From a virus, in IMG/VR virus record IMGVR_UViG_3300027621_000003, positions 62,001-126,000 of that record: 64,000 nt of DNA; one strand, 5' to 3'. The notes under the pieces are model-generated. The model searched no databases, had not been told where the DNA came from, and was given only the letters and a program-made list of their open reading frames with translations. This document shows, piece by piece, positions 1 to 64,000 of the stretch. Every line of letters starts with the position of its first letter. The stretch's first letter is position 1. The translations under genes and the position numbers were made by a program.

Positions 1-797
1 GGGTTTTTTATTTTTATTTGTGGGAGATTAATATTTGAGAAGTATTTTGACCAACCTTTATAATTCTCTAAATCATAAGGAGTTCCCCACTGTAACATGT
101 TTTCAATCTCAAATATACCAACTTTAAGACCATCATTAACTAACAGGTTATAAAGTAAACTTACATAATATTCACCATTTATATTAATGTCTAAATCAAT
201 AAGTTTTTGAGAATATTCTTTTAATAAATTACCCGATTTAAAATAATACGTACCATTTGATGCGTATTCATTCATTTTGTTGTCAGTAAAAGGTTCTTTT
301 TCTTTTATTTGAATAAGCTCCATATTACTTTCTTTACAGAAAGCATAATTGTCACTACCTAACATATGTGGGTGAAATCCTGTATAACAAGGAATTGCAC
401 CATCAAGATTTTTATCATTTACGTAATTAATAAAATTTTCAAAATCCCAATAAGTTCCATAATCACAATAACTCACAATTGTTTGTTTGTTATTATCAAT
501 AAAATCAAATATTTGATGAATTGCGTTTATTGGTCCCTTTGTGTTATTAGCAACTTCAAATATTCTACAATTTGGGGAAATATCATTAAGAACTTTCCTC
601 ATATTTGTTTGTTTTAAATGAATATCATTACAAATAAAAATAACATCCTTTACACCAGGAAATAAATCAACAACATGTTTTATTATAGGATAACCATCAA
701 CATCAATTAATGATTTGGTTTTTTCATATCCAGCGTCTATGAACCTTTTACCAATACCTGACATTGGTATAATTAATTGAATATTATTATCAATCAT
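1..797 (-). CDS. Sugar-phosphate nucleotidyltransferase, C-terminus cut by window edge
   Basis: This looks like an NTP-transferase that activates a sugar 1-phosphate to a nucleotide sugar. The N-terminus (ATG at 797) has the glycine-rich nucleotide loop SGIGKRF at residues 13-19, followed by the KTKSLIDVDG segment that corresponds to the usual PKPLIPV region. A YCDYG stretch sits where the metal-binding aspartate of this family lies. About 265 codons are visible and no stop is reached, so the 3' end is outside the window. One base separates it from the stop of the upstream WcbI-like gene, so it belongs to the glycan operon. The nucleotide and sugar specificity cannot be read from the sequence. 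Confidence 0.8.
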   Translation of the reverse strand, partial: MIDNNIQLIIPMSGIGKRFIDAGYEKTKSLIDVDGYPIIKHVVDLFPGVKDVIFICNDIHLKQTNMRKVLNDISPNCRIFEVANNTKGPINAIHQIFDFIDNNKQTIVSYCDYGTYWDFENFINYVNDKNLDGAIPCYTGFHPHMLGSDNYAFCKESNMELIQIKEKEPFTDNKMNEYASNGTYYFKSGNLLKEYSQKLIDLDININGEYYVSLLYNLLVNDGLKVGIFEIENMLQWGTPYDLENYKGWSKYFSNINLPQIKIKN

Positions 798-798
798 A

Positions 799-1671
799 TT
801 AAAATGGCATATCAATGAATTTTTCGGGGTCATCAATGATTTTATTTATAATTAAATCATTCATATTGTAATTGGCTCCCTTAAAGTGGTTATAAAAACT
901 AATAATTTTATCTTTAGTTTCTTTATTGTTGAATATTTGGCTTGTGTCGTGTGAAAAATTATAAAATTTAAGATTATAACTATCATAAACACAATTTGAC
1001 TCAAGTATGTTAGTATCTGAATATTTGTTTGGTATTTGGGGAATATTTAATCTTTCTAAGATTTGATTAGTTATCCATATATTGAAATAAGGTGTTAAAT
1101 GATTTTGTGTGACAAATAATCTCTTATCTTTATAATGTTCTAATATAAAATCAGATACTTTTATATCACAAATTTCATCTTTCTCTTTCAATAATTCCAT
1201 ACAAACATTCATTCTTTCTTCAAAATAAAAATCAATTAAACCATTGTCATACAAATTTATAATTTCATCAATTTTACGTTTTTCTAAAATCAAAGACATT
1301 ATATTTTTCCATCCACAATTAATTAATGTTTGAAGTGTCCATCTTGGCGAAGCGTCTTCCCAATAAGTGGTATAAAATGATGAGTTGTATACATAGGGAA
1401 AACTAATTTTTACACAACTGTCTTTTAACATTGATTTTAAATTCTCTGTACCATAAACTCCGTGACTTTCTCCAAGTGGTTGGTATATAAAAACATCACA
1501 GTTTTTAAGTTCATCAACATCAATATTTACTAATTTTTTTGTTTGTTCTCTATCATGATTCACATAGGATATTAAATCATAATGTTTTTTGAATTCAGGT
1601 AAATTATTTAATAATTCATAAACATAAATAATGGCCTGACAATTGCCATATAGTATACATTTTTTTTTCAT
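799..1671 (-). CDS. WcbI-like polysaccharide biosynthesis protein
   Basis: This 290-residue protein opens with KKKCILYGNCQA, the GNCQ signature of the WcbI family. That family is needed for capsule formation in Burkholderia, binds coenzyme A, and is thought to acylate sugars. The remainder fits the family length, with an HLTPYFN segment in the C-terminal half. It lies between a nucleotidyltransferase and a fucosyltransferase-like gene, which fits a sugar-decorating role. The family assignment is read from the motif; acyl transfer in this phage is an inference. Confidence 0.7.
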   Translation of the reverse strand: MKKKCILYGNCQAIIYVYELLNNLPEFKKHYDLISYVNHDREQTKKLVNIDVDELKNCDVFIYQPLGESHGVYGTENLKSMLKDSCVKISFPYVYNSSFYTTYWEDASPRWTLQTLINCGWKNIMSLILEKRKIDEIINLYDNGLIDFYFEERMNVCMELLKEKDEICDIKVSDFILEHYKDKRLFVTQNHLTPYFNIWITNQILERLNIPQIPNKYSDTNILESNCVYDSYNLKFYNFSHDTSQIFNNKETKDKIISFYNHFKGANYNMNDLIINKIIDDPEKFIDMPF

Positions 1672-1675
1672 TTTT

Positions 1676-2686
1676 TTAAAGTAATTTTAACCAATCTTTA
1701 TAGTAATAGATATTTTCTAATTCCGACCACTTAGTATACACAATTTGACTATCTTCTAAAAGGTATACAAAATTGTTTTTATTAATAAAGGATGAAAACA
1801 TAGAAAAACCAGAATATCTTTGAGATAATAAAACATTTTTTGAAATGGACATCAAATACATATCATAATATGTTTGTTCAAAATCAAATTCAAATGATGG
1901 GGTTTTTAAATAATAATCCTTATACATATTTTCCCATTTTAATTTTTCTTTCTCATCATCAGAACAAAATAAAATTTTTGAGTTTGGTTTTTTTTCTAAA
2001 AAAGAATCAATAGCAATTTTAGTTAATTCATTTAAATCATTTAATTCTCTATAATCAATTACCTCGTTATTTAATTTAGACAATCTTACTTTATCTTCTC
2101 TTCTTAAGTGTACTGTTAAATCAGGAATAATATCTACTTTTGAAACATCTATAAGTTTTTTTGTTGGTTTAAAACTATTACAGACAGTATAAAAAGTTTC
2201 AATAAATGACTTCAAATCTATTCCCAATTTATTTGTTTTAAAAGGGGAATAATAACTCATAATTAAATTATCGTTTAATACGTATTTTTGATAAAACGTT
2301 ATTGGTGATTCAACTCCACCAATATACCCATCAAAATATGATAAATTTAATAAATCCGATTCATTTTTTTCAATAAATGTGTTTTCAGGTAATTCAAAAT
2401 ATTTTAAAAAATTTTCATGTTTATAGTCAGAATATCTAACATCTTTAAAAAATTTACAGATGTGACCACTATTATCTAATTTTAAATTGTCTAAACTTGT
2501 GTTATCATCTTCTTTTGTGTGATAGTAAGATTTACCATCCCCATGATTACTATATAGTGGTTTCCATTTTGAACTAAAATCTGAGTTGTTTAATTTAGCA
2601 TATGTTGCTATTAAAGAAAAATCAATAAGTCTATCACACAAACCAGATAGTGGAGAGTTAGTCCATATTAAAGTATTATTATTCAT
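1676..2686 (-). CDS. Fucosyltransferase-like protein (HxRR motif, GT-B type)
   Basis: The 336-residue protein has HLRRED at residues 193-198, which matches the HxRR(G/E)D donor-site motif of the GT11/GT65-type fucosyltransferase superfamily. It is followed by ILFCSDDE and a C-terminal SQRYSGFSMF segment in the place of the usual NSSFSWW region. The N-terminal LSGLCDRLIDF resembles the loop that starts these folds. It is clearly more divergent than the true GT11 gene at 14359-15138. Donor and acceptor are unknown. A four-base gap separates it from the next gene downstream, as expected in a single transcript. Confidence 0.55.
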   Translation of the reverse strand: MNNNTLIWTNSPLSGLCDRLIDFSLIATYAKLNNSDFSSKWKPLYSNHGDGKSYYHTKEDDNTSLDNLKLDNSGHICKFFKDVRYSDYKHENFLKYFELPENTFIEKNESDLLNLSYFDGYIGGVESPITFYQKYVLNDNLIMSYYSPFKTNKLGIDLKSFIETFYTVCNSFKPTKKLIDVSKVDIIPDLTVHLRREDKVRLSKLNNEVIDYRELNDLNELTKIAIDSFLEKKPNSKILFCSDDEKEKLKWENMYKDYYLKTPSFEFDFEQTYYDMYLMSISKNVLLSQRYSGFSMFSSFINKNNFVYLLEDSQIVYTKWSELENIYYYKDWLKLL

Positions 2687-2689
2687 AAA

Positions 2690-3511
2690 TTATTTAAGTA
2701 TTTGCCAATTTTCGGGTATAGGATTTTCATAAATTGTGTAACCTTCTCTTTGGTTAGCATAATAATGAAAATACTTTGGGATTTGTTTTATTTTTTCGTT
2801 AGTTAAAGATAAAAAATAAATCAAAACTGAATAACTTGAATCAATAAAATGAATTTCTTTTGCGTTTTCTAAAATTTTAATTTGGTCAACCATAGTTTTT
2901 GAACCATCGTTTAATTGGTGGACATAAATGTCATTAGGTAATTTAGACTTATCAATATTTATCCCTCTTTGACTATCATCATGTAATACAATGTAATCTT
3001 TTTCAGGTAACAATTCATATTTTTTATTTTCACTATCGTCATCTCTGTAAACAGAAAATTCAGTTTCTCTAACTTTTAAATCAAGATTTTCAAACAAATA
3101 AAAAGAATGTGAAAAAGAAATGTTGTTATTTATATTTTTTCCTAAAAATGATTTCCATAACTCATAATCTTCTTTAAAACAACCAACTTTAATATTGTCA
3201 TAATCACTCCACTCTGAATAATCAACAAATTTGTGTGTATCATACTTTGTATCATATCTACAAGAATAATGGTCTGATTGCATACAAATCAAACAAGAAC
3301 TATTGTATATGTTTTGGTTAATTAATTTAGGTATAACACATTTTATATTTGGTTTGTGTTTATACATTTCTTCAATAACAATCCTTCTTGATTCGTCTAA
3401 TGCAAATATAATTAATTCATCGTACAAATTAGCATAGTAATTACATAATGAATTATTTGTAAATAAATCACCAAATCCTTGGTGATGCATTATTGTTGCT
3501 TTCTTATTCAT
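2690..3511 (-). CDS. Possible glycosyltransferase, paralogue of the 4593-5339 product
   Basis: No family is recognised with certainty. The N-terminus (MHHQGFGDLFTNNSLCNYYA) has the QGFGD loop typical of GT9-like GT-B enzymes, and the C-terminal half has KILENAKEIHFIDSSYSVL, which resembles the sugar-nucleotide binding half of such enzymes. It is similar along its length to the 248-residue product encoded two genes upstream (QGFTD near the start, KILQNAKDIHVLDSVWG later, and a shared NWQI C-terminus). The two probably arose by duplication around the epimerase gene that now separates them. Confidence 0.45.
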   Translation of the reverse strand: MNKKATIMHHQGFGDLFTNNSLCNYYANLYDELIIFALDESRRIVIEEMYKHKPNIKCVIPKLINQNIYNSSCLICMQSDHYSCRYDTKYDTHKFVDYSEWSDYDNIKVGCFKEDYELWKSFLGKNINNNISFSHSFYLFENLDLKVRETEFSVYRDDDSENKKYELLPEKDYIVLHDDSQRGINIDKSKLPNDIYVHQLNDGSKTMVDQIKILENAKEIHFIDSSYSVLIYFLSLTNEKIKQIPKYFHYYANQREGYTIYENPIPENWQILK

Positions 3512-3512
3512 A

Positions 3513-4586
3513 TTAATTGGTGTTATTTTTTACTTGATAGTCAACCCAGTTATATGTTTCTTTAAGACCATCAATTAATAATTTGAAAGGTTCCCATCCT
3601 ATTTTTTTACGAAAAAGTTTATTATCCGATTTTCTACCTTTCACACCTAATGGACATTTAAATCCATACTTATTTAAAAATTCATCACCGTAAAGATTGT
3701 CTATTTTTACATTTTTCTGAGATATATCAATTGTCATTTGGGCTAATTGATTTATTGTTACCATCTCTTCACTTCCTATATTTACGGGTTCCATAAAATC
3801 ACTATTCATCAAACGTTCTACGGCCTCTAAACACTCATCTATAAATAAAAACGAGCGTGTTTGTTGACCATCACCCCACACTTCAATAGAACCATTATCT
3901 TCACATTCAGAAACCTTTCTACACATAGCCGCAGGGGATTTTTCTTTACCACCTTTCCAAGTACCCATAGGACCAAAAACATTATGAAATCTACCAATTC
4001 GTACATTTAGATTATAATTTCTATGATAAGCTAAAAACAATCTTTCTGAAAATAATTTTTCCCACCCATATTCTGAATCAGGATTTGCTGGATAGGCTGA
4101 AGACTCTTCACAGTTTGGATTGTTTGGGTCTAATTGATTATGTTCAGGATACATACACGCAGAAGATGAATAGAATATTTTCTTTATATCGTATTTAACC
4201 GACTCATTTAATACATTTAAATTTATTAAAGATGAATTATGCATAACGTTTGCATCATTTTCACCAGTAAAAATGTATGCCGCACCACCCATATCTGCCG
4301 CCAATTGATAAACTTCATCAAATGAATCACCAATTACCTCATCAATATGATTTTCAAAATCAACAAATTTTGTTATAATTTTTTGGTCAGGAGAAAGTAA
4401 AACGTTTTTAACAACATTAATATCTTTTAAGTCTCCCTGTACAAATTCATGACAAATTTCATTTTCTTGAAAGTATTCGTGTTTTTTTACATCACATATT
4501 CTGACCCAACACCCCTCATCTTTTAATTTTTTTGCGAGGTGTCCACCGATAAATCCACCACCACCTAATACTAAAATTTTTTTCAT
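3513..4586 (-). CDS. GDP-mannose 3,5-epimerase-like NAD-dependent epimerase
   Basis: This 357-residue short-chain dehydrogenase/reductase-type enzyme starts with the Rossmann loop GGGGFIGGH (residues 8-16). It carries hallmarks of GDP-mannose 3,5-epimerase, which makes GDP-L-galactose and GDP-L-gulose from GDP-mannose: AADMGGAAYI near residues 96-105, and GRFHNVFGPMGTWKGG near 198-213. Residues equivalent to the catalytic set of the Arabidopsis enzyme are present: Cys144 in SSACMYPE, Tyr173 and Lys177 in YGWEK, and Lys211 in GTWKGG. About 20 residues near 65-87 look inserted. Its product could feed the GT10 and GT11 enzymes of the same operon. Related UDP-sugar epimerases are the alternative. 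Confidence 0.8.
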   Translation of the reverse strand: MKKILVLGGGGFIGGHLAKKLKDEGCWVRICDVKKHEYFQENEICHEFVQGDLKDINVVKNVLLSPDQKIITKFVDFENHIDEVIGDSFDEVYQLAADMGGAAYIFTGENDANVMHNSSLINLNVLNESVKYDIKKIFYSSSACMYPEHNQLDPNNPNCEESSAYPANPDSEYGWEKLFSERLFLAYHRNYNLNVRIGRFHNVFGPMGTWKGGKEKSPAAMCRKVSECEDNGSIEVWGDGQQTRSFLFIDECLEAVERLMNSDFMEPVNIGSEEMVTINQLAQMTIDISQKNVKIDNLYGDEFLNKYGFKCPLGVKGRKSDNKLFRKKIGWEPFKLLIDGLKETYNWVDYQVKNNTN

Positions 4587-4592
4587 ATTAAT

Positions 4593-5339
4593 TTAAATAA
4601 TTTGCCAATTTGTTAAAGTTTTTGGTTTAAGAAACATTTCTTTATAACCACGTAAACAATATGTTGATATTGTAATATGATTAAATAATTCATATTTACT
4701 ATCTACTTGATATAAAAACGCTCCCCATACAGAATCCAACACATGAATATCTTTTGCGTTTTGAAGTATTTTAATATAGTCAAAAAAAGTGTTTGTTGAC
4801 TTATTTAAATCAACTAATTTACTTGTAGGATGTTTATCTCTAATACTTGAAATAATACTATCATTTAATCCATGGTATAACACATAATCATTACCATGTT
4901 CCGCAACAAATTTTGAATATGTAGATTCTTCTAAGTTTAAATCTCTATCAAACTCAAACATTGACACTCTTTCAGAGTAATCAATCCCATATGATTTATA
5001 AAATTTCTCAACAAAAAAAAGATTATGGTCTCTATTACTAAATGCTCCTTGATAAGAATCATTTCTATAACCATCAAACATACCAAAAATTAATAATGAA
5101 TTATTGTGACGGTAGTCGTTTAAAAGAGATGATAAATTATTATCAATTTGAGATTTATCAACATAACATGCGGTCACATTTGGTAAAGATTTTAAGTAAA
5201 AATCAATTATCTCCTTAAAATCGTTTCTCATTAATAAATTAATTTTATTAAATTTCTTTGAAAGAATATTAACCAATGGGAGACAGTTAATTACATCTGT
5301 AAAACCTTGGTGAAATAAAATTGTTCCTGTATTATTCAT
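4593..5339 (-). CDS. Possible glycosyltransferase, paralogue of the 2690-3511 product
   Basis: The 248-residue product starts with LFHQGFTDVINCLPLVNIL, like the beginning of GT9-type glycosyltransferases, and ends in NWQII like its paralogue. The middle has DYVLYHGLNDSIISS and the later KILQNAKDIHVLDSVWGAFL resembles the donor-site half of a GT-B fold. I cannot name substrate or linkage. It lies between the epimerase gene and a methyltransferase gene with gaps of 1-6 bases. Confidence 0.45.
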   Translation of the reverse strand: MNNTGTILFHQGFTDVINCLPLVNILSKKFNKINLLMRNDFKEIIDFYLKSLPNVTACYVDKSQIDNNLSSLLNDYRHNNSLLIFGMFDGYRNDSYQGAFSNRDHNLFFVEKFYKSYGIDYSERVSMFEFDRDLNLEESTYSKFVAEHGNDYVLYHGLNDSIISSIRDKHPTSKLVDLNKSTNTFFDYIKILQNAKDIHVLDSVWGAFLYQVDSKYELFNHITISTYCLRGYKEMFLKPKTLTNWQII

Positions 5340-5340
5340 T

Positions 5341-5898
5341 TTATAAAAATTTTAACCAGCTAGTGTCATTATATGTTTTGTCGGGTTTACCAAAAGTTTC
5401 ATTAACCGCATTTACAACACCCATAAAACATGCTTCTAAATAATCGTGACCTGCAATAATACCGCCTTGTTTTATTTTGGGTAGCCACATATTAATATCT
5501 TCTTTACAAGAATTATACGAATGGTCACCATCAATATATACAAAATCTAATGAACCATCGGCAATTTCTTTAACAAATTCCTTAGAAGTTGTTTTATGTT
5601 TTTTAATAACACTAAAATTTTTTGTTCTAATATCAAAATTAGATTCAACAACGCTCATTGGGTATTTATCTGAGCAAGCATCACCTGGTGCGTATCCATT
5701 GGACCATGGGTCAATTGCATGTAACTCCTGTAGTCCATTTATATTATCCGCAAAAATGATTGTTGATTCACCTTGGTAGGAACCAACTTCAACCATGTTT
5801 GTAATTTTATTGTCTAAATCGTTTATTAAATCAATCAACCCTTGTTTGTAGGTTGAGTTTCTACATGTTGCTTCATGCAACTCAATTAATTCAGTCAT
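5341..5898 (-). CDS. Class I SAM-dependent methyltransferase (Methyltransf_24-like)
   Basis: At 185 residues this is a single-domain methyltransferase. Motif I is MVEVGSYQGES (about residues 36-46), followed by the acidic HAIDPW at the end of the second strand. DFVYIDGDHSYNSCKEDINMW and GGIIAGHDY are typical of the Methyltransf_24/cephalosporin-hydroxylase-like group found in sugar-modification clusters. It overlaps the upstream GT31-like gene by eight bases, so the two are probably translationally coupled. It likely methylates a sugar hydroxyl or carboxyl, but the acceptor is not visible. Confidence 0.75.
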   Translation of the reverse strand: MTELIELHEATCRNSTYKQGLIDLINDLDNKITNMVEVGSYQGESTIIFADNINGLQELHAIDPWSNGYAPGDACSDKYPMSVVESNFDIRTKNFSVIKKHKTTSKEFVKEIADGSLDFVYIDGDHSYNSCKEDINMWLPKIKQGGIIAGHDYLEACFMGVVNAVNETFGKPDKTYNDTSWLKFL

Positions 5899-6571
5899 TT
5901 TCGTGTATTATATCATATAGTTTATAGTACTCATCACCAAAAATATAATGAAAAGTAATTTGTTTTTTTATTTCTTCGTTAGTATAGTTCCAATATTTGG
6001 GTTCTCTTGGATTGAATAATGAACTATTGATTTGTTCAATATTATTGTCCGAACAAAAAATACCAACATTCGCATCTGCATATGGTGTTTGTTTGGCATT
6101 ATAATCCCCATTTTCTTCACGGAAATAACCGTATTTACCCGAAGGGTATGCGTTTTTTAGAATCTCTAAGGCTTTAAAATTAAATAATGTTCCAGCACCA
6201 CCTGAATGATAGTTTATACCAAAACCAGCACTATTCTCATTCAAACGACCTATTTTTACAATTTCATCTGTGGGAAGTGTTTTGACCAGTTCAATTAAAT
6301 TTTTATAGTTAACAAAACTATCGTCATCAACATTAATAAACCAATCAAAATCTTTACAGTTTTCAAATAGATAAACAAAAGATTTTAAATTTTTTTCAGG
6401 GGCACTTTCATAAGTTTTATTATCCGTAACTTTTACGGTATGATTTTCTTTATCATCATAATCTGAAATTATTAAATAATTTTCAAAATCTTTTAACCAA
6501 GTATCTTGAATAATTTTAATTCTAGAATCTAAGTGTTTTTCAGATGAAATAATTGTAACTAATATTTTCAT
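5891..6571 (-). CDS. GT31/Fringe-like glycosyltransferase
   Basis: This 226-residue protein has the GT31 layout: an N-terminal TIISSEKHLDSR...IIQDTW segment, then FINVDDDSFV with the metal-binding DDD at residues 82-84, and GINYHSGGAGTLF, the GGAG element of Fringe-like galactosyl/GlcNAc transferases. Its closest relative in the window is the product at 29246-29908, which shares DDD, CSGGAGYL and a C-terminal FxYHY-type ending. It starts inside the end of the upstream gene through an ATGA overlap at 6568-6571. Confidence 0.7.
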   Translation of the reverse strand: MKILVTIISSEKHLDSRIKIIQDTWLKDFENYLIISDYDDKENHTVKVTDNKTYESAPEKNLKSFVYLFENCKDFDWFINVDDDSFVNYKNLIELVKTLPTDEIVKIGRLNENSAGFGINYHSGGAGTLFNFKALEILKNAYPSGKYGYFREENGDYNAKQTPYADANVGIFCSDNNIEQINSSLFNPREPKYWNYTNEEIKKQITFHYIFGDEYYKLYDIIHEND

Positions 6572-7278
6572 AATAAAGTATAATGATAATCTCTTTTATC
6601 TGTATCTAAATAAATTTCACCAACAAATTTACTATCATCTCTTTCTAAAGAAAATGGTTTACTCCATGGTTCCATGGCGTGAAATGAAGAATTCACATAA
6701 GAACTATCAATATAATTTGGGTAAATAATGTCTCTAAGAAAATGCATATCCCACCATTTTTCATACCAATCAACATCTACCCTATAATTTTTAGATGTAT
6801 TGTATTCTATGCAGGAACTTTCCATATTAAAATTTGGTTGTCTTCTCATACCCCACATCCCACCTAAAATATGGTATCCGTGGTGTGGATGGTCTCTCAT
6901 TATGTGTAGTATTTTTTCACTTTCAACCCACTCATCAACAGACACTTTTTCTCTTTCAGTAATTCTAGAATCAATATCACGAACAATAAATAACTCAACA
7001 TCTTCATCATCATTTGGTAAAAATCTCCATTGCATGGCACTTATTAAAGGATTTGTAATTAACTTGAATTCAAGTTTATCATAATCAATATTTTTTTGAA
7101 TTTCAGAAATATCAAATAACTCGTTATGATATAAGTAAATGTGCCAATTTGGATAGTACTTTTGAATTAAATTAATGTTTTGATACAATCCACTAATGTA
7201 TTTGTTGTGATTTGTTTCCATAACTCTTTCCCAATCTAAGGGTGCTTTATACAAACAAAAAGATATTACTCGTTTCAT
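6568..7278 (-). CDS. GT-A-like glycosyltransferase with RDxDSR motif
   Basis: The 236-residue product has VRDIDSRITEREK (RDID at residues 100-103), a DxD-type metal site, followed by VDEWVESEKILHIMRDHPHHG and LGGMWG. The same order of motifs occurs in the product at 28590-29249. I know this arrangement from uncharacterised glycosyltransferases in phage and capsule clusters and can give no donor. It is joined by four-base ATGA overlaps to both its upstream GT2 neighbour (7275-7278) and its downstream GT31-like neighbour (6568-6571), making a three-gene cassette. Confidence 0.6.
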   Translation of the reverse strand: MKRVISFCLYKAPLDWERVMETNHNKYISGLYQNINLIQKYYPNWHIYLYHNELFDISEIQKNIDYDKLEFKLITNPLISAMQWRFLPNDDEDVELFIVRDIDSRITEREKVSVDEWVESEKILHIMRDHPHHGYHILGGMWGMRRQPNFNMESSCIEYNTSKNYRVDVDWYEKWWDMHFLRDIIYPNYIDSSYVNSSFHAMEPWSKPFSLERDDSKFVGEIYLDTDKRDYHYTLL

Positions 7279-8000
7279 GTTAAAAATGTGTGTCTATCAT
7301 TTAAAAATTTATTTTTGTATTCATTGTGTAAATTAACCCAAGTTGAATAATCAGAATTATAATGAATGGCCTTTTTTTCAGGACATAAACTACATACCTT
7401 TATGTGGGTTAATGCCTTATGCTTATAACCAAATAAATGTGCTCTTATGGACATATCTGAATCGGCATAATAATATTTAAAGTCGGGGTGATACATACCA
7501 ATTTCTCTAAAAATGTTTTTTCTATAAATTCCATAATTCATGGTTATTTCACCAATAGTGTCATATTCATCAACAATACACCACCCTTTATTCTTTTGAT
7601 TTTCATGGTAACGACCTGTTATCCAATCATCGTCTGACACGTCAGTTCTATGACCATATTTCCAATTGAATAAATAAAAATCGTATCCGTCTTCAATTTC
7701 TGAAATTACGTCATCCCATGAATTAACTAATAAAACATCATCATTCCATTGACAGACTAATTCATGAGTAGCCTGTTCAATACCTAACTTCATAAAGTCA
7801 GGATAACTACTTCTTCCACCAACTTCAATTAACTTTATCCTTGGGTGGTTTAATTGTTTTATATATGTGGATGTTGGATTATTTAATTCTCCTCCATCAA
7901 CTAATACCAATTCTAATTTTTCGTGTGAATCAACGGTATTTTTAATTAAATCTGGTAAAAATTCCAATCGTTCAAGTGTTCCAGTAACAATACTTATCAT
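7275..8000 (-). CDS. GT2-family glycosyltransferase
   Basis: The protein (241 residues) begins MISIVTGTLERLEFLPDLIKN, a typical GT2 N-terminal strand and helix. It continues with LELVLVDGG, FMKLGIEQATHELVCQWNDDVLL containing the NDD metal-binding motif, and YRKNIFREIGMYHPDFKYYYADSDMSIRAHLFG, the usual acceptor-side ED-like segment. No membrane helix is seen, so it should be soluble. It is the first gene of a cassette that recurs on the other strand at 27160-29908. Confidence 0.8.
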   Translation of the reverse strand: MISIVTGTLERLEFLPDLIKNTVDSHEKLELVLVDGGELNNPTSTYIKQLNHPRIKLIEVGGRSSYPDFMKLGIEQATHELVCQWNDDVLLVNSWDDVISEIEDGYDFYLFNWKYGHRTDVSDDDWITGRYHENQKNKGWCIVDEYDTIGEITMNYGIYRKNIFREIGMYHPDFKYYYADSDMSIRAHLFGYKHKALTHIKVCSLCPEKKAIHYNSDYSTWVNLHNEYKNKFLNDRHTFLT

Positions 8001-8004
8001 AATA

Positions 8005-8478
8005 TTAAGTATAAATAGATTTAGATATGTTTATATAGTCAGTACAAATTGCGTATACATTTTTTGTTGTGGTAGATATAAGGTCAGTATCACTTAATAA
8101 CGGAATTATACATTTATCATTTAAGTTAAGTTCTAAATCATGAACCCAAATATGGTTAGTGCTTGTTAACACAAAATTATCTGATGTATGACAAAAAAAC
8201 ATGTATGGTGTTTCATAATTTTTCTGTAATTCACACAATCTTGATGCTGCATTTAAATTTTTACAATGAAACCATATTTTATGTTTTCTTTTTTCTATCC
8301 AAGTTTCCGATATTTCATAATCAGGAGTATCGTGACCTAAAAAAAACTTATTGTTTAAATAGTTAATATCCACCTCAACATCATAACCCGCAGAAATTGC
8401 GGTATCAATATATGATGGTGAATTTTCTCTACTTGGATTAGGGCCAATCATATTACCTCTATGTGAAATTAATTTCAT
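8005..8478 (-). CDS. Short glycerophosphodiester phosphodiesterase-like protein
   Basis: The N-terminal half fits the glycerophosphodiester phosphodiesterase fold: ISHRGN (His6, Arg7), ENSPSYIDTAISAGYDVEVDI with the paired acidic residues near 34-36, and FFLGHD. These correspond to the HRG, E-N, ExD and HD active-site elements of the family. At 157 residues it is shorter than normal members (about 240), so the TIM barrel would be incomplete or minimal. A related hypothetical group is found in capsule gene clusters next to HAD phosphatases, as here. It overlaps the next upstream gene by four bases. Confidence 0.6.
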   Translation of the reverse strand: MKLISHRGNMIGPNPSRENSPSYIDTAISAGYDVEVDINYLNNKFFLGHDTPDYEISETWIEKRKHKIWFHCKNLNAASRLCELQKNYETPYMFFCHTSDNFVLTSTNHIWVHDLELNLNDKCIIPLLSDTDLISTTTKNVYAICTDYINISKSIYT

Positions 8479-8783
8479 ATTTCTTCAATTCTAAGTGTTT
8501 TATCATCAATGAATAAATCGTAATAAGGTTTTGTAACATTTAATTCGTGGTGTTTAGCACCCCACTCATTAAGTTGTTTTTTTGTTAAATCATACCAATT
8601 TATTTGTGTACGACTACCACGAGCTGTCCAATATACAATTGTATTCCCATCATCATATAATCTATTAATTTTATCAATATTTTCTTTGATGGGTTTGGCG
8701 TTGTAGTAGTTTCTAGGTTCTGGTGTTTCACAGATTGTTTCATCTATATCAACATAAATGACTCTTGTTTTATTTATTTCCAT
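8475..8783 (-). CDS. HAD-family phosphatase (capsule-biosynthesis type)
   Basis: This small 102-residue HAD hydrolase has motif I VDIDETI with the nucleophile Asp12 and acid/base Asp14, motif II YWTARG (Thr53), a lysine in VTKPYYD, and motif IV FIDDK. There is almost no cap domain, as in the small phosphatases found in polysaccharide loci. It probably removes phosphate from a sugar intermediate. It overlaps the aldolase gene upstream by 14 bases and the phosphodiesterase-like gene downstream by four. Confidence 0.75.
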   Translation of the reverse strand: MEINKTRVIYVDIDETICETPEPRNYYNAKPIKENIDKINRLYDDGNTIVYWTARGSRTQINWYDLTKKQLNEWGAKHHELNVTKPYYDLFIDDKTLRIEEI

Positions 8784-9444
8784 TTTGTTTAATAAGGTTT
8801 TGTCTATAAATTTCTTTTTTATCAGTAATTAGGTTATTAACTTCAGTTTCATTCAAAAAATGTGTCTTACCTAAAACGTGACTACCAATAAAAATTTCGG
8901 CAGATTTTTCACAAATATCTGTAGACATTATACATTCTTGAATTGTTTCTCCACAACAAATAATACCATGATTTTGTAGTAATATTAATTTAGGAAAATA
9001 TTTTTCTTCTTTAATAAAAAGATTAATACAATCTTTAATAACATTTGTTAATTCTTCACCAGGTTTAGCATATGGTACAAAACAAGATTTAGTACCATTA
9101 AAAATAACTTGGTCAGGAAATAATCTGTTTTGTGCAAATGTTTTACTTAACTCACTACATAAAATTTTTACAGTATTTGATGGGTGTGTGTGAGAAACAT
9201 AATTAATGTCATCAAAACTTAATAGGTAGGTGTGAAAACTTAATTCCATACTACCTCTTTTTTTAAAATTATTTAATTGATTACCTTTAAAATCAAAAAA
9301 GACTAAATCTTTTTTTGTGAGAGATTCTAATCTTGTCCCACTTGCTTTAATAATTAAGCCATTTTTATACTTAGAGGAAACATTTCCTTCAAAACCGACA
9401 CAATGTTTTGATACAGATTTAGATAGTTCTAATATTTTTTTCAT
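8770..9444 (-). CDS. Class II aldolase/adducin-family protein
   Basis: The 224-residue product contains SHTHPSNT (zinc ligands His85 and His87) and QNHGIICCG (third histidine, about residue 159), as in L-fuculose-1-phosphate aldolase and related class II enzymes. GNVSSKYKNGLIIKASGTRLESLT is the usual phosphate-binding beginning, and Glu67 lies at the catalytic acidic position. Such an enzyme cleaves or forms C-C bonds in sugar phosphates. Alternatives are epimerases (L-ribulose-phosphate type) or dehydratases with the same fold. Its neighbour is a HAD phosphatase, suggesting consecutive steps on one phosphorylated sugar. Confidence 0.75.
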   Translation of the reverse strand: MKKILELSKSVSKHCVGFEGNVSSKYKNGLIIKASGTRLESLTKKDLVFFDFKGNQLNNFKKRGSMELSFHTYLLSFDDINYVSHTHPSNTVKILCSELSKTFAQNRLFPDQVIFNGTKSCFVPYAKPGEELTNVIKDCINLFIKEEKYFPKLILLQNHGIICCGETIQECIMSTDICEKSAEIFIGSHVLGKTHFLNETEVNNLITDKKEIYRQNLIKQNGNK

Positions 9445-9458
9445 TATTATATCTTATT

Positions 9459-10907
9459 TTAACCATTATAGTTAAGATTCAATATAAAATATAATATATA
9501 GTCATAAAAAGTGTAATTCTTATTTATATCAAAAAAGATTAATCTTTTATAATTTAAGAATGTTACCTTGTTAAATCTATTTTCGTCTTGTAAATCAAAT
9601 TCAATTTTATTGTCGGATAATTTTTTTAATATATGTTTAATATTAAATGATTTGTCAATTAATAGTTCTAAACTTAATTTAGGATTAACGTTCAAATTTT
9701 GTAAGTCAATATCATCAATTGTGAAAAATTTTATTATAACATCGGCATTGTCTTTTTGGGGTAATATAAATTGTTCAAAATCAGATTCTCTATTTTTTAT
9801 ATTAGATAAAACTTGGTCAGGAGTATATCCTCTCTCTTTAACATCACGTGATATTTTCCACTTCTTTTTTAATAAATCATCAGTATCCATATAAATTTTT
9901 AAATCATAAAGATTGTTTTCAGATTGATTAAATAAACTATGAAGTCCACAGACAATTAAATTGTTTGATGGTGAAATTGGTTTTTTTTCTGTAAATTTTC
10001 CGGTTGAATGGTCATAATCAACTTGGTAAATTTCATTTCCAACTTTTAAATTGAAAATATCCTCACTCATTTTTGTAATATGATTTGCATTTGGATTTAA
10101 ATGAGTGTAAGTTTTCCAATTGTTATTTGTTCTTTCCCATTTGTGATATCTATCACATTCTAACAAAAAGGAATCCGTAAAAGAAATTTTTAATAAATTA
10201 CTTAATGTGGATTTTCCCGAACCAGAGTCACCACAAATGGCAAAAACATTACATTTTGATAAAATAAAACTATAATCTAAATCAAACAACGTATAGTTAA
10301 TTTTATTTGAATTCAAATATTCATAAAGTAATGTTTCAGGACAAGTACCGTATAAACTAATTAAATTCTGAATGTTGTTATAAATGTTAAAATAATTGTT
10401 CATTATTTTGGAACTTCCAAAAGCAAACGCATCACAAATGTAATTGTCCGTTGGGGTTTCTAACTTTAATTTGTCTATTTTACTATCTTCAGGAATAAAC
10501 AAAGAATCCTTTTCAAAATTAAAAAAATTGGTAGACTTAATTAATAAATCAGGTCTAAGTCGTATTACTAAATCATATTCTTTTCCCGACAAATCCTCAT
10601 TTATTTTTCTTATTTCATTTAACTTATAAAGTTTTGACCAATGATTTATTACATTGTTAATTTTTTTATTCTCATCGTAAAAGATATTATCTTCAACAAG
10701 GGTTGTAATAGGATTTAAAAGATTTTTGATATGATTTAAATCAGATTCACTAATTTGATTAAAATATTTATCCTCTAAATTTTCATTATTAGTTATGTGA
10801 AGATAAACATCAACGTTTACAAAGTTATTAATAATTTCTTCTTTAATAAAATTAATATTTTCTTGGTAATTTCTAAGATAACCTGAAATTAATAACGCAA
10901 CCTTCAT
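9459..10907 (-). CDS. Fusion: glycosyltransferase-like domain plus uridine-kinase-like P-loop domain
   Basis: Residues 1 to about 215 look like a small GT-A-type domain (MKVALLISGYLRNYQEN, DLVIRLRPDLLI, DAFAFGSSKIMNNYF), a combination found in uncharacterised polysaccharide glycosyltransferases. Residues 220 to about 375 are a kinase of the uridine kinase/phosphoribulokinase group: Walker A GDSGSGKST at 226-234, LLECDRYHKWER as the substrate lid, VCGLHSLF, and a DVKERGYTPDQVL segment. About 100 residues of unknown fold follow. The two activities on one chain suggest that a phosphorylated or nucleotide-activated intermediate is handed over. The substrate is unknown. Confidence 0.7.
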   Translation of the reverse strand: MKVALLISGYLRNYQENINFIKEEIINNFVNVDVYLHITNNENLEDKYFNQISESDLNHIKNLLNPITTLVEDNIFYDENKKINNVINHWSKLYKLNEIRKINEDLSGKEYDLVIRLRPDLLIKSTNFFNFEKDSLFIPEDSKIDKLKLETPTDNYICDAFAFGSSKIMNNYFNIYNNIQNLISLYGTCPETLLYEYLNSNKINYTLFDLDYSFILSKCNVFAICGDSGSGKSTLSNLLKISFTDSFLLECDRYHKWERTNNNWKTYTHLNPNANHITKMSEDIFNLKVGNEIYQVDYDHSTGKFTEKKPISPSNNLIVCGLHSLFNQSENNLYDLKIYMDTDDLLKKKWKISRDVKERGYTPDQVLSNIKNRESDFEQFILPQKDNADVIIKFFTIDDIDLQNLNVNPKLSLELLIDKSFNIKHILKKLSDNKIEFDLQDENRFNKVTFLNYKRLIFFDINKNYTFYDYILYFILNLNYNG

Positions 10908-10917
10908 CGTTTTACTA

Positions 10918-12135
10918 TTAAAAATTAGTTTTAAAACTATCTAAATTTATTTCCCATGGTGAATTTAATCCACCATCTAATTTAATACAATCTTTTGGAT
11001 TAACTTGTTTACTCAAATATTTGGTATCATTATTCCAAGCGGTTAACATAGTATCACTATATGAAATAGTTAGACAATCATTTTCCACTTGGGTTATCTC
11101 CCCGACAATATTATCAACCTTCACTCTCATGTATGTTTTAAACTCACCATTTTCTGTGTGTGATGTGTTATCAAATAAGTTTAAATTAACTTTATTTAAT
11201 GAATATAAAAAACGTTTATTTATATCTAAAAAAAATGGAGATATGATGGCTGTTAAATTACAACTTTTTTTGGAAAATAAAACATTACAAATACCACCAC
11301 CTATTGCACCAACAACTTCTTCAACATTGGCAAATAAAAGTATTTTTTCCGTAGTTGTCATGTTTTCTGTGAATACCTCTGTAAAACCATTTTCAATTAA
11401 AAAATTAACCAAAGAATCTTCGTTGACTAATTTACGTTTAGTTGTGTAGTTTGTACCTATATTACTAAAATCACCATGTAACCAACTTCTTCGTGAAATA
11501 TAAACTTTCTTAGGTAAATTTTCTTGATTAGTATCTTTACTCACTCTCTTAACAATTTTACGATATAAATCATAAATTTCATTTCTTGGGGGTAAATTAG
11601 AATCAAAATCGTGTGTATATGATGTTGATACTAAAATTGATGAGTACTCAGTATTTTCATCTATTATTTTAATATCATTATCTGTAATTCCCAGTATATC
11701 TAAAAACTCAGAAACAAATCTATAATGTTCTTTTTTATTGGGATTTGGATAATTCATTAATAGTTTTAAATTTGGTTTTGTTTTCTTCATTTCCATAAAA
11801 CTTATCAAATATGGTAATGTGTCATAAACAAAATGAAAATAATTATCGGTATTATAAATAAAGTAGAATAAACTTTCTGACTCAAAATTTTTAGTTGTTT
11901 TTTCCTCATCAAATTTAATATCTTTTGAAATTCCTTTCAAAGACATTGTGGTTTCTTGAATAGGATTAACTATTTGATTTGTTTCATTTGAAATAAAAAA
12001 AATGTTTGGATAAAATAAGGATTCTCCAGTTGGGATTACATTTTTTAATTCATAGACATTTATTTCTCGTTGATTTGAGTCAACAGGAAATAAATTAATT
12101 TTATCAATTATTTCTTTATACGATACAAGATTCAT
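10918..12135 (-). CDS. GT61-family glycosyltransferase (DUF563)
   Basis: The protein has 405 residues. Typical GT61 features are YFHFVYDTLPYL in the first half, KVYISRRSW, RKLVNEDSLVNFLIENGFTEV, and GAIGGGICNVLFSKK near residue 280. GT61 enzymes include O-linked GlcNAc- and xylosyltransferases of glycoproteins as well as many capsule enzymes. The C-terminal 100 residues (after FLDINKRFLY) form an extra domain I do not recognise. It is encoded one base upstream of a GT-A-like gene boundary at 12136, in a continuous operon. Confidence 0.75.
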   Translation of the reverse strand: MNLVSYKEIIDKINLFPVDSNQREINVYELKNVIPTGESLFYPNIFFISNETNQIVNPIQETTMSLKGISKDIKFDEEKTTKNFESESLFYFIYNTDNYFHFVYDTLPYLISFMEMKKTKPNLKLLMNYPNPNKKEHYRFVSEFLDILGITDNDIKIIDENTEYSSILVSTSYTHDFDSNLPPRNEIYDLYRKIVKRVSKDTNQENLPKKVYISRRSWLHGDFSNIGTNYTTKRKLVNEDSLVNFLIENGFTEVFTENMTTTEKILLFANVEEVVGAIGGGICNVLFSKKSCNLTAIISPFFLDINKRFLYSLNKVNLNLFDNTSHTENGEFKTYMRVKVDNIVGEITQVENDCLTISYSDTMLTAWNNDTKYLSKQVNPKDCIKLDGGLNSPWEINLDSFKTNF

Positions 12136-13011
12136 TTAATTTAACTCTTCAAGTATTTTATAAAAACTTTTATTTAACCTTGTATGTTCTGCCATATCTG
12201 TACCTCCAACTCTTTCATCTTCATGCCACCAAATATCAAATTCTAATGTTACAAATAAATCAGGGTGGTTTCTATACATTAATGTCATTATGTCTTCTTC
12301 GTGATATAGTCTTTTATCATGTTCAGTAACTTGATAAACATATTTTTTGAAGAGTGTGATTATCTCGTTTAATAATTCTTTTTTTCCACCAAAAAAACCA
12401 CCGATGATGTGTCTAGAATTATCATATTCATTAAAATGTAATTCATTGACAGTACCTGACCAAAAATTTCTTGAGTTTTCTTTTGAAACAATGATAATTT
12501 TATCACCACTTTTAGAAATTAAATTGTTCAAAAATGTATTATTAAATAAAGAACTTTCATAATATTGACTATTATGAATACCTGTTTTTGCCAAATATCT
12601 GTTTGGTATTAAACCACAATGTGACAAACCAGCATCTATCCAATAATAATTGTCATAGGACATATCCTCCATTGATAACCATATGAACTTCATATACTGA
12701 ATCTCAATACATCTATCCCCTCTTTTAGTTCCTTCATAGTCTTTGTATTGACCAATCAAATCAGAAAATTCATTTTGTTTTAAATCAAATTTAACAAATT
12801 TAATTTTTTCAGGATTTATATTGTTTTCAACATAGAAAAAATCAACTAATTTATCGTACTCATCATCAGATGTGTAACATATAAAATCTGCGTCTGTCAT
12901 TTTTAATAATGATAGTAAGCTCCAAAAATAATGACCCTGTCTACCATTTCTCCCACCTAATTCAGTTCCATATAAATTAGAATAAATTGCTGTAATAATT
13001 TTAGTTTTCAT
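12136..13011 (-). CDS. Probable glycosyltransferase, HtrL/YibB-like
   Basis: This 291-residue product starts KTKIITAIYSNLYGTELGGRNGRQGHYFWS and contains YYWIDAGLSHCGLIP about halfway, a WIDAG segment like the metal-site region of the HtrL/YibB (WlaTC-like) group. A late HIIGGFFGGKKE follows where GT-A enzymes place the acceptor loop. The resemblance is from short motifs only, so the family is tentative. It overlaps the upstream GT25 gene by about 11 bases. Confidence 0.5.
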   Translation of the reverse strand: MKTKIITAIYSNLYGTELGGRNGRQGHYFWSLLSLLKMTDADFICYTSDDEYDKLVDFFYVENNINPEKIKFVKFDLKQNEFSDLIGQYKDYEGTKRGDRCIEIQYMKFIWLSMEDMSYDNYYWIDAGLSHCGLIPNRYLAKTGIHNSQYYESSLFNNTFLNNLISKSGDKIIIVSKENSRNFWSGTVNELHFNEYDNSRHIIGGFFGGKKELLNEIITLFKKYVYQVTEHDKRLYHEEDIMTLMYRNHPDLFVTLEFDIWWHEDERVGGTDMAEHTRLNKSFYKILEELN

Positions 13012-13735
13012 ATATAAATTCTTTATGTTCGTTGTTTTGTTTAGTTATTTGATTACGTTCGTAATCTAAAAATTCGCCAGAAATTTTATATGGAGAATAC
13101 CCATTCCAATTATAAGTTTGTATATAAAAATTACTATAAGACCCTTGTGTGACATCTGAAAAATCACTTTTTTGTGGTGCTATTGGTAATATTGGACAGT
13201 AACTTTGTTTTTTTGTTGTTATGTTATTATAAATGTACTCATCAATTGCATAATAACCTTGTAAATTATCGGTCACAATTTGTTTAACATCATTAAATAT
13301 TGATTTATGATATACCATCATATTTGTTGCAAATACACCCCTATGTCTTTCTTCTTTAGGTGGAAAATTAGTAATATCAATTAACAATTTATGGTTTTTA
13401 CTAACATCAACAGGTCTATTATGTGTTGGGGATAAATTTAAAATACCAAATTCAGTATTTTCTAACTCAATGTCCAATTTTTCAATAAATGATTTTGCGT
13501 ATGGCATAAATGAACAATCATCTTCTATAACCATAACATATTCATAATCTCTTTCAATTGCAATATCTATGATTGCAATATGAGATAACGTGCATCCTAA
13601 ATGACTACCTGTATCAACAGCTTTGAATAATTCATAATCCCACCCAATGTATGACATTTCTTTTTGGATGTGTTCTAATCTGTCAATACGTTTTTCTAAA
13701 TTTAGAACAAATTTTGGTATTTCATTTAATTTCAT
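13001..13735 (-). CDS. GT25-family glycosyltransferase (LPS type)
   Basis: I use the ATG at 13735 rather than the more upstream one at 13780, because the protein then begins directly at the GT25 core (IPKFVLNLEKRIDRLEHIQ) and the overlap with the preceding gene disappears. In this numbering (244 residues) LGCTLSHIAIID is at 46-57 and the metal-binding EDD at 71-73. Both are defining GT25 elements, as in LPS galactosyltransferases and collagen-type enzymes. The C-terminal part is DEYIYNNITTKKQSYCPILPIAPQ, where GT25 proteins show a related ending. Confidence 0.8.
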   Translation of the reverse strand: MKLNEIPKFVLNLEKRIDRLEHIQKEMSYIGWDYELFKAVDTGSHLGCTLSHIAIIDIAIERDYEYVMVIEDDCSFMPYAKSFIEKLDIELENTEFGILNLSPTHNRPVDVSKNHKLLIDITNFPPKEERHRGVFATNMMVYHKSIFNDVKQIVTDNLQGYYAIDEYIYNNITTKKQSYCPILPIAPQKSDFSDVTQGSYSNFYIQTYNWNGYSPYKISGEFLDYERNQITKQNNEHKEFIYEN

Positions 13736-13739
13736 ATCT

Positions 13740-14339
13740 TTATATTTTTTCCCAATTTTCCCACACAAACTCATAATCATAAGTTAATTTGTGTGTTAAA
13801 GTTAATTTTTCTCTTATCCAATTTCTTAAATTTACAGAATCTGGTATAAACTGATGAAATTGTACCTGTATGTTTTTAAACATATGTATAACATCATTAT
13901 CAATTAAACTCTTTAATACTGGAAATTCATCACCCTCAATATTAATCTTTATTAAATCAATGTTGTCTATGTTATTTTCATTTAAAAATTTAACAAATGA
14001 AACAACTTTGGCCAATATTTTATTTTCAGCGTTAATATAAAAAGAACTTCCATCGTTTAACAATGCAATCTCAATTGATTTATCTTCGTCTGAAATTCCA
14101 AAATTATAAACTTTTATTTTTTCTTTATCTTTAAATTTTTCTACCAAATTATTATATAACTCAGGTATAGGTTCAAAAACATGTACATAACATTGATATT
14201 TATCGTAAATTTTTTGAGTCCAACTTCCGTGATATCCACCTAAGTCAAACACAATTGAATTTTCGTTTAGGGGGTAATTAACTCTTAATGTGTCGTCACC
14301 ACCAATTTTAAACCATTCTTGTAAATCTTCGTAATTCAT
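13740..14339 (-). CDS. FkbM-family methyltransferase
   Basis: The start at 14339 (MNYEDLQEW) is preferred over a TTG at 14423, which would run into the GT11 gene. In the 199-residue product, IVFDLGGYHGSWTQ is SAM motif I, HVFEPIPELYNNL is the FkbM-type second motif, and LIKINIEGDEFPVLKSL is the characteristic IDxEGxE-like segment. FkbM enzymes mostly O-methylate sugars. The gene sits between GT11 and GT25 genes with short gaps (about 20 and 4 bases). Confidence 0.85.
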   Translation of the reverse strand: MNYEDLQEWFKIGGDDTLRVNYPLNENSIVFDLGGYHGSWTQKIYDKYQCYVHVFEPIPELYNNLVEKFKDKEKIKVYNFGISDEDKSIEIALLNDGSSFYINAENKILAKVVSFVKFLNENNIDNIDLIKINIEGDEFPVLKSLIDNDVIHMFKNIQVQFHQFIPDSVNLRNWIREKLTLTHKLTYDYEFVWENWEKI

Positions 14340-14358
14340 TTTTTTATTTTTTTTATGT

Positions 14359-15138
14359 TTATATGATAACCCAATTTTCTGGATAAAGGTCATCTGTAAT
14401 GTATGAATGTAATGTCGGACCAAACCATTTTTTTGGTGATATTACAATATTTTCTTTTTTATTTAACCATGCACCCCACCAACTAAAACTACTATTTGCA
14501 ATAATATTATTATTACAGAATGACATCAAATACAATTCTTCATAGTCGGATAAATCGGTAATAAAAACTTTGTTTTTAATATATTCAAACTGTGTTTTAC
14601 AATATTCAATATCATCTGAAAATATTAAATAAACTGATTCAGAACCAATTATTTCATATGATTTTTGATAGTAATCATGTGATAAAACTGGATGGTAATT
14701 TTCTAAATGAAGATAATCACCTCGTCTTACATGTATAGAACAAGTTTTATTTTTTAATATTTCTCCGTATATAGATTGTAATTTATTTTTAATTTCATCA
14801 TTTGGTTCAAACAAAGATAAAATTCCTTCTCGGTTTTTTTTAAAATATTTATCACTTTGAAAAAAACCTGATAATTTTATACTTCTATCAAACTTAGGTA
14901 TTTCACAGTAATGAAAACTACCCACATTATAAACTTCATACGGTACTTCTGTATTTGAAAATTTTACTTTTTGAAATATTGTGTTTTTATATGAGCTTAA
15001 TGGGTTGTGTCCATTATAATGTTTAGTTTCATCAACAATAAAATCTGAGTCTTCGTCTATTGAGGTAGAATACCCTGTAGCGATTTGAAACATTGTATTA
15101 CCAAGACCTCCGTGTATATTTGTTGAAATAACATTCAC
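14359..15138 (-). CDS. GT11-family alpha-1,2-fucosyltransferase
   Basis: The 259-residue protein has the full GT11 motif set: GGLGNTMFQ at 10-18, FFQSDKYF at 92-99, HVRRGDY at 136-142, LIFSDDIEYCK, and NSSFSWWGAWL at about 215-225. These enzymes transfer L-fucose from GDP-fucose to a galactose. No GDP-mannose dehydratase or GDP-fucose synthase is seen in the window, so the donor must come from the host or be a related sugar such as GDP-L-galactose, which the epimerase-like gene at 3513-4586 could supply. Confidence 0.9.
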   Translation of the reverse strand: MNVISTNIHGGLGNTMFQIATGYSTSIDEDSDFIVDETKHYNGHNPLSSYKNTIFQKVKFSNTEVPYEVYNVGSFHYCEIPKFDRSIKLSGFFQSDKYFKKNREGILSLFEPNDEIKNKLQSIYGEILKNKTCSIHVRRGDYLHLENYHPVLSHDYYQKSYEIIGSESVYLIFSDDIEYCKTQFEYIKNKVFITDLSDYEELYLMSFCNNNIIANSSFSWWGAWLNKKENIVISPKKWFGPTLHSYITDDLYPENWVII

Positions 15139-15143
15139 TTGTT

Positions 15144-15908
15144 TTAATCTTTAAACATTAAATTTGATTTATCATCATATCCTCGTCTATGTGCAAAAAT
15201 TACAGAACCAATAGATTTTGCACCTTCCAAGTTTCTACTTGAATCCGTCCAATATCCGTATATGTCAATTTCTTGTTTTGAACAACCATATCTTGAAGCC
15301 AATATAGACAAAATACTTTGGTCATGACGATGATTTTCTTGATTTCCATCTAAACAACCTTCAATTAACGAAAACGCATACGCATCATCAAATAATTGTT
15401 GATATTTTCCATTAGATTTATATCCAACCAATCCAGCCCAAAGTTGGTTATCACTAAGTTCGCTTTCTGTAGCAGAAACACATTCAACACATTCTGAGTG
15501 TGTAAAATTTCTATTTATGTGAACATCACCAACTAAAAATATTTCTTCGTTTTCAATCTTATCATAGATTTCTTTAATTGATTTCAAAGGACATGCTCCT
15601 GAGTCCAACCATAAAACATTATGTCCCAAACTACTTGCATTTTTCATACAGTAAATTTTATAGATGTAAGATTTTGGTTCCAAAAATTTTGAATGTAATT
15701 CTGTTGCGTTTGATGGGAAATTTAAAACTTCAACATTTTTTAATGTGTTTAAATAATTAATTTCATTTTCTTCCAATCCCAAGTTAAAAACAAAAATTCT
15801 ATCAACAACTTCCAAACTATCTTTATGTACATTACTTATCAATGTTAAAAGAGAACTATAGTAGGGACTATTGGTCGCGGTAACTAAAATATTATTATAC
15901 ATTTTCAT
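15144..15908 (-). CDS. Probable glycosyltransferase, GT-A-like (DUF1647-like)
   Basis: The 254-residue protein has FVFNLGLEENEINYL and, about 40 residues later, GHNVLWLDSGACPLKSI, a DSG metal-type motif. These resemble DUF1647/GT8-like enzymes. A further DQSILSILASRYG segment is typical of the acceptor half of such enzymes. Two ATG codons (15908 and 15902) are possible starts; both overlap the end of the upstream GT10 gene, so coupling is likely. Function is inferred from fold-level motifs only. Confidence 0.5.
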   Translation of the reverse strand: MKMYNNILVTATNSPYYSSLLTLISNVHKDSLEVVDRIFVFNLGLEENEINYLNTLKNVEVLNFPSNATELHSKFLEPKSYIYKIYCMKNASSLGHNVLWLDSGACPLKSIKEIYDKIENEEIFLVGDVHINRNFTHSECVECVSATESELSDNQLWAGLVGYKSNGKYQQLFDDAYAFSLIEGCLDGNQENHRHDQSILSILASRYGCSKQEIDIYGYWTDSSRNLEGAKSIGSVIFAHRRGYDDKSNLMFKD

Positions 15909-16710
15909 TTAAATAAGTTTCAATTATTTTTTCAGGGTAAATATATTTTTTAGCAGATTCAAAATTACTTTGGATTGAATTTATTTTAGAGTTATACAAT
16001 TCCACATCTAAAGTATCAATAATTGTTGATAATTCATTTTCATCGTTGATGAAAATAACACCATTAGTATCAAAATAATTTTCAATGTTTTTTGTACCCC
16101 AATAAATTGGAATGGTACCTGTCAAGAAACAATCTAATAGTTTTTCAGTAAAATAATCCGACTCAATTGAATTTTCAATTACAACTGAAAATCTATAGTC
16201 TTTTAGACCATCAACTTTTAAATCAATAGGTTTATCACAACCACTACCATAAAAATCAATTTTACCACTATCTTTAAACATATTATAGATTGAGTGTCTT
16301 AATCTATGACCATGATTCCAAGTTTTCCATGAAAAAATTGTGCTAATAGATTTTAATTTTTCGTGAATACCCATATCCTCTTCTCTCATCCATGTTCCAC
16401 CAGCTGGTATGTAAACAAAATTATCAATTCTGTCGTTTAAATCTTTTATGAAACTAAAAATATATTTAAAATTTTTGTAGTCTCTAACAGCCTTTCCTTG
16501 ATGGTCACCATTAATAATGGGTGGTTCTAATAACCAAACACAATTAATTTTTTCGGGATTTATTTCTTGTGAAAATGCCATACTGTCGGTGTATATTGCA
16601 ATATCATACTCGGTTGTTGTCCTTGACCATTCTACAGGACTTGGTAAATTTAAAGATATCCCTGACACACCGTCAAAGTTACCGTCAATTAATTTTATTG
16701 TTTTTGTCAT
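15895..16710 (-). CDS. GT10-family alpha-1,3/4-fucosyltransferase-like
   Basis: Residues 153-205 hold the GT10 core: FYGSG at 153-157, DYRFSVVIENS at 171-181, and YFTEKLLDCFLTGTIPIYWG at 186-205, which is the GDP-fucose binding signature of the family. The N-terminal half is the less conserved acceptor domain. At 271 residues it is on the short side for bacterial GT10 enzymes (about 330-480). With the GT11 gene it makes two fucosyltransferase families in one phage operon. Confidence 0.85.
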   Translation of the reverse strand: MTKTIKLIDGNFDGVSGISLNLPSPVEWSRTTTEYDIAIYTDSMAFSQEINPEKINCVWLLEPPIINGDHQGKAVRDYKNFKYIFSFIKDLNDRIDNFVYIPAGGTWMREEDMGIHEKLKSISTIFSWKTWNHGHRLRHSIYNMFKDSGKIDFYGSGCDKPIDLKVDGLKDYRFSVVIENSIESDYFTEKLLDCFLTGTIPIYWGTKNIENYFDTNGVIFINDENELSTIIDTLDVELYNSKINSIQSNFESAKKYIYPEKIIETYLNENV

Positions 16711-16721
16711 ATAAATAAGTA

Positions 16722-17969
16722 TTATAAATTACCTGTTATTCTTTCACACCAATCTTTAGATATTGAGTGTGGCCAAACAACCCAATACTTAGGTTTATGT
16801 TCTGTTTGGAATTCTCTCCATACCTTACAGTAACCATCTGGGTCATTCATCATTCTATTGATTTCATCTTTGTCAGCATCTTTTCTGTTCAATGTCTCAT
16901 CATTTTCACCGTGGAAAGCAACAACCCAAAAATCATAATCTTTTTCAGGGACTTGTGAGAATCCAATATCAATACAATGTTTAAATACTTGAGCAAAGTT
17001 TTTCTTCCACTCTTCCTCAGATTCAAAATTATATGGGTTTGGTGGGTAATTCTTATCTAACGTATGTTGTTGAACCGCTCTTTTTTCAAATAAAAGACCT
17101 GAATATTTTTCATAATCTCTTAATGTCCTAACGGGTCCAAAACCATAAGGTCCATCATGTCCTTCTTGTTGTTCACCATCCATACCAAACAATTTTCTAT
17201 TGGTAAAATGTGAATGACTATTTTTATTTCCCCACTCTTTATCATCATCCCACTGTTTTGTTCTACCTTTACGAGTATATTCGTGCCAAATTAAAACTTT
17301 ATGTGGGTGGAATAAATCATAACCCCAAGTGTAAGCACGAGCAGCAATTGATATTTCTTCACCGTGGAAATAGTATTCAGGATTGTGTTGTACTTCTTTT
17401 GAGAATTGTCCTAATGTAAAACAGTAGTGAGCTGAATAGAAACGAGATGTAACAGGTTCTGTTAAGCTCTGCCAACCTGGAATTGTCTCAGGTAGGAAGA
17501 ATACCGCACCTTCGGGAATAAATCTGTCAAACGCCATTCTCCATGGTTCTTGCATTCTCCCTGCTGGGTCATTGTCGGGGTCAAATGATGAAACATATCC
17601 TGTAAGTAATGGTTTTTCATGACCTTTCTTTTGGAGTTGTTTAATCATCTTAATCATTTCATCGTCCCAATTGGGTGCGAATCTCATGTGTGAGTCAATT
17701 TGAAGTGTATATTCTTCATCTTGATACACTTGTTGGACTTGGTGTCTTGCCCAACAAACACCCTTTGATTCCAAATATGGAATGTTAAGGATTCTAAATC
17801 TTTTATCTTTTTCGTACTCTGACAAATCATCAAATTTATCATCAGGATGAAATTGTCTTGCAATACCAATTCTTAAGTTTTTAGGTCTTTTAGCATTTTC
17901 TATCATACTTTTGATAGTAGCGATAAGTTGGGGGTCACGATAAGCGGCAATTTGAACAAATATTTTCAT
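16722..17969 (-). CDS. GT60-type (Skp1/polypeptide alpha-GlcNAc) glycosyltransferase
   Basis: The protein has 415 residues and begins MKIFVQIAAYRDPQLIATI, as in GlcNAc-transferase family GT60. Further family elements are SKGVCWARHQVQQ, LQIDSHMRFAPNWD with the DSH metal site near residue 94, FYFHGEEISIAARAYTWGYDLF-like sequence near 200-220, and a W-H-E-Y segment. Characterised GT60 enzymes attach alpha-GlcNAc to hydroxyproline of Skp1 or to threonine of trypanosome mucins. The gene is the first glycosyltransferase behind the Thr-Pro-rich fibre gene (57-base gap), which suggests the fibre as its acceptor. Its base composition and codon use are slightly less AT-rich than in the genes after it. 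Confidence 0.8.
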   Translation of the reverse strand: MKIFVQIAAYRDPQLIATIKSMIENAKRPKNLRIGIARQFHPDDKFDDLSEYEKDKRFRILNIPYLESKGVCWARHQVQQVYQDEEYTLQIDSHMRFAPNWDDEMIKMIKQLQKKGHEKPLLTGYVSSFDPDNDPAGRMQEPWRMAFDRFIPEGAVFFLPETIPGWQSLTEPVTSRFYSAHYCFTLGQFSKEVQHNPEYYFHGEEISIAARAYTWGYDLFHPHKVLIWHEYTRKGRTKQWDDDKEWGNKNSHSHFTNRKLFGMDGEQQEGHDGPYGFGPVRTLRDYEKYSGLLFEKRAVQQHTLDKNYPPNPYNFESEEEWKKNFAQVFKHCIDIGFSQVPEKDYDFWVVAFHGENDETLNRKDADKDEINRMMNDPDGYCKVWREFQTEHKPKYWVVWPHSISKDWCERITGNL

Positions 17970-18026
17970 GAATATATTTTTTCATAAAAATATTAAAGGA
18001 TTTGAAAAAGTTAATAGGAAATAATA

Positions 18027-21000
18027 TTATAATCCATATTTTGATTTATCGGCGTTAAAGTTTTGTAATACTTGTGCTGAGGTAAGTGCTGCGTTGTATA
18101 AACGAGTTATACCAATTTTTCCATCAAACCATTGAGAAAACTCTCCACCATTGTAACTACCAATGTAAAGTGGGTTAGTTGAGTTTAATATACTTGCCAA
18201 ACTATGACCCACACTTCCTATACTTACACCATTTACAAATGTTTGAAGTGTATTGGCGGCAACATTGGTAAACACATAAACTATTTGGTACCATGTGTTA
18301 GTTGTTCCAGTGTAGAAGGTACTATCAACAAATAATGATGAACCAGTACCACTACCTGAACCTAATTGAGCATAATATGTGGTGTTAGTTGTTCTAATAC
18401 TATAACTTACATCTTGGGATAGACCTCCATTATCAAACTTTCCAAGAACAACATCGTTACCTAACACTGCTTGATTAACCCATACTTCCATAGTCCAGTT
18501 CCCACTTCCTGGTTCTAATAAGGGATTATCCGCAACACTAACTTGAGATGAGGCTCCATTATATGTGAAGTATGGTGATGTATATGTGATATTGGACATT
18601 GAACCATTTAATTCATTTCCTGATAAATCATTAATTGTTGTACCAGTACCAGGGTAACTTGATAAATTACTTGGGTCATAATATAAAACAAGATTAGCGG
18701 TTACTGGAACCTCAGGTGTTGAGGTTGGTGTTGGTGTTGGTGTTGGTGTTGTTGTATTAGTTGGTGTAACTGTTACTGTTGGTGTTTGTGTTATTGTAGG
18801 AGTAGGCGTTTCAGTATTTGTTGGTGTTTGTGTTATTGTTGGTGTTTGTGTTATTGTAGGTGTGGGTGTTTCAGTATTTGTAAGTGTTGGAGTTACAGTC
18901 TGAGTCGGAGTTGGTGTCTGAGTCGGAGTTTCTGTATTTGTAAGTGTTGGAGTTATAGTATTAGTTGGAGTATTAGTTGGAGTTTCTGTAGGTGTTGGCG
19001 TATTAGTAGGAGTTTCAGTATTAGTCGGTGTAGATGTTGGTGTATTAGTAGGTGTTTCAGTGTTAGTAGGTGTTTGTGTTGGCGTATTAGTAGGAGTTTC
19101 AGTATTAGTCGGTGTATTAGTTGGTGTAACACTTGTTGTTGGTGTAACTGTCGGCGTAATAGTTGGAGTTGGAGTTGCCGATGGACACATACCTAAATCA
19201 ACAATAACCAAAGAATTAACACCACCAGTTCTTACAATACTATTTTTGGTTGCACATAAATAAACATCAGGATTTGGTGGTAAAATGTTTCCAACAATTA
19301 AAGTACCATAACAATCCGTATAAGAATAAATAACGTTTCCTCTATCAGATTCATTTATTAATTGATAATATTCACATCCTGTATATCCTGGTGTTGATGT
19401 AACACTTGGTGTTGGTGTTTTAGTTGATGTAACACTTGGTGTTGGTGTTTTAGTTTGTGTATTAGTTGGTGTTGGTGTTTTAGTTTGTGTGTTAGTTTGT
19501 GTGTTAGTAGGCGTTGTCGTAGGTGTTTTAGTGTTAGTAGGCGTTGTCGTAGGTGTTTTAGTATTAGTTGGTGTACGTGTTAAATTTATAGTGTTGGTCG
19601 GTGTCTGAGTAGATGTTACCGTTGGTGTTACCGTTGGTGTTAATGTCTGAGTAGATGTTACCGTTGGTGTTAATGTTTGTGTTGCAGTTGCGGTTGGAGT
19701 TAATCCAGTTGTTGCGGTTGGTGTAACCGTTTTTGTTGGTGTTAGAGTTAAAGTTGGTGTTACTGTAGGAGTTTCAGTGTTTGTTGGTGTTACTGATGAC
19801 GTAGGTGTGTTTGTGGGTGTATGTGTAGGTGTTATTGTAGGTGTAGGTGTAGGGAAATCACAATTTAAACAATATGGATTTAAAAAATTATAAATTGGTC
19901 TTAAAATTCTGGCGTTGTGTTGAATTTCAGGAACCGATAATGGTTTTGCATACATATTAAATTTGGATATTGCACCATCAAAAGTACCGGCAAAATTTTG
20001 TTCTATTAATATATTGGTTGTAAGGCCACTTAATGTTGTTCCACTCAAAATATTTGGTGGGAACAATTCAGGGTCTTGTGTGTAGTAATTAATGTCGTTT
20101 GTTGGTACCGCGCTAAAAATTAAATTTTCATGTAATCCTTGTGTTCCACCACCCCAAGAAATATTAAATGGTACTCCAACTTGATTTTCTTTGTGTCCAA
20201 ATAAACCACGAGGTATGATTTCTTCAACATCTTCAAATACATAAAATATTATACCATTAATGTAAATTTTCATTCTACCTCTACGGTATATTTTTTCTAA
20301 AATCCAAAGATTGTTTAACTCAACAAGTTCTTCTATTGTTGGAATTAATTCATAATGTGTTATTGGTGGTGATATTAATGAAACTGAATTATTTACGGTA
20401 CTGGCAGTATATGGGAAGATAGTGATTGTCCCAAGACCACCACGATAAAACAAATCGCACGTATCTAACCATGTATATCGTTCAAAGACTACATCCACTA
20501 AAACCCAATGTTCTTGTTCGTCATATGTTGTTCCACTACAATTATCATAAATTCCTCTATTGGTACAATAGTTATTTATTGAATAACCAGTTACTGAACC
20601 AGGACCTAAAGTTTCACAAGAACCTGTGTAAATACAATCACCTGTTATGGTTAAAGTTCTTATACAAATTTTTGGATTGTGTGGGTCACCACTAAATTTG
20701 ATTGCAATTGCATTAGACATTGAATCATATTCAGGATTATGTTCAGGAATTGGAACTGGTGGTTCGGGACAACAACAAAGGTCTACTTGAGTATGTGAAT
20801 CTGTAGTTCCTGTTGGTGGATATACTAATATACAATTAGAATCATTATATTGCAAATAACCCGGCTTGGTTATTATTGAAAATTTAATGGTTCCCAATCC
20901 AACTCGTTTTGTTGTTACAAATTTAAAATCTCCGGTTGATGCTGTGTATCCAACAACAGTTCCCTCAAGATATTGAGCGTCGTCATGATAAATTAATGCC

Positions 21001-21971
21001 GTATCACCCGAAACCCATAATAAATTTGGAGAAACAGTTAATGTTCTACCTGTTGTTGTTAAATCAAAAATTGTTGTTGATGAAGTTGTATATCCCGAAT
21101 ATAAATCAACACAAAAACAACTTGTTAATCCAGTCAACGGTGTTGTAATTCTGTAATAAGATGGGTCACCTGAATTTGTTCCGGCTGCGTGGTGCCAATA
21201 CTTATTTTCGGCTCTTGTACCCATGTAAAAGAATATACCAGCATTATTTGGGTAATATTCATTTAATGTGGTTTGTCCTGAACTTGGAGAATAGACATTT
21301 GATAATCTTGGCTTTAAAGTCATCTCTACCGTCCATCCTTTTGGATATCTTTCAGGTAAAATTTTATAATCGTATCCGAACAATTCATAAAATCCTTGAT
21401 AAAAACCACCATATAATTCTTGGTAATTTCCAATAGTTTGTGCACTATATGACACAACATTATAAATCGTTCCTGCGGTTACACCCGAAAATCTTGTGTT
21501 TGGAGTCCAAGTATAACCAGTAACTTGATGTAATTTTAATCTTCTATCAAATTTATACCTATCAAATTTTTCATTAGCAGGTAGTAAGCCATTAGTATAA
21601 GTTATTGATTGACCTGTCATTCCGGTTACCAATCCGTTGTCAGTTCCTGTTAATCCAATATCACAAATTGTTTTTGAAGAATAACAATCAATTAGAACAT
21701 CATTTGGGTTGTAGTAGTTTTCAGAAATTAAAATGTTATCAAAGTCATAATTTCCATATGTTAATGAAAAATTTTGATTACTTCCTGTAAAATTAATATC
21801 AAACTTAACTGGTAACACGTCACCATTATATGCGCCAATAATATATGGTGAAAAAATAACTTCTTCGTTATAATCTCGTTCATCTGATGCTAAAGAAAGG
21901 TCTGTAACCTCCAAAAATGGTGATAAATACCATTTTTTATAGACATATTGGTTAATGTTCTGATAAGCCAT
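18027..21971 (-). CDS. Giant tail-fibre/adhesin with Thr-Pro repeat stalks and LamG-like tip
   Basis: This 1314-residue protein is probably a receptor-binding fibre. Residues 1 to about 700 are a virion-type region rich in TG and GxT turns with several cysteines. About 707-860 and 930-1084 are arrays of TPT/TNTPT-type repeats, separated by a small cysteine-containing domain (GCEYYQLINESD to LGMCPS). The last 230 residues (ANLVLYYDPSNLSSYPG to the end) form a concanavalin/LamG-like domain, with WTMEVWV and IGSYNGG...DGKIG as typical strands. No signal peptide is seen. A TATTTAT element lies four to five bases before its ATG. The GT60 gene lies immediately downstream. The fibre assignment is an inference from architecture. 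Confidence 0.7.
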   Translation of the reverse strand: MAYQNINQYVYKKWYLSPFLEVTDLSLASDERDYNEEVIFSPYIIGAYNGDVLPVKFDINFTGSNQNFSLTYGNYDFDNILISENYYNPNDVLIDCYSSKTICDIGLTGTDNGLVTGMTGQSITYTNGLLPANEKFDRYKFDRRLKLHQVTGYTWTPNTRFSGVTAGTIYNVVSYSAQTIGNYQELYGGFYQGFYELFGYDYKILPERYPKGWTVEMTLKPRLSNVYSPSSGQTTLNEYYPNNAGIFFYMGTRAENKYWHHAAGTNSGDPSYYRITTPLTGLTSCFCVDLYSGYTTSSTTIFDLTTTGRTLTVSPNLLWVSGDTALIYHDDAQYLEGTVVGYTASTGDFKFVTTKRVGLGTIKFSIITKPGYLQYNDSNCILVYPPTGTTDSHTQVDLCCCPEPPVPIPEHNPEYDSMSNAIAIKFSGDPHNPKICIRTLTITGDCIYTGSCETLGPGSVTGYSINNYCTNRGIYDNCSGTTYDEQEHWVLVDVVFERYTWLDTCDLFYRGGLGTITIFPYTASTVNNSVSLISPPITHYELIPTIEELVELNNLWILEKIYRRGRMKIYINGIIFYVFEDVEEIIPRGLFGHKENQVGVPFNISWGGGTQGLHENLIFSAVPTNDINYYTQDPELFPPNILSGTTLSGLTTNILIEQNFAGTFDGAISKFNMYAKPLSVPEIQHNARILRPIYNFLNPYCLNCDFPTPTPTITPTHTPTNTPTSSVTPTNTETPTVTPTLTLTPTKTVTPTATTGLTPTATATQTLTPTVTSTQTLTPTVTPTVTSTQTPTNTINLTRTPTNTKTPTTTPTNTKTPTTTPTNTQTNTQTKTPTPTNTQTKTPTPSVTSTKTPTPSVTSTPGYTGCEYYQLINESDRGNVIYSYTDCYGTLIVGNILPPNPDVYLCATKNSIVRTGGVNSLVIVDLGMCPSATPTPTITPTVTPTTSVTPTNTPTNTETPTNTPTQTPTNTETPTNTPTSTPTNTETPTNTPTPTETPTNTPTNTITPTLTNTETPTQTPTPTQTVTPTLTNTETPTPTITQTPTITQTPTNTETPTPTITQTPTVTVTPTNTTTPTPTPTPTSTPEVPVTANLVLYYDPSNLSSYPGTGTTINDLSGNELNGSMSNITYTSPYFTYNGASSQVSVADNPLLEPGSGNWTMEVWVNQAVLGNDVVLGKFDNGGLSQDVSYSIRTTNTTYYAQLGSGSGTGSSLFVDSTFYTGTTNTWYQIVYVFTNVAANTLQTFVNGVSIGSVGHSLASILNSTNPLYIGSYNGGEFSQWFDGKIGITRLYNAALTSAQVLQNFNADKSKYGL
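18719..19183 (-). repeat. Second Thr-Pro repeat array of the fibre gene
   Basis: Degenerate 12- to 24-base units encode TPT, TNTPT and TETPT steps across about 155 residues. The period is a multiple of six bases, so unequal recombination would keep the reading frame and change stalk length. Confidence 0.85.
19396..19858 (-). repeat. First Thr-Pro repeat array of the fibre gene
   Basis: This array encodes about 150 residues of TPT, TKTPT and TVTPT steps. It resembles the array at 18719-19183 closely enough that recombination between the two could delete the small domain between them. Confidence 0.85.
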
Positions 21972-21976
21972 ATGAC

Positions 21977-21984
21977 ATAAATAC
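21977..21984 (-). promoter_or_regulatory. Candidate late promoter element (GTATTTAT)
   Basis: On the minus strand GTATTTAT lies five bases before the fibre ATG. It matches the element seen before several virion-type genes and would give an almost leaderless transcript. Confidence 0.35.
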
Positions 21985-21995
21985 TTTTATTGTAG

Positions 21996-22003
21996 TATTT
22001 ATA
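21996..22003 (+). promoter_or_regulatory. Candidate late promoter element (TATTTATA)
   Basis: TATTTATA followed by GTATAAA stands 15 bases before the ATG at 22019, back to back with the element for the fibre gene in a 47-base divergent spacer. Confidence 0.4.
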
Positions 22004-22018
22004 GTATAAAAAATCATT

Positions 22019-22828
22019 ATGGTTGAATTTGGTCGTGAATATTATAACAATGACATGTATTTTTTCTTAAAGAAAAGAAAAGATTCTATTGATGTCTACT
22101 ATTCTGTTGGTAATACAATTACAGAAGCCAGAACAATGGATGAAATTGTTAAAATACCTTTAATTAATGAAACTAAACTAAAATTAGTTATTGAAAAATT
22201 AACAAAGTCAAAGAAAAAATTTTCAAAAAAAGATATTAAAAGAATTATGGATAAAATTTCATCTGAAAAAGGTGAAATTGAAGAACTTGTTGATTACGAT
22301 GGTAGTTTTTCAAATTCAAAAGTTCCAATTCATGACCCTACTTTATCACCAACAAAAACTATGGACCAAACTGTGTTTGCCGCTAGACAAGCAACAAACC
22401 CATTATTACGTGGATATAGAGTTTACTATGGTGAAAGTGTTGTTAGAGAAATTGATGCTCGTGGAGCCTTTGGTTTTGAAGAAACTGAATTAGAAGGTGA
22501 AGATGCCAAAGAAGCGATTGAAACATTTAAAGAATTAGGTGTTGAGGACCCAAAAGGTAGAGCTAAAGAAATGGGTTATGACCCAAAATTAGAAAAGAAA
22601 AAATTACCAGGTTCTTTTACAAGAAAAAGATTAGAAGAAGTCCAAAAAGAAAAAATGATTAAAGTTCTTGAGGATATGGTAACAAAAAAATCAAAAGATA
22701 CTGACGTTCAAAATAAAGAAATAAACGCATCAAAATTATTAATTAAGAATTTAAGAACTCTTAAAAAAATGGCGGAAAAAGAAGGGTTAAGTAATTCTGA
22801 TATTTTAAAGTTACTAAAAAATGAATAA
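22019..22828 (+). CDS. Hypothetical protein, first gene of the plus-strand cluster
   Basis: I do not recognise this 269-residue product. It is highly charged, with long Lys/Glu-rich helices at both ends (for example KKKFSKKDIKRIMDKISSEKG and a C-terminal LRTLKKMAEKEGLSNSDILKLLKNE). A more ordered middle holds HDPTLSPTKTMDQTVFAARQATNPLLRGYRVYYGES. The composition suggests a virion or assembly protein rather than an enzyme. It heads a five-gene run to 24594 and is preceded by a TATTTATA element; the next gene overlaps it by eight bases. Confidence 0.7.
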   Translation: MVEFGREYYNNDMYFFLKKRKDSIDVYYSVGNTITEARTMDEIVKIPLINETKLKLVIEKLTKSKKKFSKKDIKRIMDKISSEKGEIEELVDYDGSFSNSKVPIHDPTLSPTKTMDQTVFAARQATNPLLRGYRVYYGESVVREIDARGAFGFEETELEGEDAKEAIETFKELGVEDPKGRAKEMGYDPKLEKKKLPGSFTRKRLEEVQKEKMIKVLEDMVTKKSKDTDVQNKEINASKLLIKNLRTLKKMAEKEGLSNSDILKLLKNE

Positions 22829-23291
22829 AGAACTTTATGATAAGAGTTGGGATTTTCCAAAAGATTTGCAGAATCATATGAGAGTATGTTTTGCTAAGGT
22901 CAAAAACGCTGATGCAAATACTGAAGGATATAATCGTAACAGAAGATTACAGACGGCAACAACAATTTCTTATCCTGAATTAAAAAGAGTAAAAAACTTT
23001 TTTGATAATCACACAGGAACACCTCAAGACGCACCATTTATTTTAAACGGTGAAAGTAAAATGAGAGATTTTGTTAATTCATCATTATCAGGTGCAAGAC
23101 AATCACTAGCAACTTCCAAAAATATCAGACAAGACACTGGTATGGAAAAAGAATTTGTTCAAACACCAAATGCAAATGTAAATCTTAATATTTCAAAAGA
23201 CGGAGCAAATAAAACAAGTCTTGAAAAATATGATTTACAAGTAACCGAAAGCCTAAAAAGGATAAATAACATTATGAAAAAAATAATATAA
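22821..23291 (+). CDS. Hypothetical protein (156 aa)
   Basis: No family is recognised. The N-terminal half contains KSWDFPKDLQNHMRVCFAKV-type mixed sequence and TISYPELKRVKNFFDNHTGTPQDAPFILNG. The second half is polar and probably helical (SLEKYDLQVTESLKRINNIMKKII). It starts inside the end of the previous gene, so the two are likely translated together. A structural or assembly role is suggested only by position. Confidence 0.6.
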   Translation: MNKELYDKSWDFPKDLQNHMRVCFAKVKNADANTEGYNRNRRLQTATTISYPELKRVKNFFDNHTGTPQDAPFILNGESKMRDFVNSSLSGARQSLATSKNIRQDTGMEKEFVQTPNANVNLNISKDGANKTSLEKYDLQVTESLKRINNIMKKII

Positions 23292-23296
23292 AAGTT

Positions 23297-23590
23297 ATGG
23301 AAAAATTACCATTAGATTTTTCACAACCAGCTAATAGATTAACTGCGATTGCGGAAATAGAAAGAAAAAAGAACATTGTAAAAAATGATTTTATTCAACA
23401 AAGCAATGAATATGGCACCACTAATCCGGCCGCACTTGCGGATGGAGATTCGATGGGAAGAGGTATAGGTACTTCAGACACTCGTAATGAAAGTGCGGGA
23501 ACATCAATTGACATTTTTGAAAGAAAGATGAACATTAAATTTAATGCTTATCAAGCAGACAAACCTTACAACGTAAAAGGTGTAGAATAA
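23297..23590 (+). CDS. Hypothetical protein (97 aa)
   Basis: This short polar protein shows no recognised domain. Its centre is rich in Gly, Ser, Asp and Asn (ALADGDSMGRGIGTSDTRNES), so it may be partly unstructured, while the start (FSQPANRLTAIAEIERKKN) looks helical. The last base of its stop codon lies next to or within the start of the WYL-like gene, indicating coupling. Confidence 0.55.
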   Translation: MEKLPLDFSQPANRLTAIAEIERKKNIVKNDFIQQSNEYGTTNPAALADGDSMGRGIGTSDTRNESAGTSIDIFERKMNIKFNAYQADKPYNVKGVE

Positions 23591-23985
23591 TGAAATTAAT
23601 TGGTTCGTTAAAATCTTTAATAACTGAAGCGGCATCAATAGATGATATTAAAAAATCTATTGAACAAAAACAAGTATGCTCCATTTACTATGAAGGTGAT
23701 GAACCAGGAGGAAGAGGATTACGTGAAATTGAACCTGTTGCGTTAGGACGTTCAAAGGCGGGTAATTTAGTTCTTAGAGGATGGGATAGAACGGGAGCGT
23801 CTCACACCGCTTATAAAGGTGAACAACCATTACCATCTTGGAGATTATTTCGTGTTGATAAAATAACTATGTTAAAACCTACACGTGAAAACTTTACTCA
23901 GGCACAACCTGGCTATAACTTTAATGGAGATAAAAGTATGACCCAAGTTATCTTAATTGCAAAATTTGATAACACAACAACATAA
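23590..23985 (+). CDS. WYL-like domain protein with possible capsid-targeting N-terminus
   Basis: Residues about 28-98 of this 131-residue protein read like a WYL domain: VCSIYYEGD, GLREIEPVALGRSKAGNLVLRGW, and WRLFRVDKITML correspond to the beta-strands and the terminal RxFRxDRI segment. WYL domains are ligand sensors, often for nucleic acid, in bacterial regulators. No HTH is attached here. The first 13 residues (MKLIGSLKSLITE) followed by AAS resemble capsid-targeting peptides of T4 internal proteins (MKTYQEFIAE-A), which end at a gp21 site of the form (I/L)xE. An internal head protein injected with DNA is therefore conceivable; a plain structural role is the alternative. Confidence 0.6.
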   Translation: MKLIGSLKSLITEAASIDDIKKSIEQKQVCSIYYEGDEPGGRGLREIEPVALGRSKAGNLVLRGWDRTGASHTAYKGEQPLPSWRLFRVDKITMLKPTRENFTQAQPGYNFNGDKSMTQVILIAKFDNTTT

Positions 23986-23988
23986 TAT

Positions 23989-24594
23989 ATGAACTCAGAA
24001 AACGATTTAATGCAAAAATTAGTGGTGGCTAAAAAAATTATGGATGCCCATAATAAAACACCAAGAGCTGGAAACAGTGGTGGAATTCCATCAACACCGA
24101 TGTTAGAACAATTTAACACACCGCCAGCAATGTATAATATTCCACAAGAATATATGGAAGAACAAAAACAAGTTCAACCACAACAAACATCTCAATTACC
24201 CGTTAAAGACAGAATTTTAAATTCAAGATTACCTGATGAAATTAAAAGATTGATGATTGAACATCCTATTGACAAACCAAACAATATGGGTGGTCCAACA
24301 TTATCTAATGAAGTTGTTGAAGCGGCAGCGAGATTAATGAAAACAGATGCTCGTGGTAATGTAAGTGAATCAAACGTGCCAAGACAACCTCAAGTACAGT
24401 ATCAACAAGGACAAAATACCTCTGGTATTGACTATAGTCTATTAAAGTCAATTATTAGAGATACAATAACTGAAGTTTTGACTGAAAAAGGTATGGTTGT
24501 TGAAAGTGCGTCAAAAACTAAAGAACAAATTTCTTTTAGAGTTGGTCAACACGTGTTTGAAGGTGTTGTAACAAAAATTAAAAAGATGAAATAA
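23989..24594 (+). CDS. Hypothetical Gln/Pro-rich protein (201 aa)
   Basis: The first 100 residues are rich in Pro, Gln and Asn and probably flexible. The last 65 (YSLLKSIIRDTITEVLTEKGMVVES, then ISFRVGQHVFEGVVTKIKKMK) look like a helix followed by a small beta domain. A similar helix (LLKxIIxxxxxxVLxE) begins or ends other small products here (40905-41375, 41812-42369). Function is unknown. It ends the operon before a hairpin at 24610-24642. Confidence 0.55.
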   Translation: MNSENDLMQKLVVAKKIMDAHNKTPRAGNSGGIPSTPMLEQFNTPPAMYNIPQEYMEEQKQVQPQQTSQLPVKDRILNSRLPDEIKRLMIEHPIDKPNNMGGPTLSNEVVEAAARLMKTDARGNVSESNVPRQPQVQYQQGQNTSGIDYSLLKSIIRDTITEVLTEKGMVVESASKTKEQISFRVGQHVFEGVVTKIKKMK

Positions 24595-24609
24595 TACTTT
24601 GATTTATTG

Positions 24610-24642
24610 AGTAAACTTTCTATTATTATGAAAAAGTTTACT
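24610..24642 (+). terminator. Hairpin before the 24644 start codon
   Basis: AGTAAACTTT and AAAGTTTACT form a perfect 10-base-pair stem around a 13-base loop, ending one base before ATG. It has no U-run behind it. It could be a weak terminator for the 22019 operon, an RNA processing site, or a structure controlling initiation of the 24644 gene. Confidence 0.5.
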
Positions 24643-24643
24643 T

Positions 24644-25855
24644 ATGTCAAAAATCAAAGTTTTAGTTTTACCATCAGACAGAACAGGTGTCGGAAAATTC
24701 CGCTCTGTTGACCCCCACATTTTTTTACAAAATTTATATCCCGATGATTTTCATGTTGATATTGTTTTTGATTTAGATATCAACAACCCGTCAGTATGGG
24801 ATGATTATCAAATTGTTCATTTTCATAGGGTAATTGCTGGTAATTATGAAAACACACCAAACATTGTTAACTATCTAAAACAAAGAGGTATTAAAACCGT
24901 AATGGATTTGGATGATTATTGGTTACCAACCAAAGAACACCCAATTCACGATTTAATTCGTGTTAATAAAATTCACGAAAAAATTGTAGATAACATTAAA
25001 GTGGCTGATTATGTATTAACTACAACAACACTTTTTGCTGATGAAATTAAAAAATACAATAAAAATGTTTTTATTTTTCCAAATGCAATTAATCCAAAAG
25101 AACCACAGTTTTGTGAACCAACAATTAAATCAGAAAAATTACGATTTGGTTGGTTAGGTGGTTCATCCCACTTATATGATTTAATGTTATTAGATGGATT
25201 GTTTCAAAGAATGGAACCATATAAAAACAAAGTACAAACTTATTTATGTGGTTTTGACATTAGAGGTAGTGTAACAGAAATTAATTCTGAAACAAAAGAA
25301 CAAACTAAGAGAGACATTAAACCAGAAGAAACTGTTTGGTTTAAATATGAAAATATCTTTACAGATAATGGAAAGTTAATCAGTCCTGATTATAAAGATT
25401 TTTTATTAAAATTTAAAGAAGAAGATTATTCTAAATTTTCAGATGAATATTACCATCGTGTATGGACAAGACCTGTTCAAAGTTATGCTAAAAATTACAC
25501 AAAATTTGATGTGTCTTTGGCACCGATTAAAAATCATATATTTAACCGAGTTAAATCACAATTAAAAGTTATTGAAGCAGGTTTTTATAAGAAAGCATTA
25601 ATTGCATCAAATTTAGGACCATATACAATTGACTTGAAACATTCATTACAAAATGGTAACTTTGTTGACGGAAACGCATTGTTGGTTGACGAAAGTAGAA
25701 ATCATAGTGATTGGTTTAAATATGCTAAGAAACTTATTGACAACCCAAATTGGGCTCACGATTTAGGTGAAAGGTTGTATGAAACAGTAAAAGACACGTA
25801 TGACTTAAATGTCGTAACTAAAACAAGAGCAGAATTTTATAAATCTATAGTATGA
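24644..25855 (+). CDS. GT-B (GT4-like) glycosyltransferase
   Basis: The 403-residue protein starts with a Rossmann-type strand (IKVLVLPSDRTGVGKFRSVDP). DDYQIVHFHRV and VMDLDDYWLP are typical of the first domain of phage GT4-like enzymes. RFGWLGGSSHLYDL begins the nucleotide-sugar half, and VKSQLKVIEAGFYKKALIASNLGPY carries the conserved acidic residue of the EX7E region. Donor and acceptor are unknown. A 10-base-pair hairpin ends just before its ATG and its stop overlaps the exonuclease start (ATGA). Confidence 0.75.
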   Translation: MSKIKVLVLPSDRTGVGKFRSVDPHIFLQNLYPDDFHVDIVFDLDINNPSVWDDYQIVHFHRVIAGNYENTPNIVNYLKQRGIKTVMDLDDYWLPTKEHPIHDLIRVNKIHEKIVDNIKVADYVLTTTTLFADEIKKYNKNVFIFPNAINPKEPQFCEPTIKSEKLRFGWLGGSSHLYDLMLLDGLFQRMEPYKNKVQTYLCGFDIRGSVTEINSETKEQTKRDIKPEETVWFKYENIFTDNGKLISPDYKDFLLKFKEEDYSKFSDEYYHRVWTRPVQSYAKNYTKFDVSLAPIKNHIFNRVKSQLKVIEAGFYKKALIASNLGPYTIDLKHSLQNGNFVDGNALLVDESRNHSDWFKYAKKLIDNPNWAHDLGERLYETVKDTYDLNVVTKTRAEFYKSIV

Positions 25856-26553
25856 TACAGGTACCATTAACTAAACTATTATTTTTTGACATTGAAACTG
25901 TTGGATTGCATAAAGACTACGATGGTCTTGAACAAAATCATCCAGCACTCACAAAACAATTTAACAATTACTTTGATTGGTTTCAGAAAAGATTTCCTGA
26001 AGACCAAGGGTTGGACCCACAACAAGTTTTTGTAAACCGAGCGGCACTTGTTCCTGAGTTTTCAAAAATTGTCTGTGCAAGTTTTGCCTTTGTTGGTCCT
26101 GATGGAAAAACACACGCACAAACTTTCTCAGGTGATGATGAAAAAGAAATCTTATTGGGTATTAACGCCCTTTTGAATAAAGTATTCAAATTAGATTTTT
26201 GGTTATGTGGACATAACATTAAAAACTTTGATATTCCTGTGTTAAATAAACGTATGGTTATCAATGGAATTAAACCATCACCACTATTACCATCTTATGA
26301 TACAAAGCCTTGGGAAATCAAAGCAATTGATACTATGGATGTATGGAAAATGGGTAATAACTTTGCATTATCATCATTGGAACTTATGTGTGCTGCCATG
26401 GGTGTTAAATCACCAAAAGAAGGTGAAGTTACGGGTAACCGAGTACACGAAGCATACTACGATTTTAATCAACTTGACTTGATTGTTGAATATTGTGAAA
26501 GAGATGTAATGGTATTGATTGATATAATTAAAAAATTTAAAGAACTACAATAA
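25852..26553 (+). CDS. DnaQ-like (DEDD) 3'-5' exonuclease
   Basis: The 233-residue product contains LFFDIETVG (Asp13, Glu15), CGHNIKNFDIPVLNKR as exonuclease motif II, and YCERDVMVLIDI as motif III. This is the DEDD set of the group related to the exonuclease domain of family B DNA polymerases. TMDVWKMGNNFALSSLELMCAAMGV is the usual segment before motif III. It would degrade DNA or RNA from the 3' end in replication or repair. It is followed one base later by the dUTPase gene. Confidence 0.85.
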   Translation: MIQVPLTKLLFFDIETVGLHKDYDGLEQNHPALTKQFNNYFDWFQKRFPEDQGLDPQQVFVNRAALVPEFSKIVCASFAFVGPDGKTHAQTFSGDDEKEILLGINALLNKVFKLDFWLCGHNIKNFDIPVLNKRMVINGIKPSPLLPSYDTKPWEIKAIDTMDVWKMGNNFALSSLELMCAAMGVKSPKEGEVTGNRVHEAYYDFNQLDLIVEYCERDVMVLIDIIKKFKELQ

Positions 26554-26554
26554 T

Positions 26555-27157
26555 ATGAATAACGAAAACGATGAAATGGACTTGTTGCAACAAGAATTAT
26601 CTAATATCTTGAAACAACTTCAAAATGAAATGGATGGTACTTCTGAACTTGAAATTGAAGAAATTCACGGTGTTAATTTAAAAGAATTAGAAAAAGCATT
26701 TAGTGAAAAAGAACCAAAATTAGATTTAAAATTTGTTAAATGTCATGCCGATGCTGTGTCACCAAGTTATAATTACCCAACAGATTCAGGATTTGATTTA
26801 CATTCAACAGAATCAACAATGATACCTCCATTATCAAGAATGGTGGTTGGAACAGGATTAAAGTTTAACATTAAAGACGGTTATGAAATTCAAATCAGAC
26901 CAAAGAGTGGTTTAGCATTAAAACAAGGATTAACTGTTTTAAACACACCAGGAACAATTGATTCTGGATATGACGGTGAAGTTAAAGTAATCCTATATAA
27001 CTCAACGCAAAACACAATTAAAGTTGATAAAGGTCAAAAAATTGCTCAGGCATGTGTTTGTCCTGTGGCAAATGGCAGATGGATAAACCCTGTTGAAGTT
27101 TCTGAAATTTCAGGTAAGGACAGAGGGGATAAAGGATTTGGTAGTACAGGGATATAA
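26555..27157 (+). CDS. dut: dUTPase with N-terminal extension
   Basis: All five motifs of trimeric dUTPase are present: DSGFDLHS (77-84), RPKSGLA (115-121), GTIDSGYDGEVKVIL (133-147), KGQKIAQA (159-166) and RGDKGFGSTG (190-199). The catalytic Asp is in motif III and the base-stacking Phe in motif V. It hydrolyses dUTP to dUMP and keeps uracil out of phage DNA. The first 55 residues are an acidic, Gln-rich extension with predicted helix that standard enzymes (about 150 residues) lack; it may bind a partner. Motif III has Asp where many enzymes have Arg (YRGE). Confidence 0.95.
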   Translation: MNNENDEMDLLQQELSNILKQLQNEMDGTSELEIEEIHGVNLKELEKAFSEKEPKLDLKFVKCHADAVSPSYNYPTDSGFDLHSTESTMIPPLSRMVVGTGLKFNIKDGYEIQIRPKSGLALKQGLTVLNTPGTIDSGYDGEVKVILYNSTQNTIKVDKGQKIAQACVCPVANGRWINPVEVSEISGKDRGDKGFGSTGI

Positions 27158-27159
27158 GT

Positions 27160-28590
27160 ATGATTACAATAGGTTATAGTACAAGAAAAATTGATGAAAA
27201 TTACATCTTACAATTAGAAAAAAGTTGTGGAAGTAAAAATGTTCAGATTATTCCAATTGAAAATAATGGTGAGTATTCATTATCTGAAGTTTATAATAAG
27301 ATTTTAGAACAATCAGAAAATGATATTGTTGTTTTATGTCATGATGATTTAAAATTTGATACACATGGTTGGGCATATAAAATTAAATCCCATTTTGAAA
27401 AGAACCCTGAATATGGAATCATTGGTTTAGCCGGTTCCAAATACATGCCAAAGTCTGGTATGTGGTGGGAAGTACAACCAACAATGTATGGTATTGTAAA
27501 CCACGAAAATGAAGGTAAAAAATGGGAATCAAAATATTCAAAAGACATTGGAAATAAACTTGAATCAACGTTAATGGTTGATGGTTTATTTTTTGCATTA
27601 CATAAACAAAGAATTAAAAAGAATTTTGATGAAACTGTAAAAGGTTTTCATTTTTATGATGTAACATTCTCATTCCAAAATCATCTTGAAGGTGTTAAAG
27701 TTGGTGTTTGTACTGATATTCGTGTAACCCACCTATCCATTGGTCAAACAAACGAACAATGGGAGGCAAACAGAGTTGAATTTGCCAAAAAATTTGAAGA
27801 TGTATTACCAGTTGATATTACAATTACCGATAAAACATTAAAAACATTTATTTTTGTTCATGACCAAGATTTGGTAGAATTGTTTGAGGAAAATAGTAAA
27901 TTTAAAGGATTTAATAATTACACATATGTGTTTGTCGGTAATAGACCTATTGACAAAATTGAAAACTTACCAAATGTTATTATTTCTCGTAACTATGAGG
28001 GTCATTTAGAAGACTATCCAAAACTAACATCATTTAGCGGTTGGTACACATTATGGAAACATAAATTAATTGATACTGAATATGTTAATTTATTTGAATA
28101 TGATGTGAATTATGTTCATGATTTTTTACCACAAATTTCAAAGATGTTGTACGATAAGTTAGACATGATTGGATATATACCATTTCCCGCACCACACCCA
28201 ATGTTTATTCAACACCCACCATTTATTGAAACTTTATTTAAAACAATTAGAAAGACATATCATGTTGACATTCAAAAAATATTGATGGGGGTAATTTCTG
28301 AAGGAAAAATGGGTTATTGGTCATCAACATCAAACACTACTTTTAGAAAAAATGTATTTGACCAATATATGAATTGGATGTCACCAATGATTGACGAGAT
28401 TAAAGTTGACCCAAATGCTGGTCACCTACACGAAAGGTCAATTACCATTTTTGCATCTATGAAAAGTAAAAAATTAATTTTAACAAATGGTTACTTAAAA
28501 CATTATCAAATGGACTCACATAAGACACAGGGACATTATGTTGATGAAAAAAGTACAATAAACGAACTTCTTGAAAATAAAGTACAATAA
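27160..28590 (+). CDS. Two-domain glycosyltransferase, GT2-like first half
   Basis: Residues 1 to about 225 follow the GT2-type plan of a phage glycosyltransferase (IGYSTRKIDENYILQLEK, NDIVVLCHDDLKFDTHGW with the HDD metal site, GIIGLAGSKYM, and RVTHLSIGQ). Residues about 230-476 form a second domain starting LKTFIFVHDQDLVELF, with YVNLFEYDVNYVHDF (EYD) as a possible second metal motif, so it may carry two transfer activities. It is the first gene of a cassette whose order is repeated on the minus strand at 8000-5891. Confidence 0.7.
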   Translation: MITIGYSTRKIDENYILQLEKSCGSKNVQIIPIENNGEYSLSEVYNKILEQSENDIVVLCHDDLKFDTHGWAYKIKSHFEKNPEYGIIGLAGSKYMPKSGMWWEVQPTMYGIVNHENEGKKWESKYSKDIGNKLESTLMVDGLFFALHKQRIKKNFDETVKGFHFYDVTFSFQNHLEGVKVGVCTDIRVTHLSIGQTNEQWEANRVEFAKKFEDVLPVDITITDKTLKTFIFVHDQDLVELFEENSKFKGFNNYTYVFVGNRPIDKIENLPNVIISRNYEGHLEDYPKLTSFSGWYTLWKHKLIDTEYVNLFEYDVNYVHDFLPQISKMLYDKLDMIGYIPFPAPHPMFIQHPPFIETLFKTIRKTYHVDIQKILMGVISEGKMGYWSSTSNTTFRKNVFDQYMNWMSPMIDEIKVDPNAGHLHERSITIFASMKSKKLILTNGYLKHYQMDSHKTQGHYVDEKSTINELLENKVQ

Positions 28591-29249
28591 TGAATTATGT
28601 GAGTTTTAGTCTATGGGGAAATCAACCAATTTATAATGTTGGAGCAATTAGAAATGCTGAACTTATGAAAACAATCTACCCTAATTGGAAAATGATTGTT
28701 TATTATGATAATACAGTACCATCTGAAACAATTGATAAATTAAAAGAATTAGATGTTGTAGTTAAAGATATGACAGGAACTGATATCTATGGTATGTTTT
28801 GGAGATTTTTTGCTCACGATGAACCTAATTGTCAATATGCAATTTTTAGAGATACTGATGCTCGTTTAACTGAAAGAGAAAAACTTGCAGTTGATGAGTG
28901 GATTAATAGTAGAAAATCCATTCACGTAATGAGAGACCATCCAGCACATAGAATTCCTTATGGAAATACAGGTTTAGGTATCTTAGGCGGTATGTGGGGT
29001 ATTAAATCAGGGGTTATTCCATTAACAGATTTAATTAAAAAATTTCCAAAGTTAAAAGAACTTCAATATGGTAATGACCAAACATTCTTAAAAACTATAT
29101 ATTCAATATTTCAAGATGACAGATGTACACATGATGATTTTTTTGAAAATAAACCTTTTCCCATCAAAAGAAACCCTGGTGAGTTTATTGGAAGTCGTAT
29201 TGACCACAATGATATGCCAGTTGGGACAGATTATTTAGCGGTGTCATGA
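28590..29249 (+). CDS. GT-A-like glycosyltransferase with RDxDAR motif
   Basis: This 219-residue protein is a clear homologue of the 6568-7278 product: YPNWKMIVYYDN, FWRFFAHD, FRDTDARLTEREKLAVDEW (RDTD at 87-90), HVMRDHPAHR and LGGMWG all have counterparts there. The RDxD element is probably the metal site. It starts on the last base of the upstream stop (TAATG) and ends in a four-base ATGA overlap with the GT31-like gene, the same junction as in the minus-strand copy. Confidence 0.6.
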   Translation: MNYVSFSLWGNQPIYNVGAIRNAELMKTIYPNWKMIVYYDNTVPSETIDKLKELDVVVKDMTGTDIYGMFWRFFAHDEPNCQYAIFRDTDARLTEREKLAVDEWINSRKSIHVMRDHPAHRIPYGNTGLGILGGMWGIKSGVIPLTDLIKKFPKLKELQYGNDQTFLKTIYSIFQDDRCTHDDFFENKPFPIKRNPGEFIGSRIDHNDMPVGTDYLAVS

Positions 29250-29908
29250 AAAAAATATTATATGTGATTCTTCACACCTGTACACGACCAGAAAGATATG
29301 ATGCTGTTGTTAATACGTGGGGTAAAGACGTGGATTTTATATTCTATGCTGATTGTGATGATAAAGAAAAAAAAATTATTAAAGTTTCTGATGATACTTC
29401 ATATAGCTCAAATGAAGCAAAACATGTAAATGTAATTAAATATTTATTTGATAATGATTATCAATATGAATGGTTCTTTTTTTGTGATGATGATACATTT
29501 GTAAACACTAAAAAATTAGAAGAAAATTTAAATAATTTTGATAAAGAAAAAATTATTGGACAAAAATTAAAAGGTACTTGGCCAACCGATACTAATCTAG
29601 AATACTGTTCAGGTGGAGCAGGTTATTTAATAAATAAAAATATTTTAGAAAAAATTGCACCAATGATTACAATAAAAGATACGGGATACTCTGATGTTAC
29701 ATTAGGTCTTTCTATTATAGAATTAGGTTTAAAGGTGGTAAATCAGATACCTAAACTAGTTACTCAAATAGAACATAATGAAAAATTTAATGGTCAATCA
29801 CCAACATATTATAATATAGATATATCATCAATTAAAGATGTGTTTACCTATCATTATATTGATTCTCAGACAATGGTTGAAATGTATGAAATATTAAACA
29901 ACAATTAA
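29246..29908 (+). CDS. GT31/Fringe-like glycosyltransferase
   Basis: The product (220 residues) has RPERYDAVVNTWG, WFFFCDDDTFVN (DDD at 81-83) and YCSGGAGYLINK, the GT31/Fringe motif series, and ends with VFTYHYIDSQTMVEMYEI. It is the plus-strand homologue of the 5891-6571 gene. The acceptor is unknown. It is followed after one base by the dehydrogenase-like gene. Confidence 0.7.
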   Translation: MKKILYVILHTCTRPERYDAVVNTWGKDVDFIFYADCDDKEKKIIKVSDDTSYSSNEAKHVNVIKYLFDNDYQYEWFFFCDDDTFVNTKKLEENLNNFDKEKIIGQKLKGTWPTDTNLEYCSGGAGYLINKNILEKIAPMITIKDTGYSDVTLGLSIIELGLKVVNQIPKLVTQIEHNEKFNGQSPTYYNIDISSIKDVFTYHYIDSQTMVEMYEILNNN

Positions 29909-29909
29909 A

Positions 29910-30980
29910 ATGAATCTTGGTATAATTGGAGTTGGTAATTTAGGTTTAAATTTATTAAATTTTTTATCCGAACAACAACATGAAATTTATGTTTCAGATG
30001 TTGATGGTGATAATGTTGATGTTATACGTAATTCAGATATTATTTTTTGTTGTGTTGATACCAACATACTACCATCAAATTTTTTAGACATAACAAATGT
30101 TATGGCTGTTGTTGAAGATTTTGGTGTTTCATTTGAAGATGAAATCCCACTATATAACAAAACATTTGTTATTTGTTCAACATTAAATCCTGGTGACACT
30201 AAAAAAATCATGGAAATATTAAATCCAATGAATCTAAAAGTATGTTATCTACCATTAATAATCCAATCTGACAACATATTATCATCTCTAAGTAACTTAA
30301 AAACAATAGTAGTAGGTAGTCTTGATTCAGAAGTTATTAATACAATTACAGACCTATTCCAACCATCAAAAAATAATAAATTAAATGTTATTTCAATGAC
30401 AAGTAAGTCTGCGGAAATTTACAGATTGGCATATAGTTCGTATATCCACACCAAAATTAATTTTGCAAATTTTTTAGGTGAGTTAATGTTAAATTTTGGT
30501 ACTTCAGATGAAACAAAATTATTACTTAAAAGTTTAGGATATGATAAATCAATTTCAGATAATAATTTTAATTTTGGATTTGGTGTTGGTGGTCCTTGGG
30601 TTCCGACAGAAAATAGAGTGTTAGGCCAAGTATCTAATGATAACAAATTAGAATTTGTGTTACCATTTGTCAATGAGGATTTCAATTTAAATCATCATCA
30701 ATTTATTAAAAAACATTTTATCAATTTAAATCCTGACAAGACAATACCTTTTGTGTTTAACGGTATTGGATATAAAGACATGTCTATTGATATTACAGAA
30801 TCACCAAAATTTGAGTTGGTATCAGACTTTTTAAAAGAGGGTTATACTGTGTATATTGTTGAAAGTGATGAATTTATTCGTAACAAAAAAGTAGTTAAAG
30901 AATTAATTTTTGATTTTAATGATAAAGTAAAATTCTTTAAACAAGGTACATCGCCCAAAGGAGTATACGTTAATTTTTAA
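29910..30980 (+). CDS. UDP-glucose/GDP-mannose dehydrogenase-like protein lacking catalytic residues
   Basis: The first 100 residues are the Rossmann domain of the nucleotide-sugar dehydrogenase family (LGIIGVGNLGLNLL at 3-16; FVICSTLNPGDTKKI). The active-site loop, normally GGxCxPKD, is GGPWVPTEN at 227-235, so the catalytic Cys is Trp230, and Lys and Asp are Thr and Glu. In the central helix the usual catalytic Lys and Asn also look replaced (SAEIYRLAYSSYIH). At 356 residues it is shorter than normal (about 430). It probably binds a nucleotide sugar or NAD without oxidising it, or does another reaction. Confidence 0.7.
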   Translation: MNLGIIGVGNLGLNLLNFLSEQQHEIYVSDVDGDNVDVIRNSDIIFCCVDTNILPSNFLDITNVMAVVEDFGVSFEDEIPLYNKTFVICSTLNPGDTKKIMEILNPMNLKVCYLPLIIQSDNILSSLSNLKTIVVGSLDSEVINTITDLFQPSKNNKLNVISMTSKSAEIYRLAYSSYIHTKINFANFLGELMLNFGTSDETKLLLKSLGYDKSISDNNFNFGFGVGGPWVPTENRVLGQVSNDNKLEFVLPFVNEDFNLNHHQFIKKHFINLNPDKTIPFVFNGIGYKDMSIDITESPKFELVSDFLKEGYTVYIVESDEFIRNKKVVKELIFDFNDKVKFFKQGTSPKGVYVNF

Positions 30981-31017
30981 TCTTTCTTTTATTATTATAT
31001 TTCATAAATTATAATTA

Positions 31018-31770
31018 ATGGAAAAAAAACCAAGAAAGAAACCAACTGTTTCTACAAAACCAACAGTTTTTAGTGGAGAAACTAGAATTACCCCTAAGTC
31101 AAAAAAAGAAATTATTGCTTCTGTAATTTCAAAACCAACAAAAGAAAAATTTTTAACTGAAAATCAAAGATTGTATTATGATTTATTACAAAAAAATCAA
31201 ATAACAATATGTTCAGGTCCCGCTGGTGTTGGTAAAAGTTATATTGCAATGAAGGCGGCTGTAGATTTACTTGCAGACCCAACAACACCGTATGAAAAAA
31301 TTATTATTGTCAGACCAGCGGTTGAAGCCGAAGAAAAACTTGGAGCATTGCCAGGTAATGTTGAAGAAAAATTAGACCCGTATATTTTTCCATCTTACTA
31401 TCTATTAAATAAAATTATAGGAAAAGATAAAAGAGAATATTTAAAAAATATTGAAGCAATTGAAGTGTTTGCGTTGGCGTATATGAGAGGTATGAATATT
31501 GACAATTCAATTTTAATTTTTGAGGAGTCTCAAAATAGTACACCAAAACAAATGAAACTCTTATTAACTAGAATTGGTTTTAAAAGTAAATTTTTTATTT
31601 CAGGAGATTTAGAACAAACTGATAGATACAAAGACAAAACACAATCTGGATTATGGGATGTAATTGAAAAGTTTAAAAATATTAATGATATTGGTGTTTT
31701 TGAATTCAATGACAAAGATATTGTTAGAAACCCATTAATTTCACAAATTTTAAGTAAATACGAAGAATGA
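31018..31770 (+). CDS. phoH: PhoH-like ATPase
   Basis: Residues 62-250 match the PhoH family: Walker A GPAGVGKS at 67-74, IIIVRPAVEAEEKLGALPG, EKLDPYI, EVFALAYMRGMNIDNS, and a Walker B-type LIFEESQNSTPKQMKLLLTRIG. The usual DEAQN is EESQN here. PhoH is common in T4-like and marine phages, and its role in infection is unsettled; an RNA helicase or ribonuclease-linked ATPase is often proposed. The first 60 residues are a basic, disordered extension. Its last bases overlap the next gene. Confidence 0.9.
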   Translation: MEKKPRKKPTVSTKPTVFSGETRITPKSKKEIIASVISKPTKEKFLTENQRLYYDLLQKNQITICSGPAGVGKSYIAMKAAVDLLADPTTPYEKIIIVRPAVEAEEKLGALPGNVEEKLDPYIFPSYYLLNKIIGKDKREYLKNIEAIEVFALAYMRGMNIDNSILIFEESQNSTPKQMKLLLTRIGFKSKFFISGDLEQTDRYKDKTQSGLWDVIEKFKNINDIGVFEFNDKDIVRNPLISQILSKYEE

Positions 31771-32360
31771 GAATTGCAATAGATATTGATGGTGTTTTAA
31801 GGGATACTTTTAATAAAATAGAACAAATTTATCAAAAATATTTTATAGATGAATTAGAACTTGTTGATGATGAATTTAACTATGAAATCATAACACCGTA
31901 TAGTACACCTGAATATTCAAATCACTTTAAATTTAAAACAGATGAGGAATATTTGTCATTTATGTATGAAGAGTTTGCTATGGAAATATTTGGACATTCA
32001 CCGTCAACTGAAATGTCCACCTTTTATGATTTAAATGACTTAATCGCAAAACACAAAGATAATATAAGTTTTTTATTAATTTCAAAACAAATTGGAAAAA
32101 CAAAACCAGCAACTTTATTTTTCATTTCAAAGTTTGGTTGTGAAATTGAAAAAGTAATTTTTTATAATCAGTTAACAAAAAATAAAATATGGAATGAATT
32201 TGATATTTTATTAACGTCAAATCCTGAATTATTATCACAAACTGAAAATAAAACTTTAATAAAGTATGAAACATCTTATAATTTAACAACAGAGTGTGAG
32301 CATACCATTACAACACTAAAAGAATTAGATAAAAAAATTGAAACTTTAATAGAAAAATGA
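31767..32360 (+). CDS. HAD-type 5'(3')-deoxyribonucleotidase-like protein
   Basis: The protein (197 residues) starts with RIAIDIDGVLRDTF, HAD motif I with Asp5/Asp7 as nucleophile and acid. Later SFLLISKQIGKTKPATLFFISKFG holds a Ser-Lys motif II/III region and FDILLTSNPELL could be the motif IV strand. In phages this fold removes phosphate from deoxynucleotides. The final acidic pair is weak, so activity is uncertain. It lies beside dUTPase and exonuclease genes of nucleotide metabolism. Confidence 0.6.
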   Translation: MRIAIDIDGVLRDTFNKIEQIYQKYFIDELELVDDEFNYEIITPYSTPEYSNHFKFKTDEEYLSFMYEEFAMEIFGHSPSTEMSTFYDLNDLIAKHKDNISFLLISKQIGKTKPATLFFISKFGCEIEKVIFYNQLTKNKIWNEFDILLTSNPELLSQTENKTLIKYETSYNLTTECEHTITTLKELDKKIETLIEK

Positions 32361-32632
32361 TTACAATATTTGGTGAAAACTACTACCTAAATTTAGATAA
32401 TATTGACAAATATGTTAATATGATATCTGAGCCAATATCAGGTTCAACAGAACCTGAGCAACATATTTCTATTGTAAAATACGAAATGGTTAAAACACTT
32501 ATTGATGTAATCTTAAGTGAAACTGAAGACATTGATGAAAAACTCGCAAATAAAGTATCGTCACAACTTACAATACCTTTTAAATTGGCGTGGAACACAA
32601 TGTTAGTAAATAAATTAATTGAAAAATTTTAA
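32357..32632 (+). CDS. Hypothetical protein (91 aa)
   Basis: No family is recognised. The protein is acidic and probably mostly helical (SIVKYEMVKTLIDVILSETED, PFKLAWNTMLVNKLIEKF). It overlaps the preceding gene by four bases (ATGA), which supports it as a real gene. Confidence 0.6.
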   Translation: MITIFGENYYLNLDNIDKYVNMISEPISGSTEPEQHISIVKYEMVKTLIDVILSETEDIDEKLANKVSSQLTIPFKLAWNTMLVNKLIEKF

Positions 32633-32643
32633 GTAATCAGTAT

Positions 32644-33696
32644 ATGGAAAACGAAATGATTGAAAAAATCAAAGTGTCAATTAAAAACATTGACGAAAAA
32701 TTGAACAGAATTTATTTTTTTGTCCAAGACACTAAAGGAAATGCCAAAGCATCAATACGATACATTTATGAAATGGCTTTGACTTTAAAAAATAACGGAC
32801 ATAATGTTATCATGTTGTATGAAAAGAAAGAATACACTTCTGTAACTTCTTGGTTAAAGGGTTCTTATGATGAACTACAACATCAAACTTTGGAAGGTCA
32901 AAACTTAGCAATTGCACCTGAAGATGTTTTGGTTATACCAGAAATTTTTGGTTTTATCATGGAACAAGTTAAAAATTTACCTTGTGGTAAGATTGTTTTG
33001 TGTCAAGCGTATGACCACATTTTAGAAACTTTATCACCAGGTGGTACTTGGGAACAATATGGTTTCTTTAAGTGTATAACAACATCTGAAGAACAAAAAG
33101 ATTATATTAACTCATTAATGAGACATGTATCTGTTGATATTATAGAACCAACAATACACGAAAATTTTGAAACTTCTAAATTTCCTGCAAAAACATTAAT
33201 TGGTGTTTCAGCACGTGAACAAAGAGAAGGTCTTAATATTATTAAACAATTTTATTTAAAGTACCCACAATATAGATTTTTTACTTTCAAAGATTTAAGA
33301 GGTTTATCCCAAGATGATTTTTCTAAAGGTTTACAAGATTGTTTATTAGGTGTTTGGATTGACCCAACCTCAGGATTTGGAACATTTCCTTTAGAATGTA
33401 TGAAGAGTGGTGTACCAGTTGTTGGTAAAATACCAAATTTAAAACCAGGTTGGATGTCAGAAAAAAATGGTATTTGGATTGAAAATCAAAATCAAATGGT
33501 TGATGTTATTGCCGATGTTGTTCAAACATGGTTAGAAGATAATGTCTTAGCGGATTTATATACCGAAGGATTCAACACTGCTGAAAAATTTACAAACCAA
33601 GAGAATTTTAAAACGTCAGTTATTGACATATTTGAATCATTTATTAATAAACGTAAAGACGCTTTTGAAGCACAAATCACACAAGAAACCGAATAA
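32644..33696 (+). CDS. GT4-like glycosyltransferase (GT-B)
   Basis: The 350-residue protein has RIYFFVQDTKGNAKASIRYIYEMALTLKNNGHNV as the first Rossmann half and a second half with LIGVSAREQREGLNIIKQF, GLQDCLLGVWIDPTSGFGTFPLECMKSGVPVVG. This last stretch is the E-x7-E-like donor site of GT4 enzymes. It is followed two bases later by a GT2-like gene, as in other glycosyltransferase pairs of this phage. Acceptor unknown. Confidence 0.75.
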   Translation: MENEMIEKIKVSIKNIDEKLNRIYFFVQDTKGNAKASIRYIYEMALTLKNNGHNVIMLYEKKEYTSVTSWLKGSYDELQHQTLEGQNLAIAPEDVLVIPEIFGFIMEQVKNLPCGKIVLCQAYDHILETLSPGGTWEQYGFFKCITTSEEQKDYINSLMRHVSVDIIEPTIHENFETSKFPAKTLIGVSAREQREGLNIIKQFYLKYPQYRFFTFKDLRGLSQDDFSKGLQDCLLGVWIDPTSGFGTFPLECMKSGVPVVGKIPNLKPGWMSEKNGIWIENQNQMVDVIADVVQTWLEDNVLADLYTEGFNTAEKFTNQENFKTSVIDIFESFINKRKDAFEAQITQETE

Positions 33697-33698
33697 TC

Positions 33699-34505
33699 AT
33701 GGAAAAGAAACTTAATTTATCAATAATATTACCTATCAAATCTACATTGGCAAAAGATTTTGATACATACTTTGAAAGTGCCATTAAATCTTTAATAATT
33801 CAAAAAACAACATTTAATGAGTTAATTATTGTTCATACTCAAGAAGAACAATTGGTTACTAAATTAAAAAATTATGATTTTGAAACTTTAAATGTAAAAC
33901 TTGTTGAATATATTGGAGAACCATCATTCCAAAAACAAATTTCATTTGGTGTTGAACACTCTGAAAGTGAATGGGTATCATTCTTTGAGTTTGATGATGA
34001 ATATTCGAATATTTGGTTTGACAATGTTTTAAAATATTCTGAAATATATCCAGATGTGGATGCGTTTTTACCAATAGTTGTTGATGTGGATAATAAAGGT
34101 ACTTTTGCAGGATTTACAAATGAAGCAACATTTGCGGCAAATTTCACACAAGAAATGGGTTATTTAAATAATGAGACATTATTAGATTATCAAAACTTTC
34201 AAACCGCTGGTATGGTAATTAAAAAAGAAAAACTTGTTGATTTTGGTGGATTTAAACCGTCAATTAAATTAACATTTGTTTATGAATTTTTATTAAGAAT
34301 GTCATATAATTCTTTAAGAATTATGACTATACCAAAACTTGGTTACAAACACACAAGTATGAGAGAAGGTTCAATATTTTGGAACTACAAAAATGGTGAC
34401 GATGTGATGACTGAAAATGAAGTAAAGTTTTGGATTTCTACAGCAAAAAAAGAATACTTTTTTAAAGACGACAGAAATATAAAGTATGAAGTTCAAAATG
34501 CTTAA
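33699..34505 (+). CDS. GT2-like glycosyltransferase
   Basis: The N-terminus (LNLSIILPIKSTLAKDF) and the segment FGVEHSESEWVSFFEFDDEYSNIWFDNVLKY, with FDD in place of DxD, match GT2 enzymes. NFQTAGMVIKKEKLVDFGGFKPSIKLTFVYEFLLRMSY matches the acceptor-side part. The stop codon overlaps the start of the sigma-like gene by one base, placing a sugar enzyme and a late regulator in one transcript. Confidence 0.75.
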   Translation: MEKKLNLSIILPIKSTLAKDFDTYFESAIKSLIIQKTTFNELIIVHTQEEQLVTKLKNYDFETLNVKLVEYIGEPSFQKQISFGVEHSESEWVSFFEFDDEYSNIWFDNVLKYSEIYPDVDAFLPIVVDVDNKGTFAGFTNEATFAANFTQEMGYLNNETLLDYQNFQTAGMVIKKEKLVDFGGFKPSIKLTFVYEFLLRMSYNSLRIMTIPKLGYKHTSMREGSIFWNYKNGDDVMTENEVKFWISTAKKEYFFKDDRNIKYEVQNA

Positions 34506-35242
34506 TGTTATCCGCCGAAACAACCTCAGATTTGGTTAAAAAAAGAGGTAGAAAAGCAACTACTGTAAATTATTTTGATGTTGCCGAAGAAGCGGCGGTA
34601 AGACGATATCTTATTGCGGAAACTTTTGAAGAAAAAAACGCAATTTATAATGAGTTTTTGAGAGGTCCTTTAGATAAGATGATTTCTTCAATCATCCGTA
34701 GATATAAACTATATCGTAAAGATATGAATTTTACCGATATTCATACTGATACACATTCTTTTTTGATGACAAAGGTTGATAAATTTAAACCTTCAAAAGA
34801 AAAGAAAGCGTATTCTTATTTTGGTACTATTTGTAAAAATTATTTGATGGGTCAAATTATTAAAGACCAAAAAGATACAAATAGAAAAATATCATACGAA
34901 GATATATCATCAAGTTTAGAACAAAGACCTGACATGGTTTATTATATGGAACTTGAAAAACTCGAAACAGATGATATAATCCAAGGTTTCTTAAACGAAT
35001 TAAGACATTACATAGAAAATGAACCTTTAACCGAGAATGAAAAAAAGTTAGGTATATCATTATTGGAATTATTTGAAAATTATAAAACCATATTTTTGGG
35101 TACTGATAATAATAAATTTAATAAAAATATTATCTTACTTTCAATTCGTGAAATGACAAATCTTTCAACCAAAGAAATTAGAACAGCAATGAAACGTTTT
35201 AAAAAGTTATATTATGTTGTGTTAAATAAAATAATAGAGTAA
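34505..35242 (+). CDS. gp55-like late sigma factor
   Basis: This 245-residue protein resembles sigma region 2 of phage late sigma factors: DKMISSIIRRYKLYRKDMNFTDIHTDTHSFLMTKVDKF, then AYSYFGTICKNYLMGQIIKDQK (102-123), like the AFxYFTQxxYxAFxRxIxKEK part of T4 gp55. A C-terminal part (LLSIREMTNLSTKEIRTAMKRFKKL) could take the place of the sigma region 4/flap-binding tail. A basic RGRK segment at 14-17 precedes it. gp55 directs host RNA polymerase to late promoters. The TATTTATA elements listed in this annotation are its candidate targets. Confidence 0.75.
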   Translation: MLSAETTSDLVKKRGRKATTVNYFDVAEEAAVRRYLIAETFEEKNAIYNEFLRGPLDKMISSIIRRYKLYRKDMNFTDIHTDTHSFLMTKVDKFKPSKEKKAYSYFGTICKNYLMGQIIKDQKDTNRKISYEDISSSLEQRPDMVYYMELEKLETDDIIQGFLNELRHYIENEPLTENEKKLGISLLELFENYKTIFLGTDNNKFNKNIILLSIREMTNLSTKEIRTAMKRFKKLYYVVLNKIIE

Positions 35243-35260
35243 AAAAAATATTAAAAATAA

Positions 35261-35268
35261 TATTTATC
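35261..35268 (+). promoter_or_regulatory. Weak candidate late promoter element (TATTTATC)
   Basis: TATTTATC lies three bases before the ATG at 35272. It has one mismatch to the recurring TATTTATA element and sits in a 29-base AT-rich spacer, so chance is possible. Confidence 0.2.
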
Positions 35269-35271
35269 AAT

Positions 35272-35643
35272 ATGTCACGACCAAAAAAAAAGGAAATAAA
35301 TTTAACTAAAGATTCAGTTCTTTCGTTATTACAAGAAATCTACAATGAACTTGTAGAACAAAGGTCTACGGCAATTAGAGTTCAAAATAAAATGTTGGCA
35401 ATGTTAAAAGACCCCGAAGACATGACGGTTATTGGCCCTGTTTTAGAAAAACAACAAAAAATTATTAATGATGTTGTGGAGAAAAAATTAACATTGGCCA
35501 AATTACAATCAACTATTTGGGAAAAATCAAATAGAACTGAGGATGATTTATCATTAGGTGATATTGATGATGATATGTTACAGTCTTTAATTCAAAAAGA
35601 TATTGATGGGATGTCAAACGACAATTCATATAAGTTTAAATAA
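35272..35643 (+). CDS. Hypothetical protein (123 aa) next to the sigma factor
   Basis: The protein is helical and charged (LTKDSVLSLLQEIYNELVEQRSTAIRVQNKML, VLEKQQKIINDVVEKKLTLAKLQSTIWEK) with an acidic tail (DDLSLGDIDDDML). Its size and place behind the gp55-like gene recall the T4 late co-activator gp33, but I see no sequence motif that proves this. A small structural or chaperone protein is equally possible. Confidence 0.6.
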   Translation: MSRPKKKEINLTKDSVLSLLQEIYNELVEQRSTAIRVQNKMLAMLKDPEDMTVIGPVLEKQQKIINDVVEKKLTLAKLQSTIWEKSNRTEDDLSLGDIDDDMLQSLIQKDIDGMSNDNSYKFK

Positions 35644-35645
35644 TT

Positions 35646-37679
35646 ATGGCAGCTATTGTTGATTTAAATTCCGCTTATGACAACGCTGAAAGTTCTATAA
35701 AGGCGGTTCAGACTTTTAATCAAGTATCGGAAGATAACAAAAAAATTACATCTCAACAACAATCGTCTCAAGAAAAGGCAGCTGAAGAAACTGTAAGTCC
35801 TTTAACTCAATTACAGGAAAACAAAAAAAAATTCCAAAGACAAGCTGAGACACAATTAGATAAATTATTAAATCTTAATCAATTATTACCTGATAATAGA
35901 TTATCGGGTAAATCATCTAGTTCAGTTGTTTCATTAGTTAAAAATGATTTTTTAATAGCTTTAAATCAAATTAAATCTGAAATACCAGATATTATTAAAA
36001 AAGCAATGTTGAAACAATTAGGATGTTCACAAGAACAAACTTATGATGTATCAACCTTTTCTGCCGGTGGTATTTTTATTCCTGTTGAAAGTGTGGATTT
36101 ATTTGGTTTATTAAAAGAGTCACCAACAACTCCCATGGGTAGATTGATGTATGAAACATTACCAACAGATAAATCATTTAAAGATTTAACTAGTACCGCA
36201 ACAACAACTACAACAACTACAACATCTCGTTCAGGAGTTCAAAAAAATCCTTATTTTATGAATCGTCAATTATATGAAAGGATTCAAAGCGAAGGTGTGT
36301 CCTACGATGATACATATGGTCAAAATTATCTTGGTTTATCACAACAAGGTTTACTTGATGTTACATATGTAACAGAAGATGATAATGGGAACCAAGGAAG
36401 TTTTTTCCAAGTAAAATTACCAGACAGACTTGACAATAAAAATTTAGTTAGTCAATTTATCACCGATTATTTTGAGACTATCAAAATGGTTGATACTAAA
36501 AATATATATCTCCGAATATTTCAAGTTTTATTTGGGGCGATGTCAATACAATTAAAAAATGGTTCTGCAGAAACCGAAAGCCAATTATTCTTTCAAAGAA
36601 TATTAACTCGTATTTTAGGTCTATGTTTTGACGATAGGTCAGAAATTGATGTTAGTGGTGTTGCCAAAGTAGCACCTTTAGATGGTATTGATGAGTCTTT
36701 TTTTGAATTAACAGATGTTGATTTAAGAATAATTGAAAATGATTTATCAAACATTCAAAGAGGTGTTGTTGAATATCCTGACTGTACTACAGTAAAGTTA
36801 CCAATAGATACTGAAGCATTATTCAATACGTTTCTTGGAATTTTAGAAGTTGATGATAATAACTCTGACGGTAATAGTAAAATATTTAACAAGTCAATTG
36901 CATCTGTAACAAAAAATCCACAATGGCCGCAAGGACCTGAAATTCAATTTTCAGTGGATACCAATATAATCAAAGCAATACCACAAGCGTTGTACGCATC
37001 CGTTCTTTCACCAAAAGTATTATTACCATTTATGGTGATGTATAAAGCAATTGAAGGAATTGCTCTTGGTAAAGTTGGTTCTGTGGTAAATGAAGTTTAT
37101 AATTTACAAACATTTTTAAAAACTTTCCAAACATTAAACATAGATGTTATGTCTGAAATAGGAGCAAGATTTGTAAAAATTTTACGTGATTTAATTGTTA
37201 GAGACATTAGAAAACTTCTTCAAAGTGTTGTTAGAGATTTAAAAAAATCCCAAGTTGCAAAACAATACTCAGTTATATTTCAATTAATTGAAGGTGCAAT
37301 ATTAATAACCCAGTTGGTTACGGACTATAAAAAATGTAAAAGTGTTATTGGTGATATTATTAATATTATTGAATTTGCCTTACGAGGAACACGAATTGAA
37401 ATACCACCATTTTTATTGTTTTTATCAACATTTAGAACAGGATTTAATGACATAAGAGCATCATTAGAAGTAATTAAAGAATTACAAAAAGCTGGTATTC
37501 CAACGGGACCAATGCCTGATGGAAGTCCAAATTTATTTTTACAATCAATAGTATCTCAAATAAAAGGTACCGAATCTGAACGAACAAAAAATTCAAAGAT
37601 GGTGTCCATGACTCCAGCACAAGTAATAACACCAAGTGGATTTACAGTACCAAGACCAATGACAGGAGTTCCCTTATGA
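35646..37679 (+). CDS. Large probable virion/baseplate protein (677 aa)
   Basis: I do not recognise a family. The first 80 residues are Gln/Ser-rich and coiled-coil-like (QQSSQEKAAEE to QLDKLLNLNQLLPDN). A run of threonines occurs near residue 190. The last third has long amphipathic helices (VVNEVYNLQTFLKTFQTLNIDVMSEIG, LIVRDIRKLLQSVVRDLKKS) and a hydrophobic patch (VIFQLIEGAILITQLV). It starts three bases after the previous stop and precedes the OB-fold baseplate candidate, which suggests a tail or baseplate component. Confidence 0.6.
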   Translation: MAAIVDLNSAYDNAESSIKAVQTFNQVSEDNKKITSQQQSSQEKAAEETVSPLTQLQENKKKFQRQAETQLDKLLNLNQLLPDNRLSGKSSSSVVSLVKNDFLIALNQIKSEIPDIIKKAMLKQLGCSQEQTYDVSTFSAGGIFIPVESVDLFGLLKESPTTPMGRLMYETLPTDKSFKDLTSTATTTTTTTTSRSGVQKNPYFMNRQLYERIQSEGVSYDDTYGQNYLGLSQQGLLDVTYVTEDDNGNQGSFFQVKLPDRLDNKNLVSQFITDYFETIKMVDTKNIYLRIFQVLFGAMSIQLKNGSAETESQLFFQRILTRILGLCFDDRSEIDVSGVAKVAPLDGIDESFFELTDVDLRIIENDLSNIQRGVVEYPDCTTVKLPIDTEALFNTFLGILEVDDNNSDGNSKIFNKSIASVTKNPQWPQGPEIQFSVDTNIIKAIPQALYASVLSPKVLLPFMVMYKAIEGIALGKVGSVVNEVYNLQTFLKTFQTLNIDVMSEIGARFVKILRDLIVRDIRKLLQSVVRDLKKSQVAKQYSVIFQLIEGAILITQLVTDYKKCKSVIGDIINIIEFALRGTRIEIPPFLLFLSTFRTGFNDIRASLEVIKELQKAGIPTGPMPDGSPNLFLQSIVSQIKGTESERTKNSKMVSMTPAQVITPSGFTVPRPMTGVPL

Positions 37680-37894
37680 TTACAACAAATAAAATATCGT
37701 TTGACGAAGCCAATGAAATTATCTCTGATATTAAAAACAGAGGAAATGGTGATTTAACAAAAGTTATGGATTTTTTAAATGAAGATTTTGAAGAAACAAA
37801 AAATCTTATTGTAGAATTGACCAAACACTTGGACAACATTGAATCTTTGTATGATAGCGTATTAAAAGAATATAATTCACGAAATAATGGATAA
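37676..37894 (+). CDS. Hypothetical coiled-coil protein (72 aa)
   Basis: This small protein overlaps both neighbours (four bases upstream, eight downstream). The second half is a heptad-like helix (MDFLNEDFEETKNLIVELTKHLDNIESLYDSVLKEY has acidic and leucine spacing). The double overlap supports it as a real gene translated with the baseplate genes. Function unknown. Confidence 0.6.
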   Translation: MITTNKISFDEANEIISDIKNRGNGDLTKVMDFLNEDFEETKNLIVELTKHLDNIESLYDSVLKEYNSRNNG

Positions 37895-39398
37895 GTCACA
37901 AAAGAAAATAATATTTCCTGCCGAGGTTGTTAATAATCAAGACCCACAAATGTTGGGTCGTATTAGAGCATATCCGTTAGACCAAAATACAAGAGCCGTA
38001 TTGGAAGGTTATAGTTTTAATCCTGTAACCGATACTTGGGGACCAAAAGACCCCTTTGTACAATTACCATTATTACCAATGTTTTTTAGCCAAGTTCCTG
38101 ACGTTGGGGAAAGAGTTAACATTATTTACCAAAATAGTTTATATCCATTCCAAGACCAATATTATATTCAAGGAGCCTATTCATCACCAATGAGTTTACC
38201 CTTTGAAAATATTTTAGCGGCAAACAAATACACATCATTAGGTGATAGAGTTTTAAGTACATTATCCATTAAAAATAAAGATGGTACATACAAGAATGTA
38301 AAATCTTATGGTGTATTTCCTGAACCTGGTGACAACGCTTTATTGGGTAGAGGTGCGGCCGATGTCATTGTAAGAAGAAATAGTGTTATTTTAAGAGCCG
38401 GAAAAACAAAAAGGTTTGATACAAATAAACTACCTATTGCCAATACAAATAGAGCGTTTGTTCAATTATCAAATTTTGATTCATCAGAAAAAACTAAATA
38501 CACAGACCCAACTTTTATTAAAAAAACACAAACTTTTATTAAACTTGGAACTGCAAATCAACAAATTAAAAAATTAGTTGAGTGGGAAGTTCAAAATTTA
38601 GAAAACCAACAAAATGCCTTCACTGGTTCAATAAGATTATATTCATTAAAACCTGTTAATAAAACATTATCAGACAATATTGATTATGATAGTAATTTAG
38701 AAGATGTTAAATTTTTGGAATACTACCAAAATTTTATTGGTTTTTCATTTGAAAGAACCATTAAATTAATAAATGATTTTATTATTGGTGTTAATAATGG
38801 TCAACTACCAAATGGACCAATTGTTGAAAACCAATTTCCATTTATCTATAGACCAAACATTACCGCCAGAAAAATATTAAGAGACATTTCAACAACCGCA
38901 AATGCCGTTATCTTTACAAATGCATCAAGAATTGCAAATTCAATTACATTAAACCCCGGTTTAGGTACACAAGCCATAAAGTACGCGATTGTACGTTCAA
39001 AAGGTGAAGTAGGAAAACCCATTAAAGTTGATTTAGAAGATGTGGTTTCAAAACAAGTTGTTGCAGATTATGGAACATTTTTAGCCTCAGGTGCAGATAC
39101 AGTTTATCTTTTATCACATAAGTCAAACAAACCTGTTGATTTAGAGGGTACAATATATGGTATTACACAACAAGATATTATAGATAAAGTATTACCTTTT
39201 ACATCATCAATGGTTAGAGGTGAGGAGTTAATTGAATTACTTAATTTAATTGTTAGATTCTTAGTTGCTCACGTTCATCCAGTACCAGGAACCCCACCAG
39301 TTCCCGTTGCAACAGACGGAACACAATCCACACAAATATTGTTTGAATTACAAAATGCAGTAAATAAAATTCTAAATCCAAATATTAGAATTAATTGA
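37887..39398 (+). CDS. Probable baseplate hub protein with gp5-like OB fold
   Basis: The first 95 residues have the pattern of the gp5/VgrG-type OB domain: FPAEVVNNQDPQMLGRIRAYP, then LPLLPMFFSQVPDVGERVNIIYQN and QYYIQGAYSSP. The matching feature is a strand followed by GR(V/I)R and a later PxVGexV. The C-terminus has VAHVHPVPGTPPVPV, like the His-Pro segments around spike proteins. A lysozyme domain as in T4 gp5 is not seen in the 503 residues. The assignment is by pattern and position, so another baseplate protein is possible. Confidence 0.55.
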   Translation: MDKSQKKIIFPAEVVNNQDPQMLGRIRAYPLDQNTRAVLEGYSFNPVTDTWGPKDPFVQLPLLPMFFSQVPDVGERVNIIYQNSLYPFQDQYYIQGAYSSPMSLPFENILAANKYTSLGDRVLSTLSIKNKDGTYKNVKSYGVFPEPGDNALLGRGAADVIVRRNSVILRAGKTKRFDTNKLPIANTNRAFVQLSNFDSSEKTKYTDPTFIKKTQTFIKLGTANQQIKKLVEWEVQNLENQQNAFTGSIRLYSLKPVNKTLSDNIDYDSNLEDVKFLEYYQNFIGFSFERTIKLINDFIIGVNNGQLPNGPIVENQFPFIYRPNITARKILRDISTTANAVIFTNASRIANSITLNPGLGTQAIKYAIVRSKGEVGKPIKVDLEDVVSKQVVADYGTFLASGADTVYLLSHKSNKPVDLEGTIYGITQQDIIDKVLPFTSSMVRGEELIELLNLIVRFLVAHVHPVPGTPPVPVATDGTQSTQILFELQNAVNKILNPNIRIN

Positions 39399-39406
39399 TA
39401 TTTATA
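39399..39406 (+). promoter_or_regulatory. Candidate late promoter element (TATTTATA)
   Basis: TATTTATA followed by TAGTAAAA stands 14 bases before the ATG at 39421, in a 22-base intergenic gap between two virion-type genes. Confidence 0.4.
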
Positions 39407-39420
39407 TAGTAAAATATATA

Positions 39421-40908
39421 ATGTCAATTTTAAGGTCATATTTTAACAAGAACAACACAATCCAATTAAACAGTGTAGTTAATACGGGTAGAAACCCAAT
39501 TACACAACTTTATTTTGGGGGTGACTTAGCCACTTTTGCACCAAGAGGGTTTACAAGATTTCTTTTTGATTTGGATTTAGCAGATTTAATAGAAGGTGTT
39601 GCCACAGGCACAATATCAACAGGTTGTACAACAGGAATGACTCATGTATTAAACATGACAAATACATCAGCGTTTGATATTGATTTACTGAATACAACAA
39701 CAACTGATGGTTCTCGTAGAGCAACATCATTTGATTTAATATTATTCAGAATACCTGAATATTCAGGAACCACAGGTAATCCCCAAGATTGGGATGAAGG
39801 TGTTGGTTTTGATTATACATATCAACCTGTAGTGAGTCAATTCTCAGATAACGTACCATTTAGTGAAAGACCATCAAATTGGTTCCAAACAACCACTATA
39901 AATAATTGGTCATATCCAGGTCTATACAACAACACCAATACAATACCAACAACATCACTTTCAGGATTAAATTATTCGGCTTTAACAATTGTTGATACCC
40001 AACATTTTGAGTTTGGAAATGAAGATATTAACTTTAATATGACAAGTGAAATCAATGGTATTTTAAACGGTAGTATTACAGGTGTTACAGGTTGGGGTAT
40101 TGCATATGTTCCCGAGGTAGAAAACATCTCAGGATTGACTGAAACTTATTCTGTGGGGTTCTTTACCCGTCACACCCAAACGTTCTACCAGCCCTTCTTA
40201 CAAACCACATACGATGATATTATTAAGGATGATAGAAACACTTTTGCACAGAACAGAACAAATCAGTTATATTTGTATGTTTATCAAAATGGTGACTTTG
40301 TAAATTTGGACCAAAATCCTGTTGTTGATATTTTAAATCCTGATGGTGAACCTATTTCAGGTTATACTGGTCTAACTACTTGTTTACGTACAAAAGGTGT
40401 GTATGAAGTTGTAGTACCACCATTGAATGGATATTATACACCATGTCAATTCACAGATAAATGGACTAATATTGTTATTGATGGTAATAATTTATCTGAC
40501 ATTGAAAATGATTTTGTTTTATTACCAACATCTTCTGCATATCAAATTGGTGTTCAATCTAAAGACCCAATCCTTTATGGTTTTGATTTTAGTGGTATTA
40601 AACAAAATGAAAAAATACTTAACACCGACATTCGTAAAGTGATGGTAACTATTAAACAAGCTTACACAAGTCAGGTTGTTTTAAATAGTATTGACACATT
40701 TTATAGAGTATACGTTAGAGAAGGTAATACCGAAGTACAAGTTCAAGATTGGACACCAATTAATAGAACACCCAACGAATACTACTTTATGTTTGATACA
40801 AGAGATAAAATACCAAATCAATATTATGTTGATATAAAAGTGAATACTAGCGGAGAACGAGATACTTATCAAAAAGAATTAATGTTCCAAATCGTAAACA
40901 AAAAATGA
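39421..40908 (+). CDS. Probable virion structural protein (495 aa)
   Basis: The sequence is rich in Thr, Asn, Gly and aromatic residues with short turns (TGMTH, SGTTGNP, TGVTGWG), the style of beta-rich virion proteins, and shares the TGxTG habit with the fibre at 18027-21971. The last 110 residues (IRKVMVTIKQAYTSQVVLNSIDTFYRVYVREG, QVQDWTPINRTPNEYYFMFDTRDKIPNQYYVDIKV) look like an immunoglobulin-like or beta-sandwich end. It has its own upstream TATTTATA element. Role in baseplate or tail is inferred from position. Confidence 0.6.
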   Translation: MSILRSYFNKNNTIQLNSVVNTGRNPITQLYFGGDLATFAPRGFTRFLFDLDLADLIEGVATGTISTGCTTGMTHVLNMTNTSAFDIDLLNTTTTDGSRRATSFDLILFRIPEYSGTTGNPQDWDEGVGFDYTYQPVVSQFSDNVPFSERPSNWFQTTTINNWSYPGLYNNTNTIPTTSLSGLNYSALTIVDTQHFEFGNEDINFNMTSEINGILNGSITGVTGWGIAYVPEVENISGLTETYSVGFFTRHTQTFYQPFLQTTYDDIIKDDRNTFAQNRTNQLYLYVYQNGDFVNLDQNPVVDILNPDGEPISGYTGLTTCLRTKGVYEVVVPPLNGYYTPCQFTDKWTNIVIDGNNLSDIENDFVLLPTSSAYQIGVQSKDPILYGFDFSGIKQNEKILNTDIRKVMVTIKQAYTSQVVLNSIDTFYRVYVREGNTEVQVQDWTPINRTPNEYYFMFDTRDKIPNQYYVDIKVNTSGERDTYQKELMFQIVNKK

Positions 40909-41375
40909 AAAAAATAGTTAGACTTAACGAATCTATGATTCAAGACCTTGTAAGAAAAGTATTACAAGAACAAAAAAATGAAAGATATATGTTCTTCTCT
41001 AATTTAGAACAAATGAAAAGACAATGTGAAATGTTGTTAGATTTAGATGAATCACAAATTGAAAGTATTCTTGACAATGGTCATGACTGGGCTCAAGACC
41101 ACATTTCTGAAGCAAAAAACAATATGGACCAAGTCTTTGATTTTTTAATGAATGAAATCAATGGGGGCGAAGACGAAACAATGGAGGTTGAACCTAATAT
41201 GATGGAAGGTAAGAAAAAAACGGGAACAAAATTATGTGTTCGTGGTAAAGCTGCGGCTAAAGCAAAATATGATGTTTACCCTTCGGCATATGCGAATGGT
41301 TATGCCGTTCAAGTGTGTAAAGGTAGGATGCCAGGTTTAGACGGAAAAAAACATTGTTCAGGTGCCTATTGTTAA
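40905..41375 (+). CDS. Small protein with phage KAxxKxxVYPSAYAN motif
   Basis: The C-terminal half (LCVRGKAAAKAKYDVYPSAYANGYAVQVCKG) is a short conserved module found in many marine phage genomes; its role is unknown. The N-terminus (MKKIVRLNESMIQDLVRKVLQE) is an amphipathic helix ending in LQE, which fits the (I/L)xE gp21 cleavage rule and might target the protein into the prohead. The centre is acidic. The gene overlaps the previous stop by four bases. Confidence 0.6.
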   Translation: MKKIVRLNESMIQDLVRKVLQEQKNERYMFFSNLEQMKRQCEMLLDLDESQIESILDNGHDWAQDHISEAKNNMDQVFDFLMNEINGGEDETMEVEPNMMEGKKKTGTKLCVRGKAAAKAKYDVYPSAYANGYAVQVCKGRMPGLDGKKHCSGAYC

Positions 41376-41399
41376 TTCAAAAAAAAATTATTATCTTTG
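41369..41399 (+). promoter_or_regulatory. Bacteroidota-type promoter before the 41413 gene
   Basis: TTG at 41369-41371 and TATCTTTG at 41392-41399 are 20 bases apart, close to the host consensus of TTTG, about 19 bases, TAnnTTTG. The ATG follows 13 bases after the -7 element. Confidence 0.6.
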
Positions 41400-41412
41400 A
41401 ATCCATATTAAA

Positions 41413-41820
41413 ATGAAAGAATACAAACACATATTCAAAAGGTGGATTCAACGAATGTACATTGATTCTGCAAGAAAAATGGACTACGAACGTGGTCACA
41501 GGTCAAAATACGAGTTGGATTGTTTATCAATTTGTAAAAAATTGATTGATAAACCAGATACTCAATTATTGATGACACCACTTTCAAATAAAAAATACAT
41601 ACACAATCCTGCAAATTCTATTTTTATTACAATTGAAGGTAATACAGTTAATGTAATTAATCACAAATATTCATATACGGTTGTAATTCAAGACAAATCA
41701 AAAATTGAAATAACAAATCACTTTAATGAAGTTTTAGAAAGTCAAAGATTAAAAATGGAAGAAGAAATTACTTCCAATATCAAACATTCTCTTAAGAATA
41801 TATTACAAACATTAGTTTGA
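41413..41820 (+). CDS. Hypothetical protein (135 aa) under a host-type promoter
   Basis: No known family. The first 30 residues are basic (FKRWIQRMYIDSARKMDYERGHRSKYELDC) and the middle is beta-like (SIFITIEGNTVNVINHKYSYTVVIQDKSKIEI). It has its own Bacteroidota-type promoter, so it may be expressed early, unlike the virion genes around it. The stop overlaps the end of the convergent 41812-42369 gene by nine bases. Confidence 0.65.
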   Translation: MKEYKHIFKRWIQRMYIDSARKMDYERGHRSKYELDCLSICKKLIDKPDTQLLMTPLSNKKYIHNPANSIFITIEGNTVNVINHKYSYTVVIQDKSKIEITNHFNEVLESQRLKMEEEITSNIKHSLKNILQTLV

Positions 41821-42369
41821 TGGACAAACTTCCTTAGCGATTTTTTCTGTTTGTCCTTCTTCAATTAGTCCTATTCTGTGTAATACACAATAATATCTTG
41901 GGTTTTCATTTAAATGTTGTTGTGCAATTTTACGAGCTTCTTTTAAATCTTTAGCATATTGCGATTCAACCATTTCTCCAAGGTCTATCATTTTGTTTTT
42001 TCTGACCTGTTCGTTGAGGATGGACTTAATAAATTGTCTCATACCTTCATTAGTGTTTTTCTTTTTGGGTTTATAAGAGGTCATTATTGGTTTTTGACCT
42101 TTACCTGATTGAGTATCTTTTTTTTCAGCTTCTCTTTTTTGTCTACAAGCATTTTGTTTTGCGGAATCACTCATTTTACCCGCAACACCTGTTGCTCGAC
42201 ACTTTGGATAAGCACCTTTATCAGTGTCAGAACGACCACAAGGTGGATGTTTTCCATCTTTATCTTTCCTACAAATATTAACCCACGGCCCTTTAGGCTG
42301 ACTACTTCCTTTTGGCGCCTTTTTTTTGCCAAACCATACTGCCAAATCTTCATTTAATTGTTGTTCCAT
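41812..42369 (-). CDS. DUF5872-like small basic protein
   Basis: The first third has PWVNICRKDKDGKHPPCGRSDTDKGAYPKCRATG, the Cys/Gly-rich DUF5872-type motif common in marine phage proteins; its function is unknown. A second part is Lys-rich, then EGMRQFIKSILNEQVRK is an amphipathic helix ending in LNE. The C-terminus (YAKDLKEARKIAQQHLNENPRYYCVLHRIGLIEEG) is a small separate domain. The N-terminal MEQQLNED also contains an LxE site. A structural/head role is possible. Confidence 0.6.
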   Translation of the reverse strand: MEQQLNEDLAVWFGKKKAPKGSSQPKGPWVNICRKDKDGKHPPCGRSDTDKGAYPKCRATGVAGKMSDSAKQNACRQKREAEKKDTQSGKGQKPIMTSYKPKKKNTNEGMRQFIKSILNEQVRKNKMIDLGEMVESQYAKDLKEARKIAQQHLNENPRYYCVLHRIGLIEEGQTEKIAKEVCPSN

Positions 42370-42418
42370 GTTGTTTTTGTGAAAAAAATTACGATACTTA
42401 ACATAAATATAAAACCAT

Positions 42419-42658
42419 ATGGAAAATACTGAAAATACTGAAGAAATGTCAAAAAAAACACAAGAAATTATTGGTTCTCTTTTTGATACAATACATTACA
42501 CCTCAAATGAACAATTAAATTCACTTATTGATGGTATGAATGAAGAACAAGCGATATATTGTATAAGACAAGCATTAATCGCTTGCCACGTTAGAGGCGC
42601 ATTTACAATGGAAGAAACCGAAGCAGTTTCAAAGTCTTTAAGAGTTATAAATTCTTAA
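42419..42658 (+). CDS. Hypothetical protein (79 aa)
   Basis: This acidic helical protein has no recognised family (KKTQEIIGSLFDTIHYTSNEQLNSLIDGMNEEQAIYCIRQALIACH has even helix spacing). Its stop codon overlaps the stop of the convergent Thr-Pro gene at 42655-43077. It is preceded by an AT-rich 49-base divergent spacer shared with the DUF5872-like gene. Confidence 0.55.
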   Translation: MENTENTEEMSKKTQEIIGSLFDTIHYTSNEQLNSLIDGMNEEQAIYCIRQALIACHVRGAFTMEETEAVSKSLRVINS

Positions 42659-43077
42659 GGTCTTGATGGTGTGGGTGTAGGTGTTTTTGTTGGAGTAACC
42701 GTAGGTGTTGATGTATTAGTTGTGGTTACACTTGGAGTAACCGTAGGTGTTACTGTATTTGTTGGAGTTACACTTGGTGTTACTGTATTTGTTGGAGTTA
42801 CACTTGGTGTTACTGTATTTGTTGGAGTTACACTTGGAGTTACTGAAGGAGTTGCGGTATTGCTTGGTGTTTGAGTAACTGGTGGCCATTCAATTGTAGA
42901 ATCTATTGTTAAATTTGAAAACGCCGTTTTATATGTACCATCAACATACCAAATGTTTACGGTTTCGTTTCCTTGAATTTCGTAATTATTAAATACAAAA
43001 TTATCATCACATCTTGTGTATGATATTACTTTAATACTTTCTGAAGTATTTGTTATTGTTGATTTTTTACAGGCCAT
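42655..43077 (-). CDS. Small Thr-Pro repeat protein next to the capsid gene
   Basis: The first 75 residues form a small domain (SESIKVISYTRCDDNFVFNNYEIQGNETVNIWYVDGTYKTAF), similar in style to the domains beside the repeats of the other two Thr-Pro proteins. Residues about 75-140 are TPT/TVTPSV repeats ending the protein. Its place directly behind the major capsid gene suggests a surface fibre or decoration protein of the head, like Hoc in T4, but that is inference. It is another candidate acceptor for the phage glycosyltransferases. The ATG at 43077 is preceded by a TATTTATA element 23 bases away. Confidence 0.65.
   Translation of the reverse strand: MACKKSTITNTSESIKVISYTRCDDNFVFNNYEIQGNETVNIWYVDGTYKTAFSNLTIDSTIEWPPVTQTPSNTATPSVTPSVTPTNTVTPSVTPTNTVTPSVTPTNTVTPTVTPSVTTTNTSTPTVTPTKTPTPTPSRP
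42751..42840 (-). repeat. Three tandem copies of a 30-base unit
   Basis: Copies start at 42751, 42781 and 42811; the first two are identical and the third differs only near its end. Each encodes 10 residues of TPSVTPTNTV type, so copy-number change keeps the frame. Confidence 0.9.
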
Positions 43078-43100
43078 AATTTAATTATTTTTTTTATACA

Positions 43101-43108
43101 TATAAATA
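43101..43108 (-). promoter_or_regulatory. Candidate late promoter element (TATTTATA)
   Basis: On the minus strand GTATTTATATG followed by TATAAAA lies 23 bases before the ATG at 43077, right behind the terminator of the capsid gene, so the repeat gene seems to have its own promoter. Confidence 0.45.
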
Positions 43109-43120
43109 CCACGTAAAAAC

Positions 43121-43149
43121 AAAAAAGGGAACCGAAGTTCCCTTTTTTT
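43121..43149 (-). terminator. Terminator of the major capsid gene, UUCG loop
   Basis: Minus-strand RNA forms a stem of GGGAAC with GUUCCC closed by a C-UUCG-G tetraloop, flanked by an A-run and a U-run that extend the stem to 12 pairs. It lies 18 bases after the gp23 stop codon. Confidence 0.9.
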
Positions 43150-43166
43150 ATAAGTTTTAAGATAAA

Positions 43167-45023
43167 TTATCTTAATTCTTGTAAGTTGAATGTTCTTACA
43201 CCATCAACTGTTACTCTACCATAGAAACGGTTGTTAACCATTTTCTTAGCGTATCTTGTCATGATACCCTTGATAGGTGTGAAGTTGAATGGGTTATACA
43301 TAGTTGGAGTCAACTGTAAAGGAACATATGGAGCGTAGATGTACCCTGTATCCAACAAGCTAGTACCTTTGTGTCCGATTAACACTTGGTTAGCTGGGAA
43401 GTAAGGGTCACGATACACTTGGTATCTTCCTGACAATGTACCAACTCTTTCAATACCCATGTTGTATTGGTCTTGCTCAGGAGCTGCATTTGATACGTGG
43501 AAGTATTCCAAGTCATCAAAGATAGCAGATACTTCAGAAGATACAACAATCCAGTTAGCACCACCTCTTAAAGTTGATTTGTGAATTTGAGCAGACAATT
43601 GGTTAATTGCTGTAATCAAAGTTTGGTTCCAATCTTTTTGAGTGTAAGGAGTTGTACCAGCAGAAGATAGTCTCTTCCAACCGTTGTAATCCCATCTCAA
43701 GTTCCAAGCTGCACCTTTTCTCAAATCTCTCAAGATTTCTCTATCAATTTCTGCAGCAACTTGCTCAGATAATAATGCTGTTAATTCAGCCTCAGCATCA
43801 ATGTTGTGGAATGCCGCAACGTCTTGAGCTAATTCAGGAGACCATTGTGCTCTCAATTTTCTTTCTGTAACAGAAACAGTTACTGACTCAAGGTCAAAAG
43901 AAACTTCACCGATTTGGTCTTCAAATTCCAACTCTTTATACAATCTGTAAACTGCTAAGAATGCATTATTTGAACTTGTTGTAGATGAGAATGTTGAACC
44001 TGTGTAACCGTCCATAGATGAATCACCACAAGTAATACAAACTGGTACTTGTAAATCAATTTCTAAGAATATGAAACCATTAGCATCACATACGTTGTAG
44101 AAAGAACCACCTGAGTTAGCGTTGTAAGCACCAGGTCCACCAGGGAAATTAACTGTAACATTACTACCATACTGAACAATACCTTTACCATATCTTTGAG
44201 TTACAACTCTGAATAAGTAAGGGTTACTTGTGTTAGCTGAAGTTGTTCCGTTAGTAGAAACACCTAAGATGTTCAAACCTGATATGAATTCTTCAGTATC
44301 CATAGTATTACCATTAGGACCAATCAATTGACCAGCACCAGCGTTAGAGAAACCACTCATAACAATAATTACTTTTCTGTAATTATCTGTACCGTATGCT
44401 GCAGGTAATAAATAACCAGCGTTAGACCAAGCGTAAGTTACAGTTGAAGCAGTTACTGCTGTCCACTGACCTTTTGAATAGTCAAACAAACCAGGAGGAT
44501 TTAATCCAGCTTCGTTACCTTCGTAGAATAAGTCATATAAATCCTTATTGTAAATAGGGTTGAAGTCACCTGTTCCTGAATTGTAACCAGCATCTGGATT
44601 ACCATTATAGTTTCCTGGAGCACCTATAGGAGCGTAGTGTGAACCACTATTTCCAAATAGACCATCTGTTGATGTACCACCAGAATAACCTTGAATTTTA
44701 GGTACGAAGTAGAACAATTTACCGATTGGTAAGTTCATTGCTTGTACAGACACGATGTCGTTAGCTAATAATTTAGAGAATACTCTTCTCACGATTGGGA
44801 AAACAACCGTTTCAAAAGAACCTGAATCAGAAGTTGAAGAAGCTTCGTTAATTAAGTGTGAAGCTTGGTTTTCATACAACTGAGCCACGTTTTCTTTCAT
44901 GTGACCTTTTAGACCTTCTAAAAAGCCAAGTTTATCCCATTTGTTGATTGTGTCTTCTTTGATAACTTTAAGGTGTTTCAAACCAATGTTACCAACAAGA
45001 CCGCTTTCTAATAATGCACCCAT
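43167..45023 (-). CDS. Major capsid protein, gp23-like
   Basis: The 618-residue product matches gp23 of T4-like phages by position (after scaffold and protease) and by sequence features. FETVVFPIVRRVFSKLLANDIVSVQAMNLPIGKLFYFVPK (about 70-110) is the conserved start of the mature shell protein, and EFEDQIGEVSFDLESVTVSVTERKLRAQWSPELAQDVAAFH, DREILRDLRKGA and GVRTFNLQ belong to the core. Residues 1-60 form the propeptide, with the expected gp21 cut after Glu60 in SHLINE-ASS. It is about 100 residues longer than T4 gp23 (521), with extra Gly/Ser/Thr-rich sequence at about 120-350 that probably makes surface loops. Confidence 0.95.
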   Translation of the reverse strand: MGALLESGLVGNIGLKHLKVIKEDTINKWDKLGFLEGLKGHMKENVAQLYENQASHLINEASSTSDSGSFETVVFPIVRRVFSKLLANDIVSVQAMNLPIGKLFYFVPKIQGYSGGTSTDGLFGNSGSHYAPIGAPGNYNGNPDAGYNSGTGDFNPIYNKDLYDLFYEGNEAGLNPPGLFDYSKGQWTAVTASTVTYAWSNAGYLLPAAYGTDNYRKVIIVMSGFSNAGAGQLIGPNGNTMDTEEFISGLNILGVSTNGTTSANTSNPYLFRVVTQRYGKGIVQYGSNVTVNFPGGPGAYNANSGGSFYNVCDANGFIFLEIDLQVPVCITCGDSSMDGYTGSTFSSTTSSNNAFLAVYRLYKELEFEDQIGEVSFDLESVTVSVTERKLRAQWSPELAQDVAAFHNIDAEAELTALLSEQVAAEIDREILRDLRKGAAWNLRWDYNGWKRLSSAGTTPYTQKDWNQTLITAINQLSAQIHKSTLRGGANWIVVSSEVSAIFDDLEYFHVSNAAPEQDQYNMGIERVGTLSGRYQVYRDPYFPANQVLIGHKGTSLLDTGYIYAPYVPLQLTPTMYNPFNFTPIKGIMTRYAKKMVNNRFYGRVTVDGVRTFNLQELR

Positions 45024-45059
45024 TTTAGTATTTTTTTTGTTTTTAAGTTTTATTTATTT

Positions 45060-46673
45060 TTATTTTTGTATTTTTTGCATAATATCCTTCATTCTTAAGA
45101 ACTGTGGATTTTCATACGTTTTTGACTCAATTAAGTTTTGTGAAGAACCTGATGCTGGAGATTTTCCAATTTTTTCAATAGATTCTGTTACAACACTTTG
45201 AGTACTACTTGTTGTGTTTAATTCTCCTTTAATTGATGAATATAAAGTTTTAGACTCTTTTAATGATTCAACATCATCAAATCTTCTTAAGATATTAATT
45301 TTTTCTTGTTTAGTTGTAGTATGTTCAGTAAACAATCTTGTAGCGTAAGCCAAGTTTGAATTAAATACTGCAACTTCATTTAATTTATCTCTGAAGATAT
45401 TAAGAGCTTTTCTATACTCTTCATTTTTTTCTCTTAATCTTTCAACTTCCTCAGCAAGAGCTTGATTTGGAATTACTTTCATTTTAGGTAAACCTTTTCT
45501 TTCAGCATAATTTCTAGTTCCATTACCTAATGTTCTAGCCGCTTCTTTAGTTTCCTCTTTTTCGTAATCTTTGTAATGACCATCTTTTTCACCAGCTTTC
45601 TTTTCAACACCATCAACATCCTTACGTCTGTATTCGTGTTTTTTAGAACCATACTTATCTTTCATTTCAGCTTCAGTGTATTCAAACTTTTTAGGTTTCA
45701 AATTCATACCAACTCCTTTAGCCATACCTTTTGGTTCAATAGCCGATTCTTTGGTTTCCATTTTTCTACCTTCTTTATATTCAAATTTAGCACTTCCGGT
45801 TTTAACACCTTTACCTACTACAGGTTTACTCATCATTGACCCTTCTTTAGTTTCCATTTTTTTAACTTTGTTAGTTAAAGAGGATTTAGTTAATTTACCC
45901 ATAACTGGTTTAATTGTCATTTTACCTTCAAACATGCTTTCATCACCACTATAATCATTCATGCTTTTATCATCACTATCATCATCCATGTAATCATCCA
46001 TTTCTATTTCATACACTACTTCATCCTCATCAACAACACCATCCTCATTATCATCACCATAATCATTCGGTTGTTCGTAAATGTTCATCTCTTCACCGAA
46101 AATATCAGCCATCATAGAATCTAAATCCTCGTCTGATAATTCTTCTTCTCCATCCATTTCTTGCATAGGTTCGTTTTCCATGTAACTTTCAGTTTGAATA
46201 ATGTATTCAACATCTTCGTCTTCATCACTCAAAGTAATTTGGTCGCCATCTTGTTTAACAATGATACCATCTTCATCACTCATAGATTTAAAAACCTTTA
46301 AGATTTCATCATCAGATGCGTTTGTAAGGTCAATTGGTAGTGTATCATCAGAATCCATATCAAAGTCCATCTCAAGTTCATCTTCCGATTCATCATCGTC
46401 AGAATCCATATCAATGTCCATTTCAACATCATCCATGTTTTCATCATCAGAATCCATATCCATATCCATGTCTAAATCATCTTCCGATTCATCATCCATT
46501 TCAACTCCCATTGATTCATCTTCAGCCTCGTTTTTCAAAGACTCTTTTACTAATTCTGAGATTTCTTCCTTCATTGTAGAAGCAAGTATTCCTTTTGCAT
46601 TTTCGGCAACTACTTGTTCCAAATTTCTCATTTGTAGTAGTGCTTCCTCAACTAACGACTTTTTTTCTGTCAT
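45060..46673 (-). CDS. Acidic prohead core scaffold, gp22 position
   Basis: The protein (537 residues) lies between the protease and capsid genes, the place of gp22 in T4. The C-terminal 160 residues are a helical scaffold core (NQALAEEVERLREKNEEYRKALNIF, AVFNSNLAYATRLFTEHTTTKQEKINILRRFDDVES), similar to scaffolds of T4-like phages. Residues about 55-250 are an extremely acidic low-complexity region of Asp-Met and Asp-Ser repeats, and 260-390 is Lys-rich. It is twice as long as T4 gp22 (269). The (DM)n segment also occurs in the 55490-56959 product. Confidence 0.8.
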   Translation of the reverse strand: MTEKKSLVEEALLQMRNLEQVVAENAKGILASTMKEEISELVKESLKNEAEDESMGVEMDDESEDDLDMDMDMDSDDENMDDVEMDIDMDSDDDESEDELEMDFDMDSDDTLPIDLTNASDDEILKVFKSMSDEDGIIVKQDGDQITLSDEDEDVEYIIQTESYMENEPMQEMDGEEELSDEDLDSMMADIFGEEMNIYEQPNDYGDDNEDGVVDEDEVVYEIEMDDYMDDDSDDKSMNDYSGDESMFEGKMTIKPVMGKLTKSSLTNKVKKMETKEGSMMSKPVVGKGVKTGSAKFEYKEGRKMETKESAIEPKGMAKGVGMNLKPKKFEYTEAEMKDKYGSKKHEYRRKDVDGVEKKAGEKDGHYKDYEKEETKEAARTLGNGTRNYAERKGLPKMKVIPNQALAEEVERLREKNEEYRKALNIFRDKLNEVAVFNSNLAYATRLFTEHTTTKQEKINILRRFDDVESLKESKTLYSSIKGELNTTSSTQSVVTESIEKIGKSPASGSSQNLIESKTYENPQFLRMKDIMQKIQK

Positions 46674-46695
46674 ATTATTATAGAATAATTTAACA

Positions 46696-46703
46696 TATAA
46701 ATA
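46696..46703 (-). promoter_or_regulatory. Candidate late promoter element (TATTTATA)
   Basis: On the minus strand TATATTTATATG followed by TTAAAT lies 22 bases before the scaffold ATG (46673) and behind the terminator at 46756-46785. Confidence 0.45.
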
Positions 46704-46755
46704 TATCCATATGCCAAAAAATTCTGTTTGGGCTTAGTAAAAACCCTAAATAAAT

Positions 46756-46785
46756 AAAAAACCCCTCGGTTATGAGGGGTTTTTA
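46756..46785 (-). terminator. Terminator before the scaffold gene
   Basis: AAAAACCCCTC and GAGGGGTTTTT make an 11-pair stem with a six-base loop, and the flanking T-run gives a classic rho-independent terminator directly after the stop of the 46786-46998 gene. It should work in both directions. Confidence 0.9.
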
Positions 46786-46998
46786 TTAATCTTGAATAAC
46801 TTCGTCTATTTTACTTTCGGAGACCGCTGTGATTCTCCAATCATGTTGAAACCCAGTATATCGGGATGTTACCTTGGCTTCAACATCAGTTACAGAGTAA
46901 CCTTTAACCAATTTTTCCTCTCGGATTTTTTTTAATTTTCCTGTATTTTCATCAGGTAAATCGTACTGTACTTTTGCTACAAAATATTTCTCGTCCAT
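46786..46998 (-). CDS. DUF4494-like small protein
   Basis: This 70-residue protein (YFVAKVQYDLPDENTGKLKKIREEKLVKGYSVTDVEAKVTSRY, then ITAVSESKIDEVI) follows the pattern of DUF4494, a family I know mainly from Bacteroidota and their phages. Function is unknown. It is inserted between the protease and scaffold genes and is followed by a strong terminator, so the protease transcript ends with it. Confidence 0.65.
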   Translation of the reverse strand: MDEKYFVAKVQYDLPDENTGKLKKIREEKLVKGYSVTDVEAKVTSRYTGFQHDWRITAVSESKIDEVIQD

Positions 46999-47009
46999 GT
47001 TTTTTTAAA

Positions 47010-47741
47010 TTATTTGTCTAAATAATGATTTAATTTTTTTAATAAGTCAATAGAGCGATTCATTTTTGTTCCACTTTCTTGTTCTATTGGAGATGTTCTT
47101 AAAACTTTTTCTTCTTCTAAATTTTCTTCAAATTTGTTTCTATCATCAGGATTTGTAAATAAGTAAGCACCGGGTGTAGATGGTGAAGATACCAAATCAA
47201 AACAGATTAATTCAAAATCATCTTGTACTTCATTTTGTTCACCAGTCTTTTTTAATGAACCAACTCCACGTGAAGATATACCCAAAGTAACACCTTGTCT
47301 TAACAAGTTTGCTGCTTGGTCACCCTTTGTAGATACAATCCCTCTCTCATGGAATCCTGGTGAGGTTAGAAGACGTAACTTACCCATAAGGATATGTCCG
47401 TCCCACCAAATGTCATTAATGATGTGAGACACACGGTCAAGGTCAATTAATGATGATTCAGGGTGATTTAATTCTGAAAGAGATGTTCCTTTTTCAATCA
47501 TCTTTTTATAATTTTCAGATTCACGTTTTAAAATTCTTTCAGGGTACACCCTACCATTACGGTTTGGTGTGTTGTATTTTTGAAGTACGGCATAGAATTC
47601 AAAAGGTTTTGAATAATCCAAGAAATTCTTGTGATTTTCTTCAAGCATCTTTTTATTAAATTCATGAGATGGTGACACATATCCTGCGTCCATTTCAATC
47701 AATATTCCTTTACCTGTCTCGGTAGGTCCTAATATTTTCAT
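47010..47741 (-). CDS. Prohead protease, gp21-like
   Basis: The 243-residue protein has the features of the T4 prohead protease (family S80/U9): NGRVYPERIL near 62-71, TSLSELNHPESS with the likely catalytic His93, and LGISSRGVGS (153-162) with the likely serine at 156-157. Asp/Glu residues in DDFELICFDLVSSPS complete the usual C-terminal motif. It cuts scaffold, capsid and internal proteins after (I/L)xE sites during head maturation. A TATTTATT element lies 14 bases before the ATG. Confidence 0.9.
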   Translation of the reverse strand: MKILGPTETGKGILIEMDAGYVSPSHEFNKKMLEENHKNFLDYSKPFEFYAVLQKYNTPNRNGRVYPERILKRESENYKKMIEKGTSLSELNHPESSLIDLDRVSHIINDIWWDGHILMGKLRLLTSPGFHERGIVSTKGDQAANLLRQGVTLGISSRGVGSLKKTGEQNEVQDDFELICFDLVSSPSTPGAYLFTNPDDRNKFEENLEEEKVLRTSPIEQESGTKMNRSIDLLKKLNHYLDK

Positions 47742-47755
47742 ACGTATGTTTTAGT

Positions 47756-47763
47756 AATAAATA
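47756..47763 (-). promoter_or_regulatory. Candidate late promoter element (TATTTATT)
   Basis: On the minus strand GTATTTATTACTAAAA lies 14 bases before the protease ATG and overlaps the stop region of the preceding gene. Confidence 0.35.
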
Positions 47764-48210
47764 CTAGGATGCTTCTTCTTTGCTCTTTTTAGATAGTGTA
47801 AAATCAAAATACTCGTTCTTTTTAAAGTTTTCAATATAAATTTCTTTGGCAATTCTTTTTAATTTATCTTTAAGAATTGTATCTTTAAAATCTATTTCTT
47901 GAGATAAGAATAAAGTAATTTCCAAATTCATAAAACTTTTCTTCCCGTAAACAATCCCGCTAGTTCTTAAATCCAAGTCAATAATATAATTGTCTTTAAA
48001 AAATGTTGGGTCTAGTATTTCAAATATTGTATGTTTTATCTGTCTACTAAAATTTGATACTATTCTTTCCCAATTGTTATAACTTTGTTTTGGTGAAACC
48101 CAACTTTGTAGATTAAGATAAACCGATTTAAAATTTTTGGAATCAACTGTTCCATAACTCACTTTTGAATTGTTGAATCCTACAATTCGTGATGTTTTTC
48201 CTTTTTTCAT
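47764..48210 (-). CDS. Hypothetical protein (148 aa) of the head module
   Basis: No family is recognised. The sequence is mixed alpha/beta (SVYLNLQSWVSPKQSYNNWERIVSNFSRQIKHTIFEIL, NLEITLFLSQEIDFKD) with a basic, Lys-rich end. It lies between the portal-side genes and the protease, where T4 has gp67/gp68, but length and sequence do not allow me to equate it with either. Confidence 0.6.
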   Translation of the reverse strand: MKKGKTSRIVGFNNSKVSYGTVDSKNFKSVYLNLQSWVSPKQSYNNWERIVSNFSRQIKHTIFEILDPTFFKDNYIIDLDLRTSGIVYGKKSFMNLEITLFLSQEIDFKDTILKDKLKRIAKEIYIENFKKNEYFDFTLSKKSKEEAS

Positions 48211-48259
48211 TAATATTCATGTGTATAAATTGTTTATTGTTTGAAAAAAAATAATCTAA

Positions 48260-48292
48260 TTTGTTTCTATTGTCAAATTTTTACCAACTTTG
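48260..48292 (+). promoter_or_regulatory. Possible Bacteroidota-type promoter for bS21
   Basis: TTTG (48260-48263) and CAACTTTG (48285-48292) are 21 bases apart. The -7 element differs from TAnnTTTG at its first base. A 16-base leader precedes the ATG at 48309. Confidence 0.35.
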
Positions 48293-48308
48293 TATTATTT
48301 ACTATAAT

Positions 48309-48497
48309 ATGTTAAAAGTAAAAATTGATGCAAAAACTCCTTTGGAAAAAGCCTTGAAACAATTAAAAGGAAAGGTAATTAAAACCAAGCAAAATGAAAA
48401 ATTGAGAGAAAGACTTCAATATGAAAAACCATCTGTTACACGTAGAGTTCAAAAATTAAAGGCTCAATACGTTGAATCACAAAAACCTAAAGATTAA
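48309..48497 (+). CDS. rpsU: Ribosomal protein bS21 homologue
   Basis: The ATG at 48309 gives a 62-residue protein (a TTG upstream at 48261 is less likely). KTPLEKALKQLKGKV, then LRERLQYEKPSVTRRVQKLKAQYV, matches bS21: basic, with the Y-x-KPS-x-xRR block and the KAQY ending known from Bacteroidota. bS21 sits at the anti-Shine-Dalgarno end of 16S rRNA in the small subunit. It is the only plus-strand gene inside the head module, with a possible host-type promoter, so it may be expressed early. Its stop overlaps the convergent gene by three bases. Phage-encoded bS21 is known from other viruses. Confidence 0.85.
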   Translation: MLKVKIDAKTPLEKALKQLKGKVIKTKQNEKLRERLQYEKPSVTRRVQKLKAQYVESQKPKD

Positions 48498-49198
48498 TTA
48501 ATATTATTATACAAATTGTATAATTTTACATAATTGATTTTAGAAAACACCTCACCTTTAATTTGTTGGATGGTTTCTTGTAATTTTTTTGTTGTACTTT
48601 CATCCATTGATTCATTAAGATTACTTAATGAATGAATTGTTTTTGTTTTTAATTCTTCAAATTCTTTGGATAATTCAGTATCTTCAGTCATTAACACTTT
48701 AGATAAGTCTCTTTTAGAATCCTCATCTAAATTTTCAATATAAGAACTAATTTCTCTATTGGCAATATTCAATAAAGTTTCCATTGGTAGTTGTATCGCA
48801 GTTTTAACTTCAGTGGTTTCACTTAAAGTTTTTATCAAAGTGTTTCTGCTTTCAACATTCTCCATAATTTTATCAGGAGAATTATAAATTAAATTGTCAA
48901 TATTTTTGTAGTTATTTTCACTAACAACATCTTTAACCCAATATTCAATTTTTTGGGTATTTAATTTCGGAAGAATTTTTTCAACTTGTCTTAAAGATTC
49001 ATTGATGTAAGCCTCAGATAATGTCTTATCATAACCTTTTTTCTTGGACAATTCAGTATAAATGTAAAACATTGTACTAACATTTTTGTTTTCCAATACC
49101 AATTTTTTGAAGTTCCTCACCTCAAATTTTGTTGTTTCATTTACATAAGAATTAACCATTAATCCTTCAATTTTGCTAAGTAATTGTCCAAATTTCAT
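48494..49198 (-). CDS. Hypothetical helical protein after the portal
   Basis: I choose the ATG at 49198 (MKFGQLLSKIE) over the TTG at 49219, which would overlap the portal gene. The 234-residue product is almost all helix (NFKKLVLENKNVSTMFYIYTELSKKKG, ETLLNIANREISSYIENLDEDSKRDLSKVL) and acidic. Position behind the portal recalls the T4 core proteins gp67 and gp68, and the short MKFGQLLSKIEG beginning resembles a targeting peptide, though it lacks a perfect (I/L)xE site. A prohead core role is possible. Confidence 0.6.
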   Translation of the reverse strand: MKFGQLLSKIEGLMVNSYVNETTKFEVRNFKKLVLENKNVSTMFYIYTELSKKKGYDKTLSEAYINESLRQVEKILPKLNTQKIEYWVKDVVSENNYKNIDNLIYNSPDKIMENVESRNTLIKTLSETTEVKTAIQLPMETLLNIANREISSYIENLDEDSKRDLSKVLMTEDTELSKEFEELKTKTIHSLSNLNESMDESTTKKLQETIQQIKGEVFSKINYVKLYNLYNNIN

Positions 49199-49211
49199 AT
49201 TAATAAATATA

Positions 49212-51020
49212 TCAATCAATTAGTTTTCCTAATTGTTCTTCAATAATACCTAAAGAACGTCTACCTTTTTCCAAATCAATTTCATCAACACCATAAACAT
49301 TATCTCTTTCTAATAATATATTCATATTCTTTTTAACAGATTCAGGTGTGATTGCAGTTTCACCTTCAGCCGGTGGAAGTTCACCTCCTGCCGGTGGAGC
49401 TCCACCTAAATCAGCCCCTAATCCACCACCTTCAGCCGGTGGAGATGTTGTTCCTGATGATGGACCATTACCATAAAGTTTATCAATATTATCGAATAAT
49501 CCGGTATGTGTTATAACATTAGGTGTTGCTTCAATTTCAGCGGCAACCGCTTTCTCAACTCTTTGTTGTTGTAAATCAAGTTTAATATCTTCATCAGAAA
49601 AACCAAGAATGTGTTTCTTAGCCCATGTTTGTGATGTTGGAGCGATACCTTCAACCTTTGTTACAGCGTCTTTGTACAACAACATTTTTTCTTTCCAAAC
49701 ATCTATTGTTAGTAAGTCAGCTTGTTTAGATGGGTTAGTTAAACTCAATTGGAACGAGTTTAATTCGTCTTCAAAACCCAATAAAAATAAATGAACAATT
49801 GCAATTTTGTTAAGTTCTGCAACCATAGATTTTTGAATTCTATTGATTGTTCTTGCAAAACGAATATCTTGTAACGATAAATTTCTACCATCACCAACAA
49901 CCTCTTCAAATCCCAAGAATGCTTTTGGTATTCTTAACGCTGTTAAAAGTTTCTTTTGAATGTATTCAATGTCGGCAATCTCCGATAAGTTTGTCGCTCC
50001 TGGCAAAGTCTCAATTGGGTTTGGTGATGCCGGGTCTCTAACAGGTACAAAGAAATCTTGGTCAACCGCCATTTGATTGAATCTCATATCTACGTTTCCT
50101 GTTTGTGGGTCAGTTACTTGGTCTTTTTTAAATTGTTGAGCAAATCTTTGAACGTATGGTTGAATATCTGCATCATCCATGTTACCAACAAATACCTTAA
50201 ATACACGTCTTTCTGGTGCTCTTGATGTTCTATATACCAACATAGCATCTTCAGCAAGAATTAATTGTTTCCAAATTCTTCTTGCCTTTTCCAACATGGC
50301 GGTACCATATGGTAATTTTCTATCATCACCCAATAATCTAAAGTGAGCAACTTCCCAACTATTAAATTCCAAACTTTTGTTTTTCCAAGTAAATGTTAGG
50401 CTTTTGGCATCGCTACCCGAAGCAACCGCTCCACCCATACCTGAAGTTGCTTTACCTTTCATACCAACTTCAATACGTTCAATTTCAATGTTTGGTAATT
50501 GTAAACAACCAACAACACCTCTTTCAGGGTCCAACTTTAAAAACACGAAGTTGTCACCATATTTTGCGGTATTACGTGTCCACATTGGTAAGTTTGTGTT
50601 AATGTCCAAAGCGTTATTAAATAAATCTCCCAATACAGCCTTAATTCTTGGAGAATCGGAGTATATTTGTAACATGTATCCATTCTCATCAACTGTTGTT
50701 GATTCTTCAGCGTATGTATCTAATGCTGCAGAAATTTCAGGAGTATATTCCATTGACTCATAATCATAATACGATGCCAATCTAGTTGGTTGATAATAAA
50801 CCGCTTGTGAATATAAATTATTTTCAATTTTAGCCCATTGGCTTGTAATATAATATGTTTGTCTGGCTTGGAGTTTTTGTTTTTCATACTCATCCTTGTC
50901 AGTAGTTCTTAATAGTTCTTTTTTATCAAACTTATAAGTAGGTATGTCTTGACCCAACAATGAATTTGGTCCAAGTTCTTGGGACAATCGTTGCCATATT
51001 GTCAAGTTTTTTTCTTCCAT
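49212..51020 (-). CDS. Portal protein, gp20-like
   Basis: The protein (602 residues) is a T4-type portal: AALDTYAEESTTVDENG near 90, LPMWTRNTAKYGDNFVFLKLDPERGVVG, SWEVAHFRLLGDDRKLPYGTAMLEKARRIWKQLILAEDAMLVYRTSRAPERRVFK, and QDFFVPVR, with SLQDIRFARTINRIQKSMVAELNKI in the stem-clip part. It forms the 12-subunit ring through which DNA is packaged. The C-terminal 110 residues contain a Pro/Gly-rich stretch (about 525-565) that T4 gp20 (524 residues) lacks. It follows the terminase by about 30 bases. Confidence 0.95.
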   Translation of the reverse strand: MEEKNLTIWQRLSQELGPNSLLGQDIPTYKFDKKELLRTTDKDEYEKQKLQARQTYYITSQWAKIENNLYSQAVYYQPTRLASYYDYESMEYTPEISAALDTYAEESTTVDENGYMLQIYSDSPRIKAVLGDLFNNALDINTNLPMWTRNTAKYGDNFVFLKLDPERGVVGCLQLPNIEIERIEVGMKGKATSGMGGAVASGSDAKSLTFTWKNKSLEFNSWEVAHFRLLGDDRKLPYGTAMLEKARRIWKQLILAEDAMLVYRTSRAPERRVFKVFVGNMDDADIQPYVQRFAQQFKKDQVTDPQTGNVDMRFNQMAVDQDFFVPVRDPASPNPIETLPGATNLSEIADIEYIQKKLLTALRIPKAFLGFEEVVGDGRNLSLQDIRFARTINRIQKSMVAELNKIAIVHLFLLGFEDELNSFQLSLTNPSKQADLLTIDVWKEKMLLYKDAVTKVEGIAPTSQTWAKKHILGFSDEDIKLDLQQQRVEKAVAAEIEATPNVITHTGLFDNIDKLYGNGPSSGTTSPPAEGGGLGADLGGAPPAGGELPPAEGETAITPESVKKNMNILLERDNVYGVDEIDLEKGRRSLGIIEEQLGKLID

Positions 51021-51050
51021 AGTAAAAAGTTAATATATATGTATTTTTTA

Positions 51051-52820
51051 TCAACGCTTATATCCGCCGAACACCCATAAATAGTCTTGATAATCCTTTT
51101 GTGTTGGTTGATTTTGATATGCAATATTTGTTTTATATTGTGTATTTGGCATTGCCGGGTTAAAGTATTGTTCTTTTGGTGGGTCATAAGAAGTAACCTG
51201 CCAAGATTCCAACATTGTTTTTGCCTGTTGTGTGACCTTTGTAAGTTGTGAAAAAGATGAATCAGATACATAAACAGCCATAGCCAAAGACATAATTAAA
51301 TCATCATGTTGTCCTTTCATGTGGTCAGGTCTTCCATTAATATAAACAAATGTATTCATTTCATTCAATAATCTTGATGAATGAACTTTTAATCCGTGTC
51401 TTAATCCTTCCTCAAGAGCAGCAATAATTTGAACTCTTTTATTGTTAAAGTTAATACCAGGAATTTTTTCAGCCGCCTTTGGGTCATATTTCCATTTGTT
51501 ACCAAAATCTACACCATCAACATACAAATCTTTATATCCTAATTCTTGGAGTTTTCTTGCGGTAGCAACTCCCATACCACCCGTGATATCCACAACAATG
51601 AAACAGTTGTACATGTTACCCCATTTGTAAGCAATTTCTGCCAATACATCAGGAGGAAGTTTTCCAATATACTCAGCAACTTGGTCTCTTTCGTCAAAAT
51701 CATAAATTTGGAATGTTGAATAATCTTCAGAGTCCCCACGAGAAACGTCCACACCCATAATGTATCTGTGACCCATTTCAGGTTCTTTCCATATCCAAAG
51801 TCCACCACCCATCATTTTATTGATAGGTTCTTTAATCATATTATCTGTGATATTTTTAATTAAGTTAGAATCAAATACGTTATCACCTGAACCCAAAAAA
51901 TTACATTCCAATTCCTGTGAAACTTTACGCTTATCATACTTAAGTTTTTTAACCATCGCCTCAAACCAAGAGGAACATGGTTTATAACCTAAATCAAAAT
52001 AGGCTTTTAACTCATCATAATTTCTTTCATAAGGGTCACGACCTGAAAAATCAACAACACTATCGGCGGTATATTCTTCACGGTTTAACAGATAATGAAT
52101 AATTTCATTTGTTTTAACCAAATATAAATCTTTTGTATAACGAGGGTCACGATACCAATACATTTCTGTAATTTTGAAATCGTTCATTCCACGATTGGCT
52201 TGTTCGTAGATTTCATAGTAAATTGGGTCATATCCGTTTGGTGTTGATACAACAACAACTTTACCACCCGTAGACAACGAAGCCATACAGGCAGCCCAGA
52301 AATCACCATCCGCCTCAATATACGCAGCTTCATCAAATATCAACATAGTGGGGCTATAACCACGAAGTGCATCTTTTGATGTCGCAACGGCTTTAACTTC
52401 ACAACCGTTTGTTAATTTAAAATGTCTTGCCGCGTTTTTATCTGGTGAAAAACTTACACCAACCCAAGCAGGCCATTGTTCAGTAAATCCACGTATTTTG
52501 TTTGCCATTTCCACGGCAGTGTCCAATTTGTTCGCAATAATCAAAACCTTTTCAGGTCTTTGTTTTGATGCAAATACAAGTCTTTTACTTGCCCAAGCCG
52601 CAGTCACGGTAGATACACCCGCCTGACGGTATTTTAATGCAATGTTTTCGTTATAGGATTCATAATCCTCAACCAAATTAACTTGGTCAGGAAATAACTC
52701 TAATGGGACGTATCTTGACTGAGTATTATCATAAGTCTGAAGATACGTCTTAAGAGCGTATGGTGTATTTTTTATACACCTTGAATATTCTAATAGTAAT
52801 TGTTCTCTGGTTAAACCCAT
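51051..52820 (-). CDS. Large terminase subunit, gp17-like
   Basis: The 589-residue protein has the packaging ATPase and nuclease. YRQAGVSTV (about 63-71) is a deviant Walker A, where the usual lysine before S/T is Val and the Arg of RQ may substitute. MLIFDEAAYIE is Walker B and VVVVSTPNG is motif III. The nuclease has GVDVSRGDSEDYS, VVDITGGMG and HDDLIMSLA, giving the three acidic metal ligands. It cuts concatemeric DNA and pumps it into the prohead. Size agrees with T4 gp17 (610). Confidence 0.95.
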   Translation of the reverse strand: MGLTREQLLLEYSRCIKNTPYALKTYLQTYDNTQSRYVPLELFPDQVNLVEDYESYNENIALKYRQAGVSTVTAAWASKRLVFASKQRPEKVLIIANKLDTAVEMANKIRGFTEQWPAWVGVSFSPDKNAARHFKLTNGCEVKAVATSKDALRGYSPTMLIFDEAAYIEADGDFWAACMASLSTGGKVVVVSTPNGYDPIYYEIYEQANRGMNDFKITEMYWYRDPRYTKDLYLVKTNEIIHYLLNREEYTADSVVDFSGRDPYERNYDELKAYFDLGYKPCSSWFEAMVKKLKYDKRKVSQELECNFLGSGDNVFDSNLIKNITDNMIKEPINKMMGGGLWIWKEPEMGHRYIMGVDVSRGDSEDYSTFQIYDFDERDQVAEYIGKLPPDVLAEIAYKWGNMYNCFIVVDITGGMGVATARKLQELGYKDLYVDGVDFGNKWKYDPKAAEKIPGINFNNKRVQIIAALEEGLRHGLKVHSSRLLNEMNTFVYINGRPDHMKGQHDDLIMSLAMAVYVSDSSFSQLTKVTQQAKTMLESWQVTSYDPPKEQYFNPAMPNTQYKTNIAYQNQPTQKDYQDYLWVFGGYKR

Positions 52821-52832
52821 AAAAGGTTAGTG

Positions 52833-54128
52833 TTAGGACCTGTCAATACCTAAACTACCTAAGAAATCATCTAAATCACTCAAATCATCATCGTCAGGAC
52901 CCATAGTGTCACCATCTTCATCAGTATCATAGTCTTCGTCATCATCACTATGTACTTCATTCAAATGAGCTACAATTTCCTTAACCATTCTGTCCAAGAT
53001 TGATGTTGCTTTTGCATCACCTCTTAAAATCATTTTTGCTAATTTGAAAAACTCATCAGCCGAAAGTGCTGAAAATCTTGCAAAGAGGTAGTTTTGTATG
53101 AATTTTTTATCTTCTTCAAATAATTCTTCAGGATATGCTGCTAAGAATTTTTCCCACAATATTGGACCAATTCTTAAATCCCAAATTTCATTTGATAAGC
53201 TGTCAGTTGATGCCATGACCATTTCGGCTTGTTTTGGGTCATCAGGAAGACCTTGAGTACCCAAGATTTCCATTGTACCTTTAATTAACTCGTGAATTAA
53301 TATAGGAAAAAATACACCTGTCGCTTTAACTGTTGGAGGGTCAGTTTGAATATCTACTTCTTCTTTACCACCAACACCACCTTGACTCATCATCATGTCC
53401 ATCATTTCGTCAGGTAATACCCAATACAATAAATCATTTACAGACATAACAACACCGTACAAATTCAATAAGTCGGGGTCAACTCTATCTAATTCATCTC
53501 TAACTAATTCAAACATGTAATGTCCTTTTTTAGACGAACCTTGAATTAATGCGTTAATAAATCTTCTTTTTGCCTTTTCAATATCAAATCTTTCAAATGC
53601 TGAAATAAAATCTTCAAGGTCTTCTTCTTTTTCTTGGAAATTCTGTTCAACTTCTTCGTCTTCAGGTTCTTCACCTTGTTTTTGAAAACCAGACATATCA
53701 ATTTGACCTGGCATTACAAGTTCAGCAACATAATTAATTTGGTCTGGTCGTACACCCATTTCTTTTCTAACCAAATCAATCGCCAAATTTTCAAGATATT
53801 CTTTATGAGCCATTTGTTTTTGTAACAATTGCATGGCCATAGTCATCATCATTCTTTGTAATTGTTGTAAAGCGTTTCCTCTTGAGATGTCAGCACCAGC
53901 GTTTGGTACATAACGTCTAACTTTAGCAACAACATCTTTAAATCTTTTAGAAGCAACTAATTCTTCAAATGTCTCAGGTAAATTACCCTGTTCAATATTT
54001 GGAAATGCTGGATTTGTAGATAATGGAGTTCCTTTTGAAAGAATTGTTCTTTCAATATCAGGTGACATTCTTTCAGGTCTATCTCCATAATCAATTGGAG
54101 CTTCTCTAACGATTTGTTTCTTTTTCAT
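52833..54128 (-). CDS. Hypothetical protein upstream of terminase (431 aa)
   Basis: No family is recognised. The N-terminus is basic and polar, followed by helices (NALQQLQRMMMTMAMQLLQKQMAHKEYLENLAIDLVRKEMG), an acidic stretch (EPEDEEVEQNFQEKEEDLEDFISAFERFD), and a C-terminal acidic tail (SDDDEDYDTDEDGD). The small terminase gp16 would be expected near here, but length and composition do not match, so a scaffold- or neck-associated role is only a guess. Its start overlaps the next upstream stop by one base. Confidence 0.6.
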   Translation of the reverse strand: MKKKQIVREAPIDYGDRPERMSPDIERTILSKGTPLSTNPAFPNIEQGNLPETFEELVASKRFKDVVAKVRRYVPNAGADISRGNALQQLQRMMMTMAMQLLQKQMAHKEYLENLAIDLVRKEMGVRPDQINYVAELVMPGQIDMSGFQKQGEEPEDEEVEQNFQEKEEDLEDFISAFERFDIEKAKRRFINALIQGSSKKGHYMFELVRDELDRVDPDLLNLYGVVMSVNDLLYWVLPDEMMDMMMSQGGVGGKEEVDIQTDPPTVKATGVFFPILIHELIKGTMEILGTQGLPDDPKQAEMVMASTDSLSNEIWDLRIGPILWEKFLAAYPEELFEEDKKFIQNYLFARFSALSADEFFKLAKMILRGDAKATSILDRMVKEIVAHLNEVHSDDDEDYDTDEDGDTMGPDDDDLSDLDDFLGSLGIDRS

Positions 54129-55105
54129 TATTGGTTTTTAAAGTCAATTTTTAATTGGTCAAATTCTAAATAATCAGGAATCTTAACAGTACCCATTTTT
54201 GGAGCTTCAGTAGACGCCTTTGGTTTTGGTTGATGTTTTGGGTTTTTAAAAGGGTCAGAAGTATTTGGTTTTTCTTTAGTACCAGGTTTTACTCTTGTAG
54301 GTGCTGGTGCTGTTTTTGTACCTTGTTCATCCATTTTTTCCGCTTTTGGTTTTGGTTGATGTTTTGGGTTTTTAAAAGGGTCCATTTTACCAGGTTTTTC
54401 CTTTTCTTTAGTACCAGGTTTTACTCTTGTAGGTGCTGTTTTTGTACTTTGTTCCATTGCTTCTTTTTTAGAAACATATGTGTTTTTATTTGATTTGTCC
54501 ATTTTTGTTTCATCAACAAATCCAATCATACTATTTTTAAATGGACGAGAAATTATTCCTTGTTCACTTAAAGTATTTAATAAATCAATTTTAGAAATTT
54601 TTGGTGATATATGTTTTTCAACCATTCTTAATAAAGAAGACTCAACAATTGGTAAATAAGGATTTTTACCTTCTTTAATATTTCTTTTTACATCCATCAC
54701 ACATCTTTCAAATTTTTTCTTATCTTCTCTACCAACTGATGAGGTACAAATTGCATATGGGTTATATTTTGATTTTTTCTTCGCTTCGCTAATATCTTCT
54801 TCTTTGTCAATACCATCATCGCCTTCATCATCCATACCATCAGGTGCTTGTACTTGATGTGGTTCTTGAGTAGTTTGACCAAGTTTTGAATCACTTTTAT
54901 CAACTTCTACACCTTGCTCATAAACTTCAAAAGGTTTTTTCTCGTTTTTTAATTTATCAATTGTTGCGGTGTCAGTTTTTGGTACCATTGTTATTTCAGA
55001 TACCATCATTTTATGCAATTGATTGATTTGACCTTCATTCATTGTTAATAACAATTTATGGCTCAATCCACGTTCCATTAGTTGTTTAATTTTTTTATTT
55101 TTCAT
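54128..55105 (-). CDS. Hypothetical Lys/Pro-rich protein with internal repeats
   Basis: The ATG at 55105 is preferred over a TTG at 55111. The start (MKNKKIKQLMERGLSHKLLLTMNEGQINQLHKMMVSE) is helical. A central part (NPYAICTSSVGREDKKKFERCVMDVKRN) is a small Cys-containing motif seen in marine phage proteins next to DUF5872-like segments. The C-terminal 110 residues hold two copies of a unit of about 45 residues (TAPTRVKPGTKEK then DPFKNPKHQPKPKA). Function unknown. Confidence 0.55.
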   Translation of the reverse strand: MKNKKIKQLMERGLSHKLLLTMNEGQINQLHKMMVSEITMVPKTDTATIDKLKNEKKPFEVYEQGVEVDKSDSKLGQTTQEPHQVQAPDGMDDEGDDGIDKEEDISEAKKKSKYNPYAICTSSVGREDKKKFERCVMDVKRNIKEGKNPYLPIVESSLLRMVEKHISPKISKIDLLNTLSEQGIISRPFKNSMIGFVDETKMDKSNKNTYVSKKEAMEQSTKTAPTRVKPGTKEKEKPGKMDPFKNPKHQPKPKAEKMDEQGTKTAPAPTRVKPGTKEKPNTSDPFKNPKHQPKPKASTEAPKMGTVKIPDYLEFDQLKIDFKNQ

Positions 55106-55493
55106 ATACAACGTCTTTTTCTAATTCTAAAATAATGTCTCTTTCGTACAATTTATCTTTTACTTTCTGTTCTGAATCTCCGAAACGAAAAACAAGACGG
55201 GTCTCATCTTCACAACTTTCATCTTTTTCCCAGGCTAACGCAATTACATCTTCCATTGCGTCTGTGACTCCCATAAAATCAGAGTCCTGTATAAGTTCAA
55301 GTTGGACCACCGTATTTTTCAGTAGTCCAACTTTCTTTATATGTTTTAATTCAGGTGGTTGTGGGTAACCGTGTGCTGGTCTTGAATCCCAATTTTCACC
55401 CCAAACGTCTAATTCATCACTAAAGATAAACTCATACATGTTATCTCCTCTATAATTTGGACCAAGTCCATTAATATAGATTAAATGACTCAT
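55095..55493 (-). CDS. Conserved T4-type hypothetical protein (132 aa)
   Basis: The protein begins SHLIYINGLGPNYRGDNMYEFIFSDELDVWGENWDSRPAHGYPQPP, an aromatic-rich segment that I recall from uncharacterised proteins of T4-like marine phages. It ends in a helical acidic part with VKDKLYERDIILELEKDVVYE. Function is unknown. It overlaps both neighbours (about 11 bases downstream, four upstream). Confidence 0.6.
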   Translation of the reverse strand: MSHLIYINGLGPNYRGDNMYEFIFSDELDVWGENWDSRPAHGYPQPPELKHIKKVGLLKNTVVQLELIQDSDFMGVTDAMEDVIALAWEKDESCEDETRLVFRFGDSEQKVKDKLYERDIILELEKDVVYEK

Positions 55494-56959
55494 AAAACTT
55501 CACCTTTTGGTGTTACTCTAATTTGTTCTCCGTTGTGTTCAAACACTAAATTACTTTTGTTTGTTTTTCCAACGAATTTAAAATTATTGTTTTCTTGTAA
55601 GATAAATTCAGACGCCAATTCTTGTTCGTAAGTTTCTGACAATTTTTTAACTTTGTCCATTACTTGTGTTTTTTGTTGCTTTGACTCAACAAGTTTTTTA
55701 CTTTTTGTTTTTTGTTCATTTTCATTTACAACAAAATATGATGATAAAACCTTATCAACTTTAGATTCACTAAAAATTTCATCCATAATTTTAGAAACAT
55801 GAGAATTAACTTTGTCTTCTTCAGACATTTCACTTCCCATTCTTTTAACTCTAACTTTCATTGGACCAAATTTTTCTTTGTATGCGTTGAACATTCTTTC
55901 ACCCTCAGGTCCTTTTTGAAACATCGCATTATTACTATGTTTTTTCATCATTGGTTCAAATTCATCAAACTCTTCCTCGTCAAAATCAAAGTCAAAACCA
56001 CCTTTATATGGTCTATCAGTTTCATCATACCATTCATCGTTTTTAAATGAACCATACATACCTTCTCCCATTTCACCATCAATTGGTTCTTCCATGTCCA
56101 TATCCATATCTACGTCCATATCTTCGTCATCACCCATAGAACCCATATCCATATCTGAATCATAATCAGATTCTTGGTCTTCTTCAAATTTTGACATGAT
56201 ATCTTCTTGGTCTTCTTCGTCAAGTTTGCTCAAATCCAATGCTGACAATAATGAATTAATAACATACTTAACATCTTCAGAAGTCATTCCAACAGAATCA
56301 TTCATCATTCTGATTTTTTGACCCAATTTGCCTGTAAGTTTTTGAATAGTTTTAAATGTAATATCTTCTTCCTCACCAGCCATTGGTTCTTCTTCAGAAC
56401 TCATATCCATATCCATATCACCTTCAGGTGTATCTAATTCCATGTCCATATCCATTTCATCACCAGCTGGCATATCCAAAGATGCATCATCTAATGGTGC
56501 ATCCATTGAACCTTCTTCAGGTGCAGGAGCAGGTGGTGGAAGTTCAGCTGCCGGTTCTGGCATTGGTGCCGGTGCTTTAGGAGTTTTTAATGTAAATTTT
56601 TTTTGTTCTGAAATTTGATACATTGAAACCTCTTCTTCGTTTTCAACAAGTCTATTAATTTCACCTGCCATAAGGTTCAATCTTTTTAATGCTTGTGAAT
56701 AAGAACGATAATACGTTCTATTTTTCATTGGCTCAATGTAATCCAAAGATTCATCAATTCTTTTCTTTATGATGTAACCAGTTTTTTCTTTTACAATCTC
56801 ATACTGATGACCATCTGCTAACGTTTTTTCAAACTCCACTCTTGAAGTTTCATTAATGTTAGATGGTGCGGTTTCTTTATATCTAGAAATTTCAAGGATT
56901 CTATTGATTTTATCTTGTCCTTGTAATCTCTCACTTCCGATTGGTTTTAAGTCAGCCAT
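55490..56959 (-). CDS. Acidic low-complexity protein with (DM)n stretches (489 aa)
   Basis: Residues about 120-310 alternate Ala/Pro/Glu with Asp-Met repeats (DMDMELDTPEGDMDMDM and DMDVDMDMDMEEP). The remaining parts are helical and Lys/Glu-rich (for example EDKVNSHVSKIMDEIFSESKVDKVLSSYFVVNENEQ). The last 45 residues (LQENNNFKFVGKTNKSNLVFEHNGEQIRVTPKG) form a small beta unit. The same (DM)n style is found in the scaffold at 45060-46673, so it may be a second prohead core protein or share an acidic partner. Confidence 0.55.
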   Translation of the reverse strand: MADLKPIGSERLQGQDKINRILEISRYKETAPSNINETSRVEFEKTLADGHQYEIVKEKTGYIIKKRIDESLDYIEPMKNRTYYRSYSQALKRLNLMAGEINRLVENEEEVSMYQISEQKKFTLKTPKAPAPMPEPAAELPPPAPAPEEGSMDAPLDDASLDMPAGDEMDMDMELDTPEGDMDMDMSSEEEPMAGEEEDITFKTIQKLTGKLGQKIRMMNDSVGMTSEDVKYVINSLLSALDLSKLDEEDQEDIMSKFEEDQESDYDSDMDMGSMGDDEDMDVDMDMDMEEPIDGEMGEGMYGSFKNDEWYDETDRPYKGGFDFDFDEEEFDEFEPMMKKHSNNAMFQKGPEGERMFNAYKEKFGPMKVRVKRMGSEMSEEDKVNSHVSKIMDEIFSESKVDKVLSSYFVVNENEQKTKSKKLVESKQQKTQVMDKVKKLSETYEQELASEFILQENNNFKFVGKTNKSNLVFEHNGEQIRVTPKGEVL

Positions 56960-56983
56960 TTTTATATTTTTTGTTTTTTATGT

Positions 56984-57949
56984 TTAAGAGTTTAATCCAT
57001 TAAATCCACCAAGAGCAACTGAGTCAACTTGGACTACAGACCTTCCTTGTGCATTTGAATATATTGCGTGTGGCATTGCTTGTGTAGTTGTATCACCTGA
57101 ACATGTAATACAATCTTCATATACTATTGTTCCACTACTTGTATTAGTTGTTCCACCTGTAAGAGCAAATCCACTTAAGGTAGGTGTTGGTGTTAAGGTA
57201 GGTGTTTTAGTTACAGTCGCAGTAACACTTGGTGTAACTGTTTTTGTTGGAGTAACCGTTGGTGTTTTAGTTACAGTTGCGGTAACACTTGGTGTAACTG
57301 TTTTTGTTGGAGTAACCGTTGGTGTTTTAGTTACAGTTGCGGTAACACTTGGTGTAACTGTTTTTGTTGGAGTAACACTTGCGGTAACACTTGGTGTTTG
57401 TGTTTTAGTAACACTTGGTGTTGGTGTATTAGTTGTTGTAACTGTTGGTGTAACCGTTTTAGTTACAGTTGCGGTAACACTTGGTGTCACAGTATTTGTT
57501 GCAGTTACAGAAGGTGTTACGGTTTTAGTTGGTGTAACACTTGGTGTTGTAGTATTAGTTGGTGTAAGTGTTGGTGTCGCAGTTTTTGTTGGAGTTACTG
57601 ATGGTGTTGCAGTTTTTGTAACACTTGGTGTAACTGTATTTGTTGGTGTTACAGTAGGTGTTTTAGTTACAGTAGGTGTTACAGTTGCGGTAACACTTGG
57701 TGTTGGAGTAGGTGTTGAGGCTCCTTGACATGTGGCACAGTCATTATAATTTGTAGATTGAGTAGCAACAGTATCAATACCAACACCTGGTTCAGCGGTA
57801 TCTACAATTTCGTAACAACCACTATCAGTTGAACCTACAAATGTTAAGAAATAATTTCCTCCAACAACTGGAAGCGTACTACTACTAAATTCAACTAAAA
57901 TTGCCGATGGTCCTTCACAGGGTGCTATTAAATATGTTACTAATGCCAT
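56984..57949 (-). CDS. Third Thr-Pro repeat protein (321 aa)
   Basis: The ATG at 57949 (MALVTYLIAPCEG) is preferred over a TTG at 57973. The first 80 residues are a small Cys-containing domain (GGNYFLTFVGSTDSGCYEIVDT ... CATCQGA). Residues about 82-255 are TVTPSVTATVTKTPT repeats, and the last 65 form a second small domain with CITCSGD. The layout, domain-stalk-domain, resembles the fibre at 18027-21971 in miniature. It may be a virion surface fibre and a glycosylation target. A TATTTATA element lies 10 bases before the ATG. Confidence 0.65.
   Translation of the reverse strand: MALVTYLIAPCEGPSAILVEFSSSTLPVVGGNYFLTFVGSTDSGCYEIVDTAEPGVGIDTVATQSTNYNDCATCQGASTPTPTPSVTATVTPTVTKTPTVTPTNTVTPSVTKTATPSVTPTKTATPTLTPTNTTTPSVTPTKTVTPSVTATNTVTPSVTATVTKTVTPTVTTTNTPTPSVTKTQTPSVTASVTPTKTVTPSVTATVTKTPTVTPTKTVTPSVTATVTKTPTVTPTKTVTPSVTATVTKTPTLTPTPTLSGFALTGGTTNTSSGTIVYEDCITCSGDTTTQAMPHAIYSNAQGRSVVQVDSVALGGFNGLNS
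57241..57360 (-). repeat. Two perfect tandem copies of a 60-base unit
   Basis: 57241-57300 and 57301-57360 are identical, with a further diverged copy before them (57201-57240 region) and a partial one after. Each encodes 20 residues of the stalk. Perfect identity at third codon positions points to recent duplication or continuing recombination. Confidence 0.95.
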
Positions 57950-57959
57950 AATTTTACTA

Positions 57960-57967
57960 TATAAATA
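57960..57967 (-). promoter_or_regulatory. Candidate late promoter element (TATTTATA)
   Basis: On the minus strand ATATTTATATAG followed by TAAAATT lies 10 bases before the ATG at 57949. Confidence 0.4.
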
Positions 57968-57991
57968 TAGCAATAATGGTAAATTGTTAAA

Positions 57992-58744
57992 TTATTCTAC
58001 GTCAGTATTTTCAATAGATAAATTTTTATCCATTAATTTGTTTTTAAAGTTGAATAATTTGTCAATATATCCGTTTCTACGAAGAAATTTAAAGACCAAA
58101 TTTTCGTATGAAAACTCACCATCTTTTTCCAAACCTGATGACCTATACTTCTTTAATTTTTCTTTAAAACTGTCAATATGTTTTACAGCTTTTTCATAAT
58201 TCTCACTTTTGGAATCCTCAATTGCATTATCAATTTTTGACATCATTGAATTTGCCTTTGATAATAACATTTCTTTATCAATTTTTACACTTTCTTTTTC
58301 AGGTTTGTGAACCCAAGTATCAAACATAACGGAATAGACACCGGTTGAAAAATGTGATTCATCAATATCTTCAGCATATAATTCCACATCAAAACCTTTT
58401 ACGGTAATATTGTGGGTGGTATTAAATAAAGTTTTTTTAAGTTGGAATAATTCTTTGTAAACTTCAACATCTTCAACATCAAATTGTGAGAAGTCAACAT
58501 AAAGGTGTAAATCAATATCTGAAAACTTGGACCAATTATAATTTGCTAGTGAACCAGTAAATCTAACATCATCAACAAATAAATCATCACCCAAGAAATC
58601 CATGAATTCTCCGGCAATCATTAACAATGCTTTTCTAATTTGTGGTTTTAATTTTGGTTCATCGCTTTCAACATCATCCCATATTTGAGGGTTCAATGTT
58701 TCTTGAGTTCCAAAAGAAGATAATATTTCTGAGTATTTATCCAT
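57992..58744 (-). CDS. Nucleotidyltransferase-fold protein
   Basis: The 250-residue protein has the polymerase-beta-type nucleotidyltransferase signature FTGSLANYNWSKFSDIDLHLYVD (GS with the following DxD), and a third acidic residue in GFDVELYAEDID. Proteins of this kind are frequent in T4-like phages and related to minimal nucleotidyltransferases or RelA-like folds; the substrate is unknown. The C-terminal half is helical and Lys-rich (KAVKHIDSFKEKLKKYRSSGLEKDGEF). Confidence 0.7.
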   Translation of the reverse strand: MDKYSEILSSFGTQETLNPQIWDDVESDEPKLKPQIRKALLMIAGEFMDFLGDDLFVDDVRFTGSLANYNWSKFSDIDLHLYVDFSQFDVEDVEVYKELFQLKKTLFNTTHNITVKGFDVELYAEDIDESHFSTGVYSVMFDTWVHKPEKESVKIDKEMLLSKANSMMSKIDNAIEDSKSENYEKAVKHIDSFKEKLKKYRSSGLEKDGEFSYENLVFKFLRRNGYIDKLFNFKNKLMDKNLSIENTDVE

Positions 58745-58748
58745 CTTA

Positions 58749-58756
58749 TATAAATA
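58749..58756 (-). promoter_or_regulatory. Candidate late promoter element (TATTTATA)
   Basis: On the minus strand GTATTTATATAAG ends directly at the ATG at 58744 (element four bases away); as a promoter it would give a leaderless message. Confidence 0.3.
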
Positions 58757-58769
58757 CTCAAGATTTTAT

Positions 58770-59015
58770 TTAAGGTAATTTTTTGTATTTGTATACTTTT
58801 GAAATTTTGGAATTGAAATATTTTCCTTGTGATTCTGACAATCTGAATTCTGCATATACATTGTGTGGTACATCTTCATATTCATAACGTGTACCATTTT
58901 TAAATTCTGTAATCATTGTTTTGTCTGCGGTATCATATTCAGTTCTAATAATATTAGATGAATTAATTTCATTAAGAATTTTTGTTCCTTTTATATCTTG
59001 TCTTCCTACTGCCAT
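58770..59015 (-). CDS. KTSC-domain protein
   Basis: This 81-residue protein is a KTSC domain: NSSNIIRTEYDTADKTMITEFKNGTRYEYEDVPHNVYAEF and SQGKYFNSKISKVYKY match the family (SS-I-x-x-x-x-YD, F-x-NG, Y-x-Y-x-DVP, S-x-G-x-YFN). KTSC was named after lysyl-tRNA synthetase-associated domains and is found alone in many phages. Its function is unknown. Confidence 0.85.
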   Translation of the reverse strand: MAVGRQDIKGTKILNEINSSNIIRTEYDTADKTMITEFKNGTRYEYEDVPHNVYAEFRLSESQGKYFNSKISKVYKYKKLP

Positions 59016-59020
59016 AATAG

Positions 59021-59028
59021 TATAAATA
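59021..59028 (-). promoter_or_regulatory. Candidate late promoter element (TATTTATA)
   Basis: On the minus strand AATATTTATACTATT stands five bases before the KTSC ATG (59015), directly behind the terminator at 59031-59063. Confidence 0.35.
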
Positions 59029-59030
59029 TT

Positions 59031-59063
59031 AAAAGACCCCTGATTTTAGTCAAGGGTCTTTTT
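59031..59063 (-). terminator. Terminator of the UVR-protein gene
   Basis: Plus-strand AAGACCC (59033-59039) pairs with GGGTCTT (59054-59060) around a 14-base loop. T-runs flank both sides, so it can end transcription of the UVR gene, whose stop codon is two bases away. Confidence 0.75.
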
Positions 59064-59064
59064 G

Positions 59065-59511
59065 TTAGGGTCTCATTTTTCGTAGTTGGTCTCGGACTTC
59101 AATCGCTCTTTCAAAGTCTTGTCTTTCAATACAATCTTTTAACTCATCCTCAATCTTTTTAATTTCTTCTTGGTCTCTTTCAAAAGTTTTGATTTTATCA
59201 CGAAGATAAATTGCCAATTGGAAATCTTCTTTTTCAACTGCTTTGTCAAGTTGTTGTTTTAATGACTCCAAAGAATTTTTATTCTTTTTTGGTGGAACTG
59301 TTGAACTTGATGTTATGATATAGGTAAATTTTCCATCGGGTGTTGTATAGACTTGTTTTTCCCAATCCATACCATCATCATTTCCTGTTTCTGATTTATG
59401 TTCCATAGAAGAACTTTTAAAGTTAGGGTTGTAATCACCGAACATCTCGTTGAGTTCGTCCATCATTTGTTTTAGTGATTTTCTGCTGTTGTTTCCAAAT
59501 AAGTCAAACAT
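59065..59511 (-). CDS. UVR-motif protein, McsA-like candidate Clp adaptor
   Basis: The second half of this 148-residue protein contains two UVR motifs: LKQQLDKAVEKEDFQLAIYLRDKIKTFE and IEDELKDCIERQDFERAIEVRDQLRKM. UVR motifs occur in UvrB/UvrC, in ClpC and in its modulator McsA, and mediate binding between such proteins. The N-terminal half (FDLFGNNSRKSLKQMMDELNEMFGDYNP and KQVYTTPDGKFTYIITSSSTVPPKK) has no zinc-finger cysteines, unlike McsA. It is divergent from the ClpC-like gene with a shared 156-base control region, which suggests an adaptor or regulator of that unfoldase. Confidence 0.8.
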   Translation of the reverse strand: MFDLFGNNSRKSLKQMMDELNEMFGDYNPNFKSSSMEHKSETGNDDGMDWEKQVYTTPDGKFTYIITSSSTVPPKKNKNSLESLKQQLDKAVEKEDFQLAIYLRDKIKTFERDQEEIKKIEDELKDCIERQDFERAIEVRDQLRKMRP

Positions 59512-59581
59512 ATTTTTTTTATTTTAATTTTTTTATGTATCTTTGTGAAACATAAATACAAAATTATGCCAAATCAACAGT

Positions 59582-59618
59582 ACTGACATTTTGTCATACC
59601 ATACTGACATATAGTCAT
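59582..59618. promoter_or_regulatory. Paired palindromic operator between uvr-type and clpC-like genes
   Basis: TGACATTTTGTCA at 59584-59596 (perfect five-base arms) and TGACATATAGTCA at 59605-59617 (four-base arms) lie in a TACTGACATnnnGTCAT context. Their centres are 21 bases apart, two helical turns, just before the -33 element of the clpC-like promoter. This is the arrangement of a cooperative dimer-binding site. The regulator is not known. Confidence 0.7.
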
Positions 59619-59620
59619 TA

Positions 59621-59650
59621 TTGTTATTTGAAAATAAAATGGTATATTTG
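59621..59650 (+). promoter_or_regulatory. Bacteroidota-type promoter of the clpC-like gene
   Basis: TTG at 59621-59623 and TATATTTG at 59643-59650 are 19 bases apart, an exact fit to the host promoter rule. The ATG is 17 bases downstream. The paired palindromes end four bases before the TTG. A second TATCTTTG at 59538-59545 has no clear -33 partner. Confidence 0.75.
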
Positions 59651-59667
59651 TGGTAAGATAAAAGACT

Positions 59668-61662
59668 ATGATTGAATCAATGGATAACACAGAAGGTAAA
59701 TCAACACCTAAAAAGAAATCAGGAGGAACTCCTGTATTGGACAATTTCAGTAAGGACTTAATTAAAATGGCTCAAGAGGGTAAATTGGACCCTGTAATTG
59801 GTCGTGAGATGGAAATTAACCGAATTGCTCAAATCCTTTCCCGTAGAAAGAAAAATAACCCAATTATCATTGGAGAACCTGGTTGTGGTAAAACCGCAAT
59901 TGTTGAAGGTTTGGCAATGAAAATCTTTAACGGGGATTGTCCTCGTAACTTGCGTGATAAACGTATTGTATTATTGGATTTAACATCCATCGTTGCCGGT
60001 ACAAAGTATCGTGGTCAATTTGAAGAACGTATGAAAGTTATTATTGAAGAACTTTCAGAAAATCCTGACATTGTAATTTTCATTGATGAAATTCATACAA
60101 TTGTTGGAGCTGGTAATTCTTCAGGTTCAATGGACGCATCCAACATCTTTAAACCAGCTCTTGCTCGTGGTGAAATCCAATGTATCGGAGCTACCACTTT
60201 GGATGAGTATCGTACCAATTTTGAAAAAGACGGAGCCCTTGAGCGTCGTTTCCAAAAAGTTGTTGTTGACTCTCCAAATAAAGCTGAGACTTTAACAATT
60301 ATTACAAATGTTAAAGACAAGTATGAAGACTACCATAAGGTTAGTTATTCTGATGAAGTCTTGGAAATGTGTGTGAACTTGGCTGACCGTTACATTACTG
60401 ACCGTGAGTTCCCTGACAAAGCATTTGACATTATGGATGAAGTTGGTGCCCGTTCTCAAGTAGATACCAAAATCCCTGAAGCATTGGAGATTCTAAAACA
60501 AAAAGCGGCAGAACTTAAACAACAAAAACTTGATGTTGTTAAAAGACAAGACTTTGAACACGCTGCTGAACTACGTGATAAAGAAAAGAAACTTCTTGAG
60601 CGTTTAGAACTTGAAAAAGCAAAGTTTGAAAAGGAACAATCTGAAAATCGTAGACCGATTGACCCTGAGTTGGTATTGAATGTAGTTTCTTCAATGACAA
60701 AGATTCCAGTCAACAAATTAAATGTTGATGATAAAATGGCTTTGATTGGAATGGAAAAAACATTGATTTCTGAAGTTGTAGGTCAGGATGATGCAGTGTC
60801 AAAGATTTCAAAATCCATCCGTAGAAACCGTCTTGGTATTAAAGACCCAAACAAACCAATTGGTTCATTTATATTCTTGGGTTCAACAGGTGTGGGTAAA
60901 ACTCACTTGGCAAAACAATTGGCAAAACAAATCTTTGGTAGTTCAGATGCTCTTATCCGTGTGGACATGAGTGAGTACCAAGAGAAACATACCATTTCTC
61001 GTTTGATTGGTTCCCCTCCAGGTTATGTGGGTTATGAAGAAGGTGGACAATTAACCGAACAGGTTAAGAACAAACCTTATTCTGTAATCTTGTTTGATGA
61101 GGTAGAAAAGGCAAACAAAGAAATCTTCCATACACTTCTTCAGATGTTGGACGAAGGATACCTTACAGATTCTTTGGGTAGAAAGATTAACTTCAAAAAC
61201 TGTTTAATTATTATGACATCAAACATTGGAGTTAAGAAACTTCAAGACTTTGGAACAGGTATCGGTTTTTCAAGTAACGCTTATTCTAATGAAGAACAGA
61301 AGAAAGAAATCTTGAAAAAAGAAATGAAGAATTTTTTCTCTCCTGAGTTCTTGAACCGTATTGATGATGTGATTGTATTTAATTCTTTGAATGAAGAATC
61401 TATCAAAAAGATTGTTGACATTGAATTGAAGAAATTAATGGGTCGTTTATCAGAATTGAAACTTGTTTTCAAATATGATGATAAATTGGTTTCACACATC
61501 GCCAAAATTGGTTATGATGAAGTGTATGGTGCTCGTCCAATTAAAAGAGCAATTCAGGACCAAATTGAAGATTTGATATCTGAAGAAGTCCTAAACGGAA
61601 ATGTGGTTGAGGGTAAACAATATTCCCTATCGGTAAAATCTGAGAAAGTAATCATCAAATAA
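59668..61662 (+). CDS. ClpC-like double AAA+ unfoldase without N-domain
   Basis: The 664-residue protein has two AAA+ modules: Walker A GEPGCGKT (69-76) and Walker [10 protein letters not shown] in the first, GSTGVGKT (405-412) and VILFDEVEK in the second. Between them, at about 270-325, is a UVR-type helix pair ([22 protein letters not shown]), the ClpC middle region. The N-terminal Clp_N domain (about 150 residues) is missing, and the chain starts with a short Lys/Ser tail. GIGFSS near 531-536 includes the IGF tripeptide (532-534) that docks ClpA/C/X to ClpP. It may feed host ClpP with chosen substrates. Its divergent partner encodes a UVR protein. Confidence 0.9.
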
Positions 61663-61688
61663 GTGAATAATATTCCTTATCGGTAATA

Positions 61689-61715
61689 AAAGTGGGGTCA
61701 TTGACCCCATTTTTA
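61689..61715 (+). terminator. Terminator of the clpC-like gene
   Basis: TGGGGT (61693-61698) pairs with ACCCCA (61704-61709) around a five-base loop, with A-rich sequence before and TTTTTATTT after it. It lies about 30 bases after the stop codon. Confidence 0.8.
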
Positions 61716-61734
61716 TTTATAAAGTTATAAGCAT

Positions 61735-61760
61735 AAAAAAAAGGTCGTTAAGACCCTTTT
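61735..61760 (-). terminator. Terminator of the M20 peptidase gene
   Basis: On the minus strand GGTC pairs with GACC around TTAAC, followed by eight T residues. The stem is short but is extended by A-T pairs with one bulge, and it begins a few bases after the stop codon. Confidence 0.55.
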
Positions 61761-61763
61761 CTA

Positions 61764-62591
61764 TTAAATATACCACTGAGATTTTGCGTATTCTTTATCG
61801 TACTGATACTCATGTTTCTCATACCCAAGTTTATCAATCATTGCATATGCGGTCTTGATTGAATTATCCAAATCATCAATTACAACATACTCACTTGGTC
61901 TGTGGTAGTTGTAATATCCACAAGAAATGTTGATACAAGAGAAATCAAACTTCATCTTCAACTGTGAAACATCGGTGTATGGGTGAACCATATACTCACG
62001 TTTTGGCATGTATTCATCCAATACCTTATCAACAATGGTAAAGAATTCACTGTCACGGTTGAATAGACGTACACCAGAACAAACTTCAGTAACCATGTAG
62101 TTCAACGGTGCGTCCAACTGAATTGCGTAAGCCACATCAACAAAGAAGTTTGGGTCGGCTTTACGAGAACCCCAACATCCTGTTTCTTCACTAACAAAGA
62201 ACGCCGCCTTTACGTGTGGTAAATCCAATAAAGCTGACATTGCTCCAAACACACCACATTTGTCATCACCACCAATACCGGTTTCTTTACCTTCAGGGGT
62301 GTAACCCTTAAGACATACTTTAAGGTTTCCTTCGTAATCAGGTAGAGTTTCTGTGTGAACAACAATCTCGTTCATTCCGTGAACAGTATCGGTATGACCA
62401 ACCATACATGGATAAAGTTTTCCTTCAAAACCTTCACTTGTTTTGGTTGCGTAAATGTTCATCATTTCATCTACCACGTAAGGAATGTTATTTTCCTTAA
62501 GCCAGTTGGAAATGAATTCCACCATATATTCTTCATGGTACGTAGCGGTTGGAACGCTAAGGACTCTTTCTAATAAATCTAATCTGTTCAT
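61764..62591 (-). CDS. M20/M42-family metallopeptidase (peptidase T-like)
   Basis: The start at 62591 (MNRLDLLERVL) is chosen because a host-type promoter covers the region before it, which would lie inside the longer frame from a TTG at 62612. The 275-residue protein has the two-zinc site of M20/M42 peptidases: GHTDTVHG (His66, Asp68), GIGGDDKCG (Asp109/110), SEETG (Glu135, Glu136), QLDAP (Asp160) and YNYHRPSEY (final His, about 242). It probably removes amino acids from peptides, perhaps finishing Clp products, but the dimerisation lid is small, so a deacetylase-type role is possible. Rare in phages. Confidence 0.85.
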   Translation of the reverse strand: MNRLDLLERVLSVPTATYHEEYMVEFISNWLKENNIPYVVDEMMNIYATKTSEGFEGKLYPCMVGHTDTVHGMNEIVVHTETLPDYEGNLKVCLKGYTPEGKETGIGGDDKCGVFGAMSALLDLPHVKAAFFVSEETGCWGSRKADPNFFVDVAYAIQLDAPLNYMVTEVCSGVRLFNRDSEFFTIVDKVLDEYMPKREYMVHPYTDVSQLKMKFDFSCINISCGYYNYHRPSEYVVIDDLDNSIKTAYAMIDKLGYEKHEYQYDKEYAKSQWYI

Positions 62592-62598
62592 CTTACCA

Positions 62599-62629
62599 CA
62601 AAGATACAACAAAATTATGAATTATCAAA
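62599..62629 (-). promoter_or_regulatory. Near-perfect Bacteroidota promoter of the peptidase gene
   Basis: On the minus strand TTTG (62629-62626), 19 bases, then TATCTTTG (62606-62599). Both boxes match the consensus TTTG and TAnnTTTG exactly. The ATG at 62591 follows after seven bases, so the leader is very short. Confidence 0.85.
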
Positions 62630-64000
62630 AAAGTTGTAGATTATAAATAAAATCTTTGAATTTTTCAAATGGTAATCTCATTTTTTTCAAATCTCTTGTT
62701 TCCCTATTTTGTAGTGCAAACGTTACCCTATCATCTTCCATGTCCAAATCGGTGATTTTTAACATGTATCTTTTGTCACCAGGCATATCAATCCACTCAT
62801 CAAAACCACCCAATTTTTTGATAAAATCATAATGGTCAATGTAATCACCTGTTATGTTTTCATTTTCATTGATAGTTTCTTCCATAGTGTCCAATAATTT
62901 TTCTATGGCACTGTTGGTACTACTATATTCATAATTATTAGTCCTAAACTCATATACACTATCAGCAATACTTGGGGGGTCAATATTTTCAAGATTAATA
63001 ATTCTTCTCAATAACCCATAAATTCCAATATTAAACGTTGGATTGTATTTTTGATACGTTTTTATAAGGTCATCTAATTTAACGGTTTTTTTATAAAAAG
63101 TTCCCGTCATTGGTAATCCATATTCGGCAAACATATTTGAATAATCTTTTTCCAAATATTCTCTAATACCTTGTTCGGTATCAGCATTCATGTCATAAGT
63201 ATATTCACTGGTTATGTTATCAACGGCATTTTCAAATGCTTTTGACAAGAATTCGGAAACTTTAATTCTACAATCATCACTATCTCGTTCTTTTAATCCC
63301 AACGTACATTCATATAATTTTGGATTAATAATTTTCATATACGTTTGAAGTCTTTTCATTTGTTCGTCATCAAAGTTAGAAAACAAATATCCCTCTTTCC
63401 ATTCTTCTTCAGCATAATAACTATCAAAAATTTCACCTGTACCGTAACTAGATAATGAAATATCTAAGTACATTCTATCACCGTCACCTTCGTTCCACTC
63501 AAATAAATCAAAATAATCGCTATCTCTTCCGTTAAAATCTAAATTCAAAGTGACATTATCTTCATTATCTCTATTGTAACTGGTGATTAATGGGTCCACC
63601 CTATCAGCATTCCAGCTTGAAATAGTTCCGTCTTTAATTCTTTCAAATCCTGATTTTACTTTTCCACCACCCAATAGTTTTTCAATAACAAAATTCTCAA
63701 CCTCGGGATAAACATGGTATAGAAAATCCACATCATGTCCAGTATCCGCAGCATCATACACAGTTGGGTCACCGTCTTTAATATATAAAGCAATCTTTTG
63801 TCTTCTATTTGATTTGTCAATAAAGTAATAAAGTTTACCGTCTTTGGTGTATTTGTTAAAATAATCTGGCTGTTGTCCCGCAGTACACCAACGTGTACCT
63901 GAACCATAATAACAAGAAGCATTATGTGTGATGGCTCTGATTCCCAATACATCACCATCTTCAAATACTTTTTCAGCTTCTTTTTTCGCCGCTCGTTCTT
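62625..64000 (-). CDS. Phage protein with YGSGTRWCTA motif, N-terminus beyond the window
   Basis: The frame is open up to the right edge and no stop is reached in it, so the true start is outside the window; a TTG at 63947 is only an internal codon. Near the visible start, NASCYYGSGTRWCTAGQQ followed by YFNKYTKDGKLYYFIDK matches a motif (GxxTxWCTA ... F-x-x-Y-x-x-x-G-x-LY-x-I-x-D) found in many uncharacterised T4-like phage proteins. The remaining 400 residues are acidic and rich in Asp/Asn with no recognised domain. Function unknown. The N-terminal part before the motif is Ala/Lys/Glu-rich. Confidence 0.65.
   Translation of the reverse strand, partial: ERAAKKEAEKVFEDGDVLGIRAITHNASCYYGSGTRWCTAGQQPDYFNKYTKDGKLYYFIDKSNRRQKIALYIKDGDPTVYDAADTGHDVDFLYHVYPEVENFVIEKLLGGGKVKSGFERIKDGTISSWNADRVDPLITSYNRDNEDNVTLNLDFNGRDSDYFDLFEWNEGDGDRMYLDISLSSYGTGEIFDSYYAEEEWKEGYLFSNFDDEQMKRLQTYMKIINPKLYECTLGLKERDSDDCRIKVSEFLSKAFENAVDNITSEYTYDMNADTEQGIREYLEKDYSNMFAEYGLPMTGTFYKKTVKLDDLIKTYQKYNPTFNIGIYGLLRRIINLENIDPPSIADSVYEFRTNNYEYSSTNSAIEKLLDTMEETINENENITGDYIDHYDFIKKLGGFDEWIDMPGDKRYMLKITDLDMEDDRVTFALQNRETRDLKKMRLPFEKFKDFIYNLQLF

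Follow-up and report, generated by a model that had tools for sequence, protein, structure and literature searches.

We propose that a GT60-family enzyme of a T4-like jumbo phage is a polypeptide O-glycosyltransferase that starts glycan chains on the (Thr-X)n stalks of a neighbouring fibre-like protein, a reading to which we assign a probability of about 0.7. The pairing of GT60 and Thr-Pro genes recurs in separate GT60 clades with opposite gene order, and this carries more weight than the p-values given below. The stretch of DNA analysed here (64,000 nucleotides, "the window") comprises bases 62001-126000 of a 294,914-base virus record. It encodes a T4-type Gp23 major capsid protein (43167-45023), which confirms its origin from a tailed phage. 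Flavobacterium phages (~42% identity) are among the closest relatives of this protein in the phage collection, and therefore a host in the Bacteroidota is plausible.

The fibre-like protein and its stalks

The original prediction described a 1314-residue fibre with two Thr-Pro stalks, and this architecture was recovered as follows.

18027..21971, minus strand: fibre-like protein of 1314 aa with two (Thr-X)n stalks
19884..21971, minus strand: conserved N-terminal part, aa 1-696, 66-97% identity in the listed non-identical relatives
19371..19883, minus strand: stalk 1, aa 697-867, 76 Thr, 73 of them sharing one parity
19203..19370, minus strand: short globular insert separating the stalks, aa 868-923
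18681..19202, minus strand: stalk 2, aa 924-1097, 79 Thr, 77 of them sharing one parity
18030..18680, minus strand: exchangeable C-terminal tip with a LamG_3 (lectin/glucanase-like) domain at 18069-18560

Stalk 1 contains 76 threonines and 29 prolines in 171 aa and stalk 2 contains 79 and 37 in 174 aa, which amounts to 155 threonines and 66 prolines in both. With 44-45% Thr and 17-21% Pro, these are long segments dense in Thr/Ser and Pro, as in mucin-like domains. The threonines are distributed 73:3 and 77:2 between the two parities (binomial p ~1e-18 and ~1e-20), and the lag-2 autocorrelation exceeds that of shuffled sequences with z values of 9.9 (stalk 1) and 11.8 (stalk 2). The stalks are thus more regular than the term Thr-Pro repeats implies and are best written as (Thr-X)n, where X is P, N, V, E, Q, K, L or I. 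An alternation of (T/S)-X was found in the stalks of every group checked, and in clade A stalks (see below) Pro fills only about half of the X positions. The Thr codons in the stalks are mixed (ACA, ACT, ACG and ACC), which argues against a young DNA repeat.

Adhesive phage fibres typically combine a conserved base with a swapped lectin-like tip. The same pattern was seen in comparison with the nearest non-identical relative used (L006): the N-terminal part is 97% identical, and the C-terminal tip is largely different (61/198 aligned residues identical). Within the stalks, 12 of 134 Thr sites had changed vs 28 of 97 other non-Pro sites (p 2e-4), a comparison that is supporting and not decisive, since the alignment itself favours Thr-Thr matches. 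Gaps within the stalks are of even length, so that the Thr register is kept. The C-terminus is also similar to PHROG 8510 ("virion structural protein"). Together, the LamG_3 domain, the PHROG match and the exchange of the tip among relatives suggest that the protein is a putative fibre. Seven Thr-Pro-rich ORFs are present in the genome; of these, two in the window besides the fibre ORF are possible further acceptors.

42655..43077, minus strand: 140-aa protein with a Thr-Pro tail, adjoining the Gp23 capsid gene
56984..57973, minus strand: 329-aa protein with a long (Thr-X)n stretch

The GT60 enzyme

The gene for the enzyme starts 57 nt downstream of the fibre ORF.

16722..17969, minus strand: GT60-family enzyme (PF11397) of 415 aa, the proposed chain starter
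17688..17696, minus strand: D92-S93-H94 motif at the end of a strand, invariant in homologues

Its earlier designation as a GT60-type protein encoded on the fibre strand agrees with the PF11397 match (E 3e-64, 218 bits vs a cut-off of 21), which covers positions 2-44 and 96-350 of the 352-position profile in two stretches. The ORF also matches PHROG 24687 ("glycosyltransferase", E 7e-164). Known members of GT60 attach alpha-GlcNAc to hydroxyproline or Thr as the first step of O-glycosylation. A set of 20 diverse homologues, 37-93% identical to the query, shares D92-S93-H94, R96-F97, W101-D102 and H229-E-Y-T-R233 without exception, and D92-S93-H94 is a candidate metal/UDP site of a GT-A fold.

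The AlphaFold2 model of the enzyme has a mean pLDDT of 90.3. The original prediction held that a structure search grouping the enzyme with transferases for acceptors other than polypeptides would count against it; in the Foldseek search against the PDB, ranks 1-20 were all GT27 polypeptide GalNAc-transferases, several of them solved with mucin peptides (E down to 1.5e-10, at a TM of only ~0.5). TarS, chondroitin polymerase, RmlT and GlfT2 followed at lower ranks, and the similarity is thus partly that of the common GT-A fold. GT27 ppGalNAc-transferases start animal mucin-type O-glycosylation on Thr/Ser in Pro-rich mucin repeats. They are the nearest solved folds to the model; however, a profile built from the GT60 alignment retrieved nothing relevant from the PDB sequences and no GT27 chain, and a Pfam scan of the enzyme detected no ricin-type lectin domain. 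Membership in GT27 was rejected on these two grounds, a profile match and the C-terminal ricin lectin domain both being absent. The model suggests that the enzyme acts like a GT27, and by sequence it stands outside that family.

Pairing of GT60 and Thr-Pro genes

A Thr-Pro ORF was defined by at least 50% T+P in a 60-aa window on the same strand, with ORFs called mechanically. Viral scan figures refer to the nearest 80 or first 120 matches and are a sample, not a census; non-redundant loci were obtained by clustering GT60 at 95% identity, and far genes are five or more genes away. The loci and phages are related, so that all p-values are optimistic and overstate independence.

Among the matches listed, 58 distinct clade A loci had a Thr-Pro ORF at position -1 in 34 cases, at -2 in 21 and at -3 in 10, and none at +1 to +3. 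After removal of redundancy, such an ORF lay within three genes of GT60 in 32/36 clade A loci, and near genes were enriched over far genes (47/205 vs 9/306, p 1e-12; matches listed). The three GT60 clades are ~40-50% identical to each other. Clade B, with a GT60 of ~40% identity, has its Thr-Pro ORF mostly at +1 or +2, on the opposite side from clade A. Here it was found within three genes in 27/40 non-redundant loci, with 32/236 near vs 5/340 far genes (p 5e-9; both among the matches listed). Adjacency was seen in 0/13 clade C loci among the matches listed. In bacteria, GT60 has a Thr-Pro ORF within three genes in 8/60 loci among the matches listed, a weak signal (p 0.05). One viral locus (L517) encodes GT60 with a fibre that is not Thr-Pro-rich.

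In the reverse direction, viral contigs of at least 40 kb were retrieved by a TPTxTPTxTPT DNA pattern, with a collagen-like pattern as control. PF11397 was present in 21/50 Thr-Pro contigs vs 1/29 collagen-repeat contigs (p 2e-4; matches listed). The other 29/50 listed Thr-Pro phage contigs are without GT60, some of them 160-200 kb long although they may be incomplete, and thus the repeats do not require GT60. In ten of these GT60-less contigs, Pfam revealed no alternative glycosyltransferase among the neighbours of the Thr-Pro ORF. The suggestion that the Thr-Pro stalks sit on unrelated carriers was rejected, as single linkage joins most of the non-Thr-Pro parts via shared modules.

Whole records of at least 150 kb that are GT60-positive (six IMG/VR contigs and the phages XacN1, RAS14 and CM1) all contained coding matches to TPTxTPT (9/9, 6-116 each; 0-1 for the reversed control), vs 0/9 GT60-less T4-like relatives (2.7 Mb in total; p 4e-5). 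In clade C and XacN1-like phages the repeats are found elsewhere in the genome, without adjacency to GT60, which explains the non-adjacent cases within the sampled records.

A proposed fixed starter and an exchangeable cassette

Downstream of GT60, the window contains 20 more minus-strand ORFs of at least 90 aa, and a 21st crosses the left edge, in line with the 21 further same-direction genes originally counted. Their description as mostly sugar enzymes is fair: about 12 of the 20 have sugar-type Pfam matches. Above the Pfam cut-offs are GT10, GT11, GT25, GT61, GT31/Fringe, NAD epimerase, class II aldolase, PRK-type kinase, FkbM and type-24 methyltransferases and WcbI; 8/20 ORFs gave no usable Pfam match, and the HAD-like match of a further one is weak. 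The annotated followers, with Pfam assignments, and the gene at the other edge of the locus are given below.

15895..16710, minus strand: GT10, fucosyltransferase-like
15144..15908, minus strand: unassigned, with a weak, sub-threshold DUF1647 match
14359..15138, minus strand: GT11, fucosyltransferase-like
13740..14423, minus strand: FkbM-type methyltransferase
13001..13780, minus strand: GT25
10918..12135, minus strand: GT61
9459..10907, minus strand: phosphoribulokinase/uridine-kinase-type protein
8770..9444, minus strand: class II aldolase
8475..8783, minus strand: HAD-like phosphatase, weak and sub-threshold
5891..6571, minus strand: Fringe-like / GT31
5341..5898, minus strand: methyltransferase (Methyltransf_24)
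3513..4586, minus strand: NAD-dependent nucleotide-sugar epimerase/dehydratase
799..1671, minus strand: WcbI-type polysaccharide enzyme
22019..22828, plus strand: 269-aa divergent gene, conserved edge of the fibre-GT60 locus

A promoter/terminator scan detected terminator-like sites no more often than expected by chance, and the interval from the fibre gene to GT60 contained none, which is consistent with co-transcription of the two genes.

In the syntenic locus beside the 269-aa gene, nearly every relative carries a Thr-Pro fibre and GT60. The genes that follow GT60 are variable: the 232 downstream genes of 36 loci represent 72 families, and 22 families occur at the +1 position by itself (matches listed). 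Pfam matches in these cassettes include FkbM methyltransferases, GT25, PLOD-type GT, GT10, GT7, GT11, UDP-galactopyranose mutase, carbamoyltransferase, sulfotransferase and RXYLT1-type GT. The far end of the cassette is a conserved HtrL_YibB gene, separated from GT60 by 1-13 genes in 75 listed loci within the 10-kb flank. In the genome studied here this end lies just beyond the window (L330:2548-4221, 78% identical), and with 21 genes in between the cassette is large. A constant GT60 with variable followers is as expected of an initiating transferase with a swappable extension.

Comparison with known systems

Virion glycosylation by phages is already known. For the Xanthomonas jumbo phage XacN1, "at least two glycoproteins" were reported in the virion, and in 2018 its authors suggested the phage's own glycosyltransferases ORF328 and ORF334 as their source (excerpts of PMC5852040). 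We found that ORF334 is a GT60 of the present type, 46.6% identical to the window enzyme. ORF350 (654 aa) has Thr-Pro stalks flanking a globular part and adjoins a gene annotated "structural protein", and the giant ORF325 contains short Thr-Pro linkers. In the ORF350 homologues of RAS14 and CM1 the match spans the N-terminal domain, and the RAS14 gene encodes 196 aa without a stalk. XacN1 thus shares with the window the same GT60, Thr-Pro proteins and, by the excerpts of PMC5852040, virion glycoproteins; however, its GT60 is not adjacent to a Thr-Pro gene. The excerpted text of PMC5852040 mentions neither GT60 nor Thr-Pro repeats, does not name the glycosylated proteins and does not note the pairing.

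Skp1 GnT1 of Dictyostelium and the mucin GlcNAc-transferase of Trypanosoma cruzi belong to the same Pfam family, PF11397, far over the cut-off. Unlike these, the window enzyme is phage-encoded and stands beside a fibre gene, and its acceptor would be a (Thr-X)n virion protein. In mycobacteriophages, capsid and tail-tube proteins are glycosylated at their C-termini (Freeman 2023, cited in PMC12619734), and there, too, phage glycosyltransferases decorate virion proteins; the excerpted account in PMC12619734 mentions no mucin-like stalk or GT60.

Alternative explanations

The cassette might act on LPS or capsule at the host surface, or on the phage DNA, with the Thr-Pro fibre as a mere neighbour. 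Both roles have been considered for large aquatic phages (excerpts of PMC12619734), phage glycosyltransferases of this kind are already known, and the WcbI, epimerase and methyltransferase genes resemble those of polysaccharide clusters. However, the pairing recurs across gene orders and holds genome-wide without adjacency, and the nearest folds are polypeptide transferases, not DNA glucosyltransferases, which makes this explanation unlikely. We regard it as quite unlikely that the enzyme, like Skp1 GnT1, glycosylates hydroxyproline that a phage 2OG-Fe(II) oxygenase has formed in the stalks. Two PF13640 2OG-Fe(II) oxygenases, one of them a fusion with a GT2 domain, are indeed encoded in the genome, within a separate cluster that includes Thr-Pro proteins and sugar enzymes. 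The oxygenases lie ~200 kb from the fibre-GT60 locus, however, and Thr is the fixed residue of the stalks, with Pro at about half of the X positions in clade A.

That the stalks are unmodified flexible spacers, in which (Thr-X)n has spread through certain large phages on mechanical grounds and GT60 co-occurs through shared lineage, seems very improbable to us. The many Thr-Pro contigs without GT60 fit such a view, and common ancestry inflates the counts. Nevertheless, the association returns in three GT60 clades and, weakly, in bacteria (8/60, p 0.05, matches listed), and GT60-less T4-like relatives are without such repeats.

Proposed mechanism and implications

The preferred reading is that of GT60 as the starter of stalk glycosylation. 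The enzyme would act in the cytoplasm (an assumed location) as a polypeptide O-glycosyltransferase and place the first sugar on stalk threonines; to judge by the family, this sugar would most likely be alpha-GlcNAc, transferred from a UDP donor. Acceptors would be the neighbouring 1314-aa protein and probably also the genome's other six Thr-Pro-rich proteins. Follower enzymes (fucose-type transferases, GT25, GT61, Fringe-like proteins and methylation) would extend and decorate the chain. The product on the virion may be a stiff, hydrated, mucin-like stalk joining a conserved base to an exchangeable lectin-like tip. With a fixed starter and swapped extension genes, the coat could vary among phages while the acceptor stays the same, to the possible benefit of the phage. 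The original proposal that GT60 primes stalk threonines and the other enzymes extend the chain is thus supported, by genomics and structure prediction only, through the pairing, the genome-wide co-occurrence, the cassette turnover and the glycoproteins of the XacN1 virion.

To our knowledge, glycosylation of phage particle proteins is rarely documented. No account of a GT60/Thr-Pro pairing in phages was found in the open-licence literature. What appears to be new is the dedicated GT60/(Thr-X)n pair, together with the fact that it recurs and with the exchangeable cassette. With somewhat better than even confidence, we suggest that mucin-type O-glycosylation is widespread in prokaryotes and large phages, with a GT60 starter dedicated to (Thr-X)n stalks and an exchangeable extension cassette between fixed flanking genes, resulting in a variable, self-made phage coat analogous to capsule-locus variation. 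The pairing points to a starter, an acceptor motif and the extension genes together, which makes the question directly testable in the cultured phages XacN1, RAS14 and CM1. If true, phages make mucin-like fibres with a sugar coat that varies through gene exchange, which would matter for adsorption, receptor mimicry, movement through mucus or biofilm, and immune visibility. Mucin-type O-glycosylation would then extend past eukaryotes via GT60, including the bacterial GT60 enzymes beside Thr-Pro proteins.

Distribution of GT60 and Thr-Pro proteins

On the bacterial contigs L427, L429, L449, L455, L458 and L461, GT60 (the PF11397-family enzyme) lies at most two genes from a Thr-Pro protein. These six contigs, some of which may be of phage origin, are assigned among others to Jiulongibacter, Planctomycetaceae, Prosthecobacter and Sphingomonas. 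GT60 is absent from the large contigs behind the compared loci L123 (202 kb), L086 (181 kb) and L138 (166 kb), despite strong Thr-Pro repeats. At locus L510, a single fibre gene is followed by two GT60 genes in tandem.

Further genes of the virus record

The virus record (G000) carries about 28 tRNA genes at about 130-156 kb, among them tRNA-Thr(tgt) and tRNA-Pro(tgg), which both fit the most frequent stalk codons. Sugar-related genes were observed in a plus-strand gene run of the window, and a further cluster of fibre and sugar genes lies elsewhere in the record.

Window 22019-41375, plus strand:
glycosyltransferase (PHROG 7162), +
GT2-type protein, +
UDP-glucose dehydrogenase, +

Second cluster, G000 about 261-294 kb (L338:8000-20000, L205, L206):
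two Thr-Pro-rich ORFs
SET-domain protein
FkbM methyltransferase
GT2 proteins
two 2OG-Fe(II) oxygenases, one with a fused GT2 domain

An 866-aa Thr-Pro protein at L327:4710-7310 has a weak PHROG match to Hoc-like head-decoration proteins, and on visual inspection its domains appear SprB-like, as in surface proteins of Bacteroidota. In the window, the major capsid gene (Gp23) is directly adjoined by an ORF (42655-43077) whose 140-aa product has a Thr-Pro tail; this product could be a glycosylated head decoration.

Follow-up and report, generated by a model that had tools for sequence, protein, structure and literature searches.

The window analysed here (64,000 nucleotides) is part of a virus record of 294,914 bases, a 295-kb phage; terminase and portal genes in the window support the assignment to a virus, as do genes for a major head protein (43167–45023) and a head maturation protease. 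A Bacteroidota host is likely, since the closest isolate terminases include those of Flavobacterium myoviruses (28% identity) and the cellular ClpCs closest to the phage ClpC come from Bacteroidota (55–60% identity). In the window, the gene for a ClpC-type double AAA+ unfoldase of 664 aa (59668–61662, plus strand) and the gene for a UVR protein of 148 aa (59065–59511, minus strand) are divergent, with a gap of 156 bp between them. This gap contains the palindrome TGACATTTTGTCA (59584–59596), a candidate operator of a set of chaperone genes, and a second, imperfect palindrome TGACATATAGTCA (59605–59617). It also contains a Bacteroidota-type promoter motif facing clpC (TTG-N19-TATATTTG, 59621–59650, plus strand) and, facing the partner gene, the phage-wide motif GTATTTAT (59552–59559, minus strand), which is enriched upstream of many genes of the record. 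Near-universal neighbours of this module are genes for a KTSC protein (58770–59015, minus strand) and a weak nucleotidyltransferase-like protein (NTase, phrog_36119; 57992–58744, minus strand). On the other side, a gene for an M20-family peptidase (61764–62612, minus strand) is convergent to clpC. The product of the gene at 56984–57973 (minus strand) contains a long repeat of Pro, Thr and Val (TPTxTPSVT...).

A ClpC without an N domain

The unfoldase has the features of the ClpC class, with two AAA+ modules carrying Walker A/B motifs, a C-terminal D2-small domain, a short UVR M-domain and a docking loop (Pfam AAA_2 with E 1.5e-66, AAA, AAA_lid_9 and ClpB_D2-small). Its top PDB match is ClpC of S. 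aureus (6em8, E 1e-221, residues 10–654), and the Walker A/B, pore-loop and Arg motifs are kept across 184 relatives. Matches of the protein in the defence search with PADLOC were generic AAA matches and were set aside. The Clp_N profile (PF02861) has no match across the 294,914 bases of the record, and the same profile found matches in nine control genomes. When aligned with S. aureus ClpC, the reading frame opens about 20 aa ahead of TPVLDNFS, at the linker between the N domain and D1, and Bacteroidota ClpCs have 840–882 aa vs 664 aa in the phage protein. We file the protein as an N-domain-less ClpC derivative and not as a standard ClpC; the original prediction of a ClpC-type protein without Clp_N and with a UVR helix is confirmed. 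The N-domain-less ClpCs of this phage group form a single clade with a support of 100/100.

The UVR motif that forms the M-domain tip spans residues 278–309 (60499–60594, plus strand; PF02151, E 7.5e-6). The S. aureus residues F436, R443 and D444 align with F296, R303 and D304 of the phage protein, and among the 184 relatives the arginine and the aromatic residue occur in all and the aspartate in 183. The docking loop reads G531-I532-G533-F534, with I-G-F at residues 532–534 as predicted (61261–61269, plus strand), and all 184 distinct relatives keep G533 and F534 unchanged. S. aureus ClpC docks on ClpP via a hydrophobic-G-F motif (PMC12521514). Judged from these alignments, the phage docking loop is under strong constraint.

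A phage-encoded ClpP

The phage encodes its own ClpP outside the window, at record positions 146211–146888 (PF00574, E 2.6e-57; the sole PF00574 match in the record). The gene shares its strand with clpC and follows it at a distance of 22.5 kb. The CLP_protease domain has an intact catalytic triad, and the Ser, His and Asp motifs are retained in this copy and in 18 of the 19 other phage copies. Most phage copies are 74–80% identical to one another and 40–49% identical to Bacteroidota ClpP. The assumption that the phage unfoldase uses the host ClpP is thus not needed here.

Among 45 contigs bearing the phage clpC, 19 contain clpP, always on the same strand and 12–30 kb downstream, and 12 of 35 further contigs contain it at times far more distant from clpC. 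As clpP can be this far off, short contigs are uninformative, and we rejected a clade loss inferred from its absence in them. There are, however, near-full contigs without clpP (G085, G103, G104 and G109, 273–322 kb), and these relatives may therefore use the host ClpP. We also rejected ClpP as the head maturation protease, as a separate T4-type head protease (phrog_207, window 47010–47741) is encoded near the major head protein gene and clpP lies about 37 kb away. A tRNA-Leu gene immediately precedes clpP on its strand, and the record has 28 tRNA calls at 130612–155990, outside the window (loci L087–L088).

The divergent UVR protein

The UVR protein consists of an N-terminal Phe-rich helix, three predicted strands (residues 37–69) and two UVR repeats (PF02151 in two stretches, E 5.7e-14). 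Repeat 1 lies at 59179–59280 (E 4.0e-8) and repeat 2 at 59074–59169 (E 8.3e-10), both on the minus strand; these two and the motif in ClpC are the only UVR motifs in the entire record. The protein contains a single cysteine and can thus form no zinc-finger pairs, which agrees with the predicted two UVR motifs without zinc fingers. The pattern aromatic-x6-R-D/E/N occurs twice in each of the 86 UVR partners found among the relatives, and the partner profile matches residues 411–457 of S. aureus ClpC. At the level of sequence, the M-domain tip motif is present twice in the partner.

The original prediction also held that the phage supplies both the unfoldase and an adaptor, on the model of McsA-type UVR proteins. 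This stands in the form of a ClpC with a conserved dedicated partner, whereas the McsA identity fails, as the zinc-finger cysteines are missing and the NF053706 profile scores 35.7 bits vs a cut-off of 210. The arginine kinase McsB (PF00217) has no match in 15 records, nor in any control genome, and ClpS as a partner is absent from the 15 records. An origin from a host McsA-like protein was set aside; the Bacteroidota proteins matched by the UVR profile have about 200 aa and a single UVR hit. Homology of the UVR N-terminus to Hsp20 was rejected as well: the profile comparison gave only 14 aligned columns at 31% probability, only a short Phe-rich motif is common to both, and a marginal Hsp20-profile match to one UVR protein (L284) is weak (18 bits) and spread across helical repeats. 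The predicted structure has low confidence (mean pLDDT 70–72, pTM 0.35). A fold search with this low-confidence model gave nothing in PDB at E<0.001 and one match in BFVD, a phage 'UVR domain-containing protein'; no recognisable fold match to the N-terminus was found in either database.

An exchangeable gene opposite clpC

When comparing the slot divergent to clpC across 184 distinct loci, we found a UVR gene in 86, an Hsp20 gene in 33, neither in 65 and both in none, where about 15 loci with both would be expected if the two were independent. All slot partners are encoded on the strand opposite clpC. Starting from the UVR profile and leaving out loci cut by a contig end, a divergent clpC lies next door in 77/77 loci, which excludes a chance pairing of the two genes. 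The pair is conserved together, as the original prediction implied, in all of these 77 loci from the UVR side and in 86 of 184 loci from the clpC side.

On the ClpC tree (114 representatives), the distribution of UVR and Hsp20 over the slot requires 10 or more switches between the two. For instance, between loci L076 and L494 the slot gene is replaced gene for gene, while the flanking DNA aligns and the ClpCs are 92.6% identical. The slot proteins of L037 and L007 contain an Hsp20/alpha-crystallin domain (PF00011, 46.4 and 52.5 bits at a cut-off of 20.8); Hsp20 is not present in the phage of this window. Two genomes with an empty slot encode a UVR protein elsewhere, and in one of them, G086, this UVR gene lies immediately upstream of dnaK in one operon. 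Full-length phage DnaK (L560–L569) was found in 10 of the 45 contigs with this clpC, mostly those with an empty slot (Fisher p 2.5e-4), although this association is probably clade-linked. A protein of about 112 aa with the motif REGWTEKDLExPPYYP (L558:1644–1985 and related loci) is encoded near the slot in empty-slot and some Hsp20 loci; it has no Pfam match.

The flanks of the slot are constant, with KTSC in 183/184 loci, NTase in 182/184 and M20 in 168/170 testable loci. The M20 peptidase may trim peptides. Its adjacency to clpC and its Pfam match (Peptidase_M20, E 4.7e-7) would fit a role in amino-acid recycling, in which ClpCP cuts host proteins and the peptidase finishes the peptides, thus feeding virion synthesis. 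Yet the adjacency by itself is weak evidence, because the KTSC and NTase neighbours are just as conserved; furthermore, ClpP is missing from some large contigs, and recycling leaves Hsp20 and dnaK unexplained. We give this explanation only a slim chance.

Alternatively, ClpC together with Hsp20, UVR or DnaK could act as a refolding and disaggregating chaperone only, serving virion assembly. This would be consistent with the several near-full contigs without clpP and with Hsp20 and DnaK being folding chaperones; moreover, for cyanophages it has been suggested that Hsp20 assists capsid scaffolding (PMC3037559). We nonetheless consider a purely non-proteolytic role very unlikely: the G-F of the docking loop is invariant in the clpP-less lineages too, which implies continued docking to ClpP, perhaps that of the host.

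A palindrome shared by chaperone genes

The palindrome has the 13-bp consensus TGACA-N3-TGTCA. Its strict form (TGAC-N5-GTCA) occurs in 97/119 loci with a partner vs 4/65 without one, and with at most one mismatch it is found in 83/86 UVR, 29/33 Hsp20 and 6/65 empty loci. When arm spacings of 0–8 were tried, only spacing 5 occurred (129 sites). The density is about 4.3 sites per kb in the gap between partner and clpC vs 0.016 per kb in the remainder of the loci. The whole record has only four strict sites, near-full contigs have 1–6 each vs about 0.3 expected, and in one 320-kb genome the sole site is in the gap between Hsp20 and clpC. All 10 dnaK loci have the palindrome as well, either about 80–120 bp ahead of phage dnaK or ahead of the UVR-dnaK operon (in one locus with one mismatch). 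It is present upstream of neither host clpC nor phage clpP. Thus, the palindrome goes with the partner and dnaK and not with clpC alone, and it may unite the UVR, Hsp20 and dnaK genes in one phage chaperone regulon. In the literature covered, we found nothing relevant on this palindrome.

The promoter pattern TTG-N18-20-TAnnTTTG occurs upstream of 17/332 genes vs 4/332 in the control region, and host-type promoters precede both clpC and the tRNA-Leu-clpP unit. The promoter faces clpC in 16/54 relatives and is reversed in two; with so few conserved loci, the promoter class is a hint on timing and no proof. The motif TATTTAT, which is the T4 late element TATAAATA read in reverse, is found upstream of about 70 genes of the record, mostly 10–25 bases before start codons; this motif and the host-type TAnnTTTG promoters are almost mutually exclusive.

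Early expression, which these promoters could mean, would suit a host-takeover or counter-defence function, where the UVR protein loads chosen host proteins on the phage ClpC and phage or host ClpP destroys them. Further points in its favour are the invariant docking loop, the phage's own ClpP and the ClpS of other jumbo phages, for which a role in delivering targets to host ClpAP has been suggested (PMC7824862). However, the partner is swapped with Hsp20, a general chaperone, and shares its palindrome with dnaK; the module genes sit among virion genes, and the promoter is poorly conserved. The alternation with Hsp20, the UVR-dnaK operon and the common palindrome point to protein quality control rather than to chosen host targets. 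The proposed degradation switch for host takeover or for removing defence proteins is possible but unsupported, and we regard it as unlikely.

A probable phage module for protein quality control

We conclude that the module probably serves a phage-encoded protein quality control: exchangeable partners would activate a natural N-domain-less ClpC(P) and supply it with clients. This suggests that during infection the virus has a quality-control programme of its own. Without its N domain, S. aureus ClpC stays inactive in the form of head-to-head ring dimers through F436/R443/D444 or, together with ClpP, of rods; MecA depends on the N domain, and broken M-domain contacts lead to strong activity (PMC5699869, PMC12583610). 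Since the contact residues are kept, the phage ClpC should be repressed and beyond the reach of N-domain adaptors. By analogy, it would rest as ring dimers held by the M-domain tips, from which such adaptors could not release it. The UVR protein would bind the M-domains and open the ring dimer, and its N-terminal part may bring misfolded clients, which Hsp20 would supply in sister phages. Clients would be unfolded and then refolded or handed to ClpP amid heavy virion protein synthesis, and virion proteins made in bulk are a natural guess for them.

Several points count against this proteostasis reading. We infer the UVR-ClpC binding, the ring-dimer opening and the clients. In about one third of the relatives the slot is empty, some near-full contigs have no ClpP, and clpP has no upstream palindrome. 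In addition, dnaK is restricted to 10/45 contigs and perhaps clade-linked, and no known fold was recognised in the N-terminal part of the UVR protein. It is conceivable, though we would rather doubt it, that the palindrome defines a phage stress regulon (one site for dnaK and for Hsp20 or UVR by clpC) and that the UVR protein represents a new class of Clp activator, which copies the M-domain tip and frees a ClpC that lost the N domain needed by MecA and McsA/McsB.

Comparison with known systems

Phage Clp proteins, phage Hsp20 and phage ClpP are already known (PMC7824862, PMC6102473, PMC3037559). The consulted sections of two reports describe seven Clp-family proteins in jumbo phage Atu_ph07 (PMC6102473) and ClpP, ClpS, ClpA, ClpX and Hsp20 in jumbo phages (PMC7824862). 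These sets resemble ours in their phage-borne unfoldases and ClpP, but the same sections report no exchangeable UVR/Hsp20 slot or common palindrome, and neither did we find a report of the slot or the palindrome in the literature covered, mostly openly accessible journals. Earlier work catalogued phage Clp proteins as single genes. In the present phages, the order of the genes, the recurrent swapping of the slot gene and a common DNA site link clpC, clpP and an exchangeable partner, so that the function of phage proteases and chaperones can be tested directly. The huge phages LR745206 and LR756502 (635 and 642 kb) also encode an N-domain-less ClpC with a VGF loop and a ClpP, but their ClpCs fall outside the phage clade studied here and have no UVR or Hsp20 neighbour.

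With McsA, the activator of the protein-arginine kinase, the partner shares the UVR motif (top UVR-profile match 8wtb), but it has no zinc fingers and two UVR repeats instead of one. Plastid ClpF contains UVR, as the phage partner does, but has other domains. It also resembles the phage partner in going with ClpC, whose adaptor it is (PMC8889267). With the ClpC/ClpP of Firmicutes and its adaptors (S. aureus 6em8; MecA, McsA/McsB), the phage system shares two AAA+ rings, a UVR M-domain with an aromatic-R-D tip, the hydrophobic-G-F docking loop and a ClpP with Ser/His/Asp motifs. In contrast, the phage ClpC lacks the N domain, to which MecA and McsA/McsB bind, its partner is not McsA and clpP is phage-borne. 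The artificial N-domain-deleted S. aureus ClpC (PMC5699869, PMC12583610) has the same domain content and keeps the M-domain contact residues, whereas the phage form is natural and has a dedicated partner in which the tip motif recurs; it offers a clean case for studying how Hsp100 machines are controlled by M-domains alone.
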